Shown piece after piece: positions 1 through 64,000 of a stretch of 64,000 nt of DNA (its first letter is position 1; every line of letters begins with the position of its first letter). The position numbers were made by a program, and so were the translations under genes. The notes beneath the pieces were generated by a model. It saw only the letters and a list, made by a program, of their open reading frames with translations, did no database searches and was not told where the DNA came from. This DNA comes from an uncultured Rhodopila sp. Its GTDB lineage: Bacteria > Pseudomonadota > Alphaproteobacteria > Acetobacterales > Acetobacteraceae. The stretch covers positions 124,001 to 188,000 of the forward strand of contig CAIZFE010000086.1 of the NCBI GenBank assembly GCA_903932145.1. Reading direction: 5' to 3'.

Positions 1-1227
1 CTATCGATACCGCGTCGCGGCCTGCTCGCCGGAGGCCTGGCCGCGGCGGCTCTGCCCCGTTCCGCATGGTCGCAGTCAAAACCCATTCGGATCGGCGTGC
101 TGACCGACATGGTCGGAGTCTATGCCGCCAATACCGGCCAGGGGTCAGTAACCGGCGCAAAACTCGCCATCGAGGATTTTGCCAGGATGCACCCGGCCGT
201 GAAAGTCGAGCTGGTGTCCGCCGATCTTCAGTTGAAGCCCGATGTCGCGGTCGGCATCGCCGGGGACTGGTTTGACAACCAGGGCGTCGATCTGATCACC
301 GATGTGCCGTTGTCCTCGGCGGCGTTTGCCATTGGCGACATGGCGAAGGCGAAAGACAAAGCGGCGATCTTTACCGGCGGCGCCTCCGCCGCGATTACTG
401 GCGAGCACTGTGGGCCGAACCATCTGCACTGGGTGTATGACACCTGGTCGATGCCGCACGGCGTGGTCGATGCGACCGTCAAAGAAGGCGGCGACACCTG
501 GTATTTTATTACCGCCGACTATGCCTTCGGACACGCTCTGGAAAAAGACGCCGCCAGCTTTGTTGCCGGGGCCGGCGGCAAGGTGCTGGGCGAGGCGCTG
601 GCTCCGTTCCCCGGCACAACCGATTTTTCCTCGTATCTGGTGCAGGCCAAGGCCAGTGGCGCCAAGGTGATCGGCTTCGCCAACGGTGGCGGCGACACCG
701 TCAACTGCATCAAACAGGCGGCCGAGTTCGGCATTCAGAAGGGTGGCCAGAAAATCGCCGGCCTGTTGTTCCTGATCCATGACGTGCACGGGGTCGGGCT
801 GAATGCGGCTCAGGGCGTGCTGCTGACGGAGCCGTTCTACTGGAACATGAACGCCGGGACGCGGGATTTCGCCAAACGGTTCGGCGCGCTGATGCCGGGG
901 AACGTACCGGGATCGGTGCACGCCGGCCAGTATTCGGCGGTCATGCATTACCTGAAAGCCTGCGTGGCGCTCGGTCCGGACAAGGCCAAGGCCAGCGGGC
1001 GGGCGGCCATCGAGCAGATGAAGGCGACCCCGACCGACGATCCGCTGTTCGGCAAGGGGGCGGTGCGCAAGGACGGCCGCGTCATTCACGATTTGCATTT
1101 GTTTGAGGTGAAGTCGCCCGAACAGTCGAAAGAGCCGTGGGACTACTACACCCATAAGCGGACGGTCCCGGCTGCCGAGGCGTTCCGGCCGATCGACCAG
1201 GGAGGATGTGCGTTCGCCAAATGGTAG
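1..1227 (+). CDS. ABC transporter substrate-binding protein, branched-chain amino-acid type (5' end outside window)
   Basis: Periplasmic binding protein of the Peripla_BP_6 (LivJ/LivK-like) family, which captures small substrates for an ABC importer. The frame is open from base 1, so the start codon lies upstream. The first visible residues (IPRRGLLAGG followed by an Ala-rich stretch and SAWSQ) look like a twin-arginine or Sec signal peptide. The mature part begins near KPIRIGVLTDMVGVY, the usual first beta strand of the family. It continues with HWVYDTWSMPHG and WYFITADYAFGHALEKD, typical of the subfamily that often serves urea-, amide- or aromatic-acid-type transporters. About 408 codons are visible. 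No permease gene follows; pyrC is next. The substrate cannot be told from sequence. Confidence 0.9.
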   Translation, partial: LSIPRRGLLAGGLAAAALPRSAWSQSKPIRIGVLTDMVGVYAANTGQGSVTGAKLAIEDFARMHPAVKVELVSADLQLKPDVAVGIAGDWFDNQGVDLITDVPLSSAAFAIGDMAKAKDKAAIFTGGASAAITGEHCGPNHLHWVYDTWSMPHGVVDATVKEGGDTWYFITADYAFGHALEKDAASFVAGAGGKVLGEALAPFPGTTDFSSYLVQAKASGAKVIGFANGGGDTVNCIKQAAEFGIQKGGQKIAGLLFLIHDVHGVGLNAAQGVLLTEPFYWNMNAGTRDFAKRFGALMPGNVPGSVHAGQYSAVMHYLKACVALGPDKAKASGRAAIEQMKATPTDDPLFGKGAVRKDGRVIHDLHLFEVKSPEQSKEPWDYYTHKRTVPAAEAFRPIDQGGCAFAKW

Positions 1228-1290
1228 GGCATTTCCGTTGCCGGGGTGTTTGTGCGAAAGGAGCACAGACCCCTGCGAGACGAGACCGCC

Positions 1291-2334
1291 ATGACCAACA
1301 CCGACCGCGTCGTTATCCGCCAGCCCGACGACTGGCATGTGCATCTGCGCGACGGCGCGATGATGCAGGCGGTGCTGCCGTGGACGGCGGCTCAGTTCGG
1401 CCGAGCGATTGTGATGCCGAATTTGGTGCCGCCGGTGACGACGGTGACGTTGGCTGAGGCGTATCGTGATCGCATCCTGGCGGCGCTGCCGGAGGGTTCG
1501 GCGTTCCAGCCGTTGATGACGTGCTACCTGACCGACTCCACTGACCCGGACGAGATCGAGCGCGGTTTCGCTGACCGCGTGTGGGTCGCCGCCAAGCTGT
1601 ATCCGGCCGGGGCGACCACGAACTCCCATGGCGGCGTCACCGATCTGCGCCGCGTCGCCGCGGTTCTGGAGCGGATGGAACGGATCGGCATGCCGTTGCT
1701 GATCCACGGCGAGGTCACTGACCCCAACGTCGATATCTTTGACCGGGAGGCGGTATTCCTCGACACCGTGCTGACCCCGCTGCTGGCGGCGCATCCGGGC
1801 CTGAAGGCGGTGCTGGAACACGTGACCACCACCGAGGCGGTCGATTTCGTGCGCGCGCACGGTCCCTGGCTGGCCGCGACGATTACCCCGCATCATCTGA
1901 TGATCAATCGCACGTCTTTGTTCCAGGGCGGTCTGCGACCGCATCTGTATTGCCTGCCGGTGGCCAAGCGCGAGAAGCACCGTCTGGCGTTGCGCCAGGC
2001 CGCGACCAGCGGCGAGGGTTGTTTCTTCCTCGGCACCGACACCGCGCCGCACACCGCGAGCACCAAGGAAACCGCCTGCGGCTGCGCCGGCTGCTTCGTC
2101 GGCCCGACCGCGCTGCAATGCTACACGCAAGTGTTCGACGAGGAAGGCGCGTTGGACCGACTGGAGGCGTTTGCCTCGCTGAACGGCCCGGCATTCTATG
2201 GACTGCCGGTCAACGCCGGGAGCGTGACGTTGGTGCGCAAGGCCGCACTGACGGTGGACGCGGTGCCGGTGAACGGCGACCGGGTCGTGGTGTTCCGGGG
2301 TGGCGAGGAGATGCCCTGGTCGATTGAGGCATAA
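1291..2334 (+). CDS. pyrC: Dihydroorotase, class II (PyrC)
   Basis: Zinc amidohydrolase that interconverts N-carbamoyl-L-aspartate and L-dihydroorotate in pyrimidine synthesis. At 347 residues it has the length of the E. coli-type enzyme and aligns with it end to end. Metal ligands are visible: His16 and His18 in WHVHLRDG, the probable carboxylated Lys102 in [13 protein letters not shown], His139 in LLIHGEVT, His177 in LEHVTT and Asp250 in GTDTAPH. The CGCAGCF segment of the family is also present. ATG 1291 is chosen because the homologous N-terminus ([10 protein letters not shown]) begins a few residues later; the upstream in-frame GTG 1246 would add 15 unrelated residues. The gene is solitary, 63 bases after the binding-protein gene. 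Confidence 0.96.
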
Positions 2335-2400
2335 CGCCCACAGCCGTTGCCATTGACGCGCGCCGGCCGCCCCGCAGCGTCATGGTGCGCGACGGCGCAC

Positions 2401-2457
2401 CATCCACGTCTTTGTTTATACTCATAAAAGACGTGGATGCCGACTTTCGTCGGCATC
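2401..2457. repeat. Two overlapping inverted repeats downstream of pyrC
   Basis: A 13-bp perfect inverted repeat (CATCCACGTCTTT at 2401-2413 with AAAGACGTGGATG at 2427-2439) overlaps a second one (GATGCCGAC at 2436-2444 with GTCGGCATC at 2449-2457, 4-base loop). The two hairpins share GATG and are therefore mutually exclusive. The CCACG-CTT tip resembles the tips of the palindromes at 34568 and 59083, so this may be a diverged member of that dispersed family. It could also act as a pyrC terminator. Confidence 0.75.
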
Positions 2458-2591
2458 ACGGGGTGAGGCTGGCGGAGAGTCAATGTCAAACGGTCGTTGG
2501 TCTTAAAGAGGTCCGCTTTGCCAAAATGGGAACCGCCTGGACCTGGACGAAACCAGACGACAGCCCCTCTTCTCGCTGATAGACTGGGACC

Positions 2592-3200
2592 TTGAACGTC
2601 GCTCTTCGCACGAAGCGGATGACCCGCGAGCAGTTCTTCGATTGGGCCCAAGCCCGGGACGAACGCTATGAGTTCGATGGGTTCCAGCCGGTCGCGATGA
2701 CCGGGGCCAATCTTCGGCACACTATCATAGCGCAGAATATTTACACCGCGTTGCGGAACCGCCTGAAAGGCAACGGTTGCCAGCCGATGGGACCTGACGT
2801 CGGGGTTGCCACGATTGGCGATATCGTGCGCTACCCGGACGGCCTCGTGACCTGCTCCCCGATCACCGGCGATGAATACCTGACGCCCAAAGTCGTTGTG
2901 GCGTTTGAGGTTATCAGCCCGACCTCCGGCCGCATGGACAGGATCGTCAAGATTCGCGAATACGCGGCGGTGCCGTCCATGCTCCGCTATGTCATCGTGG
3001 AAACGGCGAGCGTCGGACTCACGGTCATGGATCGGCTGTCTGGCGATGCGAAATGGACGGTCACGACCCTCGTGGCGGATGAAGTCCTGGCGATGCCGGA
3101 AATCGGTGTCGATATTCCTGTCGCGGAACTCTACGAGGGCCTGGATGTGTCGGGATCGGACACGACGGCGCCGGAGATGCCGGGACCGGCTGGCCAGTAG
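2592..3200 (+). CDS. Uma2 family (DUF820) putative endonuclease
   Basis: Member of the Uma2/DUF820 family, which has a PD-(D/E)XK nuclease-like fold; the cellular role is not established. The family pattern is visible: YEFDGFQPVAMTG near the N-terminus, RYPDGLVTC with the acidic residue, VVVAFEVISP with the conserved Glu, and LRYVIVE. The 202-residue length is normal. The TTG start at 2592 is preferred because the N-terminus (MNVALRTKRMT) then matches the paralogue at 4024 (MSMALRKPMT); ATG 2619 is the alternative. It is one of three Uma2 genes within 5 kb, each monocistronic. Confidence 0.88.
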   Translation: MNVALRTKRMTREQFFDWAQARDERYEFDGFQPVAMTGANLRHTIIAQNIYTALRNRLKGNGCQPMGPDVGVATIGDIVRYPDGLVTCSPITGDEYLTPKVVVAFEVISPTSGRMDRIVKIREYAAVPSMLRYVIVETASVGLTVMDRLSGDAKWTVTTLVADEVLAMPEIGVDIPVAELYEGLDVSGSDTTAPEMPGPAGQ

Positions 3201-3246
3201 TCACCACGGCGCGAGGCGTTGGGCGAACGAAATACTTGAGCCCGCT

Positions 3247-3266
3247 GTGATCCGGTCCCGGATCAC
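3247..3266. terminator. Hairpin between convergent genes
   Basis: GTGATCCGG (3247-3255) and CCGGATCAC (3258-3266) form a perfect 9-bp stem with a 2-base gap. It lies between the end of the Uma2 gene on the plus strand and the end of the minus-strand gene at 3284. There is no clear T tract, so use as a bidirectional terminator is inferred from position. Confidence 0.5.
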
Positions 3267-3283
3267 GTCCTGAGGCCGGCATA

Positions 3284-3871
3284 CTATCCAGTCAGCGCAA
3301 CGGTATGACTACAGGCCGCCGCCGCGCTTGCCTGGTTCTTTCTCAAATTCTCGGTGATGCGCCGAGCCGCCTCGCGTTGCTGGTACCCCTTTGACCAGTT
3401 TTGCCCGCCAGTCCTGGCGACGGCCGGAGGCGCTGGCGTGGCGGCCGCGACCGGTTGGGCGGGCGTCTCGACCGGCGCTGGAGCCGGCTCCGATTGCGGG
3501 GCAGGGGTCTCGGCTGGCTGCACTGCGGCACCGGCCATCCGGAGCTTCCGAAGTTGTTCCAGCTTGTGCCGGGCTTTGTGGGACTGGCGGCTGAGGCTGA
3601 CCGCGCTGCCACGCAGGCGAAGCTGCCGGGTCAGCGGTAGGTCGGGTTCGGCCGCCTGACGGAGGGCGTCCAGCGCGTGGAAGCCGAAGCTGACGATGTC
3701 GGCGGCGAGGTACAGTTCGTCCTCGGTTTCCGGCTGGTGGACGGCCACCATGTGGCTGGCCGCCCGATGCGCGGCGACCAGGTCGCCACCGGCGCCGGTC
3801 AGGAACAGGCGGACAAGGTTGCCCACGATCGTTTCAAAGATCGCGGCCGGGATGCTGGTGGCGAGGGCCAT
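3284..3871 (-). CDS. Hypothetical protein with Pro/Ala-rich linker
   Basis: Not recognised as a named family. With the ATG at 3871 it has 195 residues; an upstream in-frame ATG at 3925 would add 18 and has a somewhat better GGCGGA upstream. The first ~105 residues look helical (IFETIVGNLVRLFLTGAGGD, then a segment rich in His, Ala and Leu). A Pro/Ala/Glu-rich linker of about 40 residues follows, then a basic C-terminus containing NWSKGYQQREAARRI. There is no signal peptide or membrane segment. Codon use fits its neighbours, supporting a real gene. Confidence 0.6.
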   Translation of the reverse strand: MALATSIPAAIFETIVGNLVRLFLTGAGGDLVAAHRAASHMVAVHQPETEDELYLAADIVSFGFHALDALRQAAEPDLPLTRQLRLRGSAVSLSRQSHKARHKLEQLRKLRMAGAAVQPAETPAPQSEPAPAPVETPAQPVAAATPAPPAVARTGGQNWSKGYQQREAARRITENLRKNQASAAAACSHTVALTG

Positions 3872-4023
3872 GGGGCGGGTCCGGGTTATGTTCGTTGTTT
3901 GTTCGAGCGGACAATAGGTGAACATTCCGCCGATTTCAAGAAATATTTCTTCATGAATGAGATCAAGGCCGGGAGGCTCCGACGCTCTGGAAGATGCAGC
4001 GCCGCTGTGCTACATTGATTACC

Positions 4024-4593
4024 ATGAGCATGGCCCTTCGTAAGCCAATGACCTTGGCCGAATTCCTCGCGTGGGAGGAATGGCAAGAGGTGCGCTACGA
4101 GTTCGACGGGTTCGACCCGGTCGCCATGACCGGCGGAACCATCGCCCATGACCAGATCACCTTCGACCTCCGAACAGCCCTGGCCAAAAGGCTCGCGGGA
4201 AAGTCCTGCCGGCCGCTCGGCCCCAACGTCAAAGTCATCGTGGACGGCCGCGCCCGCTATCCCGACGCGCTGGTCGTGTGCCGCCCGGTTTCTCCCAGTG
4301 CCACGGTCGCTGAAGATCCCGTCGTTGTGTTCGAAGTCCTCAGCGAGGGCACCAGTCAGACCGATTTCATCGACAAGAACCGGGAATACCGCGCGACCCC
4401 ATCCATCCAGCGCTACGTCATCCTGCAACAGGCCGACAAAGCGGCGATCGTGTTTGTGCGCACGCAGGATGGCTGGCTGTCAGAGATCGTCTCCGGCGAC
4501 GACGCCAGCCTGGACCTACCCGAGATCGGCATCGCCGTTCCATTGCACGAGATCTACGCGAACGTCGAACAGCCCGAGGCTCCGCAAGGGTAA
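4024..4593 (+). CDS. Uma2 family (DUF820) putative endonuclease
   Basis: Second Uma2 paralogue, 189 residues. It shows MTLAEFLAWEEWQEVRYEFD at the N-terminus, DPVAMTGGTIAHD, RYPDALVVCRP, VVVFEVLSEGT with the conserved Glu, and QRYVILQQ. ATG 4024 places MSMALRKPMT at the start, matching the family; upstream in-frame residues do not. It shares the VRYEFDGFDPVAMTG core with the gene at 2592 but differs enough elsewhere to be an older duplicate. Function is unknown beyond the nuclease-like fold. Confidence 0.9.
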   Translation: MSMALRKPMTLAEFLAWEEWQEVRYEFDGFDPVAMTGGTIAHDQITFDLRTALAKRLAGKSCRPLGPNVKVIVDGRARYPDALVVCRPVSPSATVAEDPVVVFEVLSEGTSQTDFIDKNREYRATPSIQRYVILQQADKAAIVFVRTQDGWLSEIVSGDDASLDLPEIGIAVPLHEIYANVEQPEAPQG

Positions 4594-4615
4594 CCAGACG
4601 GCTCCCCGGAGCCGT

Positions 4616-5872
4616 TCAAAACGTCAACGTGCACCGAAGTTGCGCAACTGTTGCGTCGTGCAGCCGAGGATCGGTATTCGGATGCACCACATACTGCACA
4701 TCCGGCTGTAGCGCCAACCAGGGCATGATCTGGGCCTGATAGCTCAGTTCGATGGCGGTTTCCGCGTCACTGACCGGGCGTGCGGCCTGTTGTTGCGAGC
4801 GTATATACGATGACCCATTCCGCGCCATCGCGGCGGCGATGCCGAATTGATCGTCCGGCCGGTTCGGCAGCAAGGCGGACATCGTCAGACCCGCGCCGAC
4901 ATAAGTGCCAAACCGGTCCACAACCGAATCGGCCACGCCGAACTGGACGAAACCCGTCAGACGCCGCGCGGGGTCATTGGCCGACTGAAACAGCAACCAG
5001 TCGAGCAGCCCGTAGGCGCCACCTTCACCGCGATGTTGTGCCGGCGGGCCGGCGATTTCGTTGAAGGTGGCAGTGTAATACCACCCGCCGACGGCGATCT
5101 TATCGTCATAGGTCAACGGCGTATCGCCACGGCCGATCTGGAACGGGTGACCGGGTGAATCTGGCGATGCCGGTGGACCATTGAACCAGGCCGCCTCCGC
5201 CACCACCAACACCCCATCATGGGGGTTGAAAGCATTGGGCGATCCATTCTGCGGATCAAGCGGCGCACCGTCCAAAATCGCCAACTGCACCACGGTCTGT
5301 TCGCTCGGTTTGTATGCCACGCGCAAAGCGAGCGAAGTGTCCGGGAAAACCGAGGCATCGCCGAAGCCGCTTTGACTCAACTCAGGCCCGATGCCGAAGG
5401 AACTGTTGAGGAACCAGGCAGAGGAAACCAAATGGTAGAACTCGGTATTCAGATCGTAGCGGCCGGCCAGAACAGAAACGCGATTGTCAGCGAAGTTGTA
5501 CTGCACCCACGCCTCGTACAGCCTGACGGCCGAGGGAGCGGTGATGTTGCTGATTCCCTGTGCATCGCCGACCAGAGCGTCGGGCTGTCCACCTCCGATC
5601 CGAATCCCATCCAGGAACGCCGAAAGTCCTGGCATGTTGGCCAGCTTATCAAAATCAAACCTGACTTGAGCATGCAGGAGATCGGTGTAGGTCGAGCCGC
5701 GCCTCGCACCGCCCGATACGTTCGAAGCGACATCGCCTTGATACGTCAGGGCCGGAGTGACCCCGGCTTTTGCCAGGTCACCGGCGATGTCGGGCCAATC
5801 GTCAGCACGGGCGGAAGATGCTCCGCACATCGCGAGAATAACCAGCGACGCGGTGACGTTTGCCCGGATCAT
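4616..5872 (-). CDS. Carbohydrate-selective porin, OprB family
   Basis: Outer-membrane beta-barrel of the OprB family, which admits sugars and other small solutes. The 418-residue protein has a Sec signal peptide (MIRANVTASLVILAMCGASSARA with the likely cut before DDWPDIAG). Family segments include VTPALTYQGDVASNVSGG near the start of the mature protein, RLYEAWVQYNF, SVLAGRYDLNTEFY and QPDVQYVVHPN close to the end. It ends in Phe (RCTLTF), the usual C-terminal signature for BAM-dependent insertion. It is monocistronic and ends close to the 3' end of the Uma2 gene. The exact substrate is unknown. Confidence 0.88.
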   Translation of the reverse strand: MIRANVTASLVILAMCGASSARADDWPDIAGDLAKAGVTPALTYQGDVASNVSGGARRGSTYTDLLHAQVRFDFDKLANMPGLSAFLDGIRIGGGQPDALVGDAQGISNITAPSAVRLYEAWVQYNFADNRVSVLAGRYDLNTEFYHLVSSAWFLNSSFGIGPELSQSGFGDASVFPDTSLALRVAYKPSEQTVVQLAILDGAPLDPQNGSPNAFNPHDGVLVVAEAAWFNGPPASPDSPGHPFQIGRGDTPLTYDDKIAVGGWYYTATFNEIAGPPAQHRGEGGAYGLLDWLLFQSANDPARRLTGFVQFGVADSVVDRFGTYVGAGLTMSALLPNRPDDQFGIAAAMARNGSSYIRSQQQAARPVSDAETAIELSYQAQIMPWLALQPDVQYVVHPNTDPRLHDATVAQLRCTLTF

Positions 5873-5886
5873 AAGGCTGCGACGCC

Positions 5887-6870
5887 CTAACCGCTGACCT
5901 TGTCCTCGATTCGGTCCCAGATCGCTTTTTCGATATGCACGCCGTCAAACCGGGCGATCTCTTGCAATCCGGTGGGCGACGTCACGTTGATCTCGGTAAG
6001 GTAATCTCCGATCACGTCGATCCCGACAAAGATCATGCCCTGCTCGCGCAAAATCGGCCCGATCGCCGCGCAAATCTCCAGATCGCGATCGGTCAGCGGA
6101 GACCGCTCCGGCCGGCCGCCGACATGCATGTTGGACCGAGCCTCGCCTGCCGCCGGAACGCGGTTGATCGCGCCCATCGGCTCGCCATCGACCAGGATGA
6201 TGCGCTTGTCACCCTGGCGCACCGCTGACTCGTAACGCTGGATCATCAGCGGCTCGCGCGAGCGGGCGAAGTGCATTTCCAGTAATGAGGCCAGGTTTTC
6301 GTCGTCCGGCTTGATGCGGAACACGCCCGCGCCGCCGTTGCCGTACAGCGGCTTCACGATGATGTCCTTGTATTCGTCCCGAAACGCTCGGATCGCCTGC
6401 GTGTCCCAGGTAATCAGCGTCGGCGGCATCAGGTCGGGAAAGTGCGTGACCAGGATCTTCTCCGGCGCATTCCGCACCGAAGCCGGATCGTTGACGATCA
6501 GCGTGCCGGGCTGGATGTGCTCCAGCATGTGAGTCGCGGTGATGTAGGCCATGTCGAACGGCGGGTCCTGGCGCATCAGCACCACGTCCATGCCGCCGAG
6601 ATCGCGGGTCTCCATCGGCCCGAACTCGTAATGGGCGCCGTGCCGCCGAGCGACTTTGACGGAATGGCCGCGGGCGAACAGGCGTTCCTCGCGCTTGCCG
6701 CCGGCGGGCTTCGAGACGCCCTCTTTCAGCGCCATGTGCCGCACTTCGTAGTGCCACAGCGCATGCCCGCGCGCCTGCGCTTCGAGCATCAGGGCGAACG
6801 TCGAGTCACCATCGATGTTGATACTGTCGATCGGGTCCATCTGAACCGCGACCTGTAGCGTGCGAGCCAT
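5887..6870 (-). CDS. gshB: Glutathione synthetase (GshB)
   Basis: ATP-grasp enzyme joining gamma-glutamylcysteine and glycine to make glutathione. The ATG at 6870 gives 327 residues, close to the usual length, starting [19 protein letters not shown], which is the normal N-terminus. Diagnostic segments are [46 protein letters not shown] (ATP-grasp glycine loop), [12 protein letters not shown] and the C-terminal [12 protein letters not shown] metal/ATP region. The open frame extends further upstream but the extra residues are low-complexity Arg/Pro and not homologous. It is 14 bases from the start of the porin gene, on the same strand. Confidence 0.96.
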
Positions 6871-7112
6871 GTGCTTATCCCTATCCGGTTGGAGCGTGCA
6901 TAAGGGGTTCGCTGGCTTGGGGGAAGAGAGCCGGTCAGGCCGGAGGCTTTTCCATCGCGGCGGCGCGGGACGCGGTTGACCTCGGACTGATAGCCTTTGC
7001 CGTCGTCGGCCCGGGATTGGAACCCGTCCAGCAGCCTGTGGCGAGGTGTCCTGTCGCGTTTGATTGCGCCGCCACCCGGCTCGCATTAGGTTTTCGCCAG
7101 GAGGGCTAGTCG

Positions 7113-7700
7113 ATGACCCTGGCGGCGCGCCGTATCGACCCGGACGTTTGGACCAGGGAGCAGTTCCTGGCCTGGGCCGAAGCGCATGCCGGCGACCGCG
7201 GTTACGAGTTCGATGGGGTCCGGCCGGTGGCAATGGCGCCAGCGACGCTCGGGCACAACGAAATCGCCCGGAACATTCGCGAGACACTGCGCGACCGGTT
7301 GCCCTCGGGAATGGGGTGTAAAACCTACGGTCCGCAGCAACCGATCGAGACAGTCGGCGGCGCCCTGCGGGAGCCGGACGCTTTCATCGCCTGCTCGGCG
7401 CCGCGGCGGACGTCTGTTACCATCGCCGCGCCTGTCATCGTGTTTGAGGTGTTGTCGCCCGGGCGGGAAAACCGGCACCGTGACGAGACTGAGAGGGTCG
7501 ATGAGTACGAGTCGGTGCCGACCATCCTGCGCTATGTGATTGTCGAGTCCGAGAGCCGCGGCGTCCGCGTGTTCTGGCGTGAACCGGGGGAGCGCGCTTG
7601 GCGCGGGGAACCTTTGGACGCCGGCGGGCCGCTGCGTTTGCCAGAGTTCGGAGTGGATTTGGGGTTCGACGAGATCTACGAGGGCGTCGCGTTCGACTGA
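7113..7700 (+). CDS. Uma2 family (DUF820) putative endonuclease
   Basis: Third Uma2 paralogue, 195 residues. Conserved positions include [40 protein letters not shown] with the conserved Glu, and [15 protein letters not shown] 7113 is supported by AGGAGG about 9 bases upstream. It differs most from the other two copies after residue 100. It is monocistronic and followed by the promoter and TA remnants at 7.75-9.1 kb. Confidence 0.9.
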
Positions 7701-7752
7701 CAGGGCGTTGGCGTTAACGTCGTAGCACACGGGATCAGTTCTGGTCCGACCA

Positions 7753-7789
7753 TTGATCTGTAAATACTGTAGCGGTATAATCACAGTAT
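7753..7789 (+). promoter_or_regulatory. Sigma70-type promoter with operator-like inverted repeat
   Basis: TTGATC (7753-7758), a 17-base spacer and a perfect TATAAT (7776-7781) form a near-consensus promoter. ATACTGT (7764-7770) and ACAGTAT (7783-7789) are a 7-bp inverted repeat flanking the -10 box, well placed for repressor binding. It points toward the DUF5397-vapD pair, as expected for an autoregulated TA operon. The predicted transcript start near 7788 is about 250 bases before DUF5397. Confidence 0.65.
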
Positions 7790-8027
7790 GGCCCTGGGGG
7801 CGCTTTGGTCGGTCTATGGCGGCCAAATGTTTGAGTCCATCTATATCAAGGCGACGGACTCATCGGAGCGGATCGATGGCCCCTGGATGGTGCCACACCA
7901 ATTCGTTCTTATCTATGTTCCCGTTCGCGGCACGATCTTGGATCGGCGTGACGATCGCGGCCCAGGCGGCCCCGATCTTTGCCTGGGAACAGCGGGCCTG
8001 GTAGCCGAAGCCTCCCAACCGTGTTAA
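7788..8027 (+). CDS. Unrecognised small ORF downstream of promoter
   Basis: A 79-codon frame starting at ATG 7788, essentially at the predicted transcription start, so it would be leaderless. The product (MALGALWSVYGGQMFES...) matches no family I know. Codon bias is only moderately protein-like, and other frames are also open. It may instead be untranslated leader or a decayed gene. It is listed because it fills the gap between the promoter and DUF5397. Confidence 0.25.
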   Translation: MALGALWSVYGGQMFESIYIKATDSSERIDGPWMVPHQFVLIYVPVRGTILDRRDDRGPGGPDLCLGTAGLVAEASQPC

Positions 8028-8036
8028 GGTCTGGTT

Positions 8037-8255
8037 ATGGATCAGGCCTACTCAGACTCGCCCAGGATGCCCGTGCCGGCCAATCTGGTCGGGACTTGGC
8101 GCCGCTTTGGTGCGGTCGGGCCTGTGTACGAAATCATCCGTGCGGGTGACGAACTACCCGGCGGCGACTGCCTGATGCGTATCCGTGTCGTCGAGTCCGG
8201 AGAGGAAATTGACTACCGCCTCACGGAAATCCTGGACGACCCGCGGGAGCGCTGA
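8037..8255 (+). CDS. DUF5397 family protein (VapD partner, putative antitoxin)
   Basis: A 72-residue protein with the DUF5397 pattern: NLVGTWRRFGAVGPVYEII, GDCLMRIRVVESGEEIDYRL and a final acidic EILDDPRER. DUF5397 genes are commonly found directly before vapD, and here the stop TGA (8253-8255) overlaps the vapD start ATG (8255-8257) by one base. A role as antitoxin or regulator of VapD is inferred from that coupling. The gene itself looks intact even though its partner is broken. Confidence 0.8.
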   Translation: MDQAYSDSPRMPVPANLVGTWRRFGAVGPVYEIIRAGDELPGGDCLMRIRVVESGEEIDYRLTEILDDPRER

Positions 8256-8539
8256 TGTTCGCCATCGCGTTCGACCTCGTGGTCGCCGAGGCAGCACAGA
8301 ATCATCCCAAGGGTGTGTGCAGGCGTATGCCGATATCGGCGCTACGCTAGCGAATTTCGGCTTCGACCGGGTGCAGGGCAGTCTCTACACGACCCCGTCC
8401 GAGGATTTGGCTAACCTGTTCAGCGCGATCTCGGCATTGAAGGCGCTGCCTTGTCTGCCGCCCTCCCTGGGTGCGGGATATCCGAGCCTTCCGGGCGGAA
8501 CAGTGGTCGGATTTCACGCAAATGGTTAAGGCGCCGTAA
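8255..8539 (+). pseudogene. vapD: vapD (virulence-associated protein D) with two compensating frameshifts
   Basis: VapD is a Cas2-related toxin ribonuclease. The first 21 codons read MFAIAFDLVVAEAAQNHPKGV, the normal VapD start. One base is then missing near 8316 (GTG TG CAG where GTG NNN CAG is expected), and the frame stops at TAG. Read in the next frame, the protein continues QAYADIGATLANFGFDRVQG and SLYTTPSEDLANLFSAISAL. A net +1 (about four extra bases, CTGG) near 8466-8470 restores the first frame, which then reads VRDIRAFRAEQWSDFTQMVK and ends at TAA 8537-8539. All conserved VapD blocks are therefore present but split over two frames. The highly conserved Trp after ALP is Cys. Either a recent pseudogene or sequence error. 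Confidence 0.85.
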
Positions 8540-8589
8540 GGGCCTGTCCCGGTCTATTGGTCGAAAGACCGCATCTGAACCGTGCCGGT

Positions 8590-8909
8590 TTACTCAAGGA
8601 CCGCATAGGTGCCGGCGGACAAGCCCGCGGCAACCTCGACGATCCGCTCGCTCAGCGCCAAGACATCGCTGCGCCGGTTGACCGGCAGCACGAGGATGCA
8701 AATGGTGCGGCCGGTCAGGTTCTGTTGCGCGAACATGTTTCGGTCAGCCGTGATCAACAGGTCGACCCCCCCCCTCCATTTCCGCGAGCAAACGGCCATT
8801 CTGGATCTTTTTTCCAGCCAACATCGCTATCGATGACGGACTTGACCAGATGGTCGCGAAATGCCGCTTTCAATTGGACCGGAATGTTATCGTCCAACAG
8901 GATACGCAA
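8590..8909 (-). pseudogene. DUF5615 PIN-like toxin with two homopolymer frameshifts
   Basis: DUF5615 proteins are PIN-like presumed RNases paired with DUF433 antitoxins. From TTG 8909 the frame reads RILLDDNIPVQLKAAFRD and VIDSDVGWKK. A run of six A (five expected) then shifts it. The next frame reads IQNGRLLAEMEGG until a run of nine G (eight expected; C9 on the plus strand, 8766-8774) shifts it again. The last frame reads VDLLITADRNMFAQQNLTGR and ICILVLPVN, and ends at 8590. The order and spacing match an intact DUF5615 protein. Both lesions lie in homopolymers, so phase variation or sequencing error is as likely as decay. The start lies 2 bases after the DUF433 stop. Confidence 0.82.
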
Positions 8910-8911
8910 CG

Positions 8912-9115
8912 CTACGCGGCCTTCAGGCTGGCGCAAGCCCCTTCAAGGCAGGCAATCACATCGGCCCTGTTGAGACTTGGATAAGACTGGATAATGTCGT
9001 CAATCGACAGGCCGTCCTCAAGGTTTTCAAACAACACCTCAACCGGCACGCGCGTCCCGCGGAAGACGGGGCGGCCACCCAATATTTCGGGGTCTTGCAC
9101 AATCACACTGGCCAT
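8912..9115 (-). CDS. DUF433 domain antitoxin
   Basis: A 67-residue DUF433 protein (HTH-like antitoxin family) starting MASVIVQDPEILGGRPVFRG, then TRVPVEVLFENLEDGLSIDD and SYPSLNRADVIACLEGA, all standard for the family. ATG 9115 has GAGG 7 bases upstream. It precedes the DUF5615 toxin remnant in the usual antitoxin-toxin order. The antitoxin is intact while the toxin is broken, which is the survivable order of decay. Confidence 0.88.
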   Translation of the reverse strand: MASVIVQDPEILGGRPVFRGTRVPVEVLFENLEDGLSIDDIIQSYPSLNRADVIACLEGACASLKAA

Positions 9116-9465
9116 GGCTGCCTCGCTGGTCCGGACTGACTTCCGGTCACAACATAATACAGTGGCTGCAAAAAAAAACACGCTGCTCCGGCGACGTGCC
9201 GACTATTCACTGCCAGCATTCCCTTTGCTGGCTCCCGATCCGATTGCCGCCACGAACTTGCATCCCTCGGCAGACGCCCAATGTCATCGACCATCCTCAC
9301 CTGATGCGGCGGCCCCGGCGCTCGGGTGAACGCCTGTTGTAGTGACCCACACCAGGGCACCGCCCGAGCAAACGGACGTAAGGGCGGGTTTGCCTGCAAG
9401 GCGGCATATCCACCGCCCCCACGGGGACTTGCCCTTCCTCTCTATCGTCGCCATCTAGTGACGCT
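9116..9465. other. Intergenic region between DUF433 and hslV
   Basis: 350 bases holding the divergent upstream regions of the DUF433 gene and hslVU. An A-rich run (about 9172-9178) stands out. I see no ORF with family resemblance and no clear heat-shock promoter. Confidence 0.5.
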
Positions 9466-10032
9466 ATGCAGAACACAACACTCGCCGCTGCCGATCCGAT
9501 CGGGTGGCACGGCACCACCATCCTGTGCGTAAGGCGGGATGGCAAAGTGACCATGGCCGGGGACGGTCAGGTCAGTATGGGTCAGACCATCGTCAAGGGT
9601 AACGCCCGCAAAGTGCGCCGCATTGGCGCGGGGGGCGCCGTGATTGCCGGGTTCGCCGGGGCCACAGCCGATGCGTTCACCTTGCTCGAACGCCTGGAAT
9701 CCAAGCTGGAGCGATACCCCAACCAGCTCGAACGCGCCTGCGTCGAACTCGCCAAGGACTGGCGCACCGACCGCTACCTGCGCCGCCTGGAAGCGCTGAT
9801 GGCCGTTGCCGACAAGGACCGCAGCTTCACCCTCACCGGCAACGGCGACGTGCTGGAGCCGGAAGACGGCGTCATCGGCATCGGCTCCGGCGGCAACTAT
9901 GCATTGGCGGCTGCTCGTGCGTTGATGGACGTTCCCGACCTCACGGCCGAGGAAATCGCGCGCCGGTCCATGCGGATCGCCTCGCAGATTTGCGTCTATA
10001 CCAACGGCAACATCATTATCGAGTCACTGTAA
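9466..10032 (+). CDS. hslV: ATP-dependent protease peptidase subunit HslV (ClpQ)
   Basis: Proteasome-related threonine peptidase that forms a double-hexamer core capped by HslU and degrades misfolded or regulatory proteins in the cytoplasm. At 188 residues, [20 protein letters not shown] places the catalytic Thr at residue 17, implying removal of a 16-residue propeptide as in many alphaproteobacteria. [51 protein letters not shown] and [14 protein letters not shown] are all family signatures. hslU follows after 1 base, so the two are co-transcribed. ATG 9466 is the only start that preserves the propeptide. Confidence 0.97.
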
Positions 10033-10033
10033 C

Positions 10034-11356
10034 ATGGACGTCCCCACATACTCGCCGAGAGAGATCGTCTCGGAATTGGATCGATTCATCGTGGGTCAGG
10101 ACGACGCCAAGCGCGCGGTGGCCATCGCGCTGCGCAACCGCTGGCGCCGGCAACAACTCCCCGACGGCATCCGCGAGGAAGTCGTGCCGAAGAACATTCT
10201 CATGATCGGCCCGACCGGCTGCGGTAAGACGGAAATCGCCCGCCGGCTGGCGAAGCTCGCTCAGGCCCCGTTCCTGAAGGTCGAAGCGACCAAGTTCACC
10301 GAGGTCGGCTATGTCGGCCGCGACGTGGACAGCATCATCCGCGACCTGGTCGATGCCAGCCTGAACATGCTGCGTGAATCCAGCCGCAAGGGCGTCCAGG
10401 CCAAGGCAGAAGCCAACGCCGAGGAACGTCTGGTCACCGCTCTGGTTGGTGAGGAAGCCGCCGCCGACACGCGGTCGAAATTCCGCCGCATGCTGCGCAA
10501 TGGCGAGTTCGAGCAGAAAGAGATCGAGGTCGCCGTCGCCGATGCCGGCAGTTCCCCGATCGGCCAGTTCGATATGCCCGGCATGCCGCCCGGTCAGGTG
10601 ATCAACCTGAGCGAGATGATGAAGGGCATTATGGGCAATCGCCCCCTGCAAAAGCGCCGCATGACGGTGGAAGCCGCGCGCCGGATCATCGAAGCCGAGG
10701 AAGCCGACCATTTGCTCGACAACGAGCAACTCACGAAAGACGCGGTCTTCCACGCCGAGAACAACGGCATCGTCTTCCTCGACGAAATCGATAAAATCTG
10801 CGCTCGGACGTCCGAAGGCGGATTGCGCGGTGGCGACGTCAGCCGGGAAGGGGTGCAGCGCGACCTGCTGCCGCTGATCGAGGGCACCACGGTGAACACC
10901 AAGTATGGCCTGGTGAAGACCGATCATATTCTGTTCATCGCTTCCGGTGCGTTCACCCTGGCCAAGCCGTCCGATTTACTGCCGGAACTGCAAGGCCGCC
11001 TGCCGATCCGCGTCGAGCTGCTGCCGCTGACCCGCGCCGATTTGCGGCGGATTCTGATCGAACCCGAGCACTCGCTGCTGAAGCAATACGCGGCGTTGCT
11101 GGGGACCGAGAACGTGACGCTGGACTTCCGCGACGATGCGGTGGATGCCCTGGCGGAACTGGCGTCCGACATCAACGATCGGATCGAGAATATCGGTGCC
11201 CGGCGGCTGCACACGGTGCTGGAGCGGCTGTTGGAGGACATCAGCTTCTCCGCCACCGACCGGGGTGGCGAGACGTTCGTGGTGGATGCGGCATACGTGG
11301 CGGAAAAGGTGGCCCCGCTGGCGCAGAAGGGGGATCTGAGCAGGTTCATATTGTAA
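10034..11356 (+). CDS. hslU: ATP-dependent protease ATPase subunit HslU (ClpY)
   Basis: AAA+ unfoldase that feeds substrates into HslV. The 440-residue protein has Walker A GPTGCGKT (residues 59-66), the [15 protein letters not shown] segment, the intermediate domain (about 110-230), Walker B FLDEIDKI, and the C-terminal [19 protein letters not shown] sensor-2 region. It ends with GDLSRFIL, the tail that docks into HslV. It is coupled to hslV (1-base gap). Its stop codon TAA (11354-11356) sits inside the -35 box of the promoter for the downstream TA pair. Confidence 0.98.
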
Positions 11357-11379
11357 TTCGGTATAACCTCCGTTATAAC
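11351..11379 (+). promoter_or_regulatory. Promoter and operator-like repeat for the AbrB-Doc pair
   Basis: TTGTAA (11351-11356), a 17-base spacer and TATAAC (11374-11379) form a plausible sigma70 promoter overlapping the hslU stop. An inverted repeat TATAAC (11362-11367)/GTTATA (11372-11377) covers the -10 region, as expected if the antitoxin represses its own operon. Confidence 0.55.
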
Positions 11380-11445
11380 ATCTAGGCCGATGGCGCAACC
11401 CACGGCTCCGATGGCATTTGGCCACGGACAGGCGAGGCAAAAGCC

Positions 11446-11670
11446 ATGCACGCATTGAAACTGACCCAGATCGGCAACTCGGTGGGCATGATCCTGCCGC
11501 GCGAACTGCTGGCGAAGCTGGGTGTCACTAAGGGCGACACCATCTACGCCGTCGATCAGCCCGATGGCGTCCGCCTGACCGTCGCGAACCCGGATTTCGC
11601 GGCGCAGATGGAGGTCGCTCGGAAGGTCATGAAGGACCGCCGCGCGGTACTGCGCGAACTGGCGAAGTGA
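11446..11670 (+). CDS. AbrB/MazE/SpoVT-type antitoxin
   Basis: A 74-residue swapped-hairpin DNA-binding protein. HALKLTQIGNSVGMILPREL is the AbrB beta-hairpin signature, followed by AKLGVTKGDTIYAV and a C-terminal segment (MEVARKVMKDRRAVLRELAK) that would bind the toxin. The stop overlaps the toxin start (GTGA). It probably neutralises the Doc-type toxin and represses the operon through the repeat near 11362. AbrB-type antitoxins are a known alternative to Phd for Doc-family toxins. Confidence 0.92.
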   Translation: MHALKLTQIGNSVGMILPRELLAKLGVTKGDTIYAVDQPDGVRLTVANPDFAAQMEVARKVMKDRRAVLRELAK

Positions 11671-12050
11671 CGATCTGGCTTTCGTCGCAGCTTGTCCTCG
11701 CCATCCATGACGAACAATTGGCGGAACACGGGGGCTCCACCGGCCTTCGTGACGCCGGCCTTCTCGACAGCGCCCTCGCCCGGCCGTTAAACCGGGCAGG
11801 CTACGGCGAACCGGATATTGCCGAACTGGCGGCGGTTTACGCGCTCGGTATCGCCCAAAACCATCCCTTCGTCGACGGCAACAAGCGCACCGCATTCGTG
11901 GCGCTGGAACTGTTCCTGCGCCTGAACGGCTGTGTCTTCACCGTTGGTGATGCTGAGGCTGTCGTAATGACCCTCGCCATGGCGGCCGGCGAACTACCGG
12001 ACGATGAGTTCACCGCCTGGGTCCGCCTGAACACCGCGATCGAAAGCTGA
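11667..12050 (+). CDS. doc: Death-on-curing (Doc/Fic) family toxin
   Basis: Fic-fold toxin of the Doc branch; characterised Doc phosphorylates EF-Tu and stops translation. The catalytic motif HPFVDGNKR is at residues 66-74 of 127, with the invariant His and Asn-Lys-Arg intact. GGSTGLRDAGLLDSALARP is the Doc N-terminal signature. The GTG start at 11667 overlaps the antitoxin stop TGA by translational coupling. No truncation is seen, so this pair looks functional, unlike the TA loci at 8.2-9.1 kb and 16 kb. Confidence 0.93.
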   Translation: MTIWLSSQLVLAIHDEQLAEHGGSTGLRDAGLLDSALARPLNRAGYGEPDIAELAAVYALGIAQNHPFVDGNKRTAFVALELFLRLNGCVFTVGDAEAVVMTLAMAAGELPDDEFTAWVRLNTAIES

Positions 12051-12112
12051 CTCACCCCCTGGCGAAGCGGGTGGCAAAGACCATACTCTACCGCAGCGTG
12101 AAGGACCCGATC

Positions 12113-12853
12113 ATGACCGTTGCCCAACAACCCGTCTTGCTACTGACCGGTGCCAGCCGCGGCATCGGTCACGCCACCGTCAAACGCTTCAGCAGTGAGG
12201 GCTGGCGCGTGCTGACGATCTCCCGCCAGGCCTTCGACCCGCGCTGCCCCTGGCCGGGCGGTGAGCGCAACCACATCCAGATGGATCTGTCCGACGTTGA
12301 TTCGGTCAGCGCCGCGCTACCGGAGATCAAGCGCATCGCCGGCGGCCGGCTGGACGCGCTGATCAACAACGCCGCGATCTCCCCCAAACATCCGGACGGC
12401 AGCAAGATCACCAGCTTGCAGATGGCCTACAAGGACTGGTTGCACATCTTCAACGTCAACTTCTTCTCGGCCATCCTGCTGGCCCAGGGCCTCAGCGACT
12501 ACCTGATCGAGTCCAAGGGCAGCATCGTTAACATGACCTCCATCGTCGGCTCACGGGTGCATCCGTTCGCCAGCGCCGCCTATGCGACCTCCAAGGCCGG
12601 CCTCGCGGCCCTGACGCGGGAAATGGCCAACGATCTCGGCCGCTACGGCGTGCGGGTGAACGCCGTCTCCCCCGGCGAAATCGACACCGCCATCCTGTCG
12701 CCCGGCACCGAGGAGATCGTGCAGCGCGAAATCCCCATGCGCCGCCTCGGCAAACCCAACGAGGTCGCGGACCTGCTGTTCTTCCTGTGCTCCAACCAGG
12801 CGATGTACATCAGCGGGTCGGAAGTCCATATCGACGGCGGCCAGCGCGTTTAG
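12113..12853 (+). CDS. SDR family NAD(P)-dependent oxidoreductase
   Basis: Short-chain dehydrogenase/reductase of 246 residues. The cofactor loop TGASRGIGHA (12-21), the INNAAISPKH strand, the catalytic Ser in MTSIVGSRVHP, the YxxxK in AAYATSKAG and the C-terminal YISGSEVHIDGGQ are present. ATG 12113 is preceded by AAGGA 8 bases upstream and places the Rossmann strand at the usual distance; an upstream GTG (12071) is less likely. It lies 59 bases before the molybdenum-enzyme gene and may share its transcript. Substrate unknown. Confidence 0.92.
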   Translation: MTVAQQPVLLLTGASRGIGHATVKRFSSEGWRVLTISRQAFDPRCPWPGGERNHIQMDLSDVDSVSAALPEIKRIAGGRLDALINNAAISPKHPDGSKITSLQMAYKDWLHIFNVNFFSAILLAQGLSDYLIESKGSIVNMTSIVGSRVHPFASAAYATSKAGLAALTREMANDLGRYGVRVNAVSPGEIDTAILSPGTEEIVQREIPMRRLGKPNEVADLLFFLCSNQAMYISGSEVHIDGGQRV

Positions 12854-12912
12854 GCCGGCGATCGCTGCACCTGACATAATAATAACAACGACAACGGATC
12901 GATGGAGTTCAC

Positions 12913-15231
12913 ATGAACGATCAGGTGACAACACAGCGTTTCGGCAGCGGCCGCGAGGTCAAGCGGATCGAGGACGCTAGCCTGCTGGCCGGCACCGGTC
13001 GCTTCACGGACGATTTCGCCCCCGCCGGTCAGACCTTCATCGGCTTCCTGAGGTCGCCGCACGCCCACGCGCGCATCGTCTCGATCGACGCGGTGGCGGC
13101 TCGGGCGCTGCCGGGTGTGCTGGCGATCCTGACCGGCGCGGACCTTATCGCGGCCGGCGTGAAGCCGCTGCCGCTGGAACCGATGTTCGTCCGCCCTGAT
13201 GGCTCGCCGGGTGCCTCGCCGCTGCGGTCGGCCCTCGCCGATGGCACCGTCCGTTTCGTGGGGGAGGCGGTCGCCGCCGTGGTCGCGGAGACCGCGGACC
13301 AGGTGAAGGATGCGCTCGAAGCCATCCTGGTCGAATACGACGAATTGCCCGTCGTCACCGAACTGACCGCCGCGACCGCCCCCGGCGCCCCGCTGGTCTG
13401 GCCGGCCGCGACCGGCAACATTGCCGCCCAAATGAAACACGGCGACGCGGCGGCGTCCGACGCGGCCTTCGCCAAGGCCGCCCATATCGTGGCGCTCGAC
13501 CTGGTCAACCAGCGTCTGGTGCCGGCGACGATGGAGCCGCGCTGCTCGCTCGCCAGCTACGACACGGCAACCGATCGCCTGACGCTGCGTCTGTCCACGC
13601 AGATGCCGTCCGCCGCGCGCGACGTGTTGTGCCTGATACTGGGGCTGCCGACCGACAAAGTAAGGGTCGTTGTCGGCGATGTCGGCGGCGGTTTCGGGAT
13701 GAAGGGCGGCCTGTATCCCGAGGACCTCGTCGTCGCCTACGCCTCTCGCCAGATCGGCCGCCCGGTCAAATGGACCCCTTCGCGGATCGAGGAATTCCTG
13801 TCCGCCACGCATGGCCGCGATGTCGAAACCCATGCCGAACTGGCGTTGGACGCGGATGGCCAGGTGTTGGCGTTTCGGGTGCGCTCGCTCGCCAACATGG
13901 GGGCTTACGGCAGCGTCGTCGGGATCATCATCCAGTTGATGATTGGCCCGTTTGTGTCCACCAGCATCTACGACATCCGGACGATCGACTTCGACATCCA
14001 GGCAGTGCTGACGAACACCGCCCCCACCTCGGCCTATCGCGGCGCCGGCCGGCCCGAGGCGATCTACATCATCGAACGCCTGTTCGACACCGCCGCCCTG
14101 AAGCTCGGCCTGGACCCGGCGGAGATCCGCAGGCGTAATCTGATCAGTCCGGAACAGATCCCATACACCAACGCGATGGGGCAGGTGTATGATTCCGGCC
14201 AATTCGGTTCGATCCTGGAGCAGGGACTGGCCCTGGCGAAATGGGACGATTTCGCCGCCCGCGAAGCCGAATCGAAGTCACGCGGCATGCTGCGCGGACG
14301 CGGTCTGGCATCGTTTCTGGAGTGGACCGGCGCCAACGTGTTCGAGGAACGCGTCACGGTAGCGGTCTCCGGCGACGGCATGATCGAGGTGTACGCAGCA
14401 ACGATGCCGATGGGGCAGGGCATCGAGACGTCCTTCGCCCAGTTAATCGTCGATGTGTTTGGCGTGGAGATCGAGCGGATCAGGCTTGTTCACGGCGACA
14501 CCGATCGTGGGTCTGGTTTTGGCAGCGCCGGTTCGCGGTCGCTGTTCACTGCCGGATCGGCGATCAACCACGCGTCGGAAACCGTGGTCGCGAACGGCCG
14601 CGACCTCGCCGCCGAGGTGCTGGAGGCCGCCGCGACGGATATTGAATACGCTGAAGGCATGTACCGGATTGCCGGCACCGATCGCGGCATCGGCCTGTTC
14701 GAACTCGCGGCCCGTCAGCCGGACAATCGTATCTACGTCGATTCAACCAGCAGTGTGAACGGACCGAGCTGGCCGAATGGCGCGCATATCGCCGAGGTCG
14801 AAGTCGATCCGGACACCGGCGCCGTGGATATCGTTTCCTACATGTCCGTCAATGATGTCGGCCGCGTGGTGAACCCGATGATCGTACGCGGCCAACTCGA
14901 CGGCGGCGCCGTCCAGGGCATCGGTCAGGCGCTCGGCGAGCACATGCTGTATGATCGCGAGTCCGGCCAGGTGATGACCGCCAGCATGATGGATTACTTC
15001 ATGCCGCGTGCCGACATCATCCGCGAATTCGTCCACGTCCTCGACCAGTCCATCCCCTGCCAAAACAATCCGCTCGGTGTCAAAGGCGTCGGCGAACTCG
15101 GAACGATCGGCGCCACCCCGGCGGTGGTCAACGCCGTCGCCGATGCGCTGGCGCGGGCCGGGCATGGGAACCGGGCGAGCACGATTCAAATGCCGCTGAC
15201 GCCGGTGAAGGTGTGGGAGGCGCTGCGGTAG
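12913..15231 (+). CDS. Xanthine dehydrogenase-family molybdopterin-binding subunit
   Basis: Large subunit (772 residues) of a molybdenum hydroxylase, which uses water to hydroxylate heterocycles or aldehydes. Family motifs in order: TGRFTDDF and RSPHAHARIVSID (domain a/b hammerhead), VGEAVAAVVAET, VGGGFGMKGGLYPED, AYRGAGRPEA, GAHIAEVEVDPDTGAVDI and the active-site Glu in GVKGVGELGTIG. The CO dehydrogenase CoxL loop (AYRCSFR) is absent, so it is not a CO dehydrogenase. The FAD and 2Fe-2S subunit genes are not adjacent. The start has GGAG about 7 bases upstream. Substrate unknown. Confidence 0.93.
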   Translation: MNDQVTTQRFGSGREVKRIEDASLLAGTGRFTDDFAPAGQTFIGFLRSPHAHARIVSIDAVAARALPGVLAILTGADLIAAGVKPLPLEPMFVRPDGSPGASPLRSALADGTVRFVGEAVAAVVAETADQVKDALEAILVEYDELPVVTELTAATAPGAPLVWPAATGNIAAQMKHGDAAASDAAFAKAAHIVALDLVNQRLVPATMEPRCSLASYDTATDRLTLRLSTQMPSAARDVLCLILGLPTDKVRVVVGDVGGGFGMKGGLYPEDLVVAYASRQIGRPVKWTPSRIEEFLSATHGRDVETHAELALDADGQVLAFRVRSLANMGAYGSVVGIIIQLMIGPFVSTSIYDIRTIDFDIQAVLTNTAPTSAYRGAGRPEAIYIIERLFDTAALKLGLDPAEIRRRNLISPEQIPYTNAMGQVYDSGQFGSILEQGLALAKWDDFAAREAESKSRGMLRGRGLASFLEWTGANVFEERVTVAVSGDGMIEVYAATMPMGQGIETSFAQLIVDVFGVEIERIRLVHGDTDRGSGFGSAGSRSLFTAGSAINHASETVVANGRDLAAEVLEAAATDIEYAEGMYRIAGTDRGIGLFELAARQPDNRIYVDSTSSVNGPSWPNGAHIAEVEVDPDTGAVDIVSYMSVNDVGRVVNPMIVRGQLDGGAVQGIGQALGEHMLYDRESGQVMTASMMDYFMPRADIIREFVHVLDQSIPCQNNPLGVKGVGELGTIGATPAVVNAVADALARAGHGNRASTIQMPLTPVKVWEALR

Positions 15232-15258
15232 GCGGATAAGCGCCCGAACGGGTCCGGT

Positions 15259-15280
15259 ATCGGGGACGCTGGTCCCCGAT
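15259..15280. terminator. Bidirectional hairpin between convergent genes
   Basis: ATCGGGGAC (15259-15267) and GTCCCCGAT (15272-15280) form a perfect 9-bp stem with loop GCTG. It sits between the ends of the plus-strand molybdenum-enzyme gene and the minus-strand SDR gene. Confidence 0.65.
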
Positions 15281-15291
15281 CCGTTATTCGA

Positions 15292-16023
15292 CTATAACGT
15301 TGCGCCACCGTCGATGGCGACCTCGGCGCCGGTGATGTAGCCGCTTTCCTCGGACAGCAGGAACAGGACCAGGTTGGCAACTTCCTCGGCGGTGCCCTGG
15401 CGTTTCATCGGCACCGTTTCCAGGCGTTTGGCATTTTGTTCCGGGGTGCGGACCGCCAGCATTTCGGTGGCGATCGGGCCGGGGTGGATCGAATTCACCC
15501 GGATTTTTCGCCGCGCGAGATCGGCGGACGCCGATTTGGTCATGCCTCGGAGTGCCCATTTTGTGGCGCTGTAGGCGAAGGAACCCGGTGATCCCCGCAG
15601 GCCGGCAACGGACGAAATATTGACGATCGAGCCACCGCCTGATTTTTCCATCAGCGGAACGACCGCCTTCATGCCGAGGAAGCAACCAAACTGATTGATC
15701 CGCATGTGCTGTTCGAACAGGGCGCTGTCAGTCTCCATCAGCGATGCCGGGCGATAGATGCCGGCGTTGTTGACCAGTCCGTGCAGTCCGCCGAACGCTG
15801 CGGCGGCTTCGATGGCGTTGGCCCAGTCCTGCTCTTGGGTGACGTCCTGGCGGACGAAGACGGCGGCATCGCCCAGTTCGGCGGCGAGTTGCTTGCCTTG
15901 CGCTTCCAACACGTCGCCGATGACGACTTTGGCACCTTCGGCGACGAACAGGCGCGCTTCAGCCTCGCCCTGTCCGCGAGCGCCGCCACTGATCAGGATG
16001 ATTTTGCCGGATAGACGGTTCAT
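15292..16023 (-). CDS. SDR family oxidoreductase
   Basis: Short-chain dehydrogenase of 243 residues. It shows the cofactor loop SGGARGQGEAEA (12-23), DVLEAQGKQLAAELG (acidic residue after strand 2), VNNAGIYRPASL, ISSVAGLRGSPGSFAYSATK (catalytic Ser, Tyr and Lys) and GYITGAEVAIDGG. ATG 16023 has AAGGGGGA upstream and starts at the normal SDR N-terminus (MNRLSGKIILIS). Oddly, the frame is open upstream and reads in frame into the C-terminus of a ParE-like toxin remnant, with no stop between them. Confidence 0.92.
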   Translation of the reverse strand: MNRLSGKIILISGGARGQGEAEARLFVAEGAKVVIGDVLEAQGKQLAAELGDAAVFVRQDVTQEQDWANAIEAAAAFGGLHGLVNNAGIYRPASLMETDSALFEQHMRINQFGCFLGMKAVVPLMEKSGGGSIVNISSVAGLRGSPGSFAYSATKWALRGMTKSASADLARRKIRVNSIHPGPIATEMLAVRTPEQNAKRLETVPMKRQGTAEEVANLVLFLLSEESGYITGAEVAIDGGATL

Positions 16024-16408
16024 TGGTTTTCCCCCTTGGCTTTGGTGTCCGGCCGACCGTTGCATGCGCCGAGCCGCTCTGCCGAGTAGCATACGGTCCC
16101 GGGCCAGACCTAAAACCTCAACGACCCCATCGGACGCCACGCGATACAGCACAATGTGGCGAGGGCGGCCAACGCGTTCTGTTGGCGGGAGGAAATGGCG
16201 TGCCAAAGCGAGCGGATACGCCCGGACATTGGGCGGTAACAGATCTTCCCGGGTCGAGGGGCTGGACGGTTCGATCGCTCAACGCCGCGAACGCGGCCAG
16301 CATCAGGCGATACTATCGCCCGGAAGCGACGATTCCGAATTTGCGGGCGCCGTCCGTCAGTATGCGGTTGACCTGCCCATTGGCTTGGCCAACCAGACGA
16401 TACGCCAC
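16024..16408 (-). pseudogene. ParE/RelE-like toxin remnant
   Basis: Reading from GTG 16408, the sequence gives VAYRLVGQANGQVNRILTDG and ARKFGIVASGR, typical of ParE-family toxins that begin MAYRLxxxAxxQxDxIL. A TAG stop interrupts it (CGA TAG TAT CGC). The same frame continues YRLMLAAFAALSDR, then a one-base insertion (GATCGAA for GATCGA) shifts to the frame reading PSSPSTREDLLPPNVRAYPL, HFLPPTERVGRPRHIVLYRV and EVLGLARDRMLLGRAARRMQ, the normal C-terminal ParE blocks. It thus carries one nonsense codon and one frameshift. No stop separates it from the SDR gene downstream. Confidence 0.8.
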
Positions 16409-16696
16409 CCGGGTCTTGTCAGCCGCCAAATTGGCCCGTGTCTGAGCCATCGTGCGCTCATAGAGCGCTTCGGCGTCAGCCTCGGTTTCGATGAGGATAA
16501 ATCGGCCAGCTTCGGCGTCCGCGGTCCCGGCTTGCGCGATGGACCAAAGGTCCTGGTCCTCGTCCAGTTCCTCGGCATACAGACGGGCGGCTTCAATCAG
16601 GAAATCGCAGTCGGATCGGGCATGTCCGGCGGCGACTTGCCGGTCGATGGCGGATTTCAGATCGTCCGGAAGTGGAACCTGCACGATAACGTTCAT
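16313..16696 (-). CDS. ParD-like antitoxin, reading into the toxin remnant
   Basis: About 95 residues of a ribbon-helix-helix-type antitoxin (MNVIVQVPLPDDLKSAIDRQ, then VAAGHARSDCDFLIEAARLY). They are fused in frame to the first ~31 residues of the ParE-like toxin and end at the TAG inside it. Normally a stop would separate the two genes, so the antitoxin stop has been lost or lies in a shifted frame. A strong Shine-Dalgarno (GGAGG, 7-base spacer) precedes ATG 16696. The antitoxin part may still be active. Confidence 0.75.
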   Translation of the reverse strand: MNVIVQVPLPDDLKSAIDRQVAAGHARSDCDFLIEAARLYAEELDEDQDLWSIAQAGTADAEAGRFILIETEADAEALYERTMAQTRANLAADKTRVAYRLVGQANGQVNRILTDGARKFGIVASGR

Positions 16697-16801
16697 CAGA
16701 AGCCTCCATACGCGGCAGACTCCGTTGACTGAGGACTGAACGCGACCTCAAACGAATTCAGCGTTTGGACGCTGTTGCAGGGGTCCGAATGTGCCTGGGG
16801 A

Positions 16802-16855
16802 AAGCCAATAGCCGCTACCACCAAATTGCAATTTGGGGATAACGACTATTGGCTT
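16802..16855 (-). terminator. Nested inverted repeat downstream of the DUF4139 gene
   Basis: AAGCCAATAG (16802-16811) pairs with CTATTGGCTT (16846-16855), and between them lies the perfect 16-bp palindrome CCAAATTGCAATTTGG (16821-16836). It lies 56 bases past the inferred ancestral stop of the DUF4139 gene, so a terminator role is plausible; the central palindrome could also be a protein-binding site for the antitoxin gene at 16696. Confidence 0.5.
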
Positions 16856-16927
16856 CCGGCGATGGTCCGCCACATACCCTGCTAAGCCTCAGGCCATCAG
16901 GCGCCATCGCCTAAATCCGAGTCGAAG

Positions 16928-18922
16928 TCACCGCATCGGCCAGCGCCCGGTGCGCTTGTTCCTGCTCCGCGACCGCATCATCAATGGCTTTGCGCAGTTG
17001 CTCGATCTTGGTTTCATCCGCATCCAACGCTTGGTGAGGCGCGAGCGCAGCGCATCGGTGGCGGCCACTGCGCCGAGGTTTTTGCGAATCCGTTCCTCAT
17101 CCTCCAACACGTCATTCAAAAGTTTCCGCTGCCGGTCGGCCTCGGCCGACTTGCGCGCCTCGTCCATGCGCAGGTCCAGGATGTGGCGTAGAGCAGTCCG
17201 TCCCGCCGCATTTAGTTTGTCCGCCCCAATGATCGCTTGCAGCACAACATCGCTGCCGTTCATTAGCCCCACCGTTTGCCGCATCGGTAGATCGAGCGTT
17301 GCGGTGATCGTCCGCGTCTGCCCGGCCGCTAGCGGGAGTGCGATCCGGAATGCGGTCGCGGTCTGCTCGGCGACGGGCGTCTTGCCGTCATCCACGGTCA
17401 GCGTCTCGTCGGTCCCGATTTTCGGAATTTCCAGCAGCAGATCGCGTAATTCATGCTCCGGAGCGACGGCGGTGATCTGGAACACCTCCCGTTTAAGCTC
17501 GCTGTAGGTCAGGATGCCATCGGCGACGCTGAAAGATGTTATCGTATCCGGCCGAGCCGATTCCTTGGTCTCGATCGTCGTGCGCAGATCGCGGGCGAAC
17601 GACAGCAGGCGCGTCTCGCCAGACGGCAGACCGCCCAGGCGGGCATCCCCCGCGAACCCGACGCCGCTCGCGCTCGCATCATACAGGGTCAAGACCCCGG
17701 CGGGCAGATCGTGTGGATCGTCGTTCTTGACGCGAATAGCGGTCAGCGGATTGGTCTGCCGGAACGGCACCAGGCCAATGCGAGAGGCCGGGACCTCGCG
17801 ATCGATGATCGGAACGTTCGCCGAATGCCCGGCCGCGAGATTGACCGGCTGTACGAGGGTGAAGATCGCTTCCTCCGCCGTTTCCTCTGTCACGGCAGCT
17901 TCGGCGGGGGCAGCCATCGCGGGCGCGGAGTTGGCGACGGCCCGGTTGTCGGTCCCTAACCTTCCATTTAGTCGTAGTGTCGGAGCCGGCGGTGGGGGCG
18001 CCATCTGGCCGAATTCCTGCTTCTCCGTTTGTCGCGCGCGCGTATCTATATCTGGCAGCACATGACCGAGGATTTCGACCGGAACCTCCGGTCGCTGCAC
18101 GAAATAACTGCGATACAGGGACTGCCGGAACGTTACCGGGTTGCCGTATTGCAAGGTAAGATTGATGTCCTTCCAGTCGCTGCCGGATTGATTTTCCAGC
18201 GTCGCCCAGCCCTGTAGGCGTGCAGGCGAGCCGCTATCGGCCGGTAGCACCAGGCGGTACGTTGCCTTCCAGAGTGGCGCACCGGCGACGTAGCCGACGG
18301 CGACATTGCGTTTGCCATGGCCCTTGACGCGAATCGTCAGGTGACGTGAGGTCTGGCTCGACTCGTTACGCAGCGACTGTAATGCGCGTTCGATCCTCGC
18401 TCGCAGGGCGGGATCGGTCACCTGGACCGAGTCGGCGTCTTCCATCACGAACTGGTGCATACCGTCGTCACCGAGCAGGGTGACGCGGGTTCGTTGTGTG
18501 GTCGCCTTGTCGGTGGTCTCGGTCACAGGTTCGGCGCGCAAGATACGTCCGGTGGTTGGCCGTGGGCCTTGAACGGTGACTTCAGTGCCACGGAGCGCGT
18601 TCAGATAGGAAACCGGATCGTTCAGCGCCTCCGGACCGAACGGTGCGTCGCCGAAAGCCTGCACGGTGTTGTCGCGCCCTGGTAACTCGACCGAGGCAAC
18701 CCCGCCGGTGGAATCGAACACAGTCAGCGACATTAGGATGTCGTCCACCTGGCCGATCGGAACATCGAGGCCCAGGGTTGCGTCGCCGTCGGCATCGGCC
18801 GCGTACTCGAAATAGCCCACTCCACCCGAGGAAAGAATGACTCGCTTCAGACTGAGATCGGCGGCCGCGGCCTGCCCCCCCAGCCCGGCAAGCAGCAGCG
18901 CCGCGAACAGAAAACGTGTCAT
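16928..18922 (-). CDS. DUF4139 domain-containing protein, 3' end frameshifted
   Basis: Exported protein of the DUF4139 family, function unknown. ATG 18922 (GGAG upstream) gives a signal peptide MTRFLFAALLLAGLGGQAAA cut before ADLSLKRVILSSGGVGYFEY. The DUF4139 core includes YVAGAPLWKATYRLVLP and WATLENQSGSDWKDINLTL. The second half (IGLVPFRQTNPLTAIRVKND onward) is beta-rich and followed by a helical tail. Near 17030 the frame switches: as read, the last ~37 residues are Arg-rich and un-protein-like. In the neighbouring frame the same DNA reads LDADETKIEQLRKAIDDAV and EQEQAHRALADAV, a normal coiled coil ending at TAG 16911-16913. A one-base deletion (AAGCG for AAGGCG) explains this. Confidence 0.85.
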   Translation of the reverse strand: MTRFLFAALLLAGLGGQAAAADLSLKRVILSSGGVGYFEYAADADGDATLGLDVPIGQVDDILMSLTVFDSTGGVASVELPGRDNTVQAFGDAPFGPEALNDPVSYLNALRGTEVTVQGPRPTTGRILRAEPVTETTDKATTQRTRVTLLGDDGMHQFVMEDADSVQVTDPALRARIERALQSLRNESSQTSRHLTIRVKGHGKRNVAVGYVAGAPLWKATYRLVLPADSGSPARLQGWATLENQSGSDWKDINLTLQYGNPVTFRQSLYRSYFVQRPEVPVEILGHVLPDIDTRARQTEKQEFGQMAPPPPAPTLRLNGRLGTDNRAVANSAPAMAAPAEAAVTEETAEEAIFTLVQPVNLAAGHSANVPIIDREVPASRIGLVPFRQTNPLTAIRVKNDDPHDLPAGVLTLYDASASGVGFAGDARLGGLPSGETRLLSFARDLRTTIETKESARPDTITSFSVADGILTYSELKREVFQITAVAPEHELRDLLLEIPKIGTDETLTVDDGKTPVAEQTATAFRIALPLAAGQTRTITATLDLPMRQTVGLMNGSDVVLQAIIGADKLNAAGRTALRHILDLRMDEARKSAEADRQRKLLNDVLEDEERIRKNLGAVAATDALRSRLTKRWMRMKPRSSNCAKPLMMRSRSRNKRTGRWPMR

Positions 18923-19167
18923 CGGGGAACTCCGGCCAAAGTTGCTAGACAGAAACTTTCTGGCTGGTTGGCCGGCGGCGTGAAAGGTTCCCGGGGGAAT
19001 TTGTCGATTTGCCAGCCGCGAGCGGGTTCTAAGCGTAGGTATCGTGGACCGAACCAAATCAGTATGTCGGCGTTGTGAGCCTGATCGAGCGCGACGCTGA
19101 TCGCACTGGTACATCTTGTTGCCCAACACCGGCTCCCACCCGCCGATATCCCAATCAACCAGGAACA

Positions 19168-19695
19168 CTACCTCGCCCAATGCTTCTGAAGCAACAAAGC
19201 CGTCAGAAACACCGTCGCGCCATCGGTTTTCCGAACCTGGGCCCAATCGCTGAACGCATCTCGCGCCGATTGAACGTGATCCAACACTTCCGTCCGGAGC
19301 CAGGCTTTCGCAAGATCATAGTCTGCCTGATGCCGGGCTTCCTGAAGGTCAACAAACGCATTCAAGACCGTGACAAGACGAGGATCAAGCGGCTTCGTAA
19401 GGAGCGTTTGGGTGGCCTCGGGGATGTTCTTGTTGCCAGTCTGGCCACCACTCCACTTCATAAAGCCGGAGCAGACTTGCCGCATCTGTCCATGATCGAA
19501 TGCCCGGCCGACTACACGCCTGATGCCCGCCGGACTCTTGGGTGACAGAAGCCCTGCCCCCTCCGCGGCCAACAAATGAAACAGAGCGTAATAGGCTGCG
19601 GACACGCCCCGCCGGAGACTTGCCTGCTTGGGTTTTCTTGGCTCTCGGGTTGCCAGGTGGGAAGCCTGCTCAAGCAGATCATGATGAAGAGTCAA
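19168..19695 (-). CDS. HEPN-like domain protein (putative toxin of a two-gene unit)
   Basis: A 175-residue all-helical protein. ASLRRGVSAAYYALFHLLAA resembles the first helix of UPF0332/HEPN proteins, and LNAFVDLQEARHQADYDLAK resembles their conserved R-x-x-ADY helix. HEPN proteins are often RNases or nucleotide-binding partners in TA and defence systems. It starts with TTG 19695, 6 bases after the stop of the small gene 19702-20019, so they form one unit. The classic R-x4-6-H toxin motif is not obvious, so toxicity is an inference from family and context. Confidence 0.6.
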   Translation of the reverse strand: MTLHHDLLEQASHLATREPRKPKQASLRRGVSAAYYALFHLLAAEGAGLLSPKSPAGIRRVVGRAFDHGQMRQVCSGFMKWSGGQTGNKNIPEATQTLLTKPLDPRLVTVLNAFVDLQEARHQADYDLAKAWLRTEVLDHVQSARDAFSDWAQVRKTDGATVFLTALLLQKHWAR

Positions 19696-19701
19696 CTGCG
19701 G

Positions 19702-20019
19702 TCACCCGGTCTCCATCGCAATATAAGGCCACCGCTCGGTACCGGTGCGCCGAACCTCGGATTTCATCGCCTCACCGGCGCGCCGGATTTCGGCGATCCT
19801 CTCTCGGCTCGGACTCAGATCATCCTTCTCAACGATAAACACAATCCATACCGCGGGATCTCCGGCCGAGTCTTCGCCGAAGCGAAACTTTACCGTCCGA
19901 AAGCCGTCCGGTAATGGAAACCGCCGTCGCACAAGATCATGAAACAGGCGAGCGTCCTCTGGCGAGACATTGCCCTCTAAAGCCAGCTCATCAGATCCGG
20001 ATTTTTGGTCGGATTGCAT
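19702..20019 (-). CDS. Small conserved protein paired with the HEPN-like gene
   Basis: A 105-residue acidic protein (MQSDQKSGSDELALEGNVSP...) with RRRFPLPDGFRTVKFRFGED, AVWIVFIVEKDDLSPSRER and a final EVRRTGTERWPYIAMETG. I recognise the general type as a frequent neighbour of HEPN-like genes but know no named function. ATG 20019 is used; a GTG at 20043 is possible. It lies immediately upstream of the HEPN-like gene, in the position of an antitoxin or nucleotidyltransferase partner, but I see no GSxxxxxDxD nucleotidyltransferase motif. Confidence 0.55.
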   Translation of the reverse strand: MQSDQKSGSDELALEGNVSPEDARLFHDLVRRRFPLPDGFRTVKFRFGEDSAGDPAVWIVFIVEKDDLSPSRERIAEIRRAGEAMKSEVRRTGTERWPYIAMETG

Positions 20020-20210
20020 ATCAGAGATATAGCCTCGTCCCACACCGTGAGGAAGCCCATTCGCTCAAACCCGAACCTGGGCCGTTGGATGGGTTCCTCG
20101 CTGCGGGCGCCGCATGATGGAGTTGATCGGAGGCCAATTCCGCAGTGAGGCGAGTTCCGGGACAGCGACGCCCCCTTCGCGGTGCGGTCAGATCTGCGGA
20201 CGGGCTTTCT

Positions 20211-21542
20211 CTACCCGAACACCCGCTCAAAAATCCTATCCACCGACCGCATGTGCAGCGCCGGGTCCATCGCCGCGTCCAGATCCTCCGCCCGAACCAA
20301 CCGAGCCACATCCGGATCGGCTTCCAGGTTCACCCGGAACGACCGCCCCTCCGGCGTGCCCAACCGGGTCCACGTCGCCATCGCGCAGCTTTGCACGATC
20401 CGATATGCGTCCTCGCGCGAAATCCCCGCCTTGGTCAGCGTCAGCAGCACCTCGCCCGAGTGCACCACGCCGCCCAGGCTCTCCAAATTCGCCAGCATCC
20501 GCTCGGGATAGATCAGCAGCTTATCCATCATCCCCGCCAGCCGCATCAGCGCGAAGTCCAGCGTCACCGTCGCATCCGGGGCGATACCGCGCTCCACGGA
20601 ACTGTGGCTGATGTCCCGCTCGTGCCACAGCGTCACGTTTTCCAGCGCCGGCACCACGGCCGCCCGCACCAGCCGAGCCAAACCGCACAGGTTCTCGCTC
20701 AGCACCGGGTTCCGCTTGTGGGGCATCGCGGAGGAGCCCTTCTGGCCGGGGTGGAAGAACTCTTCCGCCTCCCGCACCTCGGACCGTTGCAGGTGCCGCA
20801 CTTCGGTGGCCAGCCGTTCGATCCCGCTGGCGATGACAGCCAGCGTGCAGAAGAACGCGGCGTGACGGTCGCGCGGGATGACCTGGGTGGAGACCGGCTC
20901 CGCGCTCAGCCCCAACTTCTCAGCGACGTATTCTTCGACCGAGGGGTCCAGATGCGCGAACGTGCCGACCGCGCCGCTGATGCAGCAGACCGCGACTTCC
21001 GCCCGCGCCGCGACCAGGCGTTCGCGGTTACGGGCGAACTCCGCGTAATGCCCGGCCAGCTTCAGCCCGAACGTCGTCGGTTCGGCGTGGATGCCGTGGC
21101 TGCGGCCGATGGTCACGGTGTATTTGTGCTCGATCGCGCGGGTCTTCAGCGCCGCCATGACGGCGTCGATGTCGGCCAGCAGCAGGTCGGCGGCCTGGGT
21201 CAGTTGCACCGACAGCGTGGTGTCCAGCACATCCGACGACGTCATCCCCTGATGAACGAAGCGGGAGTCGGGGCCGACCGCCTCGGCCAGCCAGGTCAGG
21301 AAGGCGATCACATCGTGACGGGTTGTGCGTTCGATCTCGTCGATGCGCTCCACATCCGCGGCGTTCATGGCGGCCAGCTTGGGGGCGCCTTTCTCGCGAA
21401 TCGTGCGCGCGGCTTCCTCGGGAATGGCGCCGATGCGGGCCATGCCTTCGGCGGCGAGGGCTTCGACCTCGAACCAAATGCGGTAGCGGTTCTCGGGCGC
21501 CCAGATGGCGGCCATTTCGGGTCGTGAGTAACGAGGGATCAT
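20211..21542 (-). CDS. purB: Adenylosuccinate lyase (PurB)
   Basis: Fumarase/aspartase-superfamily enzyme acting twice in purine synthesis: it cleaves SAICAR to AICAR and adenylosuccinate to AMP. The 443-residue protein starts MIPRYSRPEMAAIWAPENRY, has FVHQGMTSSDVLDTTLSVQL and TIGRSHGIHAEPTTFGLKLA (catalytic His regions), and carries the superfamily signature GSSAMPHKRNP with the flexible catalytic-Ser loop before it. It is monocistronic and divergent from the TerC-like gene. Confidence 0.97.
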   Translation of the reverse strand: MIPRYSRPEMAAIWAPENRYRIWFEVEALAAEGMARIGAIPEEAARTIREKGAPKLAAMNAADVERIDEIERTTRHDVIAFLTWLAEAVGPDSRFVHQGMTSSDVLDTTLSVQLTQAADLLLADIDAVMAALKTRAIEHKYTVTIGRSHGIHAEPTTFGLKLAGHYAEFARNRERLVAARAEVAVCCISGAVGTFAHLDPSVEEYVAEKLGLSAEPVSTQVIPRDRHAAFFCTLAVIASGIERLATEVRHLQRSEVREAEEFFHPGQKGSSAMPHKRNPVLSENLCGLARLVRAAVVPALENVTLWHERDISHSSVERGIAPDATVTLDFALMRLAGMMDKLLIYPERMLANLESLGGVVHSGEVLLTLTKAGISREDAYRIVQSCAMATWTRLGTPEGRSFRVNLEADPDVARLVRAEDLDAAMDPALHMRSVDRIFERVFG

Positions 21543-21603
21543 CGCTGTCTTGTCCGATGGCAGGGAAAGGGCCAGCTAGACCCGTGTAAGGCGGATGACA
21601 AGC

Positions 21604-22188
21604 ATGGATTGGACGCAGGACCTGGTGACGTTGGCCCAGGTGGTAATGATCGACGTGGCCTTGGCGGGCGACAACGCCGTCGTGGTCGGCATGGCGGTGT
21701 CCGGGTTGCCGGCTCGGCAGAAGCGCCCGGCGATCCTGCTGGGCATCGGCGGGGCGACGGTGATCCGCATCGCTATGGGTGCGGTGGCGCTGCAATTACT
21801 GGCCATCATCGGGCTGTTGCTGGCCGGCGGCATTCTGTTGCTGTGGGTCTGCTGGAAGATGTTTCGCGAATTGCGCCGGCCTCACCACGCCGTATCCGCG
21901 GGGGCAGGGACCAAGACCCTGCGCCAGGCGATGCTGCAGATCGTCCTGGCCGACGTCTCCATGAGTCTGGACAACGTGCTGGCCGTCGCCGGCGCCGCGC
22001 ATGACCAGTTTTGGGTGTTAACCGCCGGCTTGATACTGTCCGTCGGGTTGATGGGTCTGGCCGCCGGCCTGATCGCCCGGCTGCTGGAGCGGCACCGCTG
22101 GATCGCCTGGATCGGCCTGCTGATCGTGCTGTATGTCTCTCTTAATATGATCTGGCATGGCTGGCACGAGGTCGCCGGCGTGATCTGA
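21604..22188 (+). CDS. TerC family (YjbE-type) integral membrane protein
   Basis: A 194-residue membrane protein of the TerC family; members are linked to metal-ion export (for example manganese) or tellurite resistance. It has the two internally similar halves expected: VVMIDVALAGDNAVVVGMAV and QIVLADVSMSLDNVLAVAGA, each with the intramembrane acidic/Asn motif (AGDNA, SLDNVL). About six to seven hydrophobic segments are visible. ATG 21604 is preferred by spacing from AAGG; ATG 21595 is only 3 bases after it. The transported ion cannot be determined here. Confidence 0.88.
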   Translation: MDWTQDLVTLAQVVMIDVALAGDNAVVVGMAVSGLPARQKRPAILLGIGGATVIRIAMGAVALQLLAIIGLLLAGGILLLWVCWKMFRELRRPHHAVSAGAGTKTLRQAMLQIVLADVSMSLDNVLAVAGAAHDQFWVLTAGLILSVGLMGLAAGLIARLLERHRWIAWIGLLIVLYVSLNMIWHGWHEVAGVI

Positions 22189-22306
22189 CACCGGCCAGTG
22201 CGCTGCAATGCGAATAGAACCGAGGCGTGCTATCGCTGCCGGGTCCAGCGGTGTCTCGGGCAGGTCCGGACGCGATGCGGGAGGCAAACCGATTTTGGTC
22301 GCGCGT

Positions 22307-22951
22307 TCAAGCCAGTAGCCCGGGAACAGCCTTGACAAGAATACGTTTGAACTCTGCCCACAATGGAAGCACATCATCATTCGGCGCGAGATGCCGGGCC
22401 AAAGCCCCATGCCCCAGATTCGGATCAAGGTCGAACTTGATGTGCTGAACCAGGAAATGCTCAAACGCCTTCAACGTGGCACCATGCCACTGCGTTGATG
22501 TCAATATTGCATTAAACACTCTTTCGAGGCCGCGATCCTCGTAACTGGCGATACTCCGCGCTCGGATCGCGAGGTCCATCTGACGGATGTTGGCTAAATA
22601 GACTCGGCCAATTTCGTCCACCGCCGGTCTCCGGCTGCTGTCGATCGGCAATAATTCCAGTGATCGCCGAATGAATTCGTCGTGATCAAGCCGTTCTTCG
22701 GCATGCGCCACGCCCGGCCATGGAGACAGATTCGCTGTGTCGCATTCACCCGCTTCGAGTTCGATCAGCTTTTCATCGTCGGGATGGAGGTCGCGCGCGA
22801 TTTGAAGGTTTTCGCGGAATTGAATGGAGAAGTAGTAGTATATCGTCGCTACGTCGGTGAGTTCCTCTGACGTCAGATCCCTCCAGTTCAGCTCGCATAT
22901 CGAATCAACGACCTGCTCGTATTGGAATGTTTCACCGAGTTTCAAAGTCAT
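22307..22951 (-). CDS. Haem-oxygenase-like fold protein (candidate), unknown function
   Basis: A 214-residue, largely helical cytosolic protein. ECDTANLSPWPG, LDHDEFIRRSLELLP and especially FLVQHIKFDLDPNLGHGALA recall haem-oxygenase-like (TENA/DUF3050-type) proteins, where His/Glu/Asp residues on helices can bind a diiron centre. SIASYEDRGLERVFNAIL is another helical block. Such proteins include N-oxygenases and desaturases in natural-product pathways. It lies divergently upstream of the metY-metA-decarboxylase-ACP genes, suggesting membership of that cluster. The family assignment is by eye and moderate. Confidence 0.5.
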   Translation of the reverse strand: MTLKLGETFQYEQVVDSICELNWRDLTSEELTDVATIYYYFSIQFRENLQIARDLHPDDEKLIELEAGECDTANLSPWPGVAHAEERLDHDEFIRRSLELLPIDSSRRPAVDEIGRVYLANIRQMDLAIRARSIASYEDRGLERVFNAILTSTQWHGATLKAFEHFLVQHIKFDLDPNLGHGALARHLAPNDDVLPLWAEFKRILVKAVPGLLA

Positions 22952-23409
22952 CCCCTTTTTCCAGATCGGGCCGGAGTTCGGATGTAGTCCGAAGGTCTCA
23001 ACCTAAGATCGACGGCGGTCTGTTGGCAAACTGAATCCGTTCACGATTGCTTTTCCGAATTGAGCGCGCAGGCAAATTTTATTGTGCGTGCATCCATCGT
23101 CTTCACAAGAAACGGAGCAAGCCGCCCGGTCCCCCTTGGATTACAGCGTTCAAGCGCACTCTCCGATGGCACGCGGCTGCTGATGACATCGCCCAAAGGT
23201 GACTGCCGTACGGTCGCGTGGTTTTGTGTTGCGGCGCTGCTTCTCGAACGCGTTAAATCCGATGGCGTTACGGGCTGACCATCGTCAACAAGGCGGTCAC
23301 AATCAGGCATGGCAACGGGCTGACGCGGCAGCAGGCGCCTTGATGACCATGGGGTTTTCTCGGCTGCACGCACGAAATGCCGGATCGATAATTGCATAGG
23401 ATGCTGTAG
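22952..23409. other. Intergenic region upstream of the metY-type gene
   Basis: 458 bases between divergent genes. I see no convincing ORF, tRNA or SAM-II riboswitch core. A short frame (23199-23399) has a C-terminal piece resembling small mobile-element-associated ORFs of alphaproteobacteria, but too weakly to call. Confidence 0.4.
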
Positions 23410-24738
23410 ATGCGTAGCGAAACGATTGCAATTCACGGCGGCTACGATGTCGATCCCACGACGCGTGCAGTGGCCGTGCCGATCTACCAAACGGTTGCGT
23501 ATGCGTTCGACAGTGCCGAACACGGCGCCGCGCTCTTCAACCTGGAGCAAGAGGGCCACCGATACAGCCGCATCAGCAATCCGACCACAGCCGTACTTGA
23601 AAAGCGGGTGGCTGCGCTTGAGGGCGGCATCGACGCGCTCTGTGTCAGTTCCGGACAAGCCGCACTGAACTATTCGGTGCTCGGGTTAACTGAAAACGGC
23701 TCGAATATCGTATCTGTTCCGAAACTATATGGCACGAATCATACGCTCTTTGCCCATGTTTTGCCAAAGCTTGGAATCGACGTGCGGTTCGCGGCCAGCG
23801 ATCGGCCGTCGGCCATCGAGCGAATGATCGATGATCGCACCCAAGCCGTGTTCTGCGAAAGCGTCGGCAATCCGGCAGGTAACATATGCGATATCGAGGC
23901 GCTTGCCGCTGTCGCGCACAAGCACGGGGTACCCTTGCTGGTTGACAACACCGTCGCCACGCCAATGTTGCTGCGCCCGATCGATTACGGGGCGGATATC
24001 GTCGTGCATTCCCTCACGAAATTCCTCGGCGGCCACGGAACCACCATGGGTGGGATCATCGTTGACAGTGGTAATTTTCCCTGGGAACGGCATGCCACAC
24101 GCTTTCCAATGTTTAGCGAACCCGATGCTTCGTACCATAACATGGTCTACAATCATCATTTCGGTCGCGCCGCTTACATCGCCCGCTGCCGTAGCGTCTT
24201 TCAACGCACCATGGGTGCTGTGTTGTCCCCGCTCAGTGCGTTCCTACTACTCCAGGGGATCGAGACGGTCGGCGTGCGCATCGACCGGCATGTTGACAAC
24301 GCCAGGCGCGTGGCTGAATTCCTGCGCGACGACCAGCGGGTAGATTGGGTCAACTACGCCGGGTTCGCTGACAATCCATACCACACGCTGGCGCAAAAAT
24401 ATCTCGGTGGCCGCGCCTGTTCGATCATGACGTTCGGGATACGCGGCGGATTCGATGGTGGAACGGCGTTTTACAACGCGCTCGGTTTGATCAAACGGTT
24501 GGTGAACCTCGGCGATGCGAAATCGCTGGCCTGTCATCCGGCTTCCACGACGCACCGGCAGATGTCGCTCGAAGAGCAGCGCAACGCCGGGGTGACACCG
24601 GAAACGATCCGCCTCAGCATTGGAATCGAGCACATCGATGACATCGTTTCTGATCTGGATCAAGCGCTTGATGCGGCCCTGAGCCAGGTCACGTCGGGTC
24701 CGACTGATCGGGATCGCCATCCGGCCAAGGAAAGTTAA
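23410..24738 (+). CDS. O-acylhomoserine aminocarboxypropyltransferase-like PLP enzyme (MetY type)
   Basis: Cys/Met-metabolism PLP enzyme of 442 residues. MetY replaces the acyl group of O-acetyl- or O-succinyl-homoserine with sulfide, giving homocysteine; relatives use other nucleophiles. It shows PIYQTVAYAF, YSRISNPTTAVLEKRVAALE, the PLP-binding region GGIDALCVSSGQAAL, VDNTVATPMLLRPIDYGADI and the Schiff-base Lys204 in VVHSLTKFLGGHGTTMGG. The final HPASTTHRQMSLEEQRNAGV is the standard substrate loop. A MetA-type gene follows after 4 bases, so the pair would make and use O-acylhomoserine. In this context it may serve a specialised pathway rather than methionine synthesis. Confidence 0.92.
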   Translation: MRSETIAIHGGYDVDPTTRAVAVPIYQTVAYAFDSAEHGAALFNLEQEGHRYSRISNPTTAVLEKRVAALEGGIDALCVSSGQAALNYSVLGLTENGSNIVSVPKLYGTNHTLFAHVLPKLGIDVRFAASDRPSAIERMIDDRTQAVFCESVGNPAGNICDIEALAAVAHKHGVPLLVDNTVATPMLLRPIDYGADIVVHSLTKFLGGHGTTMGGIIVDSGNFPWERHATRFPMFSEPDASYHNMVYNHHFGRAAYIARCRSVFQRTMGAVLSPLSAFLLLQGIETVGVRIDRHVDNARRVAEFLRDDQRVDWVNYAGFADNPYHTLAQKYLGGRACSIMTFGIRGGFDGGTAFYNALGLIKRLVNLGDAKSLACHPASTTHRQMSLEEQRNAGVTPETIRLSIGIEHIDDIVSDLDQALDAALSQVTSGPTDRDRHPAKES

Positions 24739-24742
24739 GGCA

Positions 24743-25804
24743 ATGGGGAAAGCCATCGGTTCGGAGCAAGCGAATCGCGTTGAACCGGACGCGGAGGACG
24801 CTATTGTCATTGGCTTTGTGAACAATATGCCGGATGCCGCGTTGCGCACGACAGAGCGGCAATTCCGGGATTTGCTTTTGGCGGGGCCGTTCGGCAATCG
24901 CGTTTCCATCCGATGGTTCTGCTTACCTGACGTTCCGCGGGCGGATATTATTCAACCGTATCTTCACCAGCACTATGAGACGATCGACAATCTTTGGACG
25001 AGCGATCTCGATGGTCTTATCGTAACCGGGGCGGAGCCACGCGCGCCGGGCCTGAAGCAAGAGCCCTATTGGAACACACTTGCCCGATTAATCGATTGGG
25101 CCGAAGACCACACCGTTTCGACGGTGTGGTCCTGTCTGGCGGCACACGCTGCTGTGCTTCATCTGGACGGCATCGACCGCAGCCCGCTGGATGAAAAGCT
25201 CTCCGGGGTGTTCGACTGTCAGAAGGTGGCTGACCACCCTTTGGTGTCGGGCATGCCGGCGACGTGGCGCATTCCCCATTCGCGATACAACGGATTGCCT
25301 GCCAAAGCCCTTGAGGCAATGGGCTATCAGATAATCTCCACATCTAAAGATGCTGGCGCGGACCTTTTCGTCAAGCAGCGATCCAGCCTGTTCATCTTCG
25401 CCCAGGGACACCCGGAATACGACCCTGACGCGTTATTCCGCGAATACCGCCGCGACATCACGCGGTTCCTTTCCGGTGAAAGGAATGATTTTCCTGAAGC
25501 GCCAAGGTTCTACTTCGATCACAAGACGGCTGCCGCATTGGAAGCGTTTCGGTTGCGTGCGCTTGAACGACGCAATACGGATATTCTTGTGGAACTTCCA
25601 GTCGGGATCGCGGAGGTCATGCTGACGCATCCCTGGCGGGAACCGGCGAGAGGCATCTACGCGAACTGGGTTGCCTATCTGGCAGCGCAAAAATCTCAAT
25701 ATGCGGGCGGCGCGAGGCATCACCATCTGTCCGCCGACCAGATGAGCAGATCGCTCGCCAGCGATCTTCGGCATGCTCACCACGATTTCACACGCGGCCT
25801 GTAA
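24743..25804 (+). CDS. Homoserine O-acyltransferase-like protein (MetA family), divergent
   Basis: MetA-family protein of 353 residues, which would acylate homoserine from an acyl-CoA. The glutamine-amidotransferase-like core is intact: nucleophile Cys131 in TVWSCLAAHAAV, and the His223-Glu225 pair in FAQGHPEYDPDA. EKLSGVF, PHSRYNGLPA and the C-terminal IYANWVAYLA also match. It differs at a key site: the residue aligned with E. coli Gly111 (Glu in acetyl-specific enzymes) is Arg100 (GLIVTGAEPR), so the acyl donor cannot be assigned. It has an N-terminal extension poor in conservation. It is 4 bases after the MetY-type gene and overlaps the decarboxylase by 32 bases. Confidence 0.87.
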   Translation: MGKAIGSEQANRVEPDAEDAIVIGFVNNMPDAALRTTERQFRDLLLAGPFGNRVSIRWFCLPDVPRADIIQPYLHQHYETIDNLWTSDLDGLIVTGAEPRAPGLKQEPYWNTLARLIDWAEDHTVSTVWSCLAAHAAVLHLDGIDRSPLDEKLSGVFDCQKVADHPLVSGMPATWRIPHSRYNGLPAKALEAMGYQIISTSKDAGADLFVKQRSSLFIFAQGHPEYDPDALFREYRRDITRFLSGERNDFPEAPRFYFDHKTAAALEAFRLRALERRNTDILVELPVGIAEVMLTHPWREPARGIYANWVAYLAAQKSQYAGGARHHHLSADQMSRSLASDLRHAHHDFTRGL

Positions 25805-27206
25805 CGTGGACAATCCGGCGTCGCCGCTTTTTCTCAGTGACCACGATCGTCGGGATTGGGACGACTATCTAACCCGCGCGTTGGCCGCCGCCCATCAACG
25901 CGTCGCCGCTGGCCCGGTCACGCCACGACTGGACCTCGCGGCCTTTCGCGATGAGCTTGCGGCTTTCGATTTCCAGGCACCGCGCCAGGCCGAACACCTC
26001 CTGTCCTGGACGATCGCACAGATGGAGCATGGCATCGTTCATGTCACCCATCCTCGTTATTTCGGACTGTTTAATCCCGCACCGACAACGCCGGCCCAAT
26101 GGGCGGATCGAATCGCAAGCGCATTCAATCCGCAGCTTGCGACCTGGACTACGTCCCCGGCGGCGGTCGAGATAGAGGCACATGTGATTCGTTCGGTTAT
26201 CCGGCGTGCCGGGCTTCCGGTCGGGGCAGCGGGTCATTTTACCACCGGCGGAGCCGAGGCCAACTATACGGCGCTCATCTGCGCCCTGACGCGCGCGGAC
26301 CCCGGGTTCGCGGTGGATGGGGTCCGATCATTTCCGGGTCGCCCGGTGTTTTACATCTCAAAAGAGAGTCATCTCGCGTGGCTCAAGATCGCGCATCAGG
26401 CGGGTATCGGCCGGTCGGCGGCCAGACTGATCGCCACGGATGGGTCAGGCCGGATGGATACCAACGCCTTGGCCGCTGCCATAGCGAATGACCGGGCATC
26501 GGGGTGCATCCCTGTCATGGTCGTTGCGACGGCGGGCACGACCAATGCCGGTATGATAGATCCGCTCTCAGAATGTGCTGAACTGGCCCGGATCGAGGGC
26601 GCATGGTTCCACGTCGATGCCGCGTGGGGTGGAGCAGTCATCGCGTCCGGCAGGCATCGGCAGGTGCTGACCGGGATCGAACAAGCCGATTCCGTTACGA
26701 TCGATGCGCACAAATGGTTTGCAACCACCATGGGCTGCGGCATGGTCCTGACGGCGCATCCCGCCGTCCTGTCATCGGCATTCGCTGTTTCCACGGGCTA
26801 TATGCCCTCAAACGATCGTGAGCGCGATCCGTATGTCCTATCGCTCCAATGGTCGCGGCGTTTCCTTGGATTGCGCTTATTCTTGTCGCTGGCGCTGGGC
26901 GGGTGGGATGCCTATGGGGACCACGTCGAGCATGCGATTGATCTGGCGGAACGCCTCAGCGCCGCCCTCGCGGCGCGAGGCTGGCGGACGGTCAACCGGT
27001 CTTCTCTTGCCGTACTGTGTATCGAGCCACCGCCGAACTCTGCCGACGTCCGATCAATCGTTAACAAGGTCCTGGCCTCCGGGCGCGGTTGGGTTTCGGT
27101 GGCCACGTTTGAAGGGCGGGACGTCATTCGCGCCTGTATAACGCACGGCGAAACAACGGTACAGGATATCGAGACGCTTGTGGATGTTCTCGCGGAGGCG
27201 GAATGA
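25773..27206 (+). CDS. PLP-dependent amino-acid decarboxylase (group II)
   Basis: Group II decarboxylase (aromatic-amino-acid/glutamate/diaminobutyrate type), 477 residues from ATG 25773; GTG 25806, just past the metA-type stop, is an alternative start. VTHPRYFGLFNPAPTTPAQW is the substrate-side N-terminal block, GHFTTGGAEANYTAL binds phosphate, SKESH has the PLP-stacking His200, FHVDAAWGGA has Asp282, and Lys314 in TIDAHKW is the Schiff-base residue. It releases CO2 to give an amine; the substrate is unknown. Overlap with the MetA-type gene and the nearby ACP suggest the substrate is a homoserine-derived amino acid or another building block of the cluster. Confidence 0.9.
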   Translation: MLTTISHAACNVDNPASPLFLSDHDRRDWDDYLTRALAAAHQRVAAGPVTPRLDLAAFRDELAAFDFQAPRQAEHLLSWTIAQMEHGIVHVTHPRYFGLFNPAPTTPAQWADRIASAFNPQLATWTTSPAAVEIEAHVIRSVIRRAGLPVGAAGHFTTGGAEANYTALICALTRADPGFAVDGVRSFPGRPVFYISKESHLAWLKIAHQAGIGRSAARLIATDGSGRMDTNALAAAIANDRASGCIPVMVVATAGTTNAGMIDPLSECAELARIEGAWFHVDAAWGGAVIASGRHRQVLTGIEQADSVTIDAHKWFATTMGCGMVLTAHPAVLSSAFAVSTGYMPSNDRERDPYVLSLQWSRRFLGLRLFLSLALGGWDAYGDHVEHAIDLAERLSAALAARGWRTVNRSSLAVLCIEPPPNSADVRSIVNKVLASGRGWVSVATFEGRDVIRACITHGETTVQDIETLVDVLAEAE

Positions 27207-27264
27207 GCCTCGCCTGGTGAGCTTGCGGGTGCGTCAGTTGGACAATCCAGTCATTGAGGTAAAA

Positions 27265-27510
27265 ATGTCAACCAGATCTATTATAATTGAAGAAATGGTA
27301 AGAATTGCCCAACAACAGAAAAAAACACTGTCGCCGTTGACAGACGAGCTTCCTCTGCTCAACTCAGGGCTGGATTCGCTTTGTATCGCGGTGCTGGTCG
27401 CGTCTTTGGATGACAGCCTGGGTATCGATCCGTTTGATCGTGACGGCGACGTTCCATTTCCTGTGACAATTGGCGATTTTGTTTCGCTCTATGAAAACGC
27501 GGCGGCCTGA
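27265..27510 (+). CDS. Stand-alone acyl carrier protein
   Basis: An 81-residue carrier protein. LLNSGLDSLCIAVLVASLDD contains the phosphopantetheine attachment Ser38 in the DSL motif, and the protein is acidic and helical as expected. ATG 27265 follows GAGGT with a 4-base spacer. Its AT-rich start and position 58 bases after the decarboxylase point to an accessory, pathway-specific carrier rather than the fatty-acid-synthesis AcpP. A dedicated acyl or aminoacyl intermediate is probably carried here. It converges with the FATP-type ligase, 54 bases away. Confidence 0.85.
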   Translation: MSTRSIIIEEMVRIAQQQKKTLSPLTDELPLLNSGLDSLCIAVLVASLDDSLGIDPFDRDGDVPFPVTIGDFVSLYENAAA

Positions 27511-27564
27511 ACGCGCTCAGCGAAAAATCCACCAACAACGCCGGCAGTATCGCCGACGGGCAGG

Positions 27565-29373
27565 TCAAAGGCGGCGCCTACCGTCACCGATCTCCTGCAC
27601 CAGCGATGCGTCGCAAGCCACGAAGCGGTTGCCTCCCCGGTCGTTGAACCAAACCGGGTCGGTTGAATCGGCGTAGCCCTGTTGCGCAAATTTGCCCTTC
27701 GTCAGCTTGAAGGTTCCGGTGACGTCCAGGCTCGCGCCGCGGCGAACGAACAACGGATGCGCGTAGGCGGGCAGATGCGCCGCCAAATGAGCACTTAGTT
27801 CCGTAAAATCGAAGCGGTGATCGGTTGTGATCGCGGCCATGCCGGCTCGGCCTTCATTCCCCGGCACCGTCACGCCATAAACGATCGCATCGGTCACACC
27901 CGGGCACGTGCGAAGCACCTCGGCAACCTGGGTGGTTGATACGTTTTCGCCCCGCCAGCGGAAAGTGTCGCCGATACGGTCAACGAAGTAGAAAAATCCT
28001 GCCGCGTCTTTCCGCATGAGATCGCCGGTGCGGAACCACCGGTCACCTTCGACGAAGACGTTGCGCAGCATCTTGCGTTCCGATGCCGCCCGATCCGTGT
28101 AGCCGTCGAAGCGTCGAGCGGACACATCGGAAGCTTGCGGAAGCTGTCCGATTGCCTCGCCCGCTTCGTCGACGCCGCAGGCGATGCAGAGCCCGGCCGC
28201 ATCCCGTAGCGGGGTTGATGTTTCTGGATCGCATTTTATGAGCGCCACCGGGAAACGATGCGCCAGGAATGGAGGTATGCGGCCAATGGCGCCGGGCTTA
28301 CCCTCACAATTGTATAGCGAGACGATGCCTTCCGTGGCCGCGTAGAATTCCAGGATTCGCGGGATTGCAAAGCGCGGCTGGAAATCGTTCCAGACATCGC
28401 CCTGTAGCCCGTTGCCGCAGGCCAGCCGCAGCCGATGCTGCCGCTCCCGCGCGTGCGGCGGAGTCAGGGTGAGGTAGCGGCAAAGCTCACCGATATACTG
28501 AAAGATCGTGCATTCGGAGTCCGCGACATCATCCCAGAAACGGTTGGCGGAGAATCGTTGACGGATCACCACCGAACCGCCTCTGACCAGCATGGCGCCG
28601 ATGGCGACGATTCCTCCGGTGCTGTGGTACATCGGCAGACAATTGTAGAGGCGGTCGGTTGATTGGACATCCATCATGCCAGCGAACCAAAGGCTCCATT
28701 CCAGCACACGTCCGTGGGTGACGTTGGCCGCCTTCGGCAGGCCTGTGGTGCCGGAGGTGTAGATCAACAACGCCCGGTCGGCCGCCGCGGGTTCCCGGCA
28801 TTCGGCGGCATTGAGCCGTTCCGTGCTCAGCGTCGCGATCTCTGGCTCAATCCGGGACCATGGGCTTGGCGCGGGTGCGCCATGTATCCAGACGCGCAGG
28901 CCCGGAGGAAGCCGATCCGCCACCGCCGCCACGGCGGAGAGCAGGGCGCTCCCCACGATCAGGTGAGTCGCACCGGCGGCCTGGATACTGTGCAGCAACG
29001 CCTCGGCGACCATATTGGTGTTGATCAATGCCACGGCGCAGCCGGTGCGCGTCACACCCAACCAGATCGCGACATAATCTGGACGGTTGGGCATCAGCAG
29101 GCAGACCACATCGCCTTTGCCGAGACCGTGCGCGATTGTCCACCTTGCGTATCGGTTCGACCGAGCCGCGAGTTCGCGATAGCTGAAATGTTCCGCCTCG
29201 CCCGACAGCGCGGGGCGATCGGCATAAGTGTCCGCGAGCGCATCCAGTCGGGCGGCGAGCATGGCCGGACGGGTGTCCGGCGCCACGCGAGTGTATTCAA
29301 GAGCGCGAATCCAGGCCTGCAACGCCGTGCTTCGTGCCGTTTGATCGGGCGCGGGCGAGTTGTTTTGCATCAC
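27565..29373 (-). CDS. Long-chain acyl-CoA synthetase, FATP/FadD-like
   Basis: ANL-superfamily adenylating enzyme of the FATP (very-long-chain acyl-CoA synthetase) branch, 602 residues. The P-loop-like IYTSGTTGLPKAANVTHG lies at about residues 204-221. LPMYHSTGGIVAIGAMLVRG, CTIFQYIGELCRYL and LEFYAATEGIVSLYNCEGKP are FATP signatures, and the C-terminal catalytic Lys region is VTGTFKLTKGKFAQQG. It activates a fatty acid as acyl-AMP then acyl-CoA, or possibly loads it on the neighbouring ACP. It is on the opposite strand to the ACP but ends 54 bases from it, so the link is by proximity only. Confidence 0.9.
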   Translation of the reverse strand: MMQNNSPAPDQTARSTALQAWIRALEYTRVAPDTRPAMLAARLDALADTYADRPALSGEAEHFSYRELAARSNRYARWTIAHGLGKGDVVCLLMPNRPDYVAIWLGVTRTGCAVALINTNMVAEALLHSIQAAGATHLIVGSALLSAVAAVADRLPPGLRVWIHGAPAPSPWSRIEPEIATLSTERLNAAECREPAAADRALLIYTSGTTGLPKAANVTHGRVLEWSLWFAGMMDVQSTDRLYNCLPMYHSTGGIVAIGAMLVRGGSVVIRQRFSANRFWDDVADSECTIFQYIGELCRYLTLTPPHARERQHRLRLACGNGLQGDVWNDFQPRFAIPRILEFYAATEGIVSLYNCEGKPGAIGRIPPFLAHRFPVALIKCDPETSTPLRDAAGLCIACGVDEAGEAIGQLPQASDVSARRFDGYTDRAASERKMLRNVFVEGDRWFRTGDLMRKDAAGFFYFVDRIGDTFRWRGENVSTTQVAEVLRTCPGVTDAIVYGVTVPGNEGRAGMAAITTDHRFDFTELSAHLAAHLPAYAHPLFVRRGASLDVTGTFKLTKGKFAQQGYADSTDPVWFNDRGGNRFVACDASLVQEIGDGRRRL

Positions 29374-29550
29374 TACAGGTTCACTATTATTTCAACAAGA
29401 GGATGGTTTGTTCAGGAATAATCCTCAAAAGCGTAAGGGAAGAGGAATCACATTTGGAATTGCAGCGCCATGTCCGCACACTTTGCCGGCAGCGGTTCTC
29501 ATTTTGAACTGGTGTTCCAGGGACGGCCGAAAACGGAAGTATCGGTCGAT

Positions 29551-29916
29551 TTATCGCTGCATCTGCATGATCCGGTCCATCGGCATCATGTTCTGATTCA
29601 GATGCGCCATGATCCATAGCGAACCACCGATCAACAGAATCACGATCAGCACGCCGAACGCCAGCGCCATAACGTTGTTGACGTTATCCGGCCCCGTCGT
29701 GATGTGGAGGAAGAACACCAGATGCACGCCCATCTGCGCGATTGCCAACACAGCCAGCGCGACGGGAATGCTCGGTTGCCAAACCAGAGTCGTTTGGGCG
29801 ACGAAGAACGACACGCCGGTCAGCAGGATGGCCAGGCCCAGCCCAACCACATAGCCGGCAATGCCTTCGGTTCCTTCGTCACCGGGTGCGAGGTCGGGAT
29901 CTTCAGCGGGGCTCAT
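29551..29916 (-). CDS. cyoD: Cytochrome o ubiquinol oxidase subunit IV (CyoD)
   Basis: Small membrane subunit (121 residues) of the bo3-type quinol oxidase, thought to help assembly of the copper site. Three transmembrane helices are visible: GIAGYVVGLGLAILLTGVSF, IPVALAVLAIAQMGVHLVFF and VMALAFGVLIVILLIGGSLW. ATG 29916 overlaps the cyoC stop (ATGA). It is last in the cyoABCD order; no cyoE (haem O synthase) follows, so that gene must lie elsewhere. Confidence 0.94.
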   Translation of the reverse strand: MSPAEDPDLAPGDEGTEGIAGYVVGLGLAILLTGVSFFVAQTTLVWQPSIPVALAVLAIAQMGVHLVFFLHITTGPDNVNNVMALAFGVLIVILLIGGSLWIMAHLNQNMMPMDRIMQMQR

Positions 29917-30524
29917 TGTCCGGCTCCCATCAGGTAAACCACGGTGAACACGCCAATCCAAACGATATCCAGGGCATGCCAGAACAGGCTGAAGCACAAG
30001 ACGCGCCGAAGAATGTCCGGCCGGTACCCTTTGGCGAAAACCTGAGCCATCATTGTCAGCAACCACAGCAATCCGGCCGAAACGTGCAGTCCATGACAGC
30101 CCACCAGGGTGAAAAACGCTGACAGGAACGCGCTGCGGCTCGGTCCGGCCCCGCGCGCGACCATGCCGGCGAATTCCCGAACCTCGATGCTGAGAAATCC
30201 AAGTCCCAACAGGAAGGTGACAGTCATTGCGCCATAAAACAAAAGATCGCGCCGCGTCTGCGCCCCGATGCTGGCAAGCCCACATGTAAAACTGGACAGC
30301 AACAGACAGCCTGTCTCGATCGCTACGCTGTCCAGGTTGAACAGATCACGCCCGGTCGGGCCCCCCGCGGTCGCCCTGGCCAGCACCGCATAGGTGGCGA
30401 AAAAGGCCGAGAACATGATGATGTCGCTGAGCAGGAAAATCCAAAATCCGTAGCCGGTGACGATGCGCTTCGATAACAGCTCGCTCATCTGGTGCGAATC
30501 GGCCGTGGCCGGAGCGCCGTTCAT
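29913..30524 (-). CDS. cyoC: Cytochrome o ubiquinol oxidase subunit III (CyoC)
   Basis: Haem-copper oxidase subunit III, 203 residues with five transmembrane helices. [38 protein letters not shown] and [19 protein letters not shown] are characteristic, and [20 protein letters not shown] forms the last helix. ATG 30524 overlaps the cyoB stop (ATGA), indicating translational coupling. Upstream in-frame codons belong to the shadow of cyoB. Confidence 0.95.
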
Positions 30525-32524
30525 CGAACCGGCCGTAGGTTCGCCAGCGCCAGTTCCCTTGAACGGCGGTTGGCGCGGGCGATGCGGGCGATCTTGGAGG
30601 CGGGGATGATGTAGTCCGGAACATCCCGCCACGCGAAGACGACGAAGGTGGCGAACGCGCCCACCGCCGCCACGGCGACCATCCACCAGATGTGCCAGAT
30701 CAGCGCGAAACCCATGAAGGTGGCAAAGAAGGCGCAGATGAAACCGGTGGGGCTGTTCCGGGGCATCTCGATGGCGGCGTAGGCTGGTTCCTCACTTAAT
30801 GCGGCGTGGGCGATAGCGCGCTGTTTGATGGCCCAGTAGGCATCCCCGCCCTCGACATGCGGCAGCACGGGAAAATTAAACGCAGGGGGAGGAGACGGCG
30901 TCGCCCACTCCAGCGAGCGGCCGTTCCAGGGATCGCCGGTGGTGTCGCGCAGTTCCACACGGTCGCGAATACTGACGACAAGTTGCACCACCTGCAGAAC
31001 AATGCCGGCCAGGATCACCAGGGCGCCAGCAGCGGCCGCCAGCAGCCATGGGTGCCATTCGGGAACGTCGTAATGCTGCATACGCCGGGTCATGCCCTCC
31101 AGGCCCAACACGTACAGTGGCCCGAACGCAAGATAGAACCCAACCAGCCAGCACCAGAAGGCGGCGACACCCAGACCTTCATGGAGCCGGAAGCCGAACG
31201 CTTTGGGGAACCAATAGCTGTAGCCCGCGAAGCCCCCGAACAGCACGCCGCCGATGATCACGTTATGGAAATGAGCGACCAGAAACAGGCTGTTGTGCAG
31301 CACGAAATCGGCCGGCGGCACGGCCAAAAGCACACCCGTCATGCCACCGATGGCGAACGTCACCATGAAACCCAACGCCCAAAGCATGGGCGGAGCAAAA
31401 ACGACCCTCCCGCCGTACATGGTAAAGAGCCAATTAAAGATCTTCACGCCGGTGGGTACGGCGATAATCATCGACATGATCCCGAAGATCGCATTGACGT
31501 CAGCACCCGCGCCCATGGTGAAGAAGTGGTGCAACCACACGGTGAACGACAGCAGGCAAATCGCCATTGTCGCCATCACCATTGACCGGTATCCGAACAG
31601 CGGTTTACCCGAAAATGTCGCAACCACCTCGGAGAACACGCCGAAGGCTGGCAGGATCAGGATGTAAACCTCCGGGTGGCCCCACGCCCAGATCAGGTTC
31701 ATGAACATCATCACATTCCCGCCGGCTTCGTTGGTGAAAAAGTGAAAGCCGAGGTAGCGATCCAGCAGCAGCATCGCCAATGTGGCGGTCAGGATCGGGA
31801 AGGCGGCGACGATCAGCAAATTGGACGCCAACGCCGTCCAGCAGAACATCGGCATCCGCGTGTACGTCATACCGGGGGCGTGAACCTTCAGAATGGTCGT
31901 TACCAGATTGACGCCGGACACCAGGGTGCCAACGCCGGAAATCTCCAACGCCCACAGGTAGTAATCCGGACCCACCCCGGGCGAGTAAGTCAGTTCCGAC
32001 AACGGCGGATAGGGCAGCCAACCGGTGCGGGCGAACTCGCCGACAACCAGCGAGATATTCACCAACAGGGCCCCGGTCGCGGTCAGCCAGAACCCCACCG
32101 AATTCAATGTGGGGAACGCAACATCGCGAATACCGAGCTGCAAAGGCACGACGAAATTCATCAAGCCGATCATAAACGGCATAGCTACGAAGAAGATCAT
32201 CAGCGTGCCGTGCGCCGAGAAGATCTGATTGTAGTGTTCGGGCGGCAAATAGCCGGGGGACTGAAACGCCAGGGCTTGTTGTGATCGCATCATGATCGCG
32301 TCGGTAAAGCCGCGCAGCAGCATGATCAGAGCCAGGATCGTGTACATCTCACCGATCCGCTTATGATCGACGCTGGTGATCCATTCGTTCCACAGATAGG
32401 GCAGATGTCCCTTTACAATGACCCAGATCAGAACACAAACAATAACCGAACCAACCAAGGCCGCCGCCACCAACGGAATCGGCTGATCGAACGGAATGGC
32501 GCTCCAGGACAGTTTGCCCAACAT
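30521..32524 (-). CDS. cyoB: Cytochrome o ubiquinol oxidase subunit I (CyoB)
   Basis: Catalytic subunit (667 residues) reducing O2 to water and pumping protons. Haem and copper ligands are visible in [16 protein letters not shown] (low-spin haem His), [17 protein letters not shown] (CuB His and cross-linked Tyr), [14 protein letters not shown] (two CuB His) and [17 protein letters not shown] (both haem His). The N-terminal [19 protein letters not shown] is typical of CyoB rather than aa3 oxidases. It is 18 bases after cyoA and overlaps cyoC by 4 bases. Confidence 0.97.
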
Positions 32525-32542
32525 GCGGTTGCTCCGTCGATG

Positions 32543-33451
32543 TTAATGTGCACTGCGGGGCGATACGTCCAGCGATGGTGTGCCGGTTTGCGGACCCGGT
32601 CCGGGAGGCAGTTCCTGCCGAACGATTTTCTGGAACAGCCCGGCTTCCGAGTCTTTGTAGGTGAATGGCTCGACCGCGATACTTTGAATCATCAGGTGGC
32701 GGTAGGTGCCGGTATCCAGCGCGCTGCCGGTGTTGCGCGTGGCGGCGACCCATGCCTGGAATTCATCCGCCGGCATCGCGTGGACCTCAAAGTGCATGTC
32801 GGAAAATCCGTCGCCACTGTAATGACTGGACAGGCCGTGGAAGCTGCCGGGTGCGCCGGCCTCCAGGTTCAACTGTGTCGCCATGCCGTTCATAGTATAG
32901 ATCATGCTTCCGAGAGCAGGAACGAAGAACGCATTCATCACGCTAGCGGATGTCAGCGAGAAATGGACCGGCACGCCGGCGGGAATAACCAATTGGTTCA
33001 CGCTCGCGACATGTTGGTCGGGATAGATGAACAACCATTTCCAGTCCATCGACACGCCCTGAACCTCCAGCGGCGACGATGGGGATGCCAGTGGTGTCGC
33101 CGGATCCAGGTCGTGCGAGCCGATCCAGGCCACCCCTCCGAGAAGCATGATTGTCAGGAGAGGAATGCCCCAGACAATCAATTCGATGCGCCCGGAATAG
33201 GCCCAGTCCGGCCAGTATCGCGCCCGCATATTCGACACGCGGAACCACCAGGCGAATCCGAGCGTCGCGGCAATTGTCGGCAGGACGATCGCGAGCATGA
33301 TGGCCAGCGAATCGATGAGGATGGTTTTCTCGGATAATCCGACGAAGCCTTTCGGGTCGAGAATGGCCGCCTGACAGCCGGTCAGCATCAGCGGAAGGAC
33401 GATGATCAGCCGCCCCGGTGGGCCGTGCCGACGGTCTGACGCGGCGCGCAT
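32543..33451 (-). CDS. cyoA: Cytochrome o ubiquinol oxidase subunit II (CyoA)
   Basis: Membrane-anchored cupredoxin-like subunit, 302 residues from ATG 33451 (GGGGAAG upstream); ATG 33487 is an alternative. A lipobox (LMLTGCQ) marks lipid attachment. Two transmembrane helices follow (IDSLAIMLAIVLPTIAATLG and LIVWGIPLLTIMLLGGVAWI), then the periplasmic domain with VQGVSMDWKWLFIYPDQHVA, SVMNAFFVPALGSMIYTMNG and FHGLSSHYSGDGFSDMHFEV. The CuA ligands of cytochrome c oxidases are absent, which confirms quinol as electron donor. First gene of cyoABCD. Confidence 0.95.
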   Translation of the reverse strand: MRAASDRRHGPPGRLIIVLPLMLTGCQAAILDPKGFVGLSEKTILIDSLAIMLAIVLPTIAATLGFAWWFRVSNMRARYWPDWAYSGRIELIVWGIPLLTIMLLGGVAWIGSHDLDPATPLASPSSPLEVQGVSMDWKWLFIYPDQHVASVNQLVIPAGVPVHFSLTSASVMNAFFVPALGSMIYTMNGMATQLNLEAGAPGSFHGLSSHYSGDGFSDMHFEVHAMPADEFQAWVAATRNTGSALDTGTYRHLMIQSIAVEPFTYKDSEAGLFQKIVRQELPPGPGPQTGTPSLDVSPRSAH

Positions 33452-33824
33452 CGTGAACTTCCCCCACTTTGCCGGTACAGCCATCATCCTGCCCTCCAGG
33501 TTGGCCTGATGGCTTCCCCAGAGCGACCTGTGGCCGCTTCGGTTCCAGACATTTGGTCATGCGCCGGATTTTGTGTCCAACGGGACGCGACCTTCCGCAA
33601 CCGGTCGCACGCCTGATTGTTAAACGGGGTGCGCCCGACGCCATCCGCGATCTTAGCCGATTGACTCGGCCGGTTCGCTTCGCCACCCTCCAACCGGCAG
33701 GAAAAAACCAAAAACGAGGGGATCGGGGGCGTATGGCAGGCTGTGGCTGCATCGGCATTTCGTGCGACGCACGGATGAAAACGACGTGCGAAGCCCTTTC
33801 ACCCGGCGCGGTGGGCAAGAGCGC
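33452..33824. other. Divergent intergenic region between cyoA and livF
   Basis: 373 bases that must contain the cyo promoter (minus strand) and possibly a liv promoter (plus strand). I see no ORF with homology and no clear FNR/ArcA/NrdR site. GCGACC...GGTCGC near 33589-33605 is a short imperfect repeat. Confidence 0.4.
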
Positions 33825-34535
33825 GTGACCAACCTGCTTGAGGCCAAGGGCCTCCATGCGGCCTATGGCGAGACCAGGGTTCTCCACGGCATCGATTTCG
33901 CGGTGCGCCAGGGCGGCGTGACGGCCCTGCTGGGCGCCAATGGCGCCGGCAAGACCACCACTCTCCGCGCCATCTGCGGTCTGGTCCGGACCACCGGGAC
34001 CATGACGCTGGACGGCAAACGAATCGATGCCATGGCCACCGAGGACATCGTGCGGCTCGGTGTCGCGCATGTCCCCGAAGGCCGCGGCACTTTCATGGAG
34101 CTGACGGTCGAGGAAAACATGCGCCTCGGCGCCTACACCCGCCCGGCGCGTGAGGCGACCGCCGATTTCGAGCACATGTTCGATTACTTCCCCCGCCTGA
34201 AGGAACGCTACAAACAGCAGGCTGGCACGCTGTCGGGTGGCGAACAGCAAATGTTGGCCATCGTCCGGGCGCTGTTGTTGCGTCCCCGCCTGTTGCTGCT
34301 GGATGAGCCGTCGTTCGGGCTTGCTCCGCTGATTGTGCAGGAGATTTTCCGCATCCTGGCGCGCATCCGGCAGGACGCCGGTGTCAGCATCCTTCTGGTG
34401 GAACAGAACGCCGCCATCGCGCTGGAATTCGCCGAGGACGCCTATCTGCTGGAAACCGGCCGCATCGTGATGGCCGGTTCGTCGGCTGACATCAGCAAGG
34501 ACGAGGGCGTCCGCCGCTCGTACCTCGGTTACTAG
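33825..34535 (+). CDS. livF: Branched-chain amino-acid-type ABC transporter ATP-binding protein (LivF)
   Basis: ATPase of a hydrophobic-amino-acid-type ABC importer, 236 residues from GTG 33825. Walker A GANGAGKT (37-44), the LivF-specific HVPEGRGTFMELTVEENMRL, ABC signature LSGGEQQMLAIVRALL, Walker B LLLLDEPSFGLAP and switch LLVEQNAAIALE are all present. LivH and LivM follow; LivG and a binding protein do not. The first gene of the window encodes a suitable binding protein type, but it is 33 kb away. Confidence 0.94.
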   Translation: MTNLLEAKGLHAAYGETRVLHGIDFAVRQGGVTALLGANGAGKTTTLRAICGLVRTTGTMTLDGKRIDAMATEDIVRLGVAHVPEGRGTFMELTVEENMRLGAYTRPAREATADFEHMFDYFPRLKERYKQQAGTLSGGEQQMLAIVRALLLRPRLLLLDEPSFGLAPLIVQEIFRILARIRQDAGVSILLVEQNAAIALEFAEDAYLLETGRIVMAGSSADISKDEGVRRSYLGY

Positions 34536-34567
34536 CGCGATGACGCAGGTACGGATCACCTTTGCCC

Positions 34568-34655
34568 GTCATGGCCGGGCCTGGCGAGGCCAACCACGAC
34601 TACCCTGGCAGCAGCACAGCAAGTCGTGGGTGGCCGGGCCAGGCCCGGCCATGAC
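34568..34655. repeat. Dispersed palindromic repeat, copy with GTCATGGCCGGGC arms
   Basis: An 88-base element: a left arm of 34 bases at 34568-34601 (GTCATGGCCGGGCCTGGC...) and a right arm at 34621-34655 that is its near-perfect reverse complement, with a 19-base loop. It lies between livF and livH inside the presumed operon. The same arms recur at 59083-59178. Confidence 0.88.
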
Positions 34656-34679
34656 ACGACGCAACCATTAGGGGCCACG

Positions 34680-35552
34680 ATGCTCGCAGGTGTCATTCAT
34701 CAGATCATGTCGGGCATTGCCACGGGCGGCATCTATGCGTCCGTCGCGCTGGCCCTGGTCATGATCTACCAGGCCACCCATCACGTGAACTTCGCGCAAG
34801 GGGAGATGGCGACCTTCTCCACCTATATCGCGCTGACCTTCATCAATGCCGGCTTCCCTTACTGGATCGCCTTCACGGCCGCCGTGGTCGTCTCGTTCGC
34901 CATTGGCGTGGCGATCGAGCGGGTGCTGATGCGTCCGCTGGCGAATGCGCCGATCCTGGCCTCGGTCGGAGTGTTCGTCGGCCTGCTGCTGATCGTCAAC
35001 AGCCTCAGCGGCTGGTTCTTCGACTACACCATCAAGCAATTTCCGACGCCGTTCCCCGACCGTCCGATGCTGGGGGGCTACCTGTCCGGCCATGAACTGG
35101 GATCGACCGCCGTCACGCTGATCGTCCTGCTGAGCGTGTATCTGTTCTTCCGCCACACCCGCCTCGGGCTGGCGATGCGCGCGGCTGCGTTCAACGCGAC
35201 GTCATCCCGTTTGGTTGGCGTGCGCGTTGGTTGGATGTTGGCGCTGGGCTGGGGCCTCGCGGCGGCGATCGGGGCGGTGGCCGGCTGTATGGTGGCGCCA
35301 ATCGTGTTCCTCGATCCCAATATGATGTCCGGAATCTTGCTGTATGCCTTCGCCGGAGCCCTGCTCGGCGGCATCGACAATCCGCTGGGCGCCGTGCTCG
35401 GTGGCTTCGCGGTCGGCATCATCGAAAACCTCGGCGGTGCCTATTTGGTCGGGACCGAGTTGAAACTGACCCTCGCACTGGCGATTATCGTGATGGTGCT
35501 GACGATTAAGCCCACCGGCCTGATGGGCCGCAAAGTGTACAGCCGGGTATGA
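34680..35552 (+). CDS. livH: Branched-chain amino-acid-type ABC transporter permease (LivH)
   Basis: Membrane permease of 290 residues. IHQIMSGIATGGIYASVALA, LVMIYQATHHVNFAQGEMAT and RAAAFNATSSRLVGVRVGWM are LivH signatures, and GALLGGIDNPLGAVLGGFAV is the conserved cytoplasmic loop contacting the ATPase. About eight hydrophobic segments are visible. ATG 34680 follows an AGGGG. Its stop overlaps the livM start (ATGA). Confidence 0.95.
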   Translation: MLAGVIHQIMSGIATGGIYASVALALVMIYQATHHVNFAQGEMATFSTYIALTFINAGFPYWIAFTAAVVVSFAIGVAIERVLMRPLANAPILASVGVFVGLLLIVNSLSGWFFDYTIKQFPTPFPDRPMLGGYLSGHELGSTAVTLIVLLSVYLFFRHTRLGLAMRAAAFNATSSRLVGVRVGWMLALGWGLAAAIGAVAGCMVAPIVFLDPNMMSGILLYAFAGALLGGIDNPLGAVLGGFAVGIIENLGGAYLVGTELKLTLALAIIVMVLTIKPTGLMGRKVYSRV

Positions 35553-36625
35553 CCAACATGCGGACTCCGTGGCTGATTGCCGTTCTGGTGCTGTTGGCGG
35601 CCATCGTGCCGGTGGCCCGGTTCACCGACTACCATCTGTTCCAGCTTACGATGGTGGTGGTCTATGCCATCGCGATCCTGGGGCTCTCACTGCTAACCGG
35701 CTTCAACGGCCAGATTTCGCTCGGGCACGGCGCGTTCTACGCGATCGGCGCGTACACGACCGCGATTCTGATGACGACCTGGAACATGCCGTATTGGCTG
35801 ACCCTGCCTGTGTCGGCGGTGGTGTGCGCCTGTGTTGGCTTCGTGCTGGGGCTGCCGGCGTTGCGATTGGGCGGTCTGTATCTGGCGCTGACGACGTTCG
35901 CCCTGGCCGTCGCGATCCCGCAGATCCTGAAATACAAGGCGTTCGAGGAGTGGACCGGTGGCGTGCAGGGGTTGGTGATCGACAAGCCGGACGCGCCGTT
36001 CGGGTTGCCGTTGTCGCCCGATCAGTGGCTGTATCTGTTCACTGTCGCCATCGCGGTCGTGCTCTATATCGTCGCCTGGAACATTGTGCGTGGCCGCATG
36101 GGACGCGCCATGATGGCGATCCGCGACCACGCCATGGCGGCCGAGGCGATGGGCATCAACCTGCCGATCGTCAAGACCCGAGCCTTCGCGTTGAGCGCGA
36201 TGTACACGGGTCTGGCCGGTTCGCTCGGCGCCATCGCGGTGCAGTTCGTGGCGCCGGATAGTTTCCAGGTTTTCGTCTCGATCTTCCTGTTCGTCGGGCT
36301 GGTGGTCGGCGGCGCCTCATCCATCGGCGGCACGTTGATCGGCGCCGCGTTTATCGAATTCATTCCCAATCTCGCCGACAAGGTGTCGAAGGCGGCACCG
36401 AGTGCGGTCTATGGGGTGATCCTGATCGCGGTGATGTTCCTGATGCCGGCCGGGGCAGGGGGATTTCTCCACGCCATGTGGCGCAAGCTGTTTCGGGCGC
36501 GCTCAGGGCAGGACGGGGTTCCCGGCCCGGTCGAGGCTGTGTCGTATGAATCCGATCCCGGACTGACCGTGCCGGCCACTGCGCTGAAGCCACGGTCGCC
36601 GGAGACTGTCAGCCGAAACGATTGA
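35549..36625 (+). CDS. livM: Branched-chain amino-acid-type ABC transporter permease (LivM)
   Basis: Second permease, 358 residues. AILGLSLLTGFNGQISLGHG, FYAIGAYTTAIL, LALTTFALAVAIPQILK and MAIRDHAMAAEAMGINLPIV are LivM signatures, and VGLVVGGASSIGGTLIGAAF is the loop facing the ATPase. ATG 35549 overlaps the livH stop. A polar C-terminal tail of about 45 residues extends beyond the last helix. In most operons livG follows here, but in this window the next gene is a DUF1272 gene. Confidence 0.95.
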   Translation: MTNMRTPWLIAVLVLLAAIVPVARFTDYHLFQLTMVVVYAIAILGLSLLTGFNGQISLGHGAFYAIGAYTTAILMTTWNMPYWLTLPVSAVVCACVGFVLGLPALRLGGLYLALTTFALAVAIPQILKYKAFEEWTGGVQGLVIDKPDAPFGLPLSPDQWLYLFTVAIAVVLYIVAWNIVRGRMGRAMMAIRDHAMAAEAMGINLPIVKTRAFALSAMYTGLAGSLGAIAVQFVAPDSFQVFVSIFLFVGLVVGGASSIGGTLIGAAFIEFIPNLADKVSKAAPSAVYGVILIAVMFLMPAGAGGFLHAMWRKLFRARSGQDGVPGPVEAVSYESDPGLTVPATALKPRSPETVSRND

Positions 36626-36704
36626 AGCGGCGGCGAGCCTTACCCTGGAGCATTTTCAGCCTGACCTGGATCGCAATGGTCTCCCTGACAATCATGGGTC
36701 GCGT

Positions 36705-36752
36705 GTCCGGGCCACCTTTGTCCTGACAGAGCCCGCGACAGGTGGCCCGGAC
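36705..36752. repeat. Dispersed palindromic repeat, GTCCGGGCCACCT type
   Basis: GTCCGGGCCACCT (36705-36717) and AGGTGGCCCGGAC (36740-36752) are perfect 13-bp inverted arms around a 22-base loop, between livM and DUF1272. The same arms recur at 38432-38477 and, with one change, at 58969-59016. Confidence 0.88.
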
Positions 36753-36802
36753 GAGCCGCCCCCAATCGATGGGGACCCGTAAGAACAAGCGGAGAGCCTG
36801 CC

Positions 36803-37114
36803 ATGGCTTTGGAACTACGACCCAATTGCGAGTTCTGTGACCGGGATCTACCCCCCGCGTCATTACTGGCGCGCATTTGCTCCTACGAATGCACGTTCTG
36901 TGTGGAGTGCGTGGAGAGCGAGCTGCACAATGTCTGCCCGAACTGCGGCGGCGGCTTCGCGCCGCGGCCCATTCGTCCGGTAATCGAATGGCGGCCAGGG
37001 CTTTCCGTTGAGAAACGTCCTCCATCCACGAACCGGCGCTACTTGTCCTTTACGCCGGCGGAGATCGCCGCGCATTCAAGGCGGATCAAGGATATCCCGC
37101 CGGAAGACCGATAG
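36803..37114 (+). CDS. DUF1272 domain-containing protein
   Basis: A 103-residue Cys-rich protein of the DUF1272 family. MALELRPNCEFCDRDLPPAS and YECTFCVECVES, then VCPNCGGGF, give four CxxC-type pairs likely to bind zinc. The C-terminal third (RPVIEWRPGL onward) is polar and less conserved. Function is unknown. ATG 36803 follows GGAGAG. Confidence 0.9.
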   Translation: MALELRPNCEFCDRDLPPASLLARICSYECTFCVECVESELHNVCPNCGGGFAPRPIRPVIEWRPGLSVEKRPPSTNRRYLSFTPAEIAAHSRRIKDIPPEDR

Positions 37115-37121
37115 GACCCCG

Positions 37122-38342
37122 TCAGACCGGCAAGCCGAACTGGACCAGCAATTCCCCCGTGACCGCACCCAGCACCACCACGAGCCACGGCGGCATGGCC
37201 CACAACACCAGCAACAGGAAAGCCACCAACCCCAGCCCGAAATCGGTCGCGGTATGGACCGCCCCGGTCCAGATCGGGGTGAACAAGGCCGCCAACAGCA
37301 CGCCGACTACGGCCGCGTTCACGCCCCGCAGGGCCGCCCGCACGCCGGGCCGGTGCCGCAGCGTGTCCCAGAACGGCAGCAAACCGCCCACCAGCAGGAA
37401 CGACGACGCGAAGATCGACACCGTCGCCACGACCGCGCCGATCCATCCGTTCGGGCCGGGGGTCTCCACCGCGCCCAGGAAGGCCGCGAACGTAAAGATT
37501 GGTCCCGGCATGGCCTGGGTCGCGCCATAACCGGCCAGGAACAGGTTGGGATCGACCCATCCCGGCTCCACCACGGTCGCCTGGAGCAACGGCAGCACGA
37601 CATGCCCGCCGCCAAACACCAATGAGCCCGCTCGGTAGAACGCATCGACCAGCGCGACAAAATGTCCCCCGGTCAGGTCCGTCAGAACGGGCAATCCGGC
37701 CAGCAACGCAAAGAATGTCACAAGCAGCCCGACGGCAACCCCGGCTGGAATGGTAATACCCATGCTCACCGGCTTGTCGGCACCTTGTGGTTCGGACGGC
37801 AGCGCCGTCACGCCAACCAGAGCGCCCAGCAGGATGGCCGCGATCTGACCGAACGATGAAGGCACCGCCAGACACACCAGACACGCCGTGACCGCAACAC
37901 TGGCCCGGGCGCGATCGGGCGCGAGGCTGCGGGCCATGCCCCATACCGCTTGCGCGACCACCGCCACGGCGACCAGCTTCAAACCGCGCAACCACCCGGC
38001 CTGCGACAGATCGCCGATCGCCCCGACCCCGTAGGCAAACACCGTCATCGCCACCGCCGAGGGCAACGTAAACCCGGCCCACGCCGCCAACATTCCTAAC
38101 GGTCCGCCCCGGATCAGGCCGATCGCCATCCCGGTTTGCGACGAGGCCGGTCCCGGCATGAACTGGCACAGTGCGACGAGGTCGGCGAACGTCGCCTCGG
38201 TCACCCAGCGGCGTTTGGCCACAAGCTCAGCCCGGTAGTACCCGATATGCGCTACGGGACCGCCGAAGCTGGTGCAGCCCAGGCGGAGGAAGACCAGGAA
38301 GATTTCCAGCAGGCCACGGGGTAGGCTGGTTCGCTTCGGCAC
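37122..38342 (-). CDS. chrA: Chromate efflux transporter (ChrA, CHR family)
   Basis: Long-chain CHR-family permease of 406 residues with two homologous halves. The N-terminal half has FLRLGCTSFGGPVAHIGYYR and LCQFMPGPASSQTGMAIGLI; the C-terminal half repeats FYRAGSLVFGGGHVVLPLLQ and GYGATQAMPGPIFTFAAFLG. Both FGGP/FGGG and MPGP motifs are intact. It exports chromate or a related oxyanion in characterised members. It is monocistronic and ends 7 bases from the DUF1272 gene, convergently. Confidence 0.94.
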   Translation of the reverse strand: MPKRTSLPRGLLEIFLVFLRLGCTSFGGPVAHIGYYRAELVAKRRWVTEATFADLVALCQFMPGPASSQTGMAIGLIRGGPLGMLAAWAGFTLPSAVAMTVFAYGVGAIGDLSQAGWLRGLKLVAVAVVAQAVWGMARSLAPDRARASVAVTACLVCLAVPSSFGQIAAILLGALVGVTALPSEPQGADKPVSMGITIPAGVAVGLLVTFFALLAGLPVLTDLTGGHFVALVDAFYRAGSLVFGGGHVVLPLLQATVVEPGWVDPNLFLAGYGATQAMPGPIFTFAAFLGAVETPGPNGWIGAVVATVSIFASSFLLVGGLLPFWDTLRHRPGVRAALRGVNAAVVGVLLAALFTPIWTGAVHTATDFGLGLVAFLLLVLWAMPPWLVVVLGAVTGELLVQFGLPV

Positions 38343-38419
38343 TGGGTTCCCCGATCTTCATAGCCCGATCAGTAATGGCCCGATCGGCCTGGCCCATTCC
38401 GTCACGGCCCATTCTGTCA

Positions 38420-38488
38420 TGGCCCGGCTTTGTCCGGGCCACCTATCCCCGCTCCTGCCGCCACAGGTGGCCCGGACAAGCCGGGCCA
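38420..38488. repeat. Dispersed palindromic repeat, extended arms
   Basis: Left arm 38420-38444 (TGGCCCGGCTTTGTCCGGGC...ACCT) and right arm 38465-38488 (AGGTGGCCCGGACAAGCCGG...) form a long near-perfect palindrome. It joins the two arm types seen elsewhere, GTCATGGCC and GTCCGGGCCACCT. It lies between chrA and the aminotransferase gene. Confidence 0.85.
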
Positions 38489-38539
38489 GGACGATGGGGA
38501 AGCGCTGTTCGCCCGACGCAGTTATGTCCAGGCGTGGCG

Positions 38540-39718
38540 TTACCCGTTCGACGTCGCCAGGTAGTTCATCGCCGCCTGCACGCCGCCTTCGTTGTGCGGG
38601 ATGCCGGCCGCACGCAGACCCATCTCAACCCCGGTCAGCGTTCCGGTGAATGACAGCACGCCCAGATCGCCCATGTGGCCGATCCGAAACACCTTGTCCT
38701 CCATGCGTCCAAGCCCGTTGCCCAGCGCCATGTTGAACTTCTCCAGGATCACGGCGCGCAGCTTGTCGGCGCTGTGGCCTTCCGGCACCCGAATCGCGGT
38801 CACACCCGGCGCATACGCGTTCGGGTCCTGGCACTGTAGCTCCAATCCCCATGCCGCGACGGCCAAGCGAGTCGCCTGAGCATACCGTGCGTGGCGGGCG
38901 AATGTGGTGGCCAGGCCTTCCTCGGCCAGCATGTCGAGCGCCTCATTCAGTGCGTACAGCAGGTTCATCGCCGGGGTGTACGGAAAGAAGCCGGTCTTGT
39001 TCGAGGCAACCAGCGGCTCCCAATCCCAATAGCTGCGACGGCCGCCGCCAGCCCGAGCAACGGCCAGAGCCTTATCGCTGATGGCGGTGAAGGACAGGCC
39101 GGGGGGAACCATCAAGCCCTTCTGCGACCCGGCGATCGTCACATCGACGCCCCAGTCGTCATGCTTGTAGTCGGCACATCCAAGCGACGAAATCGCATCG
39201 ACCATCAGCAGGGCAGGGTGCTTCGCGGCGTTCATCGCGTCCCGCACGGCCGCGATGTCCGTCATGCAGGCGGTCGAGGTTTCGCATTGTACCGCGCACA
39301 CAGCTTTGATCTTGTGTTCGGTGTCTTGCTCCAGCGCCAATTGGATCGCGGCGGCATCGGCACCACGGCGCCAATCGGTTTCCAACGCCACGACGTCCAG
39401 CCCGAATCGCGTCGCCATCTGCTCCCACAAATGGGAGAACTGGCCGGTGCGGCTGATCAGGATGCGGTCACCGGGGGCCAACGTATTGGTCAGCGCGGAT
39501 TCCCACGCTCCGGTGCCGGAGGCCGGGAAAATCCCAATGGTCGCTGATGACGTTTGGAACACCATGCGCATCTTGCGCACGATTTCCAGGCCCAGGGCGC
39601 CAAATTCCGGACCCCGGTGGTTGATCGCGTGCCGGTTCATGGCGCGCAGGACTCGCTCGGGCAGATTGGTCGGCCCGGGAGTCTGAAGAAAGTGGCGGCC
39701 GGAAACAAAGTTTGACAT
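38540..39718 (-). CDS. Class V aminotransferase, serine-glyoxylate/alanine-glyoxylate type
   Basis: PLP aminotransferase of 392 residues. It starts MSNFVSGRHFLQTPGPTNLP, the usual N-terminus of serine-glyoxylate aminotransferases. MNRHAINHRGPEF, SGTGAWESALTN, VDAISSLGCADY and the Schiff-base Lys in TIAGSQKGLMVPPGL are present. It probably moves the amino group of serine or alanine to glyoxylate, as in the serine cycle or photorespiration-like salvage. ATG 39718 is chosen over ATG 39751 because homology begins there. It diverges from the ACT-domain gene, 144 bases apart. Confidence 0.9.
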   Translation of the reverse strand: MSNFVSGRHFLQTPGPTNLPERVLRAMNRHAINHRGPEFGALGLEIVRKMRMVFQTSSATIGIFPASGTGAWESALTNTLAPGDRILISRTGQFSHLWEQMATRFGLDVVALETDWRRGADAAAIQLALEQDTEHKIKAVCAVQCETSTACMTDIAAVRDAMNAAKHPALLMVDAISSLGCADYKHDDWGVDVTIAGSQKGLMVPPGLSFTAISDKALAVARAGGGRRSYWDWEPLVASNKTGFFPYTPAMNLLYALNEALDMLAEEGLATTFARHARYAQATRLAVAAWGLELQCQDPNAYAPGVTAIRVPEGHSADKLRAVILEKFNMALGNGLGRMEDKVFRIGHMGDLGVLSFTGTLTGVEMGLRAAGIPHNEGGVQAAMNYLATSNG

Positions 39719-39862
39719 TAGAAAACGTACCCTCCAAGGCGCGCGTAACAACCATGCCGCGCCTCATTTTGCAATAACGTTCGCGAATAGCGGGAATGCG
39801 CCGGGTGGCCGGAACCAGCCGGACCCGATATATCGTTGCCCTGGTTCAAAAGGACATTCATC

Positions 39863-40375
39863 ATGGCTTCGCTGATTTTGACGGTTGTCGGGCCGGATCG
39901 CCCCGGTTTGGTCCGCGCGCTGTCCGAAGCCGTCGCCGCCCGCAATGGAAGCTGGCTGGACAGCCGTATGGCTCGGCTGGCAGGCCAGTTCGCTGGCATC
40001 GTGCTGGTGGAGGCGCCGGAGTCGCTGCTGGACGATCTTCAGGCGCTGGAAAGCCAGGGCCTGCGCGTTCAGGTCCAGATCGGCGCGGTGGAACCGCCGG
40101 CCGTCGCCTCGGAGCCGTTACTGGTGGTCGATGTGGTCGGCAACGATCGTCCGGGAATCGTGCGCGACATCACACAGGTTTTGGCGGCCAATGGCGTCAA
40201 TATCGAGGAACTGACGACTGGCGCGTCCAGCGGGTCGTTCAGCGGCGGCACCCTGTTCCGCGCCACCGCCTACGTCCGCGCACCGAGCGAAGCGGCGGTT
40301 GAGGCAATGCGGGCGGGGCTGGAGCAGTTGGGGAATGAACTGATGGTGGATATTCAGGCGGCCCCGGAGGGGTAG
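39863..40375 (+). CDS. Glycine cleavage repressor-like protein with two ACT domains
   Basis: A 170-residue protein with two ACT domains: LTVVGPDRPGLVRALSEAVA (about 6-25) and VDVVGNDRPGIVRDITQVLA (about 87-106), each with the DRPG ligand loop. This is the layout of GcvR, which senses glycine and modulates GcvA. ATG 39863 follows AAAAGGA. Its position opposite a glycine/serine-linked aminotransferase suggests regulation of one-carbon amino acid metabolism, by inference. Confidence 0.85.
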   Translation: MASLILTVVGPDRPGLVRALSEAVAARNGSWLDSRMARLAGQFAGIVLVEAPESLLDDLQALESQGLRVQVQIGAVEPPAVASEPLLVVDVVGNDRPGIVRDITQVLAANGVNIEELTTGASSGSFSGGTLFRATAYVRAPSEAAVEAMRAGLEQLGNELMVDIQAAPEG

Positions 40376-40446
40376 GGGCCAGAGATTCAGAAAAAAGGCC
40401 TCGCGTTCACGATTGGTTAACCATTGCGTGCCAAACTCGTTTGGTC

Positions 40447-40707
40447 ATGCCCACTGTAGCGCGTCTCTCCGGCGAAATTCGCGTGCTCTTGTATTACAAA
40501 GAGCATGGCGTGCCGCATTTTCATGTTCAGCACGCCGGGCTGGAAGCGTCGATCCGTATCGCCGACCTTTGTGTAATCGAAGGTTCAATTCGGCCGACGG
40601 ATATGCTAATAGTGCGTCATTGGGCGCGGTTTCATCGAGATGCCTTGGCCCGTAACTGGATGTTGGCTCGCGCCGGACTGCCATTGGAAGAGATCCCGTT
40701 GTCATGA
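40447..40707 (+). CDS. DUF4160 domain-containing protein
   Basis: An 86-residue DUF4160 protein. MPTVARLSGEIRVLLYYKEH, GVPHFHVQHAGLEASIRIAD and the C-terminal HWARFHRDALARNWMLA are family features; the HFHV motif is intact. DUF4160 genes usually precede a DUF2442 gene, as here, with a 4-base ATGA overlap. The pair has been viewed as TA-like; that role is not proven by sequence. Confidence 0.9.
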   Translation: MPTVARLSGEIRVLLYYKEHGVPHFHVQHAGLEASIRIADLCVIEGSIRPTDMLIVRHWARFHRDALARNWMLARAGLPLEEIPLS

Positions 40708-40997
40708 CGTTGCATCGCATCGCTTCGATCGAACCGAGGTCCGGGTATCGCCTGCTGGTTCATTGGACCTCCGGCGACCAATCTGTCGCGGATTTTTCCG
40801 GCGACATTGGTAATGCTCCGGTATGGAAGGCGTTACGGGACGAACGCCTGTTCGCGCGGGCGCGGGTTACCGACCATGGAACGGCGATCGAGTGGCCGGT
40901 CCCTTCACGTCCGAATGGCGAACCCGCGATCGACGTTGATGCCGACGGCCTGTGGCACATGGCGGCCGAACAACAATCCGTTGTTGCCGCCGAATAA
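40704..40997 (+). CDS. DUF2442 domain-containing protein
   Basis: A 97-residue DUF2442 protein (MTLHRIASIEPRSGYRLLVH; then VADFSGDIG and FARARVTDHGTAIEWPV). This is the standard partner of DUF4160. Its start overlaps the upstream stop, so the two are translationally coupled. Both members look intact. No promoter repeat is obvious upstream. Confidence 0.9.
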   Translation: MTLHRIASIEPRSGYRLLVHWTSGDQSVADFSGDIGNAPVWKALRDERLFARARVTDHGTAIEWPVPSRPNGEPAIDVDADGLWHMAAEQQSVVAAE

Positions 40998-41103
40998 TCG
41001 GCTTAACCGTAAGCCAATACCATATCGGTGTTCCCATCGGTCGGTCCGCTCGCCGATGCCGTCAATCAGCGACTGGCCAGGCTGGTGTCGGCGGGCAGCG
41101 TCG

Positions 41104-42070
41104 CTATGGAGCCCGTTTCTTCCCCGATAACCCGGCCACCGCGCGTGCATCCGGCTGGCAAACATTGCGCGCTAACCCCGCCATCTCCAGGAGGCGGATC
41201 GTCAGGTAGACCACGTCAACCTCCCACCAGCGATGGCCATGCCGGGCGGAGCGGGAATCCGCATGGTGGTTGTTATGCCAACCCTCGCCGTTGGAGATCA
41301 GCGCGACAATCCAGTTGTTACGGCTCTGCTCGCCGGTTTCGTAGTTGCGATAACCCCAAAGATGCGCCACCGAATTCACCGACCAGGTGATGTGCCAAAC
41401 CACAACGGTGCGCACAAACACGCCCCAGATCAGCAGATCTGGCGCCAAATTGCAAACTATCCGACAGGTTGCCACCCGCCAGCAAAGCCGCCGCGAAGCC
41501 GCCCAGGAAAAACACCAGCCACGAGCCCAACAGGATCGCCGGGTATAGCGGCGTGCGCTCCATGTTTCGGTAGAACGGGTCGCGCAGGATGTCCTTAGCA
41601 TAGCGGTCGTAGATCCCGAGGCGGACCAGATCGCGGTTCTCGGCCAGCATCCACCCGACATGGCCCCAGAAGAAGTTGACCAGCGGGCTGTGCGGATCGT
41701 CCTGCCGGTCGGAATGCTCATGGTGGCGGCGGTGCACCGCCACCCAGCGTGCCGGCGTGTCCTGCATGGAGCATACCGCCAGCACCGCGAACGCATGTTC
41801 CAGCCATTTCGGGCAGACCAGTCCGCGATGCGTCAACATCCGGTGATAGCAAAGATTAATTCCGAGGCTGCCGAAAACGTAAAGGCCGAGGACGGCAAGC
41901 ACGACCCCGGTCCAACTGAAATACCACGGCAATAACGCGAGCAATGCCACCAGGTGATAGGCGCCGACGGTGATTGCGTATGGCCAGACGATCCGGCGCT
42001 TATCCACGGCTGCCGGCAAAGCCAGTCGCACCGGCACCGAGACTATGACAGCGCGTTGTGGGATGCTCAC
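41104..42070 (-). pseudogene. Acyl-CoA/fatty-acid desaturase with a single frameshift
   Basis: Membrane di-iron delta-9-type desaturase. From the start at 42070 the first frame gives the N-terminus, [16 protein letters not shown] (His box 1) and [20 protein letters not shown] (His box 2). After [10 protein letters not shown] it goes out of frame. The other frame continues [40 protein letters not shown] and [20 protein letters not shown] (His box 3), ending at 41104. One extra base near 41437-41441 (GCCAGATCTG where a codon fewer by one base is expected) explains the break. As read, the enzyme lacks box 3 and would be inactive. Nothing else is degraded, so sequence error or a very recent mutation is likely. 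Confidence 0.88.
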
Positions 42071-42181
42071 ACGTTATCTTTCGAACGGTTGCCGAAAATC
42101 GCCACCCGGGTGCGGCGCACCCTGGCTGTCTCTGCGCTTTCGACCTCATCGCATGAAAAGTATTGTTCTGGCCAGCGCCCG

Positions 42182-42820
42182 TTAGGCAATGGGCGTCGCC
42201 ACCACCGCCCGTCGGTAGGCCGGCCGGTGGCACAGCCGGTCGTACCAGGACCGCAGCGCGGGCATCTCCGGCCGGGTCAGTCCGAGGTAATCCATGTTGA
42301 ACCAGCGATGCGCATGCACGCCCCATGGGATGTCGCACAGCGTAAATTCCGGCCCGGCGATGTAGCGGTGGCGCCTCAGGTTGGCGTCGATCATCTTCCA
42401 CGCCCGGGTGGTGTCCTCGATCGCCGCGGCCACGGCGATCAGATCCCGCTTATCCGCCGGGGTGCGGACCAGACCCCAGAACACCTGGCTCATGGGCCGG
42501 TTGAACACCGTCTGCTGCGCGTCCATCCACCGGTCAATGTTGGCGCGGGCATGAAAATCTGTCGGCCAGAGTTTGATCGCGGAGGAATTCGATTGCGCCA
42601 GATAGCGAAGAATGGCGTTGCTCTCCCACAGCGTGAAGTCGTCTTCCTGGAGCGTCGGTACCAGCCCGGTCGGGTTCATCTTGCGGTACTCCGGCGTGTC
42701 GGTCTTGCCGAATGATCCGCCGACGTCGATCCGTTCGAACGGCAAACCCAGCTCGCCCAACAGCCAGAGCACTTTCATCACATTGCTTGAAGTTGGACGT
42801 CCCCAGACGATGCGCTGCAT
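42182..42820 (-). CDS. Glutathione S-transferase family protein
   Basis: GST of 212 residues. The N-terminal thioredoxin-like domain begins MQRIVWGRPTSSNVMKVLWL with the catalytic Ser in the TSSN segment, and has NPTGLVPTL (cis-Pro) and LWESNAILRYLA (glutathione-binding Glu-Ser). The helical C-terminal domain contains YIAGPEFTLCDIPWGVHAHR (N-capping Asp). It conjugates or reduces with glutathione made by GshB. Monocistronic. Confidence 0.93.
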   Translation of the reverse strand: MQRIVWGRPTSSNVMKVLWLLGELGLPFERIDVGGSFGKTDTPEYRKMNPTGLVPTLQEDDFTLWESNAILRYLAQSNSSAIKLWPTDFHARANIDRWMDAQQTVFNRPMSQVFWGLVRTPADKRDLIAVAAAIEDTTRAWKMIDANLRRHRYIAGPEFTLCDIPWGVHAHRWFNMDYLGLTRPEMPALRSWYDRLCHRPAYRRAVVATPIA

Positions 42821-42914
42821 AGGTCTTTTCTCGGTAAACGGGTTTTTGTGTGCCTACCTTACCGGAATGCGAGGCAACTTGCATACCCCGGACAGGCAGG
42901 GCACACCGCAACCT

Positions 42915-43409
42915 ATGCAGCGATTTCCACCCCGCACCCTTGCCATCCTGGCCGCCCTGGCGGCAGCCGCGGCGCTGGGCATCGCCTACGCGTCCGAAAT
43001 CTGGGGCGAAATGGTGCCGTGCGCGTTGTGTCTGGTCGAGCGGTGGCCATACCGCATTGTCATCGCCCTCGGCCTGCTGGCCGCCATCGCCCCAAGCCGT
43101 CTTTTGGTGCCACTGCTGTTTTTAATCGTCGTCGCGCTGCTGGCCGATGCCGCCGTCGCCGCCGTGCATGTCGGGGTGGAGTTCCAATGGTGGCCCAGCC
43201 CGTTGCCGGAATGCGCCGCACCACACATCACCGGGTCGATCTCGGAACGTCTGGCCTCGATGCCCGCTCGCCCATCCAAGCCATGCGATGAGCCGACCTT
43301 CCTGATCCCCTTGCTGCCGTTGTCCATGGCGGCGATGAATATGCTGTTCGCGCTGGCCGTTGCCGCCGCGTTGGCCATGGGCATGTCCGGCCGGAAAGGG
43401 GCACGATGA
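42915..43409 (+). CDS. dsbB: Disulfide bond formation protein B (DsbB)
   Basis: Four-helix inner-membrane protein (164 residues) that reoxidises DsbA and passes electrons to quinone. The first redox pair is Cys36-Cys39 (MVPCALCLVERWPYR, with the conserved quinone-interacting Arg), and the second is Cys100/Cys124 in the periplasmic loop (LPECAAP and SKPCDEPTF). ATG 42915 gives the usual short N-terminus before the first helix. Its stop overlaps the coq7 start, so the two quinone-linked genes are coupled. Confidence 0.9.
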   Translation: MQRFPPRTLAILAALAAAAALGIAYASEIWGEMVPCALCLVERWPYRIVIALGLLAAIAPSRLLVPLLFLIVVALLADAAVAAVHVGVEFQWWPSPLPECAAPHITGSISERLASMPARPSKPCDEPTFLIPLLPLSMAAMNMLFALAVAAALAMGMSGRKGAR

Positions 43410-43951
43410 CCGGCAGCCATCCAATCGGCGGCGACCCGGCCGCACCCGCGCTCGTGGAGCGAATGATCCGGGTCGATCATGCCGGCGAATACGGTGCGAC
43501 CCGAATCTACGCCGGGCAACTCGCGGTGCTCGGTCGAGGCCCTAAAGGCGACATTATCCGCCATATGCAGGCACAAGAGCAGCAGCATCTGCACACGTTC
43601 GATACATTGATCGCGGATCGCCGGGTGCGTCCGACCGCGTTGCTGCCGGTCTGGCATTTGGCCGGCTTCGCGTTGGGGGCGGTCACCGCCGCCATGGGGG
43701 AGCAAGCCGCCATGGCCTGCACCGTCGCGGTCGAGGAGGCCATCGACGACCATTATTCCGCTCAACTGGAAACGCTGGGAACCGCCGAACCGGCCCTTCG
43801 CGAAACGGTAGTGGCCTTCCGCGCCGAGGAACGCGAGCATCGCGGCGTCGGCCTGGAACACGGCGCGGAACAGGCGTTCGGCTATCGTCTGTTATCACGG
43901 GTCATCAAAGCGGGTTGCCGCACCGCGATTGCCATCAGCGAGCGCATTTAG
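43406..43951 (+). CDS. coq7: 3-demethoxyubiquinol 3-hydroxylase (COQ7)
   Basis: Di-iron membrane-associated hydroxylase of ubiquinone synthesis, 181 residues. Ferritin-like iron ligands are visible: MIRVDHAGEYGATRIYAGQL (Glu), QAQEQQHLHTF (ExxH), AVEEAIDDHY (Glu) and FRAEEREHRGVGLEHGAEQ (Glu and ExxH). ATG overlaps the dsbB stop (ATGA). It supplies ubiquinone used by CyoABCD and DsbB. Confidence 0.95.
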   Translation: MTGSHPIGGDPAAPALVERMIRVDHAGEYGATRIYAGQLAVLGRGPKGDIIRHMQAQEQQHLHTFDTLIADRRVRPTALLPVWHLAGFALGAVTAAMGEQAAMACTVAVEEAIDDHYSAQLETLGTAEPALRETVVAFRAEEREHRGVGLEHGAEQAFGYRLLSRVIKAGCRTAIAISERI

Positions 43952-44095
43952 CCTTTAGCGCAACGTGGGGCCTCGCAGGCCGGCCGGCAGCCAACACATC
44001 GATCACGTTCTGTCGCGATATCGCCACATTTTAGGCCGCGTTTCGACGTGATAGGATGATGAATATCCTGTTATGTCTTTTCAAACCACACGCTC

Positions 44096-44623
44096 ATGCG
44101 CCGTTCATTCCTTCTAGGCTGCGTCGCCTGGGCGCTCCCCGCCCGCGCGCAACCAGTGATCGCCCCGGGGCTTCTCGACTATGCCGGCAGTGCCCTTGCC
44201 GGGCTTATCGACGACGCGCGTCAGCAGGCCATCGCCGACGGCGTCCGCAGCATTCCGGCGCCGGTTTACCGGTCACTGCTGGGCTATTTTCCGGCGGCGC
44301 TATTGCAACGGTGCCGCTTCGCGACTGGCAGTTCCCGAGCGTTGACGCTGCCAGCCCTGGCGTTTTCCTATGGTGATGCGACGGCCATAACCCTCGGCGA
44401 TGTGGTGCTGTTCAAGGCCGAGACGGTGGCGCAATCGGACCTGAAGGTGTGGGCGCACGAACTTACCCACGTCATGCAATACCAACGTTGGGGTGTGGAC
44501 GGTTTCGCGGCTCGCTACGTCCGCGACAGCCAGGCGGTGGAACAGGAAGCCATCGATAACGCCAACCGTTTCATGGCGTGGCTGCCCAGGCGCGGCCTGA
44601 TGTCGCCACCTCACGCGACCTGA
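44096..44623 (+). CDS. DUF4157 domain protein (putative secreted metalloprotease-like)
   Basis: A 175-residue protein with an N-terminal signal peptide (MRRSFLLGCVAWALPARAQP). WAHELTHVMQYQRWGVDGFA contains HELTH at 121-125, the zinc-metallopeptidase motif characteristic of DUF4157. Preceding VLFKAETVAQSDLKV is also family-typical. Larger DUF4157 proteins occur as cores of injected toxins; this one is short and exported, so its role is unclear. No eCIS structural genes are nearby. Confidence 0.85.
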   Translation: MRRSFLLGCVAWALPARAQPVIAPGLLDYAGSALAGLIDDARQQAIADGVRSIPAPVYRSLLGYFPAALLQRCRFATGSSRALTLPALAFSYGDATAITLGDVVLFKAETVAQSDLKVWAHELTHVMQYQRWGVDGFAARYVRDSQAVEQEAIDNANRFMAWLPRRGLMSPPHAT

Positions 44624-44686
44624 CAGGCGCAAGCGGACCAACGCCGCCGTGCCTGCGGAAGGCAACCCATCGTCATTTGGTTCGTT

Positions 44687-44720
44687 GATGTAAGGCGACC
44701 CGGGTGGTCGCCTGAACATC
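44687..44720 (+). promoter_or_regulatory. Strong 5'-leader hairpin abutting the csbD ribosome binding site
   Basis: GATGT-A-AGGCGACC (44687-44700) pairs with GGTCGCCT-GA-ACATC (44706-44720) around loop CGGGT: 13 bp in all with a small internal loop. The Shine-Dalgarno AGGAG begins at the next base (44721), and ATG follows at 44732. It may modulate csbD translation or mRNA stability, or end transcription from the DUF4157 gene. Confidence 0.6.
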
Positions 44721-44731
44721 AGGAGTGCGAG

Positions 44732-44914
44732 ATGGACAAGGATCGAGTGGAAGGCGCCATGCATCAGGCCAAGGGCGGCGTGAAAGAGGCCGTTGGCAAG
44801 GTAACCGGCGACAAGAAGACTCAGGCTGAAGGCGCCGCCGAGAAGGCCGGTGGTAAAGTTCAGAATACGGTTGGCGGCGCCAAGGATGCGGCCAGGGATG
44901 TAGCTAATCGCTAA
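44732..44914 (+). CDS. CsbD family stress-response protein
   Basis: A 60-residue CsbD-like protein: MDKDRVEGAMHQAKGGVKEA, then VGKVTGDKKTQAEGAAEKAG. These are abundant, highly charged, probably disordered proteins induced under general stress in many bacteria; the molecular role is unknown. AGGAG lies 6 bases upstream of ATG 44732. It is followed by a hairpin terminator. Confidence 0.95.
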   Translation: MDKDRVEGAMHQAKGGVKEAVGKVTGDKKTQAEGAAEKAGGKVQNTVGGAKDAARDVANR

Positions 44915-44925
44915 CCCGTCAACGG

Positions 44926-44948
44926 GAGGGCATACCGGGTATGCCCTC
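44926..44948. terminator. Hairpin between convergent csbD and cupin genes
   Basis: GAGGGCATACC (44926-44936) and GGTATGCCCTC (44938-44948) form a perfect 11-bp inverted repeat directly after the csbD stop and just before the end of the minus-strand cupin gene. Confidence 0.7.
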
Positions 44949-44960
44949 TCCAATGGCCAC

Positions 44961-45422
44961 TCAGGATTGTTCCAAAAACCGCGCGATTGGAGGGATGGAT
45001 TTGAGACGATTCAAATCATCCTCGGACGGCAATTGCGGCCGGTCTCGTTGCGTGTTCACCATGCATAAAAAACCGAGCGGCTCGCCGTTGGTCGCGCGAA
45101 ACTGATGCCATAGCATCGATGGGATAGAAACCAGATCGAACTGGCTCACACGCCGCACTTCATCGCCAACCAGGCACTCGCCGGAGCCGCGCAGGATCAT
45201 GACGCCATGCGCATGCTCGTGCCGCTCCAACGTCGAATAACCGTTCGAATCCATCTCGAAGTAGCGCAGTTCGCAGGCCAGTGAGTCCTCGTGGAATAAC
45301 ACCTGGCGCGAAATGTCCTTGAACGGCGCGCTACCGTCCTGCTTGTACGGTTGATGGGACACCGCATCCCAACGGAAGCCATCCCTGGCAGTGCGAAAAA
45401 GCGGGGGTTGTTCGGTGTCCAT
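44961..45422 (-). CDS. Cupin domain-containing protein
   Basis: A 153-residue single-domain cupin. Motif 1 is YSTLERHEHAHGVMILRGSG, with metal-binding His residues in HEHAH and the following Glu/Gly; motif 2 is FDLVSIPSMLWHQFRATNGE with the second His. Cupins range from isomerases to dioxygenases and this one has no closer label. It lies downstream of the RubisCO-like and acyl-CoA ligase genes on the same strand, 79 bases away, with a palindrome between them. A link to the RubisCO-like protein is possible but unproven. Confidence 0.88.
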   Translation of the reverse strand: MDTEQPPLFRTARDGFRWDAVSHQPYKQDGSAPFKDISRQVLFHEDSLACELRYFEMDSNGYSTLERHEHAHGVMILRGSGECLVGDEVRRVSQFDLVSIPSMLWHQFRATNGEPLGFLCMVNTQRDRPQLPSEDDLNRLKSIPPIARFLEQS

Positions 45423-45440
45423 GGGCGCTTTCGTGAAGGC

Positions 45441-45488
45441 CCGGCGCAGTCCGGGTCATCTGGAGTGAACTAATCCGGACTGCGCCGG
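45441..45488. repeat. Inverted repeat between the RubisCO-like and cupin genes
   Basis: CCGGCGCAGTCCGG (45441-45454) and CCGGACTGCGCCGG (45475-45488) are perfect 14-bp arms around a 20-base loop. It lies 13 bases after the stop of the RubisCO-like gene and may terminate or attenuate transcription into the cupin gene. Arm content differs from the GTCCGGGCCACCT family. Confidence 0.7.
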
Positions 45489-45501
45489 ACAGGCAGCGAT
45501 A

Positions 45502-46605
45502 CTAAGCGAAAACGTGGTCGCGGACGGCACGGGCGAAGCGGCTGGCTTCCGCGGTAATCCGCTCGCGCGTCAATAGCAAATTACCGCCGATCAGCAACAT
45601 CGTGTCCTGCCCATAGAAATCAAGGATTTCCCTGGTCCGTTCCAGCGTCATGCCGCCCGCCGGCACAGACAGCGCCGCCCGCATCCCGTCATCGGCCCGC
45701 CGAGCGTTGTTGACCAGGTGCCTACAGGTGTCCTTCGAATAGCCAAACCGGCCGCCGAAGCTGGGGAAAATCACCGCATCCGCCCCCATCAGCCGGAACA
45801 GGCCGCCGATCAGCAGTTCGGGGGCAATTCTGGCCGCACCGCCCAGACTCGGGTGCGCGAAGAACGCCATATCCGGATATTCATGCACCAGCGCCTGCAT
45901 GGTCGAAAAACCCGAGATCATCGGCGCCAGCATCACGCAATCCAATCCGGCCTCGCGGCTCAGCATCGCCTGCGCACGCAACTGATCCAGATTTCCCGTC
46001 AGGCTCGGTATATACCGCGTCTTATGGCCGGTGGAGCGCACACCCCTGGCCACGCCCGCGGCGCAGGCCCGCACCCGTTCGGCGAAATGCGAATAGTGCT
46101 GATCACCCAATCCGTGATCGTCCTTGATAAAATCCAGACCACCGAGCGCAAGGTGTTCGGCCAGTAGCGCGAGGTCGTCGACCGGCAGCCCCTGCGGCTT
46201 CAGCGCCGATCCCGTCATCGCCCGCCCGGGCAGATTCAAACGCGACCGTAACGCGGCGATCCCGTGCCGCGGCCCTTTGAGACGAGCGATCAGCGCCGGG
46301 GGAAAGGCGATGTCCTTCAGCACCACGTCGTCGTGCAATGACGTGTTGCCGAACACCATGTTCAGCAGTTGTCCCGCATCGTTCCCAACAGTCGCCGTCG
46401 CCAGGGCGATGCGAACCAGGAACAGGCCGCCGCCCGAGTCTTCGATCCCCTCCACGACACCCACGATGTCGGACAGCACGGTTGGGTCGTCGATCGCGGC
46501 CAGCGGCATTTCCACGGATTGCTCGACCGCGATGCCTTGTGCACGGGCTTCAATGTCGGCGGCGGTGGAGCGCACCTGATAGGTGACGGTGAAACGATCG
46601 CTCAT
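45502..46605 (-). CDS. RubisCO-like protein (form IV)
   Basis: RubisCO large-subunit-superfamily protein of 367 residues without expected carboxylase activity. An N-terminal alpha/beta domain (MSDRFTVTYQVRSTAADIEA) is followed by a TIM barrel. Lys136 in TGSALKPQG corresponds to the proton-shuttling lysine of RubisCO, and Lys161 in GGLDFIKDDHGLGDQ to the carbamylated lysine. The next ligands read KDDH where true RubisCO has KDDE, so a metal-ligand Glu is replaced by His. Later barrel motifs include FFAHPSLGG, SVPAGGM and LLIGGN. Its ATG overlaps the stop of the acyl-CoA ligase (ATGA). The substrate is unknown; form IV relatives act on sugar phosphates in methionine salvage or in apiose and related sugar degradation. 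Confidence 0.9.
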   Translation of the reverse strand: MSDRFTVTYQVRSTAADIEARAQGIAVEQSVEMPLAAIDDPTVLSDIVGVVEGIEDSGGGLFLVRIALATATVGNDAGQLLNMVFGNTSLHDDVVLKDIAFPPALIARLKGPRHGIAALRSRLNLPGRAMTGSALKPQGLPVDDLALLAEHLALGGLDFIKDDHGLGDQHYSHFAERVRACAAGVARGVRSTGHKTRYIPSLTGNLDQLRAQAMLSREAGLDCVMLAPMISGFSTMQALVHEYPDMAFFAHPSLGGAARIAPELLIGGLFRLMGADAVIFPSFGGRFGYSKDTCRHLVNNARRADDGMRAALSVPAGGMTLERTREILDFYGQDTMLLIGGNLLLTRERITAEASRFARAVRDHVFA

Positions 46606-48647
46606 GGTGCGGGAATCACCAGCGCGTCCACCGCGATGGCGCCGGATTCGCCCAGAATGACCGGGTTGATGTCGATCGCCTGCAGCGCATCGCCCAACGT
46701 CAACGCCGCATCTTGCAGGCGCATCAGCAGATCGACGAATGCGGCGAACGATCCCGGGTGTTTCCATCGAGGGCTTCGCAGCACCCGCCCCAGGTTGCTC
46801 TGCATAAGACCGGCCTCAATGAACCCGCGTCCGGCCGGCAGCGCGAAGGTTGCGACATCGTGCAAGGCCTCTGCGAAGATACCACCGATACCGGCGATCA
46901 GCACCAGCCCGACGCCGTCCGCTCGGGTTACGCCGGCGATCGCTTCCAGGTCGCCGCTGACCATGGCCTGCACCACAACGCTGCGGCAGCCGGTCGCCTC
47001 GTATGTCCGCGCCACCGTTTCCGCATCGCGCAGGCCGACATGCACCAGTCCGAGGTCGCTCTTATGGGCCACCCCGTCGGAGACGCCCTTCAGCACCACC
47101 GGATATCCGATCCGGTCCGCCGCCGCGACCGCATCGGCGGCCGAGCCGCATTCCACCGTTTGCACCACCGGCACGCCAAACGATGCCAGCAGGCGGAGGC
47201 TTTCCGGTTCGGTGAGTTGCCTTCCCGGCAGGGCCGGAGCCGGCGCATTGCTGGTTTCCGCCATTGGCTCCGGCGGCGGCGTCATCAGCGCGCCGATGCC
47301 CTCCAGCAAAATGTCGGTATCGGTGAAGACGTCGATCCCGCGATCCCGATACGTCTGAACTTCCGCCTCTGGCATGCCGCCCGGGGTCACCACCAGCAAT
47401 GGCTTGCCGGAGTGTTTCCGAGCATCCGCCATGGCGGCGCGATACGGGTCGCCTTGCCAGGGGTTCATCGAATGCACCAACGCGAGACACACCGACACCC
47501 CGGGGTCGCTCATCAGCAGCGCGGGCACCTCGGCGGACCGCCGCATGCCGCCGAAGATCCCCATGTCGAGTGGATTGCCGATCCGTGAAAACATCTTGTG
47601 CGAATCGATCGCCGAGAAGGTCTCCGGTGTCAGCGTCGCCAGCGGCACGCCCAGCGCCTCGCAGCGATCGGCGATCAACGATGCGCCGGCGCCGGAGGTC
47701 GAGAGCGACCCCAGCTTCCCCGGGCAACTGCCGTATTTGTCCAACAGCGCGGCGGCCGTCATCAGACCCTCCAACGTGTTGACCGTGGCCACGCCGCTTG
47801 CCGCGAACAGTGCGCGATACGACGCGTCATCGCCGGCCATGCGGGACGAATGTGCCACCGCGGCGGCCGCGCCGGCCTCCGACCCGCCAATCTTCAGGGC
47901 CACGACGTGCTTGCCGGCCGCGTGCGCCGCAAGGGCCAGGCGGCGGAAGCGTGGGCCGTCGTCCAGGCTGTCGATCAGCAGCACGATGACGCGGGTCTGG
48001 GCGTGGCCGATGCCGTATTCCATATAGTCCAGCACCGACATGTCGGCCTCGTTGCCCGCCGAGGCGAACAGCGACAACCCGGCACCGAGCATCTTCAGCC
48101 GCCCCGCCATCGCATCGAACAAGGCGCCGCTGTGGGAGAATATCGAGATACCGCCCGGAGTCTGCCGCTTGGCGTGCGACGTGTTGAACCCGACTGACAC
48201 CGGATGATGCGCGTTGTACATGCCGTTGCAGTTCGGTCCGACGATGCGAATGCCCGCATCCTCGGCGACCTGCTGTAGCTGGCGTTGCCGCTCTTCGCCG
48301 CCCGCGTCCAGGCTTTCGGCATAGCCGGCGGAGCCTACGATGACCGCTTTCAGGCCCGCCCTGGCACAGTCGCGTACCGCCTGCACGGCGGCCTCGGCGG
48401 GGATGGCCAGGAACGCGGTGTCGATCTGTTCGGGGATCGACACCAGATCGGGAAAGCATGGGATGCCATCGACATCCTTCAGGCGGCGGCTGATGCCGTA
48501 AATGCCGCCCTGAAAGCCGGTGTCGCGGATGTTGGTCAGAACGATGAAGCCGTGCTTCGTCGTGTCGTCCGACGCGCCGATCACCGCTACGGCACGCGGG
48601 TGGAACAAGGCATGCAACGCGTCCTGCGTGGCAATCTGGGCTGGCAT
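46602..48647 (-). CDS. Acetate--CoA ligase family protein (ADP-forming type, alpha-beta fusion)
   Basis: NDP-forming acyl-CoA synthetase, 681 residues from ATG 48647; ATG 48722 is a possible longer start. Order: CoA-binding Rossmann domain (LFHPRAVAVIGASDDTTKHG), succinyl-CoA-synthetase-like domain (ISIFSHSGALFDAM, SAGNEADMSVLDYM), then a C-terminal ATP-grasp domain (GYPVVLKGVSDGVAHKSDLG and AIDINPVILGESG). It makes or uses an acyl-CoA with ATP/ADP. Overlap with the RubisCO-like start implies the two proteins are made together. An enoyl-CoA hydratase gene diverges from it, 125 bases away. Confidence 0.92.
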   Translation of the reverse strand: MPAQIATQDALHALFHPRAVAVIGASDDTTKHGFIVLTNIRDTGFQGGIYGISRRLKDVDGIPCFPDLVSIPEQIDTAFLAIPAEAAVQAVRDCARAGLKAVIVGSAGYAESLDAGGEERQRQLQQVAEDAGIRIVGPNCNGMYNAHHPVSVGFNTSHAKRQTPGGISIFSHSGALFDAMAGRLKMLGAGLSLFASAGNEADMSVLDYMEYGIGHAQTRVIVLLIDSLDDGPRFRRLALAAHAAGKHVVALKIGGSEAGAAAAVAHSSRMAGDDASYRALFAASGVATVNTLEGLMTAAALLDKYGSCPGKLGSLSTSGAGASLIADRCEALGVPLATLTPETFSAIDSHKMFSRIGNPLDMGIFGGMRRSAEVPALLMSDPGVSVCLALVHSMNPWQGDPYRAAMADARKHSGKPLLVVTPGGMPEAEVQTYRDRGIDVFTDTDILLEGIGALMTPPPEPMAETSNAPAPALPGRQLTEPESLRLLASFGVPVVQTVECGSAADAVAAADRIGYPVVLKGVSDGVAHKSDLGLVHVGLRDAETVARTYEATGCRSVVVQAMVSGDLEAIAGVTRADGVGLVLIAGIGGIFAEALHDVATFALPAGRGFIEAGLMQSNLGRVLRSPRWKHPGSFAAFVDLLMRLQDAALTLGDALQAIDINPVILGESGAIAVDALVIPAP

Positions 48648-48772
48648 ACGGTGGGCACTCCGGGCGTCTTTATGGGGCGATTCGCGGCGCGCATACTGTC
48701 CATCGTCCGCGGCCATGTCCATGTTCCGCGACTCGCGCTATCCTGTTTGCCTATAGTTTGGGGAAGAAAACG

Positions 48773-49552
48773 ATGACCGATATCCTGCTGGCGGAAATGC
48801 GCGGGCACATCCTGGTGCTGACAATCAATCGGCCGGAGCGGATGAATTCGCTATCGCCCGAACTGTCCGACGCGTTGATTGAGGCGTTCGTCGAGGGCGG
48901 TGCCGACCCCGACGTGCGGGCCATCGTTTTGACCTCGGTGGGTGACCGGGCATTTTGCGCCGGCGCCGACCTGAAAGCCCGGGCGCAGGAGGATGCGGAA
49001 GGCAAGCCGTTCCAACCGCTGTTGTCCCGCGTCCAGCGGTATGTATTCGAAGTGGTCTATGAAACGGTAAAGCCGACCATCGCCGCGCTGAATGGGTCGG
49101 CTGTCGCCGGCGGTCTGGAACTGGCGCTGGCTTGCGACATGCGGGTTGCCGCCGAACACGCTCTGCTGGGATTGCCGGAAGCCAAACGCGGTAAGGGGGC
49201 GCACTTCGCCAACGTGATGCTGCCGCGGATGATCCCGTCCGGCATTGCCTATGAGATGCTGTATCTGGGCGAATACATCGGCACCGAGGACGCCCGCCGC
49301 TGGGGACTGGTAAACCGGGTGGTGCCGCGCGGCGAAGCCCTGAACGAAGCGATGCGGATGGCCGAGGCGATCTGCGAAAACGCCCCGGTGTCCCTGCGCC
49401 GCATGAAGGAAACGGCGATCCGGTCGAACGGTTTGCCGGTGCCCGCGGCGCTTCGGTTGAATGAGGGCGTCAGTCCATACAGCAGTGAGGACAGGGTGGA
49501 GGGCATTCGGGCGTTCGTCGAAAAGCGGCAACCGGTTTGGCGGGGCCGTTAA
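48773..49552 (+). CDS. Enoyl-CoA hydratase/isomerase family protein
   Basis: Crotonase-fold enzyme of 259 residues. ILVLTINRPERMNSLSPELS, the oxyanion-hole segment AFCAGADLKARAQED, and ALNGSAVAGGLELALACDMR are typical. The catalytic Glu positions of true hydratases are hard to confirm: LPEAKRGKGAHFANVMLPRM has a Glu in the first site, with a less usual second. ATG 48773 follows GGGGAAG. It is divergent from the acyl-CoA ligase and RubisCO-like genes and likely works on related CoA thioesters. Confidence 0.92.
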   Translation: MTDILLAEMRGHILVLTINRPERMNSLSPELSDALIEAFVEGGADPDVRAIVLTSVGDRAFCAGADLKARAQEDAEGKPFQPLLSRVQRYVFEVVYETVKPTIAALNGSAVAGGLELALACDMRVAAEHALLGLPEAKRGKGAHFANVMLPRMIPSGIAYEMLYLGEYIGTEDARRWGLVNRVVPRGEALNEAMRMAEAICENAPVSLRRMKETAIRSNGLPVPAALRLNEGVSPYSSEDRVEGIRAFVEKRQPVWRGR

Positions 49553-49574
49553 AATATAGGAGTCTCCCCCCGAC

Positions 49575-49605
49575 CGTCATAACCCGGCTCGTCCGGGCCA
49601 TGACG
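49575..49605. repeat. Short copy of the GTCAT...ATGAC palindrome
   Basis: CGTCAT (49575-49580) with ACCCGG and then CCGGGC with ATGACG (49600-49605) form an interrupted 31-base palindrome, similar in outline to the longer elements at 34568 and 59083. It lies just after the enoyl-CoA hydratase stop and may end transcription between convergent genes. Confidence 0.65.
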
Positions 49606-49690
49606 GGTTGAGGCACGAGGTGGGTTACCGTCAAGATGTGTGCATGCTTTCGTGGACGAACCCGGCCGCAGCAACCGTAGTCGCTTCGGG

Positions 49691-50035
49691 TTAGGGCAAT
49701 TCCAAACGAACCGCGATGGCGGCGTTGGCGATCACTGCGTTGTCGCCACGCTCCCGGTCGATCACATCCAGCCCGCCCTTGACCGCCTTTACCGTAACGA
49801 TCCCGTGCGGCAGGGTGGCTTTCACCGCCTCCAGATCAACCTTGTCCGGCTGCTGAACGCCGATCGTGACCTCGACGAACATCTGCGTCTTCGCGTCGAT
49901 CCCCAACGACCGGATCATCGACAAAGACGAGTGATGAATGGCGTCTTGCACCGCGCGCAACGCGGCTTTGGTGTAGTCGCCACCATGCAGATCGTTGCCG
50001 GTGCCCATTTCCAGAATGACGCGCTTGCGTGCCAT
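49691..50035 (-). CDS. Lin0512 family protein
   Basis: A 114-residue member of the Lin0512 family (PF09585), function unknown. MARKRVILEMGTGNDLHGGD, KAALRAVQDAIHHSSLSMIR and VEVTIGVQQPDKVDLEAV are family-typical. It lies 28 bases after a paralogue of almost the same length (50064-50405), so the two probably form a heteromer. ATG 50035 has GGAGAAA upstream. Confidence 0.92.
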   Translation of the reverse strand: MARKRVILEMGTGNDLHGGDYTKAALRAVQDAIHHSSLSMIRSLGIDAKTQMFVEVTIGVQQPDKVDLEAVKATLPHGIVTVKAVKGGLDVIDRERGDNAVIANAAIAVRLELP

Positions 50036-50063
50036 GGTCTTTTTCTCCGTTAAGCCCCGGGGG

Positions 50064-50405
50064 TTAAGCGACGTCGAGCCAGACCACCGCGGCGGCACTG
50101 GCGATCAAAGTGGCATTGGTGCCCTCATCGTTCGGGATTTCCAGCCCACCCTCGACGACCGTAACCGTTCCGGTGCCGTGCGGCAGGACGGCCAGCACCT
50201 GCGCCTTGTCCACCTGTTCCGGATGCGGAACGCCGATGGTGACCTCCACCTGCATCGAGTCAGTGTCCAGGCCCAGCGCGTTGGCGACACCAAGCGAATT
50301 GTGCCAGAGCGCATCGCGAAGAGCGCGCACGGCGGCCTTGGTGGGGTCGATGCCCCTGATGTCGGTGCCCATGCCGATTTCCAGCACCATGCGTTTCAGC
50401 GCCAT
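50064..50405 (-). CDS. Lin0512 family protein (paralogue)
   Basis: A 113-residue Lin0512 protein: MALKRMVLEIGMGTDIRGID, PTKAAVRALRDALWHNSLGV and VEVTIGVPHPEQVDKAQVLA. It shares the E-x-G-x-G-x-D-x-x-G-x-D and H-x-S-L patterns with its neighbour but differs at about half the positions. First gene of the pair; it diverges from the LLM oxidoreductase gene, 112 bases apart. Confidence 0.92.
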   Translation of the reverse strand: MALKRMVLEIGMGTDIRGIDPTKAAVRALRDALWHNSLGVANALGLDTDSMQVEVTIGVPHPEQVDKAQVLAVLPHGTGTVTVVEGGLEIPNDEGTNATLIASAAAVVWLDVA

Positions 50406-50517
50406 GCCTATATCCCCTGTCTGTCCTGGAACCTTAGCGCGCGGTTTGACCGGGGGCCAAATTTGCCCGCCGGGCGGGAGCGTGGGAACATGCCGCCAAC
50501 AGGTTCAGGAGGATGCG

Positions 50518-51612
50518 TTGGACGTCGGTTTGCAAATGGTATTCGCCAGCTATGGCTGGACAGGGGTTTCCGACGAACAGGTATGGGACGAGGAAATCAA
50601 GCTCGCCCGGCTTGCCGCCGACAGCGGATTCGATGTGCTGTGGTCGGTGGAGCATCACTTCAACGATTATTCGTTCTGCCCCGACAACCTGCAACTGATG
50701 GCGTATCTGGCCGCTGTTTGCCCGAATGTCGATCTCGGGACAGCCGCGGTCATCCTACCGTGGAACGATCCGCTGCGGGTCGCCGAACGGGCGATCATGG
50801 TCGATCTGCTCAGCAAGGGCCGCCTGCGTCTCGGCATGGGCCGTGGCCTGGCTCGGCGGGAGTTCGAGGCGTTTCGCGGCACGATGGACGAATCGCGCGA
50901 ACGCTTCGACGAAGCAGCGGCGATGATCGTCGGAGCGCTCCGTACCGGATTCATTGAAGGCGACGGGCCGTTCTACAAGCAACCCCGCACCGAACTTCGG
51001 CCCCGGCCATACAAGCCGATCGACGGACGTATTTACGCGGTGGCATCGTCGGATGATTCGGTGGTGTCGGCGGCGAAACTGAACGCCCGCATGGTGATGT
51101 TCGCCGACCGCCCGTGGCCGATGCGGATGCCGGCGATCCAGAAGCATCGCGACCTGACCAGGCAGATGCATGGCGGGCCGGAACTGGCGCCGCTGCTGGC
51201 CGATTTTTGTGTCTGCACGCCGACTATGGACGGCGCCGAGGATATGGCCCGGCAATACATGGGCAAATTCGTCGAGAGCAATTTTTATCATTACGAATTG
51301 CTTGGAGAACATTTTGCCCAAGTGAAGGGATACGACTCCTACGCGCAGAAGATCGCCCTGGCGAAAGAGATCGGCATGGACGGTATCGTCTCGGCCTTCA
51401 TGTCGGCGGCGGTATGGGGAACCCCCGACCACATCCTGCGGATGTTTGAGGAAAGGCGCGCTGTCGTCGGAGATTTCGAACTGGCGACATCGTTCCGGTT
51501 TGGCGGTACGCCATACGACTTGGCCGAGGACGGCCTGAAACTGTATGCGAAGGAAGTATTGCCCGTGTTGCACTCCTGGAAAAACACCGACACGTTGCAG
51601 GCGGCGGAGTAA
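50518..51612 (+). CDS. LLM class flavin-dependent oxidoreductase
   Basis: Luciferase-like TIM-barrel flavoprotein (FMN or F420), 364 residues. DVGLQMVFASYGW, FDVLWSVEHHFNDYSFCPDN, LGTAAVILPWNDPLRVAERA and GRLRLGMGRGLARREFEAFR are LLM signatures. The TTG start at 50518 is set by AGGAGG (50507-50512); the ATG at 50513 is out of frame. The AhpD-like gene follows after 5 bases, so they form an operon. Substrate unknown. Confidence 0.92.
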   Translation: MDVGLQMVFASYGWTGVSDEQVWDEEIKLARLAADSGFDVLWSVEHHFNDYSFCPDNLQLMAYLAAVCPNVDLGTAAVILPWNDPLRVAERAIMVDLLSKGRLRLGMGRGLARREFEAFRGTMDESRERFDEAAAMIVGALRTGFIEGDGPFYKQPRTELRPRPYKPIDGRIYAVASSDDSVVSAAKLNARMVMFADRPWPMRMPAIQKHRDLTRQMHGGPELAPLLADFCVCTPTMDGAEDMARQYMGKFVESNFYHYELLGEHFAQVKGYDSYAQKIALAKEIGMDGIVSAFMSAAVWGTPDHILRMFEERRAVVGDFELATSFRFGGTPYDLAEDGLKLYAKEVLPVLHSWKNTDTLQAAE

Positions 51613-51617
51613 GGGGC

Positions 51618-52190
51618 ATGCCGCAACCCGATCATATCTCCGCCCTTGGCGTTCCCGATCCTGACGGTTTCGATGACGACCTGAAGGTCATTTGGCAAAA
51701 ATGCGTGGAAAAGCTGGGCTTCGTGCCGAATGTGCTCAGTACCTACAGCCTACGGCCGCAGCGCCTGCGCAACTTCATGGCGATGTATAACGAGATCATG
51801 CTCTCGAAATGCGGCCTGTCGAAGCTGGAACGCGAGATGATCGCCGTCGTCGTTTCCTCGACGAACCGGTGCTACTACTGTCTGGTGGCACACGGCGCGG
51901 CGGTGCGGGCGCTGTCAGACGACCCCGAACTGGGGGAGATGATGGCACTGAACTACCGCGTGGCTCGGTTGGAGCCCCGCCAGCGGGCGATGCTGGATTT
52001 TGCCTGGAAACTGACGGCGACACCGCATCTGATCGAGGACGCGGACCGCGATGTTCTGTCGCAGCAGGGATTCAGCGAGGAAGATATTTTCGACATTTCC
52101 GAAACCGCGGCGTTCTTCAACCTGTCGAACCGGATGGCGTCGGCGACGGATATGATGCCGAATCGGGAGTATCACCGGCAGGCGCGATAA
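51618..52190 (+). CDS. Peroxidase-related (AhpD/carboxymuconolactone decarboxylase-like) protein
   Basis: A 190-residue protein of the AhpD-like superfamily. SSTNRCYYCLVAHGAAVR contains the redox motif Cys85-x-x-Cys88 followed by His92, as in alkylhydroperoxidase D-type proteins. LEREMIAVVVS and EDIFDISETAAFFNLSNRMA are also typical of the 'peroxidase-related enzyme' subfamily. It is 5 bases after the LLM gene and may protect against or use peroxide produced by that flavoprotein. Confidence 0.92.
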   Translation: MPQPDHISALGVPDPDGFDDDLKVIWQKCVEKLGFVPNVLSTYSLRPQRLRNFMAMYNEIMLSKCGLSKLEREMIAVVVSSTNRCYYCLVAHGAAVRALSDDPELGEMMALNYRVARLEPRQRAMLDFAWKLTATPHLIEDADRDVLSQQGFSEEDIFDISETAAFFNLSNRMASATDMMPNREYHRQAR

Positions 52191-52208
52191 AGCGGCTGGC
52201 GGTTGGGG

Positions 52209-52493
52209 CTACACCAGTTCCAGCCGCAATTCCCGGCCGAGGATCGAAGCGGCGCGCTGCAAGGTCTCAATCGTGATGTTGCCCTTGGCCTTCAAAATAC
52301 GATCGAGTTGTGCTCGGCTGGTGTGCATGCGTTCGGCCAGCGCGACTTTGGTGATGCCCTGACGCTGCATTTCTTGGGTGAGCTGCCACGCGATGACACG
52401 GGTGGCGGCTTCGCCCTTGGCGATTTCCCGGGTGCCGTCTTCGGTGAGGAAATTCTCGAGGCTGGTGCCCCAGTGTTGGTTCGGTTCGGTCAT
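52209..52493 (-). CDS. higA: HigA-like XRE family antitoxin
   Basis: A 94-residue helix-turn-helix protein. The HTH is ITKVALAERMHTSRAQLDRIL (about residues 47-67), followed by GNITIETLQRAASILGREL. The gene follows the HigB-like toxin with a 4-base ATGA overlap, giving the toxin-first order typical of higBA. It likely represses the operon and neutralises the toxin. Confidence 0.9.
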   Translation of the reverse strand: MTEPNQHWGTSLENFLTEDGTREIAKGEAATRVIAWQLTQEMQRQGITKVALAERMHTSRAQLDRILKAKGNITIETLQRAASILGRELRLELV

Positions 52494-52843
52494 GTCAGCA
52501 TTTCTTTCATGCGTTTGCGGGCGAGTTCCAGATCCTCCGAAGGCGTGGCTTGGGTCTTCTTGATAAAGCCGTGGACCACGCCAATTCGGTTGTCGGCGAC
52601 GAAAAACAGCAGCCGGGCGATCCGCCGGCTTGGAAGATTACTACGGACCTCCCACAATCCCGACCCAAGCGGACGGCATAGCGGCATCCCGATCGGCCAG
52701 CCGAACTGTAGCGTCGCCAGATCCGTCCCGATCTCCCGCCGGTCGGCTGGGGGAAGGCCGCGGAGCCAATCGAGAACCAGGTCTGCTCCGCCTGCCGAGC
52801 GGTAAAAGAAGGCAGGTATCTCCGTCAGTTGGTCGCGGGTCAT
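52490..52843 (-). CDS. higB: HigB-like toxin, phage Gp49/RelE superfamily
   Basis: A 117-residue toxin of the Gp49-like HigB family (ribosome-dependent mRNA interferase in characterised members). Key blocks: FFYRSAGGADLVLDWLRGLP, CRPLGSGLWEVRSNLPSRRI and ARLLFFVADNRIGVVHGFIK with the final KKTQATP. The basic/aromatic active-site region around VHGFIKKTQ is intact. First gene of the pair. Confidence 0.92.
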   Translation of the reverse strand: MTRDQLTEIPAFFYRSAGGADLVLDWLRGLPPADRREIGTDLATLQFGWPIGMPLCRPLGSGLWEVRSNLPSRRIARLLFFVADNRIGVVHGFIKKTQATPSEDLELARKRMKEMLT

Positions 52844-53261
52844 ATGTCCGCCTTAGAATATGTATCACGCAAGGTACGTGACCGCAAGCGGAATGCCGCG
52901 GCGGGGCGATCATGACGGGTAATTGATAATAGAAGGTTAACGGGGCCGAATTTCTTTGCGCCCGAGCGGGAGGACCAACGTCGGGCCGGTTTGGCGCTCC
53001 TGACCGGTCGTCCGGCAGCGTTGCTTGCGATAGGTATTAGGGCCGCTCAGGCGGCGACCGGCAACCAGGATCAAAGACGACGTCTCGGTCGCATTCCTAT
53101 CTGAAGTCTGGCCCGAGCCGGTGATAGGCGCGCGGGTGGACGGCTTCGAAGGGGAGCTGAGGTTTGTGCGCGATTATTTGCATTGAACCGCAACGACCAG
53201 GCCATTTACCCCGTTCGAACCAGGAACGTCCGCCCGCAGGATGTTCAGTCGAAATTTGCTT
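52844..53261. other. Intergenic region upstream of higBA and downstream of the TRAP operon
   Basis: 418 bases. I see no ORF with homology, no tRNA and no long palindrome. TTGATAATAGAAGGTTAA near 52923 is AT-rich relative to its surroundings. Confidence 0.4.
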
Positions 53262-54566
53262 CTACATCCGCCCCGGCAGCCACAACGCAATCGCAGGGAA
53301 TGCGATCAAGATTGCCAGCCGCACGATATCGGTCAGCACGAACGGGATCACCCCGTAGAAGATCGTGCTGAACGAAACATCCTGCACCACCGTCTTGATC
53401 ACGAACACATTCATCCCAACCGGAGGGTGAATCAGCCCCAGCTCGACCGTCATAACGATAATGATGCCGAACCAGATAGGATCGAATCCCAGAGCGGTCA
53501 CCGCCGGGAAGATGATCGGCACAGTCAGGATCACCATCGCCATCGCGTCCATCAGGCAACCGAGCACCAGATACATCAGCATGATCAGCACCAATGCGCC
53601 GAGCGGGCTTAGGCCGAGGCCAGTAATGAACTCGGTCACCTTCTGCGGTGTCTGCGTCACCGTCAGAAAATATCCGAACAGGATCGCCCCGATCAGCACC
53701 GTGAAAACCGCCGCCGCGGTGCGGGTGGCCTGCAACAGCGACGCCAGCAAGTCCGCCCGTGACAATCGGCCGCGCGCCACACTGATGATCGCGGCACCGC
53801 CGGCACCCATGCCGCCTGCCTCGGTCGGGGTAAACAGACCGCCATACAGCCCGCCGATGACGAACACGAACAGCAGCAGCGGCGCCCAAACCTCTTTGAC
53901 CGCCTGATACCGCTCTGCCCAGGATGCAACCCGCGCCGCTGGCAACCAGCCCGGCCGCCCTCGGCCGATCACAAAAATCGTCGTCATATACATGGAAACC
54001 GCGAGCAGCCCCGGCAGAATGCCCGCCACGAACAGCTTCCCGATGTCCTGCTGCGTAATCAGTCCGTACACCGCCAAGACGATTGACGGAGGGAACATCG
54101 CCCCCAAGGTTCCCCCGGCCGCGATCACGCCGGTGGCGAACGACTTGGGATAGCCGAACCGCCGCATCTCGGGATACGCAACGGTGGAGAACGTCGCCGC
54201 CGTCGCCACCGACGAGCCGCTGATCGAGGCGAATCCCGCGCAAGCCGCGATCGTCGCGATGCCCAACCCGCCGCGCCAGTGCCCGACGAACCGATTGGCG
54301 GCCTGGAACAACTCCTTGCTCATGCCGGTGCGCGATGCGATGGCGCCCATCAGCAGAAACATCGGGATCACGCCGAAAGTGTAGTCGGTCACGATCCGCA
54401 TCGAGGTCTGGCCGACCATTTTCAGCGCCGGGCCGCCGCCGACGATGTAGCCAAAGCCGGACACGCCCACCAACCCCATCGCCATGCCAACAGGCACGCG
54501 CAACAGCATCAGGCCGAACAGCACAACGAAGCCGATCACGGCTACCGCGTCGTTGGAGAATTCCAT
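53262..54566 (-). CDS. dctM: TRAP transporter large permease (DctM)
   Basis: Large membrane subunit of a tripartite ATP-independent periplasmic importer, 434 residues and about 12 helices. VIPMFLLMGAIASRTGMSKE, FASISGSSVATAATFSTVAY, AAGGTLGAMFPPSIVLAVYG and LIHPPVGMNVFVIKTVV are DctM signatures, with GSSVAT and PPS/PPVGMN motifs intact. ATG 54566 is 1 base after the dctQ stop. Last gene of dctPQM. Confidence 0.95.
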   Translation of the reverse strand: MEFSNDAVAVIGFVVLFGLMLLRVPVGMAMGLVGVSGFGYIVGGGPALKMVGQTSMRIVTDYTFGVIPMFLLMGAIASRTGMSKELFQAANRFVGHWRGGLGIATIAACAGFASISGSSVATAATFSTVAYPEMRRFGYPKSFATGVIAAGGTLGAMFPPSIVLAVYGLITQQDIGKLFVAGILPGLLAVSMYMTTIFVIGRGRPGWLPAARVASWAERYQAVKEVWAPLLLFVFVIGGLYGGLFTPTEAGGMGAGGAAIISVARGRLSRADLLASLLQATRTAAAVFTVLIGAILFGYFLTVTQTPQKVTEFITGLGLSPLGALVLIMLMYLVLGCLMDAMAMVILTVPIIFPAVTALGFDPIWFGIIIVMTVELGLIHPPVGMNVFVIKTVVQDVSFSTIFYGVIPFVLTDIVRLAILIAFPAIALWLPGRM

Positions 54567-54567
54567 T

Positions 54568-55059
54568 CTACTCAACCGCCTCATGCGTGTCGGCGACGTC
54601 TTCCGGGTGGAAGATCAGCCGGAAGGTGCGAATGGCGATCAGCAGCACGGCCGAGACATCGCCCAGCCACGCAACAAGGGCGAACGGCCACGTCGGAATA
54701 TTCAGGTCGTAGGTCTGCACGTTGTCCAAATAGGTCAGCCGCACCTTGTCGAACAGCATCGCGGTCTGCACGCCGACCACGAACAGCAGCACCAGCGTGG
54801 CGAAGATATCCATCCATCGCTTGCCGCGCGGCCCCACCGCCGACCAGAGCAGATCGACGGTGATATGGCCGCCGCGATAGCTGGTCGCCGCGATGCCCCA
54901 GAAAATCAGAATGCCCAGAAGCAATTTGCCGAAGTCATAGCTATCGGGGATCGAGACGGCGAAGAAATACCGCAGCAGCACGCTGACAAAAATGTCCAGC
55001 GCGACGATGCCGACAAACGCCGCCGCCAGCCACTCAATCGTGTCGATAAAGCGGTTCAT
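54568..55059 (-). CDS. dctQ: TRAP transporter small permease (DctQ)
   Basis: Small membrane subunit, 163 residues with four helices. ALDIFVSVLLRYFFAVSIPD, KLLLGILIFWGIAATSYRGG and HITVDLLWSAVGPRGKRWMD are the DctQ pattern (RGGHI motif intact). Its ATG overlaps the dctP stop by one base (TAATG). Confidence 0.94.
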   Translation of the reverse strand: MNRFIDTIEWLAAAFVGIVALDIFVSVLLRYFFAVSIPDSYDFGKLLLGILIFWGIAATSYRGGHITVDLLWSAVGPRGKRWMDIFATLVLLFVVGVQTAMLFDKVRLTYLDNVQTYDLNIPTWPFALVAWLGDVSAVLLIAIRTFRLIFHPEDVADTHEAVE

Positions 55060-56081
55060 TACTGAGCGAGGGCATCATGGCGCTGCAACGCCGCCTTCAG
55101 ATCCGCCAGCATCGCGTCGCCATTCGTCACTTTCGACGCCCACTTCGCGGTGATCGGTTCGGCGGCGTTCTTCCAGGCGGCCAGTTGTTCCGGTGTCAGC
55201 TTGTACACCTCGTGCCCCGGCAACGCGGCGATCTTGTCGCGTCCGCCATGCTCGAAATCGGCCCAGGGGCTGACCACCTTTTCCGCCCACTCGGCCGTGC
55301 AATGGTTGTCGATCACCTTCTTCTGGCCTGGCGACATGGCATCATACACCGCCTTGTTCATCACCCACGTTCCCATGGAGGACGCAATCGGATTGTCGAT
55401 GTGGAACTTCACGACTTTATCCATGCCGAACAGCAAGATCGAGCCCCAGGGGAAGACAATCCCGTCAGCCACGCCACGCTCCAGGACCTCCCGCGCCTCC
55501 GGGGCGGATGCCTGTACATTGGTGCCGCCCAGCAGATTGACGAAGGCGCCGACGGTGGCGTCGGACGGGCGGATCTTCATGCCCTTCACATCCTCGGGCA
55601 TGGTGATCTTGCGCTTCGTGTGGAAGGTGCTGGGATCGAGCACGAAGGTGAAGCAGTAGTGCACGTCCTTCATTTCCTGAGCCGCATAGGGACGATACCA
55701 TTCGTCCGCCGCCGCGCTGCCACCTTTGCCGTTGGCGATCAGGAAGGGCAATTCGATCGCCGACACAATCGGGAACCGGCCGGGCTGATACCCGGGATTG
55801 GCATAGGCGAAGTCGGCGATGCCGTCGCGCGTCATGTCGTAATGGTCGAACGCCTTGCCCAACTGCTCACTGGGGAACAGCGTGGCCTTGATGGTACCAC
55901 CCGATTCCTTCTCGATATCGGCGGCCCAGGCGATCAGCGCGGGGTTGATCGGGTGCTGTGGCGGCACCCAGGTGGACATTTTCAGGGTCACCGTCTTGTC
56001 CTGCGCGAAGGCGGCGGGCGCAATGACAGGCGCGGCAACCAGCAGCGCGGCGGCGAGGGGCGCCAGATATCGACTATGCAT
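55059..56081 (-). CDS. dctP: TRAP transporter substrate-binding protein (DctP)
   Basis: Periplasmic receptor of the TRAP system, 340 residues. The signal peptide ends at ...APAAFAQ, cut before DKTVTLKMST. LFPSEQLGKAFDHYDMTRDG, the conserved binding Arg in KGMKIRPSDATVGAF and FGMDKVVKFHIDNPIASSMG are typical of the family transporting organic acids. GGGAGA precedes ATG 56081. The substrate, probably a carboxylate, cannot be specified. Confidence 0.95.
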   Translation of the reverse strand: MHSRYLAPLAAALLVAAPVIAPAAFAQDKTVTLKMSTWVPPQHPINPALIAWAADIEKESGGTIKATLFPSEQLGKAFDHYDMTRDGIADFAYANPGYQPGRFPIVSAIELPFLIANGKGGSAAADEWYRPYAAQEMKDVHYCFTFVLDPSTFHTKRKITMPEDVKGMKIRPSDATVGAFVNLLGGTNVQASAPEAREVLERGVADGIVFPWGSILLFGMDKVVKFHIDNPIASSMGTWVMNKAVYDAMSPGQKKVIDNHCTAEWAEKVVSPWADFEHGGRDKIAALPGHEVYKLTPEQLAAWKNAAEPITAKWASKVTNGDAMLADLKAALQRHDALAQ

Positions 56082-56169
56082 GCACGTTTCTCCCGTTTGC
56101 CGATGCGACCGGCTATTGTGGCAACGTGATAGCTTGCCGGGGGAGAATTGGCTACCGGCCGATTGAACG

Positions 56170-57003
56170 TTATCGAGCGGATAATGCCTGCAGGAGCGGA
56201 CCCGCCTCACGGTCGCCAAGCTGGACCGCCCGTTCATACCAATGCCGGGCGAGTGCGGGATCCGCATCGATCCCACCCACGGCGGTATGCCGGAGATAGT
56301 TCGGGTCATATAAGCGGCCCAGACTCCTGGCCGCGGGTGCGACGCCTTGTTCAGAGGCAATCAGATACAATCGCCGGGCGGCGGAGAAATCGCCTCGGTG
56401 TTCCGCTTCCTCGCCCCGAGTATACAACGCCGCTGCATGCAGGCTGGTTGCGGATGCGCCCGCGGATAGAGGCGGCGACAGCTCTTTGGGGGGAGGAGGT
56501 CCCGATGGGTTCGGCCCGGACGTGGACGGGGTTGGCGAGATCCGCGGCGCTGGTTCGGGTGGTGGCAGTGTTGCAGGCGGGACGTTGGCGATCTCTGGTT
56601 TTTCATGGCCTGAACCGCCATCTGGAGCGCCGCTCCCCCGCAAGCGAGAGCTCTTGCTGGCAGGGGGTAATGTATCTTCCTCCGTCTGGAGCAGAGCCGA
56701 CAGTTCAGTCAGTTGATCCGGCGTCGCTGTCGGAATCAGTTCCATCATACGCAGGACTGTTTCGGTCATGTTGTCCCCGGGCGGCCCCCAGCGGTGCCCG
56801 GCGGCAGCCTGGGCCTCCGCACGGGTCAAAAGATCCGTAAAATTTGGTTGCTCCTCGCTGGCGGACATTGCGACCGGGCAGGGACCCGTCAGCAAACAAA
56901 GGACGACTAAGGCGCGGCGTAGTCCCGTTCGGCCTCTCCAATCTTCGGCACTTGGCCAATCGTACCAAGGCCGCCACCGGCCCGGCGATTTCATCTTCGG
57001 CAT
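56170..57003 (-). CDS. Sel1-like repeat protein with long Pro-rich linker
   Basis: A 277-residue exported or anchored protein. A hydrophobic N-terminal segment (LRRALVVLCLLTGPCPVAMS) at about 28-47 is preceded by basic residues, suggesting a signal anchor. A helical region follows (TDLLTRAEAQAAAGHRWG), then a Pro/Ser/Gly-rich linker (about 120-180). The C-terminus has Sel1/TPR-type repeats: AEHRGDFSAARRLYLIASEQ, GVAPAARSLGRLYDPNYL and DPALARHWYERAVQLGDREA. ATG 57003 is chosen for its upstream AGGCGGA. Function unknown. Confidence 0.75.
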   Translation of the reverse strand: MPKMKSPGRWRPWYDWPSAEDWRGRTGLRRALVVLCLLTGPCPVAMSASEEQPNFTDLLTRAEAQAAAGHRWGPPGDNMTETVLRMMELIPTATPDQLTELSALLQTEEDTLPPASKSSRLRGSGAPDGGSGHEKPEIANVPPATLPPPEPAPRISPTPSTSGPNPSGPPPPKELSPPLSAGASATSLHAAALYTRGEEAEHRGDFSAARRLYLIASEQGVAPAARSLGRLYDPNYLRHTAVGGIDADPALARHWYERAVQLGDREAGPLLQALSAR

Positions 57004-57411
57004 TTCCGCCTCTCTAGCAATCGTAATGGCAAGGTGCGCCGGTCTGAACGGCGTTGACGCTTTGCGGCCCGCAAGATCTGCCGCGATGCCGGTTCCATCT
57101 CGCCGGCGCGTCCCGATCGGGGGGGGCGCCAAGGATTTTCGCCTCGATCGTCTGCTCCCGAGGGTCAGCCAAGATCTATCGAACGGTCACCTTTCCATCC
57201 GCCTCCGTTTTAACCGCGTTCATCGGTAAAGCCAGCCGCGCGAGGACCCGCGACCCTGTTGCCGTCTAACGTTTGCTTGATCCGCCGAATCGGGGAAACG
57301 TTCCACCTTGGGTTCACCCCCGAAAAGGTTCGTTTCCTGCCTTGCGGGCGGTCACGGTCCACCGCACACTCTCGTTGGCCATCGGGCTCGTTTGTAACCG
57401 GGATCGAACAC
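57004..57411. other. Intergenic region between divergent genes
   Basis: 408 bases upstream of the Sel1-like gene (minus) and the ABC binding protein (plus). No ORF with homology, tRNA or strong hairpin seen. A run of G at 57119-57125 is present. Confidence 0.4.
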
Positions 57412-58920
57412 ATGCGGTTGTTTCTACTGGCGGCGTTCTGCGGCCTGACCTGCCTGAGCGCGGCGGCAGCCAGCGCGCAAACGCTGCACATCGCGCTGCG
57501 GGAGGACGCGGACATCCTCGATCCCACCCTCGCTCGGTCTTATGTCGGGCGCATCGTGTTCGCAGGCCTGTGCGACAAGCTTTTCGACATCGATGAGAAG
57601 CTGCAGATCGTGCCGCAACTGGCGCTGTCGTATGAATGGTCCGATCCGAAGACGCTGGTGCTGCATCTGCGTCCGAACGTCACCTTCCATGATGGCGAGG
57701 CGTTCGACGCTGACGCGGTGAAATACAGTCTGGAGCGGCATCTGACGATGCAGGGCAGTTTCCGCCGAGCCGAAATCAGCGTGATTGACCATGTAGCGGT
57801 GGTCGATCCGATGACCGTCCGGTTGGTGCTGAAATCGCCCTCGTCACCGCTGCTGGCGATTCTGTCGGATCGGGCGGGGATGATCGTGGCCCCCAAGGCA
57901 GCCGAAGCCGCGGGCAAGGATTTCGGCCTGCATCCGGTCTGCACCGGGCCGTTTCAATTCACCGAACGGGTGGCGCAGGACCGGATCGTGCTGGATCGCT
58001 ATCCCGGATACTGGGATTCACGAAATGTGCATTTCGACCGGGTGATCTACCAGCCGATGCCGGACAGTGCGGTTTTGATGGCCAACTTGCATACCGGCGG
58101 TATCGACCTCGCCGAACGGGTGTTGCCCAGCGACGTGGCGGAGGCCAGGAAGGATCCGAAACTGCGGGTGATCGACTCACCCTCGCTCTGGTATAACGGC
58201 ATCACCTTTAATCTCGCTCATGGCGACCGTGCCAAGGCGCCGATCGGACAAAGCGCGCTGCTGCGGCAGGCGTTTGAGGCCGCCATCGATCGACAGGCGC
58301 TGAGCGAGGTCGTGTTTAACGGCTTGTATAGTCCGACGATTCAGGCGGTCCCGGCGTCCTCGCCGTTTTATGTGCCGGGGTTTGAGGCTCCGGCACGCGA
58401 CCTGGCCAAGGCGGTGGCGCTGGTGAAGCAATCGGGCGTCCCGACGCCGGTGGTCGTTTCCATGAACGTGCCGAATACCCCGGACAACACGCAGACGGCC
58501 GAGGTGATTCAGGCGATGGTGCGCGAAGCGGGGTTCGATCTGAAGATCAATCTGATCGAGTTCGCATCCTCATTGTCCGCCGCCGCGCAGGGCGATTTCG
58601 AATCCTTTCTCATTGGTTGGTCGGGCAGGGCGGACGCGGATGGTGATCTATACGTGTTCCTGCACACCGGTGCGGGCCAGAACGACGGCCGCTATTCGAA
58701 CCCGGTCGTCGATCATGCGCTGGATACAGCGCGCGGATTGACAGACGTTGCCGCCCGTCGCGAGCAATACAGGGTCTTGCTGGAGCAAGAGCGTCAGGAC
58801 CTGCCGATCATTTATCTGAATCACCCGGTCAATATCGTCGGCATGAGTGCGAAGCTCTCGGGCTTCCGTCCTATCCCTGACGGCATCATTCGCCTGCAAG
58901 GTTTGTCGGTGAGCAAGTGA
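57412..58920 (+). CDS. ABC transporter substrate-binding protein, peptide/nickel/opine type (SBP_bac_5)
   Basis: Family 5 periplasmic binding protein, 502 residues. The signal peptide MRLFLLAAFCGLTCLSAAAA is cut after SAQ, before TLHIALREDADILDPTLARS. LALSYEWSDPKTLVLHLRPN, VTFHDGEAFDADAVKYSLER and the C-terminal DLPIIYLNHPVNIVGMSAKL are family signatures. ATG 57412 gives the full signal peptide. Two permease genes follow after a repeat-filled 268-base gap, so this is the receptor of that importer. The ATPase subunits are not in the window. Confidence 0.94.
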   Translation: MRLFLLAAFCGLTCLSAAAASAQTLHIALREDADILDPTLARSYVGRIVFAGLCDKLFDIDEKLQIVPQLALSYEWSDPKTLVLHLRPNVTFHDGEAFDADAVKYSLERHLTMQGSFRRAEISVIDHVAVVDPMTVRLVLKSPSSPLLAILSDRAGMIVAPKAAEAAGKDFGLHPVCTGPFQFTERVAQDRIVLDRYPGYWDSRNVHFDRVIYQPMPDSAVLMANLHTGGIDLAERVLPSDVAEARKDPKLRVIDSPSLWYNGITFNLAHGDRAKAPIGQSALLRQAFEAAIDRQALSEVVFNGLYSPTIQAVPASSPFYVPGFEAPARDLAKAVALVKQSGVPTPVVVSMNVPNTPDNTQTAEVIQAMVREAGFDLKINLIEFASSLSAAAQGDFESFLIGWSGRADADGDLYVFLHTGAGQNDGRYSNPVVDHALDTARGLTDVAARREQYRVLLEQERQDLPIIYLNHPVNIVGMSAKLSGFRPIPDGIIRLQGLSVSK

Positions 58921-58968
58921 TCGCTCACCCCCTTCGTCATGGCCCTCCCCCGACTGGATCGGGGGATT

Positions 58969-59016
58969 GTCCGGGCCACCTGTGCCCTGACGGTGCCGCG
59001 ACAGGTGGCTCGGACA
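58969..59016. repeat. Dispersed palindromic repeat, GTCCGGGCCACCT type
   Basis: TGTCCGGGCCACCTGT (58969-58984) and ACAGGTGGCTCGGACA (59001-59016) are 16-bp inverted arms with one mismatch. Same core as 36705-36752 and 38432-38477. Confidence 0.88.
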
Positions 59017-59082
59017 AGCCGCATAGGCATCAGGATAAGCGAATGGGGGAGAAAACTCGTTCCCCGGACGGGGCTTTATTTT

Positions 59083-59178
59083 CTCCGTCATGGCCGGGCT
59101 TGGCCCGGCCACCCACGACTTCCTATGCCGCGCCAAGTAAAGTCCCGGGTGACCGGGCCAAGCCCAGCCATGACGGAG
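59083..59178. repeat. Dispersed palindromic repeat, GTCATGGCCGGGC type
   Basis: Left arm 59083-59121 (CTCCGTCATGGCCGGGCTTG...) and right arm 59140-59178 are about 39 bases each with few mismatches. It is nearly identical in plan to 34568-34655. It ends 10 bases before the permease start, so transcripts of this operon would carry the hairpin over the ribosome binding region. Confidence 0.88.
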
Positions 59179-59188
59179 CTGGGCTGGC

Positions 59189-60130
59189 ATGAAGCTGGGC
59201 GCCCGCATCGCCCAGGTCATTCCGACTATTCTTCTGGTCAGCGTGCTGGTATTCTGCCTGCAACAACTGATGCCCGGCGATCCCGCCATCGTGCTGGCGG
59301 GTGAGGAACGCGGCGATCCCAGGGTTTTGGCGCAAATTCGCGCCGAATTATGGCTCGATCGCTCCTTGCCGGAGCAGTATTGGCACTGGATCAGTAACGT
59401 CGTCCATGGCGATCTGGGGCATTCCTGGCGCACGCGGCAGCCCGTCGCGGAACTGATCGCGCAGAAATTGCCGGTGACCGCCCAGGTGGGAGTCATGGCG
59501 TTTTTGATCGCCGTTCTGATCGGCGTGCCGGCCGGGGTGGTGGCGGCGGTGAAACGGGATGGACCGTGGGATTATGTCGCGAACGCCATTGGCCTCGCGG
59601 GGCTGTCGATGCCGAATTTCTGGCTTGGCATCATGCTGATCCTGTTCGTTTCGGTCGATCTGGGCTGGTTGCCGGCGTCGGGTTATGTGTCGCCTTGGGA
59701 GGATTGGCGGCAATCGCTGGCCACCACGGTTATGCCGGCTTTCGTGCTGGGTAATTCCATCGCCGCGATCCTGATGCGGCACACGCGCAGTGCGATGCTG
59801 TCGGTGCTGGACCAGGATTATATCCGCACCGCGCGCGCCAAGGGACTTGCCGAAATGACCGTGATCCTGCGGCATGCTTTGCGAAACGCTTTGATTCCGG
59901 TGGTGACATTGGGGGCATTGGAACTGGGAACCTTACTGTCCGGTGCGGTGCTGACCGAACAGGTGTTTTCGATACCGGGTTTTGGCAAGATGGTGGTGGA
60001 TGCGGTGTTCAACCGGGATTATCCGGTGGTGCAGGGGGTGGTTCTGGTGACCGCCCTGCTGTTCATTCTGCTGAATCTGCTGGCCGATATTCTCTACGTT
60101 CTTGTCGATCCCCGGTTGCGGCGGGCATAG
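59189..60130 (+). CDS. Peptide/nickel-type ABC transporter permease (DppB-like)
   Basis: Inner-membrane permease, 313 residues, six helices. IPTILLVSVLVFCLQQLMPG is the DppB N-terminus, and the EAA loop reads YIRTARAKGLAEMTVILRHA. VFSIPGFGKMVVDAVFNRDY is the conserved C-terminal block. It starts at ATG 59189, 10 bases after a long palindrome and without a strong Shine-Dalgarno. The second permease follows after 1 base. Confidence 0.95.
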   Translation: MKLGARIAQVIPTILLVSVLVFCLQQLMPGDPAIVLAGEERGDPRVLAQIRAELWLDRSLPEQYWHWISNVVHGDLGHSWRTRQPVAELIAQKLPVTAQVGVMAFLIAVLIGVPAGVVAAVKRDGPWDYVANAIGLAGLSMPNFWLGIMLILFVSVDLGWLPASGYVSPWEDWRQSLATTVMPAFVLGNSIAAILMRHTRSAMLSVLDQDYIRTARAKGLAEMTVILRHALRNALIPVVTLGALELGTLLSGAVLTEQVFSIPGFGKMVVDAVFNRDYPVVQGVVLVTALLFILLNLLADILYVLVDPRLRRA

Positions 60131-60131
60131 G

Positions 60132-60965
60132 ATGGTGCGGGGCAGGGCGCTTAATCGCTTTTTGCAACGTCCTGCGGCGGTCGCCGGGCTGGTGGTGATC
60201 GCGGTGTTTGTCACGCTGGCAGTCCTGGCGCCGCTTATCGCTCCCTTCGACCCAATCGCCACGTCGTGGACGGCTATTCGAAAAGCGCCATCCGCGCTGC
60301 ATTGGATGGGTACGGACGAGAATGGCCGCGATGTGTTGTCGCGCGTTTTGTTCGGTGCCCGCGCCAGCCTGCTCGCGGGTGTCGTATCCGTCGCTATCGC
60401 GGCGGGAATCGGCGTGCCGGCGGGATTGCTCGCCGGATTCGCGGGCGGCTGGATCGACGCGGTGCTGTCGCGGATCGTCGATGCGATGCTGGCGTGCCCG
60501 TTCCTGATCCTGGCGATCGCGCTGACGGCGTTCCTGGGGCCGAACCTGACCAACGCGATGATCGCGATCGGGGTCTCCACGGCGCCGCGCTTTATGCGGG
60601 TGGCGAGGGCCGCGACGCTGGAAATTGCCGGCCTGGACTATGTGCAGGCAGCCACCACGCTGGGCACGACGCCCTTGCGCATCGTGGTGCGGCATGTGGC
60701 CCCGAACATCCTGCCGCCGGTGCTGGTGCAGGCGTCGCTGGCGCTCGCGGCCGCCATTATCGCCGAAGCGTCGTTGTCATTCCTCGGCCTGGGCCAGCAG
60801 CCGCCCTCGCCGTCCTGGGGTTCGATGCTGAATTCGGCGCAGCGGTTTCTGACCCAGGCGCCGTGGCTGGCGGTGTTCCCGGGATTGGCGATTTTCCTGT
60901 GCGTGCTGTCGTTTAACCTCGTCGGGGACGGGTTGCGGGACGCGTTGGACCCGCGCGGGCGGTAG
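60132..60965 (+). CDS. Peptide/nickel-type ABC transporter permease (DppC-like)
   Basis: Second permease, 277 residues. HWMGTDENGRDVLSRVLFGA is the DppC signature, the EAA loop reads YVQAATTLGTTPLRIVVRHV, and EASLSFLGLGQQPPSPSWGS is the conserved C-terminal block. ATG 60132 is 1 base after the previous stop. ATP-binding genes are missing downstream; a molybdenum-enzyme subunit comes next. Confidence 0.95.
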   Translation: MVRGRALNRFLQRPAAVAGLVVIAVFVTLAVLAPLIAPFDPIATSWTAIRKAPSALHWMGTDENGRDVLSRVLFGARASLLAGVVSVAIAAGIGVPAGLLAGFAGGWIDAVLSRIVDAMLACPFLILAIALTAFLGPNLTNAMIAIGVSTAPRFMRVARAATLEIAGLDYVQAATTLGTTPLRIVVRHVAPNILPPVLVQASLALAAAIIAEASLSFLGLGQQPPSPSWGSMLNSAQRFLTQAPWLAVFPGLAIFLCVLSFNLVGDGLRDALDPRGR

Positions 60966-61043
60966 CGCCTATTGCCTTTCCACGCCTGGTAAGCGACCTT
61001 GGCGACAGCCAATTGGTTCAAGATTAAGCAAAGCGAGGATGCC

Positions 61044-63323
61044 GTGAACGACTCTACGATCGTCACCGATTCAGTGAAACGTTTCAAATGGGTCGGAACA
61101 CGTCCGATTCGTCCGGATGGAATCCCCAAAGTGACCGGCCGAGCGATGTACGGCGCCGATCTGAAGCTGCCGGGCATGATCTATGGCAATGTGTTGCGCT
61201 CGCCGCATGCGCATGCCCGCATCATCTCGATCGACACCTCCGCCGCCGAGGCTCTGCCGGGCGTGAAGGCCGTCATGACCTCCGCCGATCTGCCGGCGCA
61301 AAAATTCGACTACATCGGGCCCGAGCGGGTCGCGGTGAATTTCTGGCATGTCACCCGCAACATCATGGCGCGGGAAAAGGTGCTGTATGAGGGCCACGCC
61401 ATCGCCGCCGTCGCCGCGATCAGCGCCAGCATCGCCGCTCACGCCGCCTCGCTGATCAAGGTCGAATACGAAGTCCTGCCGCACGTCATCGACGTCGACG
61501 AAGCGATGGCGCCGGACGCTCCGCTGCTGTTCGAGGATATGATCTCCCGCGGGATTGAGCCGGTGCCGACCAAGCCGTCCAACATCTCCAAGCGCCTGGA
61601 TTTCTCCATGGGCGACGTCGAGGCCGGTTTCGCGAAGGCCGACGTGGTGATCGAAAAGGAGTTCAAGACTGCCGCCGTCCATCAGGCCTACATCGAGCCG
61701 CACGCCTGCGTCGCAAAGTACGAGGCCGACGGTCAGTGCGAAATCTGGTCCTCCAGCCAGGGCCACTTCGCCATGCGGGCCCTGACCGCACAGATCATCG
61801 GCGCCAAGCTCGGTGACCTGCGTGTGACGCCAGCCGAAATCGGCGGCGGCTTTGGCGGCAAGACGGTGACCTATCTGGAACCCGTCGCCGCCACGCTGTC
61901 GCGCAAATCGGGCCTGCCGGTGCGTATCCAAATGAGCCGCGAGGAAGTCTTTCGCGCCTCCGGCCCGACGTCCGGCGCATCGATGAAGGTGAAGATCGGC
62001 GTCATGAAGGACGGCACAATCGTCGCCGCTGACGGTTTGTTCAAATTCCAGGCTGGCGCTTTCCCGGGCTCGCCGGTGATGAATGGCTGCCTGTGCGCCT
62101 TCGCGCCGTACGAAATCGCCAATGCACGCGCGGTGGGTTACGACGTGGTATCGAACCGTCCAAAGGCGGCGGCGTATCGGGCGCCTGGCTCGCCGATCGC
62201 CAACTTCGCGGTTGAGAGCGTGCTCGATCTCTGCGCCAAGGAAATCGGCATGGATCCGCTGGATCTGCGGATCAAGAACGTCGCCAGGATCGGCACGCCG
62301 ACGCTCGGCGGTCCGAAGCATGCCCATGCCGGGTTCGCCGAGACGTTGCAGGCATTGCGGAATCACCCCGGCTACACCGCGCCACTCGGCCCCAACCAGG
62401 GACGCGGCGTTGCCTGCGGCTACTGGTTCAACGGCGGCGGTGAATCCAGCGCGACGATTCAGGTGAACAACGACGGCACCGTCCTGGTGGCGACCGGTAG
62501 CCCGGACATCGGCGGTTCGCGCGCATCGATGGCGATCATGGCGGCGGAAACGCTTGGTGTGGACTACAATACGGTGCGCGCCATCGTGGCTGACACCGCG
62601 TCGGTCGGTTACACGCACGTCACCGGCGGATCGCGCGTCACGTTCGCGACCGGTACGGCCGTGGTGAATGCGTCCAACATCGTGGTGCGCGATCTCTGCA
62701 AGCGCGCCGCGCTAATCTGGGGCGTAGATGAGGACGGCGTTGTCTGGGAAGACGGCTTCGCCAAGCCGGCATCGTCCAATGTCGGCGATTTCAAGCCGCT
62801 GTCGCTGAAGGATATCGCGGCCAAGGCGGCGGCTACCGGCGGTCCGATCACCGCTTCCAACGGCGTCAATGCGGGCGGTCAGGCTCCGGGCTTCGCCGCC
62901 CAGTTCTTCGACCTGCAAGTTGATCCGGAAACCGGCCACGTCACCATCCTGAGGGCCGTCGCGGCGCAGGACGTTGGGCGGGCGATCCATCCGTCCTATG
63001 TGGAAGGCCAGATCCAGGGCGGCGTCGCGCAAGGTGTGGGTTGGGCGTTGTCGGAGGAATACATCTACAACGCCAAGGGCCTGCTCGATAACGCGGGCTT
63101 CCTCGATTACCGCTGCCCGGTCGCGTCCGATCTGCCGATGCTGGACGCGATCCTGGTGGAGGTGCCGAACCCGACGCATCCGTATGGTGCCAAGGGCGTG
63201 GGCGAGGCCTGCATCTGCCCGCCGATGGCCGCGATCGGCAACGCTATCGCCATGGCGACCGGCGTGCGGATGACCGAACTGCCGATGTCGCCGCCGCGCC
63301 TGCTGGCGGCGATGTCGGCCTGA
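61044..63323 (+). CDS. Xanthine dehydrogenase-family molybdopterin-binding subunit
   Basis: Second molybdenum hydroxylase large subunit of the window, 759 residues from GTG 61044 (GAGG upstream); TTG 60999 is an alternative. It has GIPKVTGRAMYGADLKLPGM, LRSPHAHARIISIDTSAAEA, YEGHAIAAVAAIS, EIGGGFGGKTVTYLEPVAAT, AAAYRAPGSPIANFAVESVL, ETGHVTILRAVAAQDVGRAI and the active-site Glu in YGAKGVGEACICPP. It differs strongly from the 12913 gene. FAD and 2Fe-2S subunits are not adjacent; instead a MoaD/ThiS-like gene follows after 4 bases. Substrate unknown. Confidence 0.93.
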   Translation: MNDSTIVTDSVKRFKWVGTRPIRPDGIPKVTGRAMYGADLKLPGMIYGNVLRSPHAHARIISIDTSAAEALPGVKAVMTSADLPAQKFDYIGPERVAVNFWHVTRNIMAREKVLYEGHAIAAVAAISASIAAHAASLIKVEYEVLPHVIDVDEAMAPDAPLLFEDMISRGIEPVPTKPSNISKRLDFSMGDVEAGFAKADVVIEKEFKTAAVHQAYIEPHACVAKYEADGQCEIWSSSQGHFAMRALTAQIIGAKLGDLRVTPAEIGGGFGGKTVTYLEPVAATLSRKSGLPVRIQMSREEVFRASGPTSGASMKVKIGVMKDGTIVAADGLFKFQAGAFPGSPVMNGCLCAFAPYEIANARAVGYDVVSNRPKAAAYRAPGSPIANFAVESVLDLCAKEIGMDPLDLRIKNVARIGTPTLGGPKHAHAGFAETLQALRNHPGYTAPLGPNQGRGVACGYWFNGGGESSATIQVNNDGTVLVATGSPDIGGSRASMAIMAAETLGVDYNTVRAIVADTASVGYTHVTGGSRVTFATGTAVVNASNIVVRDLCKRAALIWGVDEDGVVWEDGFAKPASSNVGDFKPLSLKDIAAKAAATGGPITASNGVNAGGQAPGFAAQFFDLQVDPETGHVTILRAVAAQDVGRAIHPSYVEGQIQGGVAQGVGWALSEEYIYNAKGLLDNAGFLDYRCPVASDLPMLDAILVEVPNPTHPYGAKGVGEACICPPMAAIGNAIAMATGVRMTELPMSPPRLLAAMSA

Positions 63324-63327
63324 TCTG

Positions 63328-63576
63328 ATGGCAACCGTCGTTTTCACCTCGGGTTTCGCACGCCGCTACACCAGCGGCGTGCGGGAGTTCGAGGTGGAGG
63401 CGAAGAATATGCGCGGCGTGTTGAAGGCGATGGACGACCTTTATCCAGGGCTCGGTGAGCATTTGGAGGAGGAGACGACGGTCGCCATCAACGGCGAATA
63501 CCATGAGACCGGGTATTTCCAGCCGGTGCCGCCTGGGGCGGAAGTGTTCTTCATTCCGCGGATTGAGGGTGGTTAG
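63328..63576 (+). CDS. MoaD/ThiS family sulfur-carrier-like protein
   Basis: An 82-residue ubiquitin-fold protein. MATVVFTSGFARRYTSGVRE, EVFFIPRIEGG and the C-terminal Gly-Gly needed for thiocarboxylate formation are present. MoaD supplies sulfur to molybdopterin. Placement 4 bases after a molybdenum-enzyme gene suggests a dedicated sulfur carrier or a fused-function subunit for that enzyme. No MoaE or MoeB gene is nearby, so it would rely on the housekeeping partners. Confidence 0.9.
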   Translation: MATVVFTSGFARRYTSGVREFEVEAKNMRGVLKAMDDLYPGLGEHLEEETTVAINGEYHETGYFQPVPPGAEVFFIPRIEGG

Positions 63577-63604
63577 AGTCCGAGCGCCGCGCTTCGAGGT
63601 AGGG

Positions 63605-63946
63605 TCAGAACTCCACTGTCATCCTGGTTACGCCGGTCGAGGGTTCTCGGGTAAGGGAAACTGCCGGGCGCGGGGTCGGAATCGCCGACCCTGACGGTAC
63701 CGGCAGGCATGGCGTTCTGCCCACGCCGATCGCGGTTTCCGGATGGAGGGTCAGCCCCGGAGTGGTCGTGCAACCGGCCGCCACAGTGGCGCTGACGGTA
63801 AACGAATTCACTACGGTTGCTGCCCCGGCCGGCGTGACGATCGCATAAGCGATCTGTATCGTTATGACGCGCCGGACCCATGTGGAGGTCGTAAGCAAAA
63901 CCTGTTCGCGCAAGCCGCCTCGTTTCCAGAAGCGCGGGGAACTCAT
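63605..63946 (-). CDS. Small secreted-like hypothetical protein (spore-coat-U-like?)
   Basis: A 113-codon frame. NSFTVSATVAAGCTTTPGLT followed by alternating polar/hydrophobic stretches and a final REPSTGVTRMTVEF resembles the beta-strand ends of spore-coat-U-type pilus proteins, where the C-terminal strand is a donor strand. The N-terminus (SPRFWKRGG, then VITIQIAYAIVTPAGA) is a weak signal peptide. The start is uncertain and the similarity slight. Nothing else recognisable lies in the last 400 bases. Confidence 0.4.
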   Translation of the reverse strand: MSSPRFWKRGGLREQVLLTTSTWVRRVITIQIAYAIVTPAGAATVVNSFTVSATVAAGCTTTPGLTLHPETAIGVGRTPCLPVPSGSAIPTPRPAVSLTREPSTGVTRMTVEF

Positions 63947-64000
63947 ACGTTCATTCGATGACTGTCCGCTGTTAACTTTCGTTCACCATAATCCTCGGTG

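What the first reader, a model, noticed from the sequence alone, without database searches (positions are those of the whole stretch)
22307..29373. Uncharacterised cluster: haem-oxygenase-like protein, MetY, divergent MetA, PLP decarboxylase, lone ACP and FATP ligase
MetY and MetA types are 4 bases apart, MetA overlaps a group II decarboxylase by 32 bases, and a stand-alone ACP with DSL serine follows 58 bases later. A FATP-type acyl-CoA ligase ends 54 bases from the ACP, and a candidate haem-oxygenase-like protein diverges upstream. This is not the normal methionine locus. A reasonable hypothesis (inference): homoserine is acylated and its gamma position replaced by MetY using sulfide or another nucleophile; the resulting amino acid is decarboxylated to an amine; and an acyl group activated by the ligase or carried on the ACP is joined to it, with the haem-oxygenase-like protein as an oxidative tailoring step. 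The product would be an N-acylated or otherwise modified small amine.
Basis: partly seen in the sequence, partly recalled or inferred. Interest (0 to 1): 0.82.

Follow-up and report, generated by a model that had tools for sequence, protein, structure and literature searches.

The report
Conserved homoserine-derived small-molecule gene cluster
A rare set of genes, conserved in some soil and peat bacteria, very probably builds an unknown small molecule from homoserine, using an altered sulfhydrylase, a decarboxylase, a diiron oxygenase and a carrier protein; the product has not been identified.

Summary
The 22307-22951 protein models confidently as a haem-oxygenase-fold protein and keeps the six diiron-ligand positions of HDO enzymes (31 of 31 relatives). 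The cluster is real: of 32 distinct HDO loci, MetY lies nearby in 21, the decarboxylase in 18, MetA in 17, ACP in 14, FATP ligase in 12. A second ligase (14) and an SDR (15) belong to it; in this genome they sit beside paralogous HDO and ACP on another contig. It is not the methionine locus: MetX, MetZ, cystathionine gamma-synthase and two ordinary MetYs lie elsewhere. The cluster MetY has Arg51 (20 of 20 complete copies in HDO loci; Ile or Leu in 17 of 17 other MetYs) where a related lyase binds its second substrate, so its nucleophile may be acidic rather than sulfide. In Methylocystis-type loci an aminotransferase plus thiamine enzyme seem to replace the decarboxylase, so an amine product is uncertain. 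Against: Arg51 MetY-MetA pairs occur alone elsewhere; some clusters lack MetA, decarboxylase or HDO. Reactions, order and product are inferred. Verdict: real, unassigned, a new variant of a known kind.

The parts
22307..22951 (-). haem-oxygenase-fold diiron oxidase/oxygenase (HDO) candidate, 214 aa; predicted ligands E86, H90, E138, H170, D174, H181
   Evidence: AlphaFold model pLDDT 94.8; best structural rows HamA, PolF, HrmI, CADD; ligand positions identical in 31 of 31; ligand pattern of MboA from PMC13185094
22952..23409 (.). intergenic region between the divergent HDO and MetY genes; no sigma-70-like site found
23410..24738 (+). MetY-like PLP enzyme (O-acylhomoserine gamma-replacement), Arg51/Thr109/His111 active-site variant
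   Evidence: TIGR01326 597 bits; residue comparison
24743..25804 (+). MetA-like homoserine O-acyltransferase; Cys131, His223, Glu225 conserved
   Evidence: PF04204, NF003776 400 bits; alignment A3 of 19
25773..27206 (+). group II PLP decarboxylase; Lys314 of the PLP motif invariant
   Evidence: PF00282; alignment A4 of 17; overlaps MetA by 32 bases
27265..27510 (+). stand-alone acyl carrier protein, 81 aa, DSL phosphopantetheine serine
   Evidence: alignment A5 of 16, GLDSL invariant; ATG at 27265
27565..29373 (-). FATP-type acyl-CoA ligase
   Evidence: NF006134 712 bits vs cut-off 625; found in 12 of 32 HDO loci

Best explanation
This is a specialised small-molecule pathway. Inferred chemistry: MetA acylates homoserine; MetY replaces the acyl group at the gamma carbon with a nucleophile that probably carries an acidic group, giving a gamma-substituted amino acid; the PLP decarboxylase removes its alpha-carboxylate (in Methylocystis-type loci an aminotransferase plus a ThDP enzyme do so by another route); the HDO oxidises an intermediate with O2; FATP and LIG460 activate carboxylic acids, LIG460 loading the ACP; the SDR reduces or oxidises the acyl group; and a GNAT-like or an MBOAT protein found beside the ACP in other loci transfers it to an acceptor. 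Shown here: the gene set, its recurrence, HDO fold and ligand positions, the MetY residue change, and other methionine genes in the genome. Inferred: each reaction, their order, and the product.
For: 32 distinct HDO loci with recurring neighbours; joint occurrence in the order sample. A MetY of 65% identity or more in 16 of 16 HDO genomes tried (not all were), also where the HDO stands alone (Methylocystis L027, L030). Own genome has MetX (526 bits, cut-off 331; below the TIGR01392 cut-off), MetZ (570, 510), CGS (584, 504.55) and two OAHS (602 and 585, 495). Arg51 in 19 of 19 class A MetYs aligned, 3 of 3 B, 1 BD, 1 D, 5 of 5 f8 pairs; Ile in 14 and Leu in 1 of 15 other MetYs of the same genomes, and 16 Ile plus 1 Leu when all 17 fetched are read; Ile in the solved OAHS and FUB7 sequences shown. 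HDO model and ligand positions. Cluster-type decarboxylase not found in 21 genomes with MetA or MetY of this kind (15 hold only 28-35% relatives); the ThDP orthologue (62-100%) only in the 4 class B genomes of 18.
Confidence: 0.55

Rival explanations
1. Back-up methionine locus: MetA and MetY make homocysteine from sulfide, and the HDO, decarboxylase, ACP and ligase are unrelated neighbours.
For: MetY-MetA pairs stand alone in two other families (L092-L095, L104; L100, L101); MetY passes TIGR01326 and MetA passes NF003776.
Against: The genome has MetX, MetZ, CGS and two ordinary OAHS; the neighbours recur in many genomes; Arg51 sets the enzyme apart from ordinary MetY.
Confidence: 0.07
2. MetY forms a carbon-carbon bond, as recalled for FUB7 and CndF in fungi, with a carbonyl nucleophile made by the ligase/ACP/SDR genes; decarboxylation and HDO oxidation then give a nitrogen heterocycle.
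For: FUB7 is a close solved relative (426 bits); acyl-activating genes are in the cluster; Arg51 could bind a beta-keto acid (inference).
Against: FUB7 has Ile at the Arg51 position and scores no higher than ordinary OAHS enzymes; no ketosynthase family recurs among the neighbours.
Confidence: 0.12
3. MetY uses sulfite or thiosulfate, giving a sulfonated amino acid (homocysteate) that the decarboxylase turns into homotaurine, which is then acylated.
For: Arg51 suggests an anionic nucleophile (inference); the decarboxylase matches cysteine-sulfinate decarboxylase and GADL1 (131 and 143 bits).
Against: It matches other group II decarboxylases better (196 bits to 4obu); no sulfite-handling family recurs among the neighbours; the HDO has no obvious role in this route.
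Confidence: 0.1
4. The ACP, LIG460 and MBOAT genes form a Dlt-like relay that puts the finished acyl group on a cell-surface polymer; the other genes make that group.
For: An MBOAT (168 bits to DltB, below its cut-off 375), a protein that looks SGNH/AlgJ-like by eye (only a sub-cut-off DUF1574 match) and a second ACP lie upstream in L011, L017, L019, L022, L024.
Against: Only 5 of 32 HDO loci have the MBOAT; other loci have a weakly matching GNAT-like protein instead (L008, L031, L042, L048, L049); neither was found in the window.
Confidence: 0.15

Closest known systems
HDO enzymes (MboA, PolF, HrmI, HamA, CADD)
   Same: fold; 3-His/3-carboxylate ligand pattern; HDOs often act on amino acids (PMC13185094)
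   Different: 9-15% identity to the HDO rows of the structural list; no Pfam/NCBIfam match; partners are MetA, MetY and a decarboxylase
OAH sulfhydrylase MetY (TIGR01326)
   Same: 597 bits, above cut-off 495; PLP lysine motif
   Different: Arg51, Thr109, His111 in place of Ile/Leu, Gly and mostly Trp (His111 in 18 of 19 class A)
FUB5/FUB7 of fusaric acid (FUB5 and pathway recalled)
   Same: homoserine acyltransferase plus MetY relative in a natural-product cluster
   Different: FUB7 has Ile at position 51; no polyketide synthase seen here; decarboxylase and HDO added
BesB/BesC of beta-ethynylserine (recalled)
   Same: gamma-type PLP enzyme together with an HDO
   Different: no MetA, decarboxylase or ACP there, as recalled
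Dlt system (DltA-D; organisation recalled)
   Same: ligase, carrier protein and MBOAT together in five related loci
   Different: weak DltB match; MBOAT not in the window

Membership tests
HDO (haem-oxygenase-like diiron enzymes) | haem-oxygenase-like helical fold | tested here: met
HDO (haem-oxygenase-like diiron enzymes) | three His and three Glu/Asp metal ligands | tested here: met
   E86, H90, E138, H170, D174, H181 identical in 31 of 31, matching by pattern MboA E86, H89, E143, H172, D176, H181; metal binding itself not tested
MetY, O-acylhomoserine sulfhydrylase | TIGR01326 score above cut-off | tested here: met
   596.8 vs 495.1 bits
MetY, O-acylhomoserine sulfhydrylase | uses sulfide to make homocysteine | not testable with these tools
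   active site differs at three positions
MetA, homoserine O-acyltransferase (PF04204) | profile score and catalytic Cys/His/Glu | tested here: met
   216.2 vs 27 bits, NF003776 400 vs 358; C131, H223, E225 invariant in 19; role of these residues recalled
Methionine biosynthesis locus | needed for homocysteine supply | tested here: inconclusive
   MetX, MetZ, CGS and two OAHS elsewhere in the genome make it unlikely; no knock-out
Group II PLP decarboxylase | PF00282 match with PLP lysine | tested here: met
   189.9 bits vs 27; K314 invariant in 17
Acyl carrier protein | PP-binding profile and DSL serine | tested here: inconclusive
   DSL serine invariant in 16; no Pfam match for the window copy, paralogue 20.7 vs cut-off 20.8
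FATP-type acyl-CoA ligase | NF006134 above cut-off | tested here: met
   712 vs 625 bits
Dlt system | MBOAT gene with the ligase and carrier at the locus | tested here: not met
   no MBOAT found in the window; present in 5 of 32 HDO loci

The most novel reading that the evidence does not exclude
Probability: 0.15. Interest if true: 0.82.

Novelty: new variant of a known kind. Interest (0 to 1): 0.62.

Why it matters
HDO enzymes do unusual oxidations on amino acids, and this HDO family has no profile in Pfam or NCBIfam. The cluster gives it defined partners and a predicted substrate class. The Arg51 change makes a cheap, concrete test of which nucleophile a MetY can use. Two gene solutions for removing the alpha-carboxylate (decarboxylase, or aminotransferase plus ThDP enzyme) narrow the pathway. 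Some carriers are records not marked as metagenome assemblies: Rhodopila globiformis DSM 161, Acidisoma sp. L85, Acidisphaera sp. S103, so laboratory work looks possible.

Tried and rejected
A sequence search of the HDO against the PDB gave nothing significant; the plasmid collection had no match; a phylum-wide profile search found the HDO in 1 of 398 genomes, our own. A fluopsin-like route using a purB-type lyase (recalled) was considered because purB lies upstream, and dropped: apart from the named cluster genes only two neighbour families (MBOAT, c10) recur in four or more loci. Literature: ten searches listed no paper that I recognised as describing this gene combination; they cover open-licence PMC papers only, several lists were capped, and three papers were opened. 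The divergent region shows no sigma-70-like site. LIG460 specificity could not be read: its PDB matches are weak and mixed. MetA acyl-donor type stayed open: the stretch TGAEPRA varies among relatives. Foldseek gave no match with E below 0.001.

Contexts L097 and L099 could not be called cleanly; L102 and L103 hold MetA without cluster-type MetY. Of 31 genomes with the MetA, contexts of 14 were fetched. L057 and L059 neighbours were named by similarity or in part only.

Full report
Observation. The six open reading frames, their spacing and overlaps are as described. MetY, MetA, decarboxylase and FATP ligase pass their profiles. The HDO and ACP have no profile match in the window.

Recurrence. 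The HDO is in 5 of 299 genomes of the order and 1 of 398 of the phylum sample. A scan of one genome each of 84,980 species gave 29 loci, four of them duplicates of earlier ones. With the window and own-genome paralogues there are 32 distinct HDO loci; counts in the DNA held, often a short contig, are MetY 21, decarboxylase 18, MetA 17, SDR 15, ACP 14, LIG460 14, FATP 12, HYD hydrolase 7, MBOAT 5, c10 5 (L022 MetY and L043 HDO are fragments). L043, the nearest relative of the window locus, also carries LIG460 and SDR next to the ACP. In the own genome these lie at C43 with an HDO (62%) and an ACP (59%) paralogue; LIG460 occurs there only (other matches are weak). A third HDO (C48) stands alone.

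Statistics. In the order sample the HDO is in 5, the decarboxylase in 5 and Arg51 MetY in 6 genomes; Fisher P 3e-10 (HDO, MetY), 3e-10 (decarboxylase, MetY) and 8e-8 (HDO, decarboxylase), uncorrected for relatedness. The Arg51 genome without HDO (G086) has its cluster on a 6,372-base contig that ends in the decarboxylase, so a gap is possible but not shown. Five further genomes have a MetY of the larger clade with Ile51: MetY-MetA beside a carrier-thioesterase and ligase (L056, L060; L057 by similarity), or beside a DUF3050 protein of the haem-oxygenase type and a ligase (L058, with a carrier; L059). None of the five has our HDO. So MetY-MetA lies beside two different haem-oxygenase-fold families in different genomes.

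Variants. In two Methylocystis genomes the MetY-MetA locus holds FATP, a cupin, an IlvE-like aminotransferase, a ThDP enzyme, a GNAT-like protein (weak match), ACP, LIG460 and SDR, with the HDO elsewhere. Similar loci (L091, L096) come from G499 and G583, where no HDO was found. Cluster-type decarboxylase was not found in 21 genomes with MetA or MetY of this kind but no decarboxylase beside it (15 have 28-35% relatives at E 1e-40). The ThDP orthologue (62% or more) is in 4 of 4 class B and 0 of 14 class A genomes, with 46-54% homologues in 3 of the 14. I read this as replacement: both routes remove the alpha-carboxylate (inference). Among the loci searched, the GNAT-like gene (L008, L031, L042, L048, L049) and the MBOAT (L011, L017, L019, L022, L024) do not co-occur.

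MetY active site. The residue before the Y-x-R motif is Arg51 in 19 of 19 class A MetYs aligned (18 HDO loci and G086), 3 B, 1 BD, 1 D and 5 of 5 f8 pairs, and in L013 and L043, read apart: 20 of 20 complete copies in HDO loci. It is Ile in class C (4), DUF3050 type (2) and f38 pairs (2), and Ile or Leu in 15 of 15 other MetYs aligned, 17 of 17 when all are read. The solved OAHS and FUB7 sequences shown have Ile; the own CGS has Asp, and two MetZ-like sequences of the set have Gln (own) and Ile (G307). In L. plantarum cystathionine gamma-lyase the corresponding residue, by motif, is E42, which binds the distal amino group of cystathionine (PMC7483736, passages); human E59 and yeast E48 are described likewise (PMC6073527, passages). 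An arginine there suggests an acidic group on the second substrate (inference). Thr109 (19 of 19) and His111 (18 of 19) change as well.

Methionine. The own genome has MetX, MetZ, CGS and two OAHS, so the pair is probably redundant for methionine. Yet Arg51 MetY-MetA pairs stand alone in five fetched loci of a family of 6-8 Mb genomes, and Ile51 pairs in two of f38; their role there is not known.

Reading. The cluster is best taken as a dedicated pathway from homoserine to a decarboxylated, oxidised and acyl-linked small molecule. Gene set, conservation, fold and residue changes are shown; chemistry and product are inferred.

Noticed in passing
L008 (G000:C43:26001-46000), 6739-10815: A second half-cluster in the same genome: GNAT-like gene, SDR, LIG460, ACP and an HDO 62% identical to the window's, without MetY, MetA or decarboxylase.
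   Followed up: partly
L058:1889-2698 and L059:3668-4477: DUF3050 proteins (with weak Haem_oxygenas_2 matches) beside MetY-MetA and a ligase (L058 also a carrier protein): another haem-oxygenase-type family beside MetY-MetA.
   Followed up: partly
L098:12017-14188 and L091:10143-12820: L098: an amino acid-[carrier protein] ligase (NF005479, 430 bits vs 357) and an acyl-CoA-dehydrogenase-like protein beside MetY-MetA. L091 has similar-looking genes (labels by eye) and a carrier protein beside its pair.
   Followed up: no
L092-L095, L104: MetY-MetA pairs followed by a polysaccharide deacetylase related to HfsH (190 bits, below cut-off 400; one copy, L092, scanned).
   Followed up: no
L043:10001-11224: HDO copy that matches only over residues 1-61 and is then broken; an intact relative (L015) is in the same assembly.
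   Followed up: no
29551-33487 (-): Cytochrome oxidase genes (COX4_pro Pfam match for 29551-30285; the rest read by eye) directly beyond the ligase.
   Followed up: no
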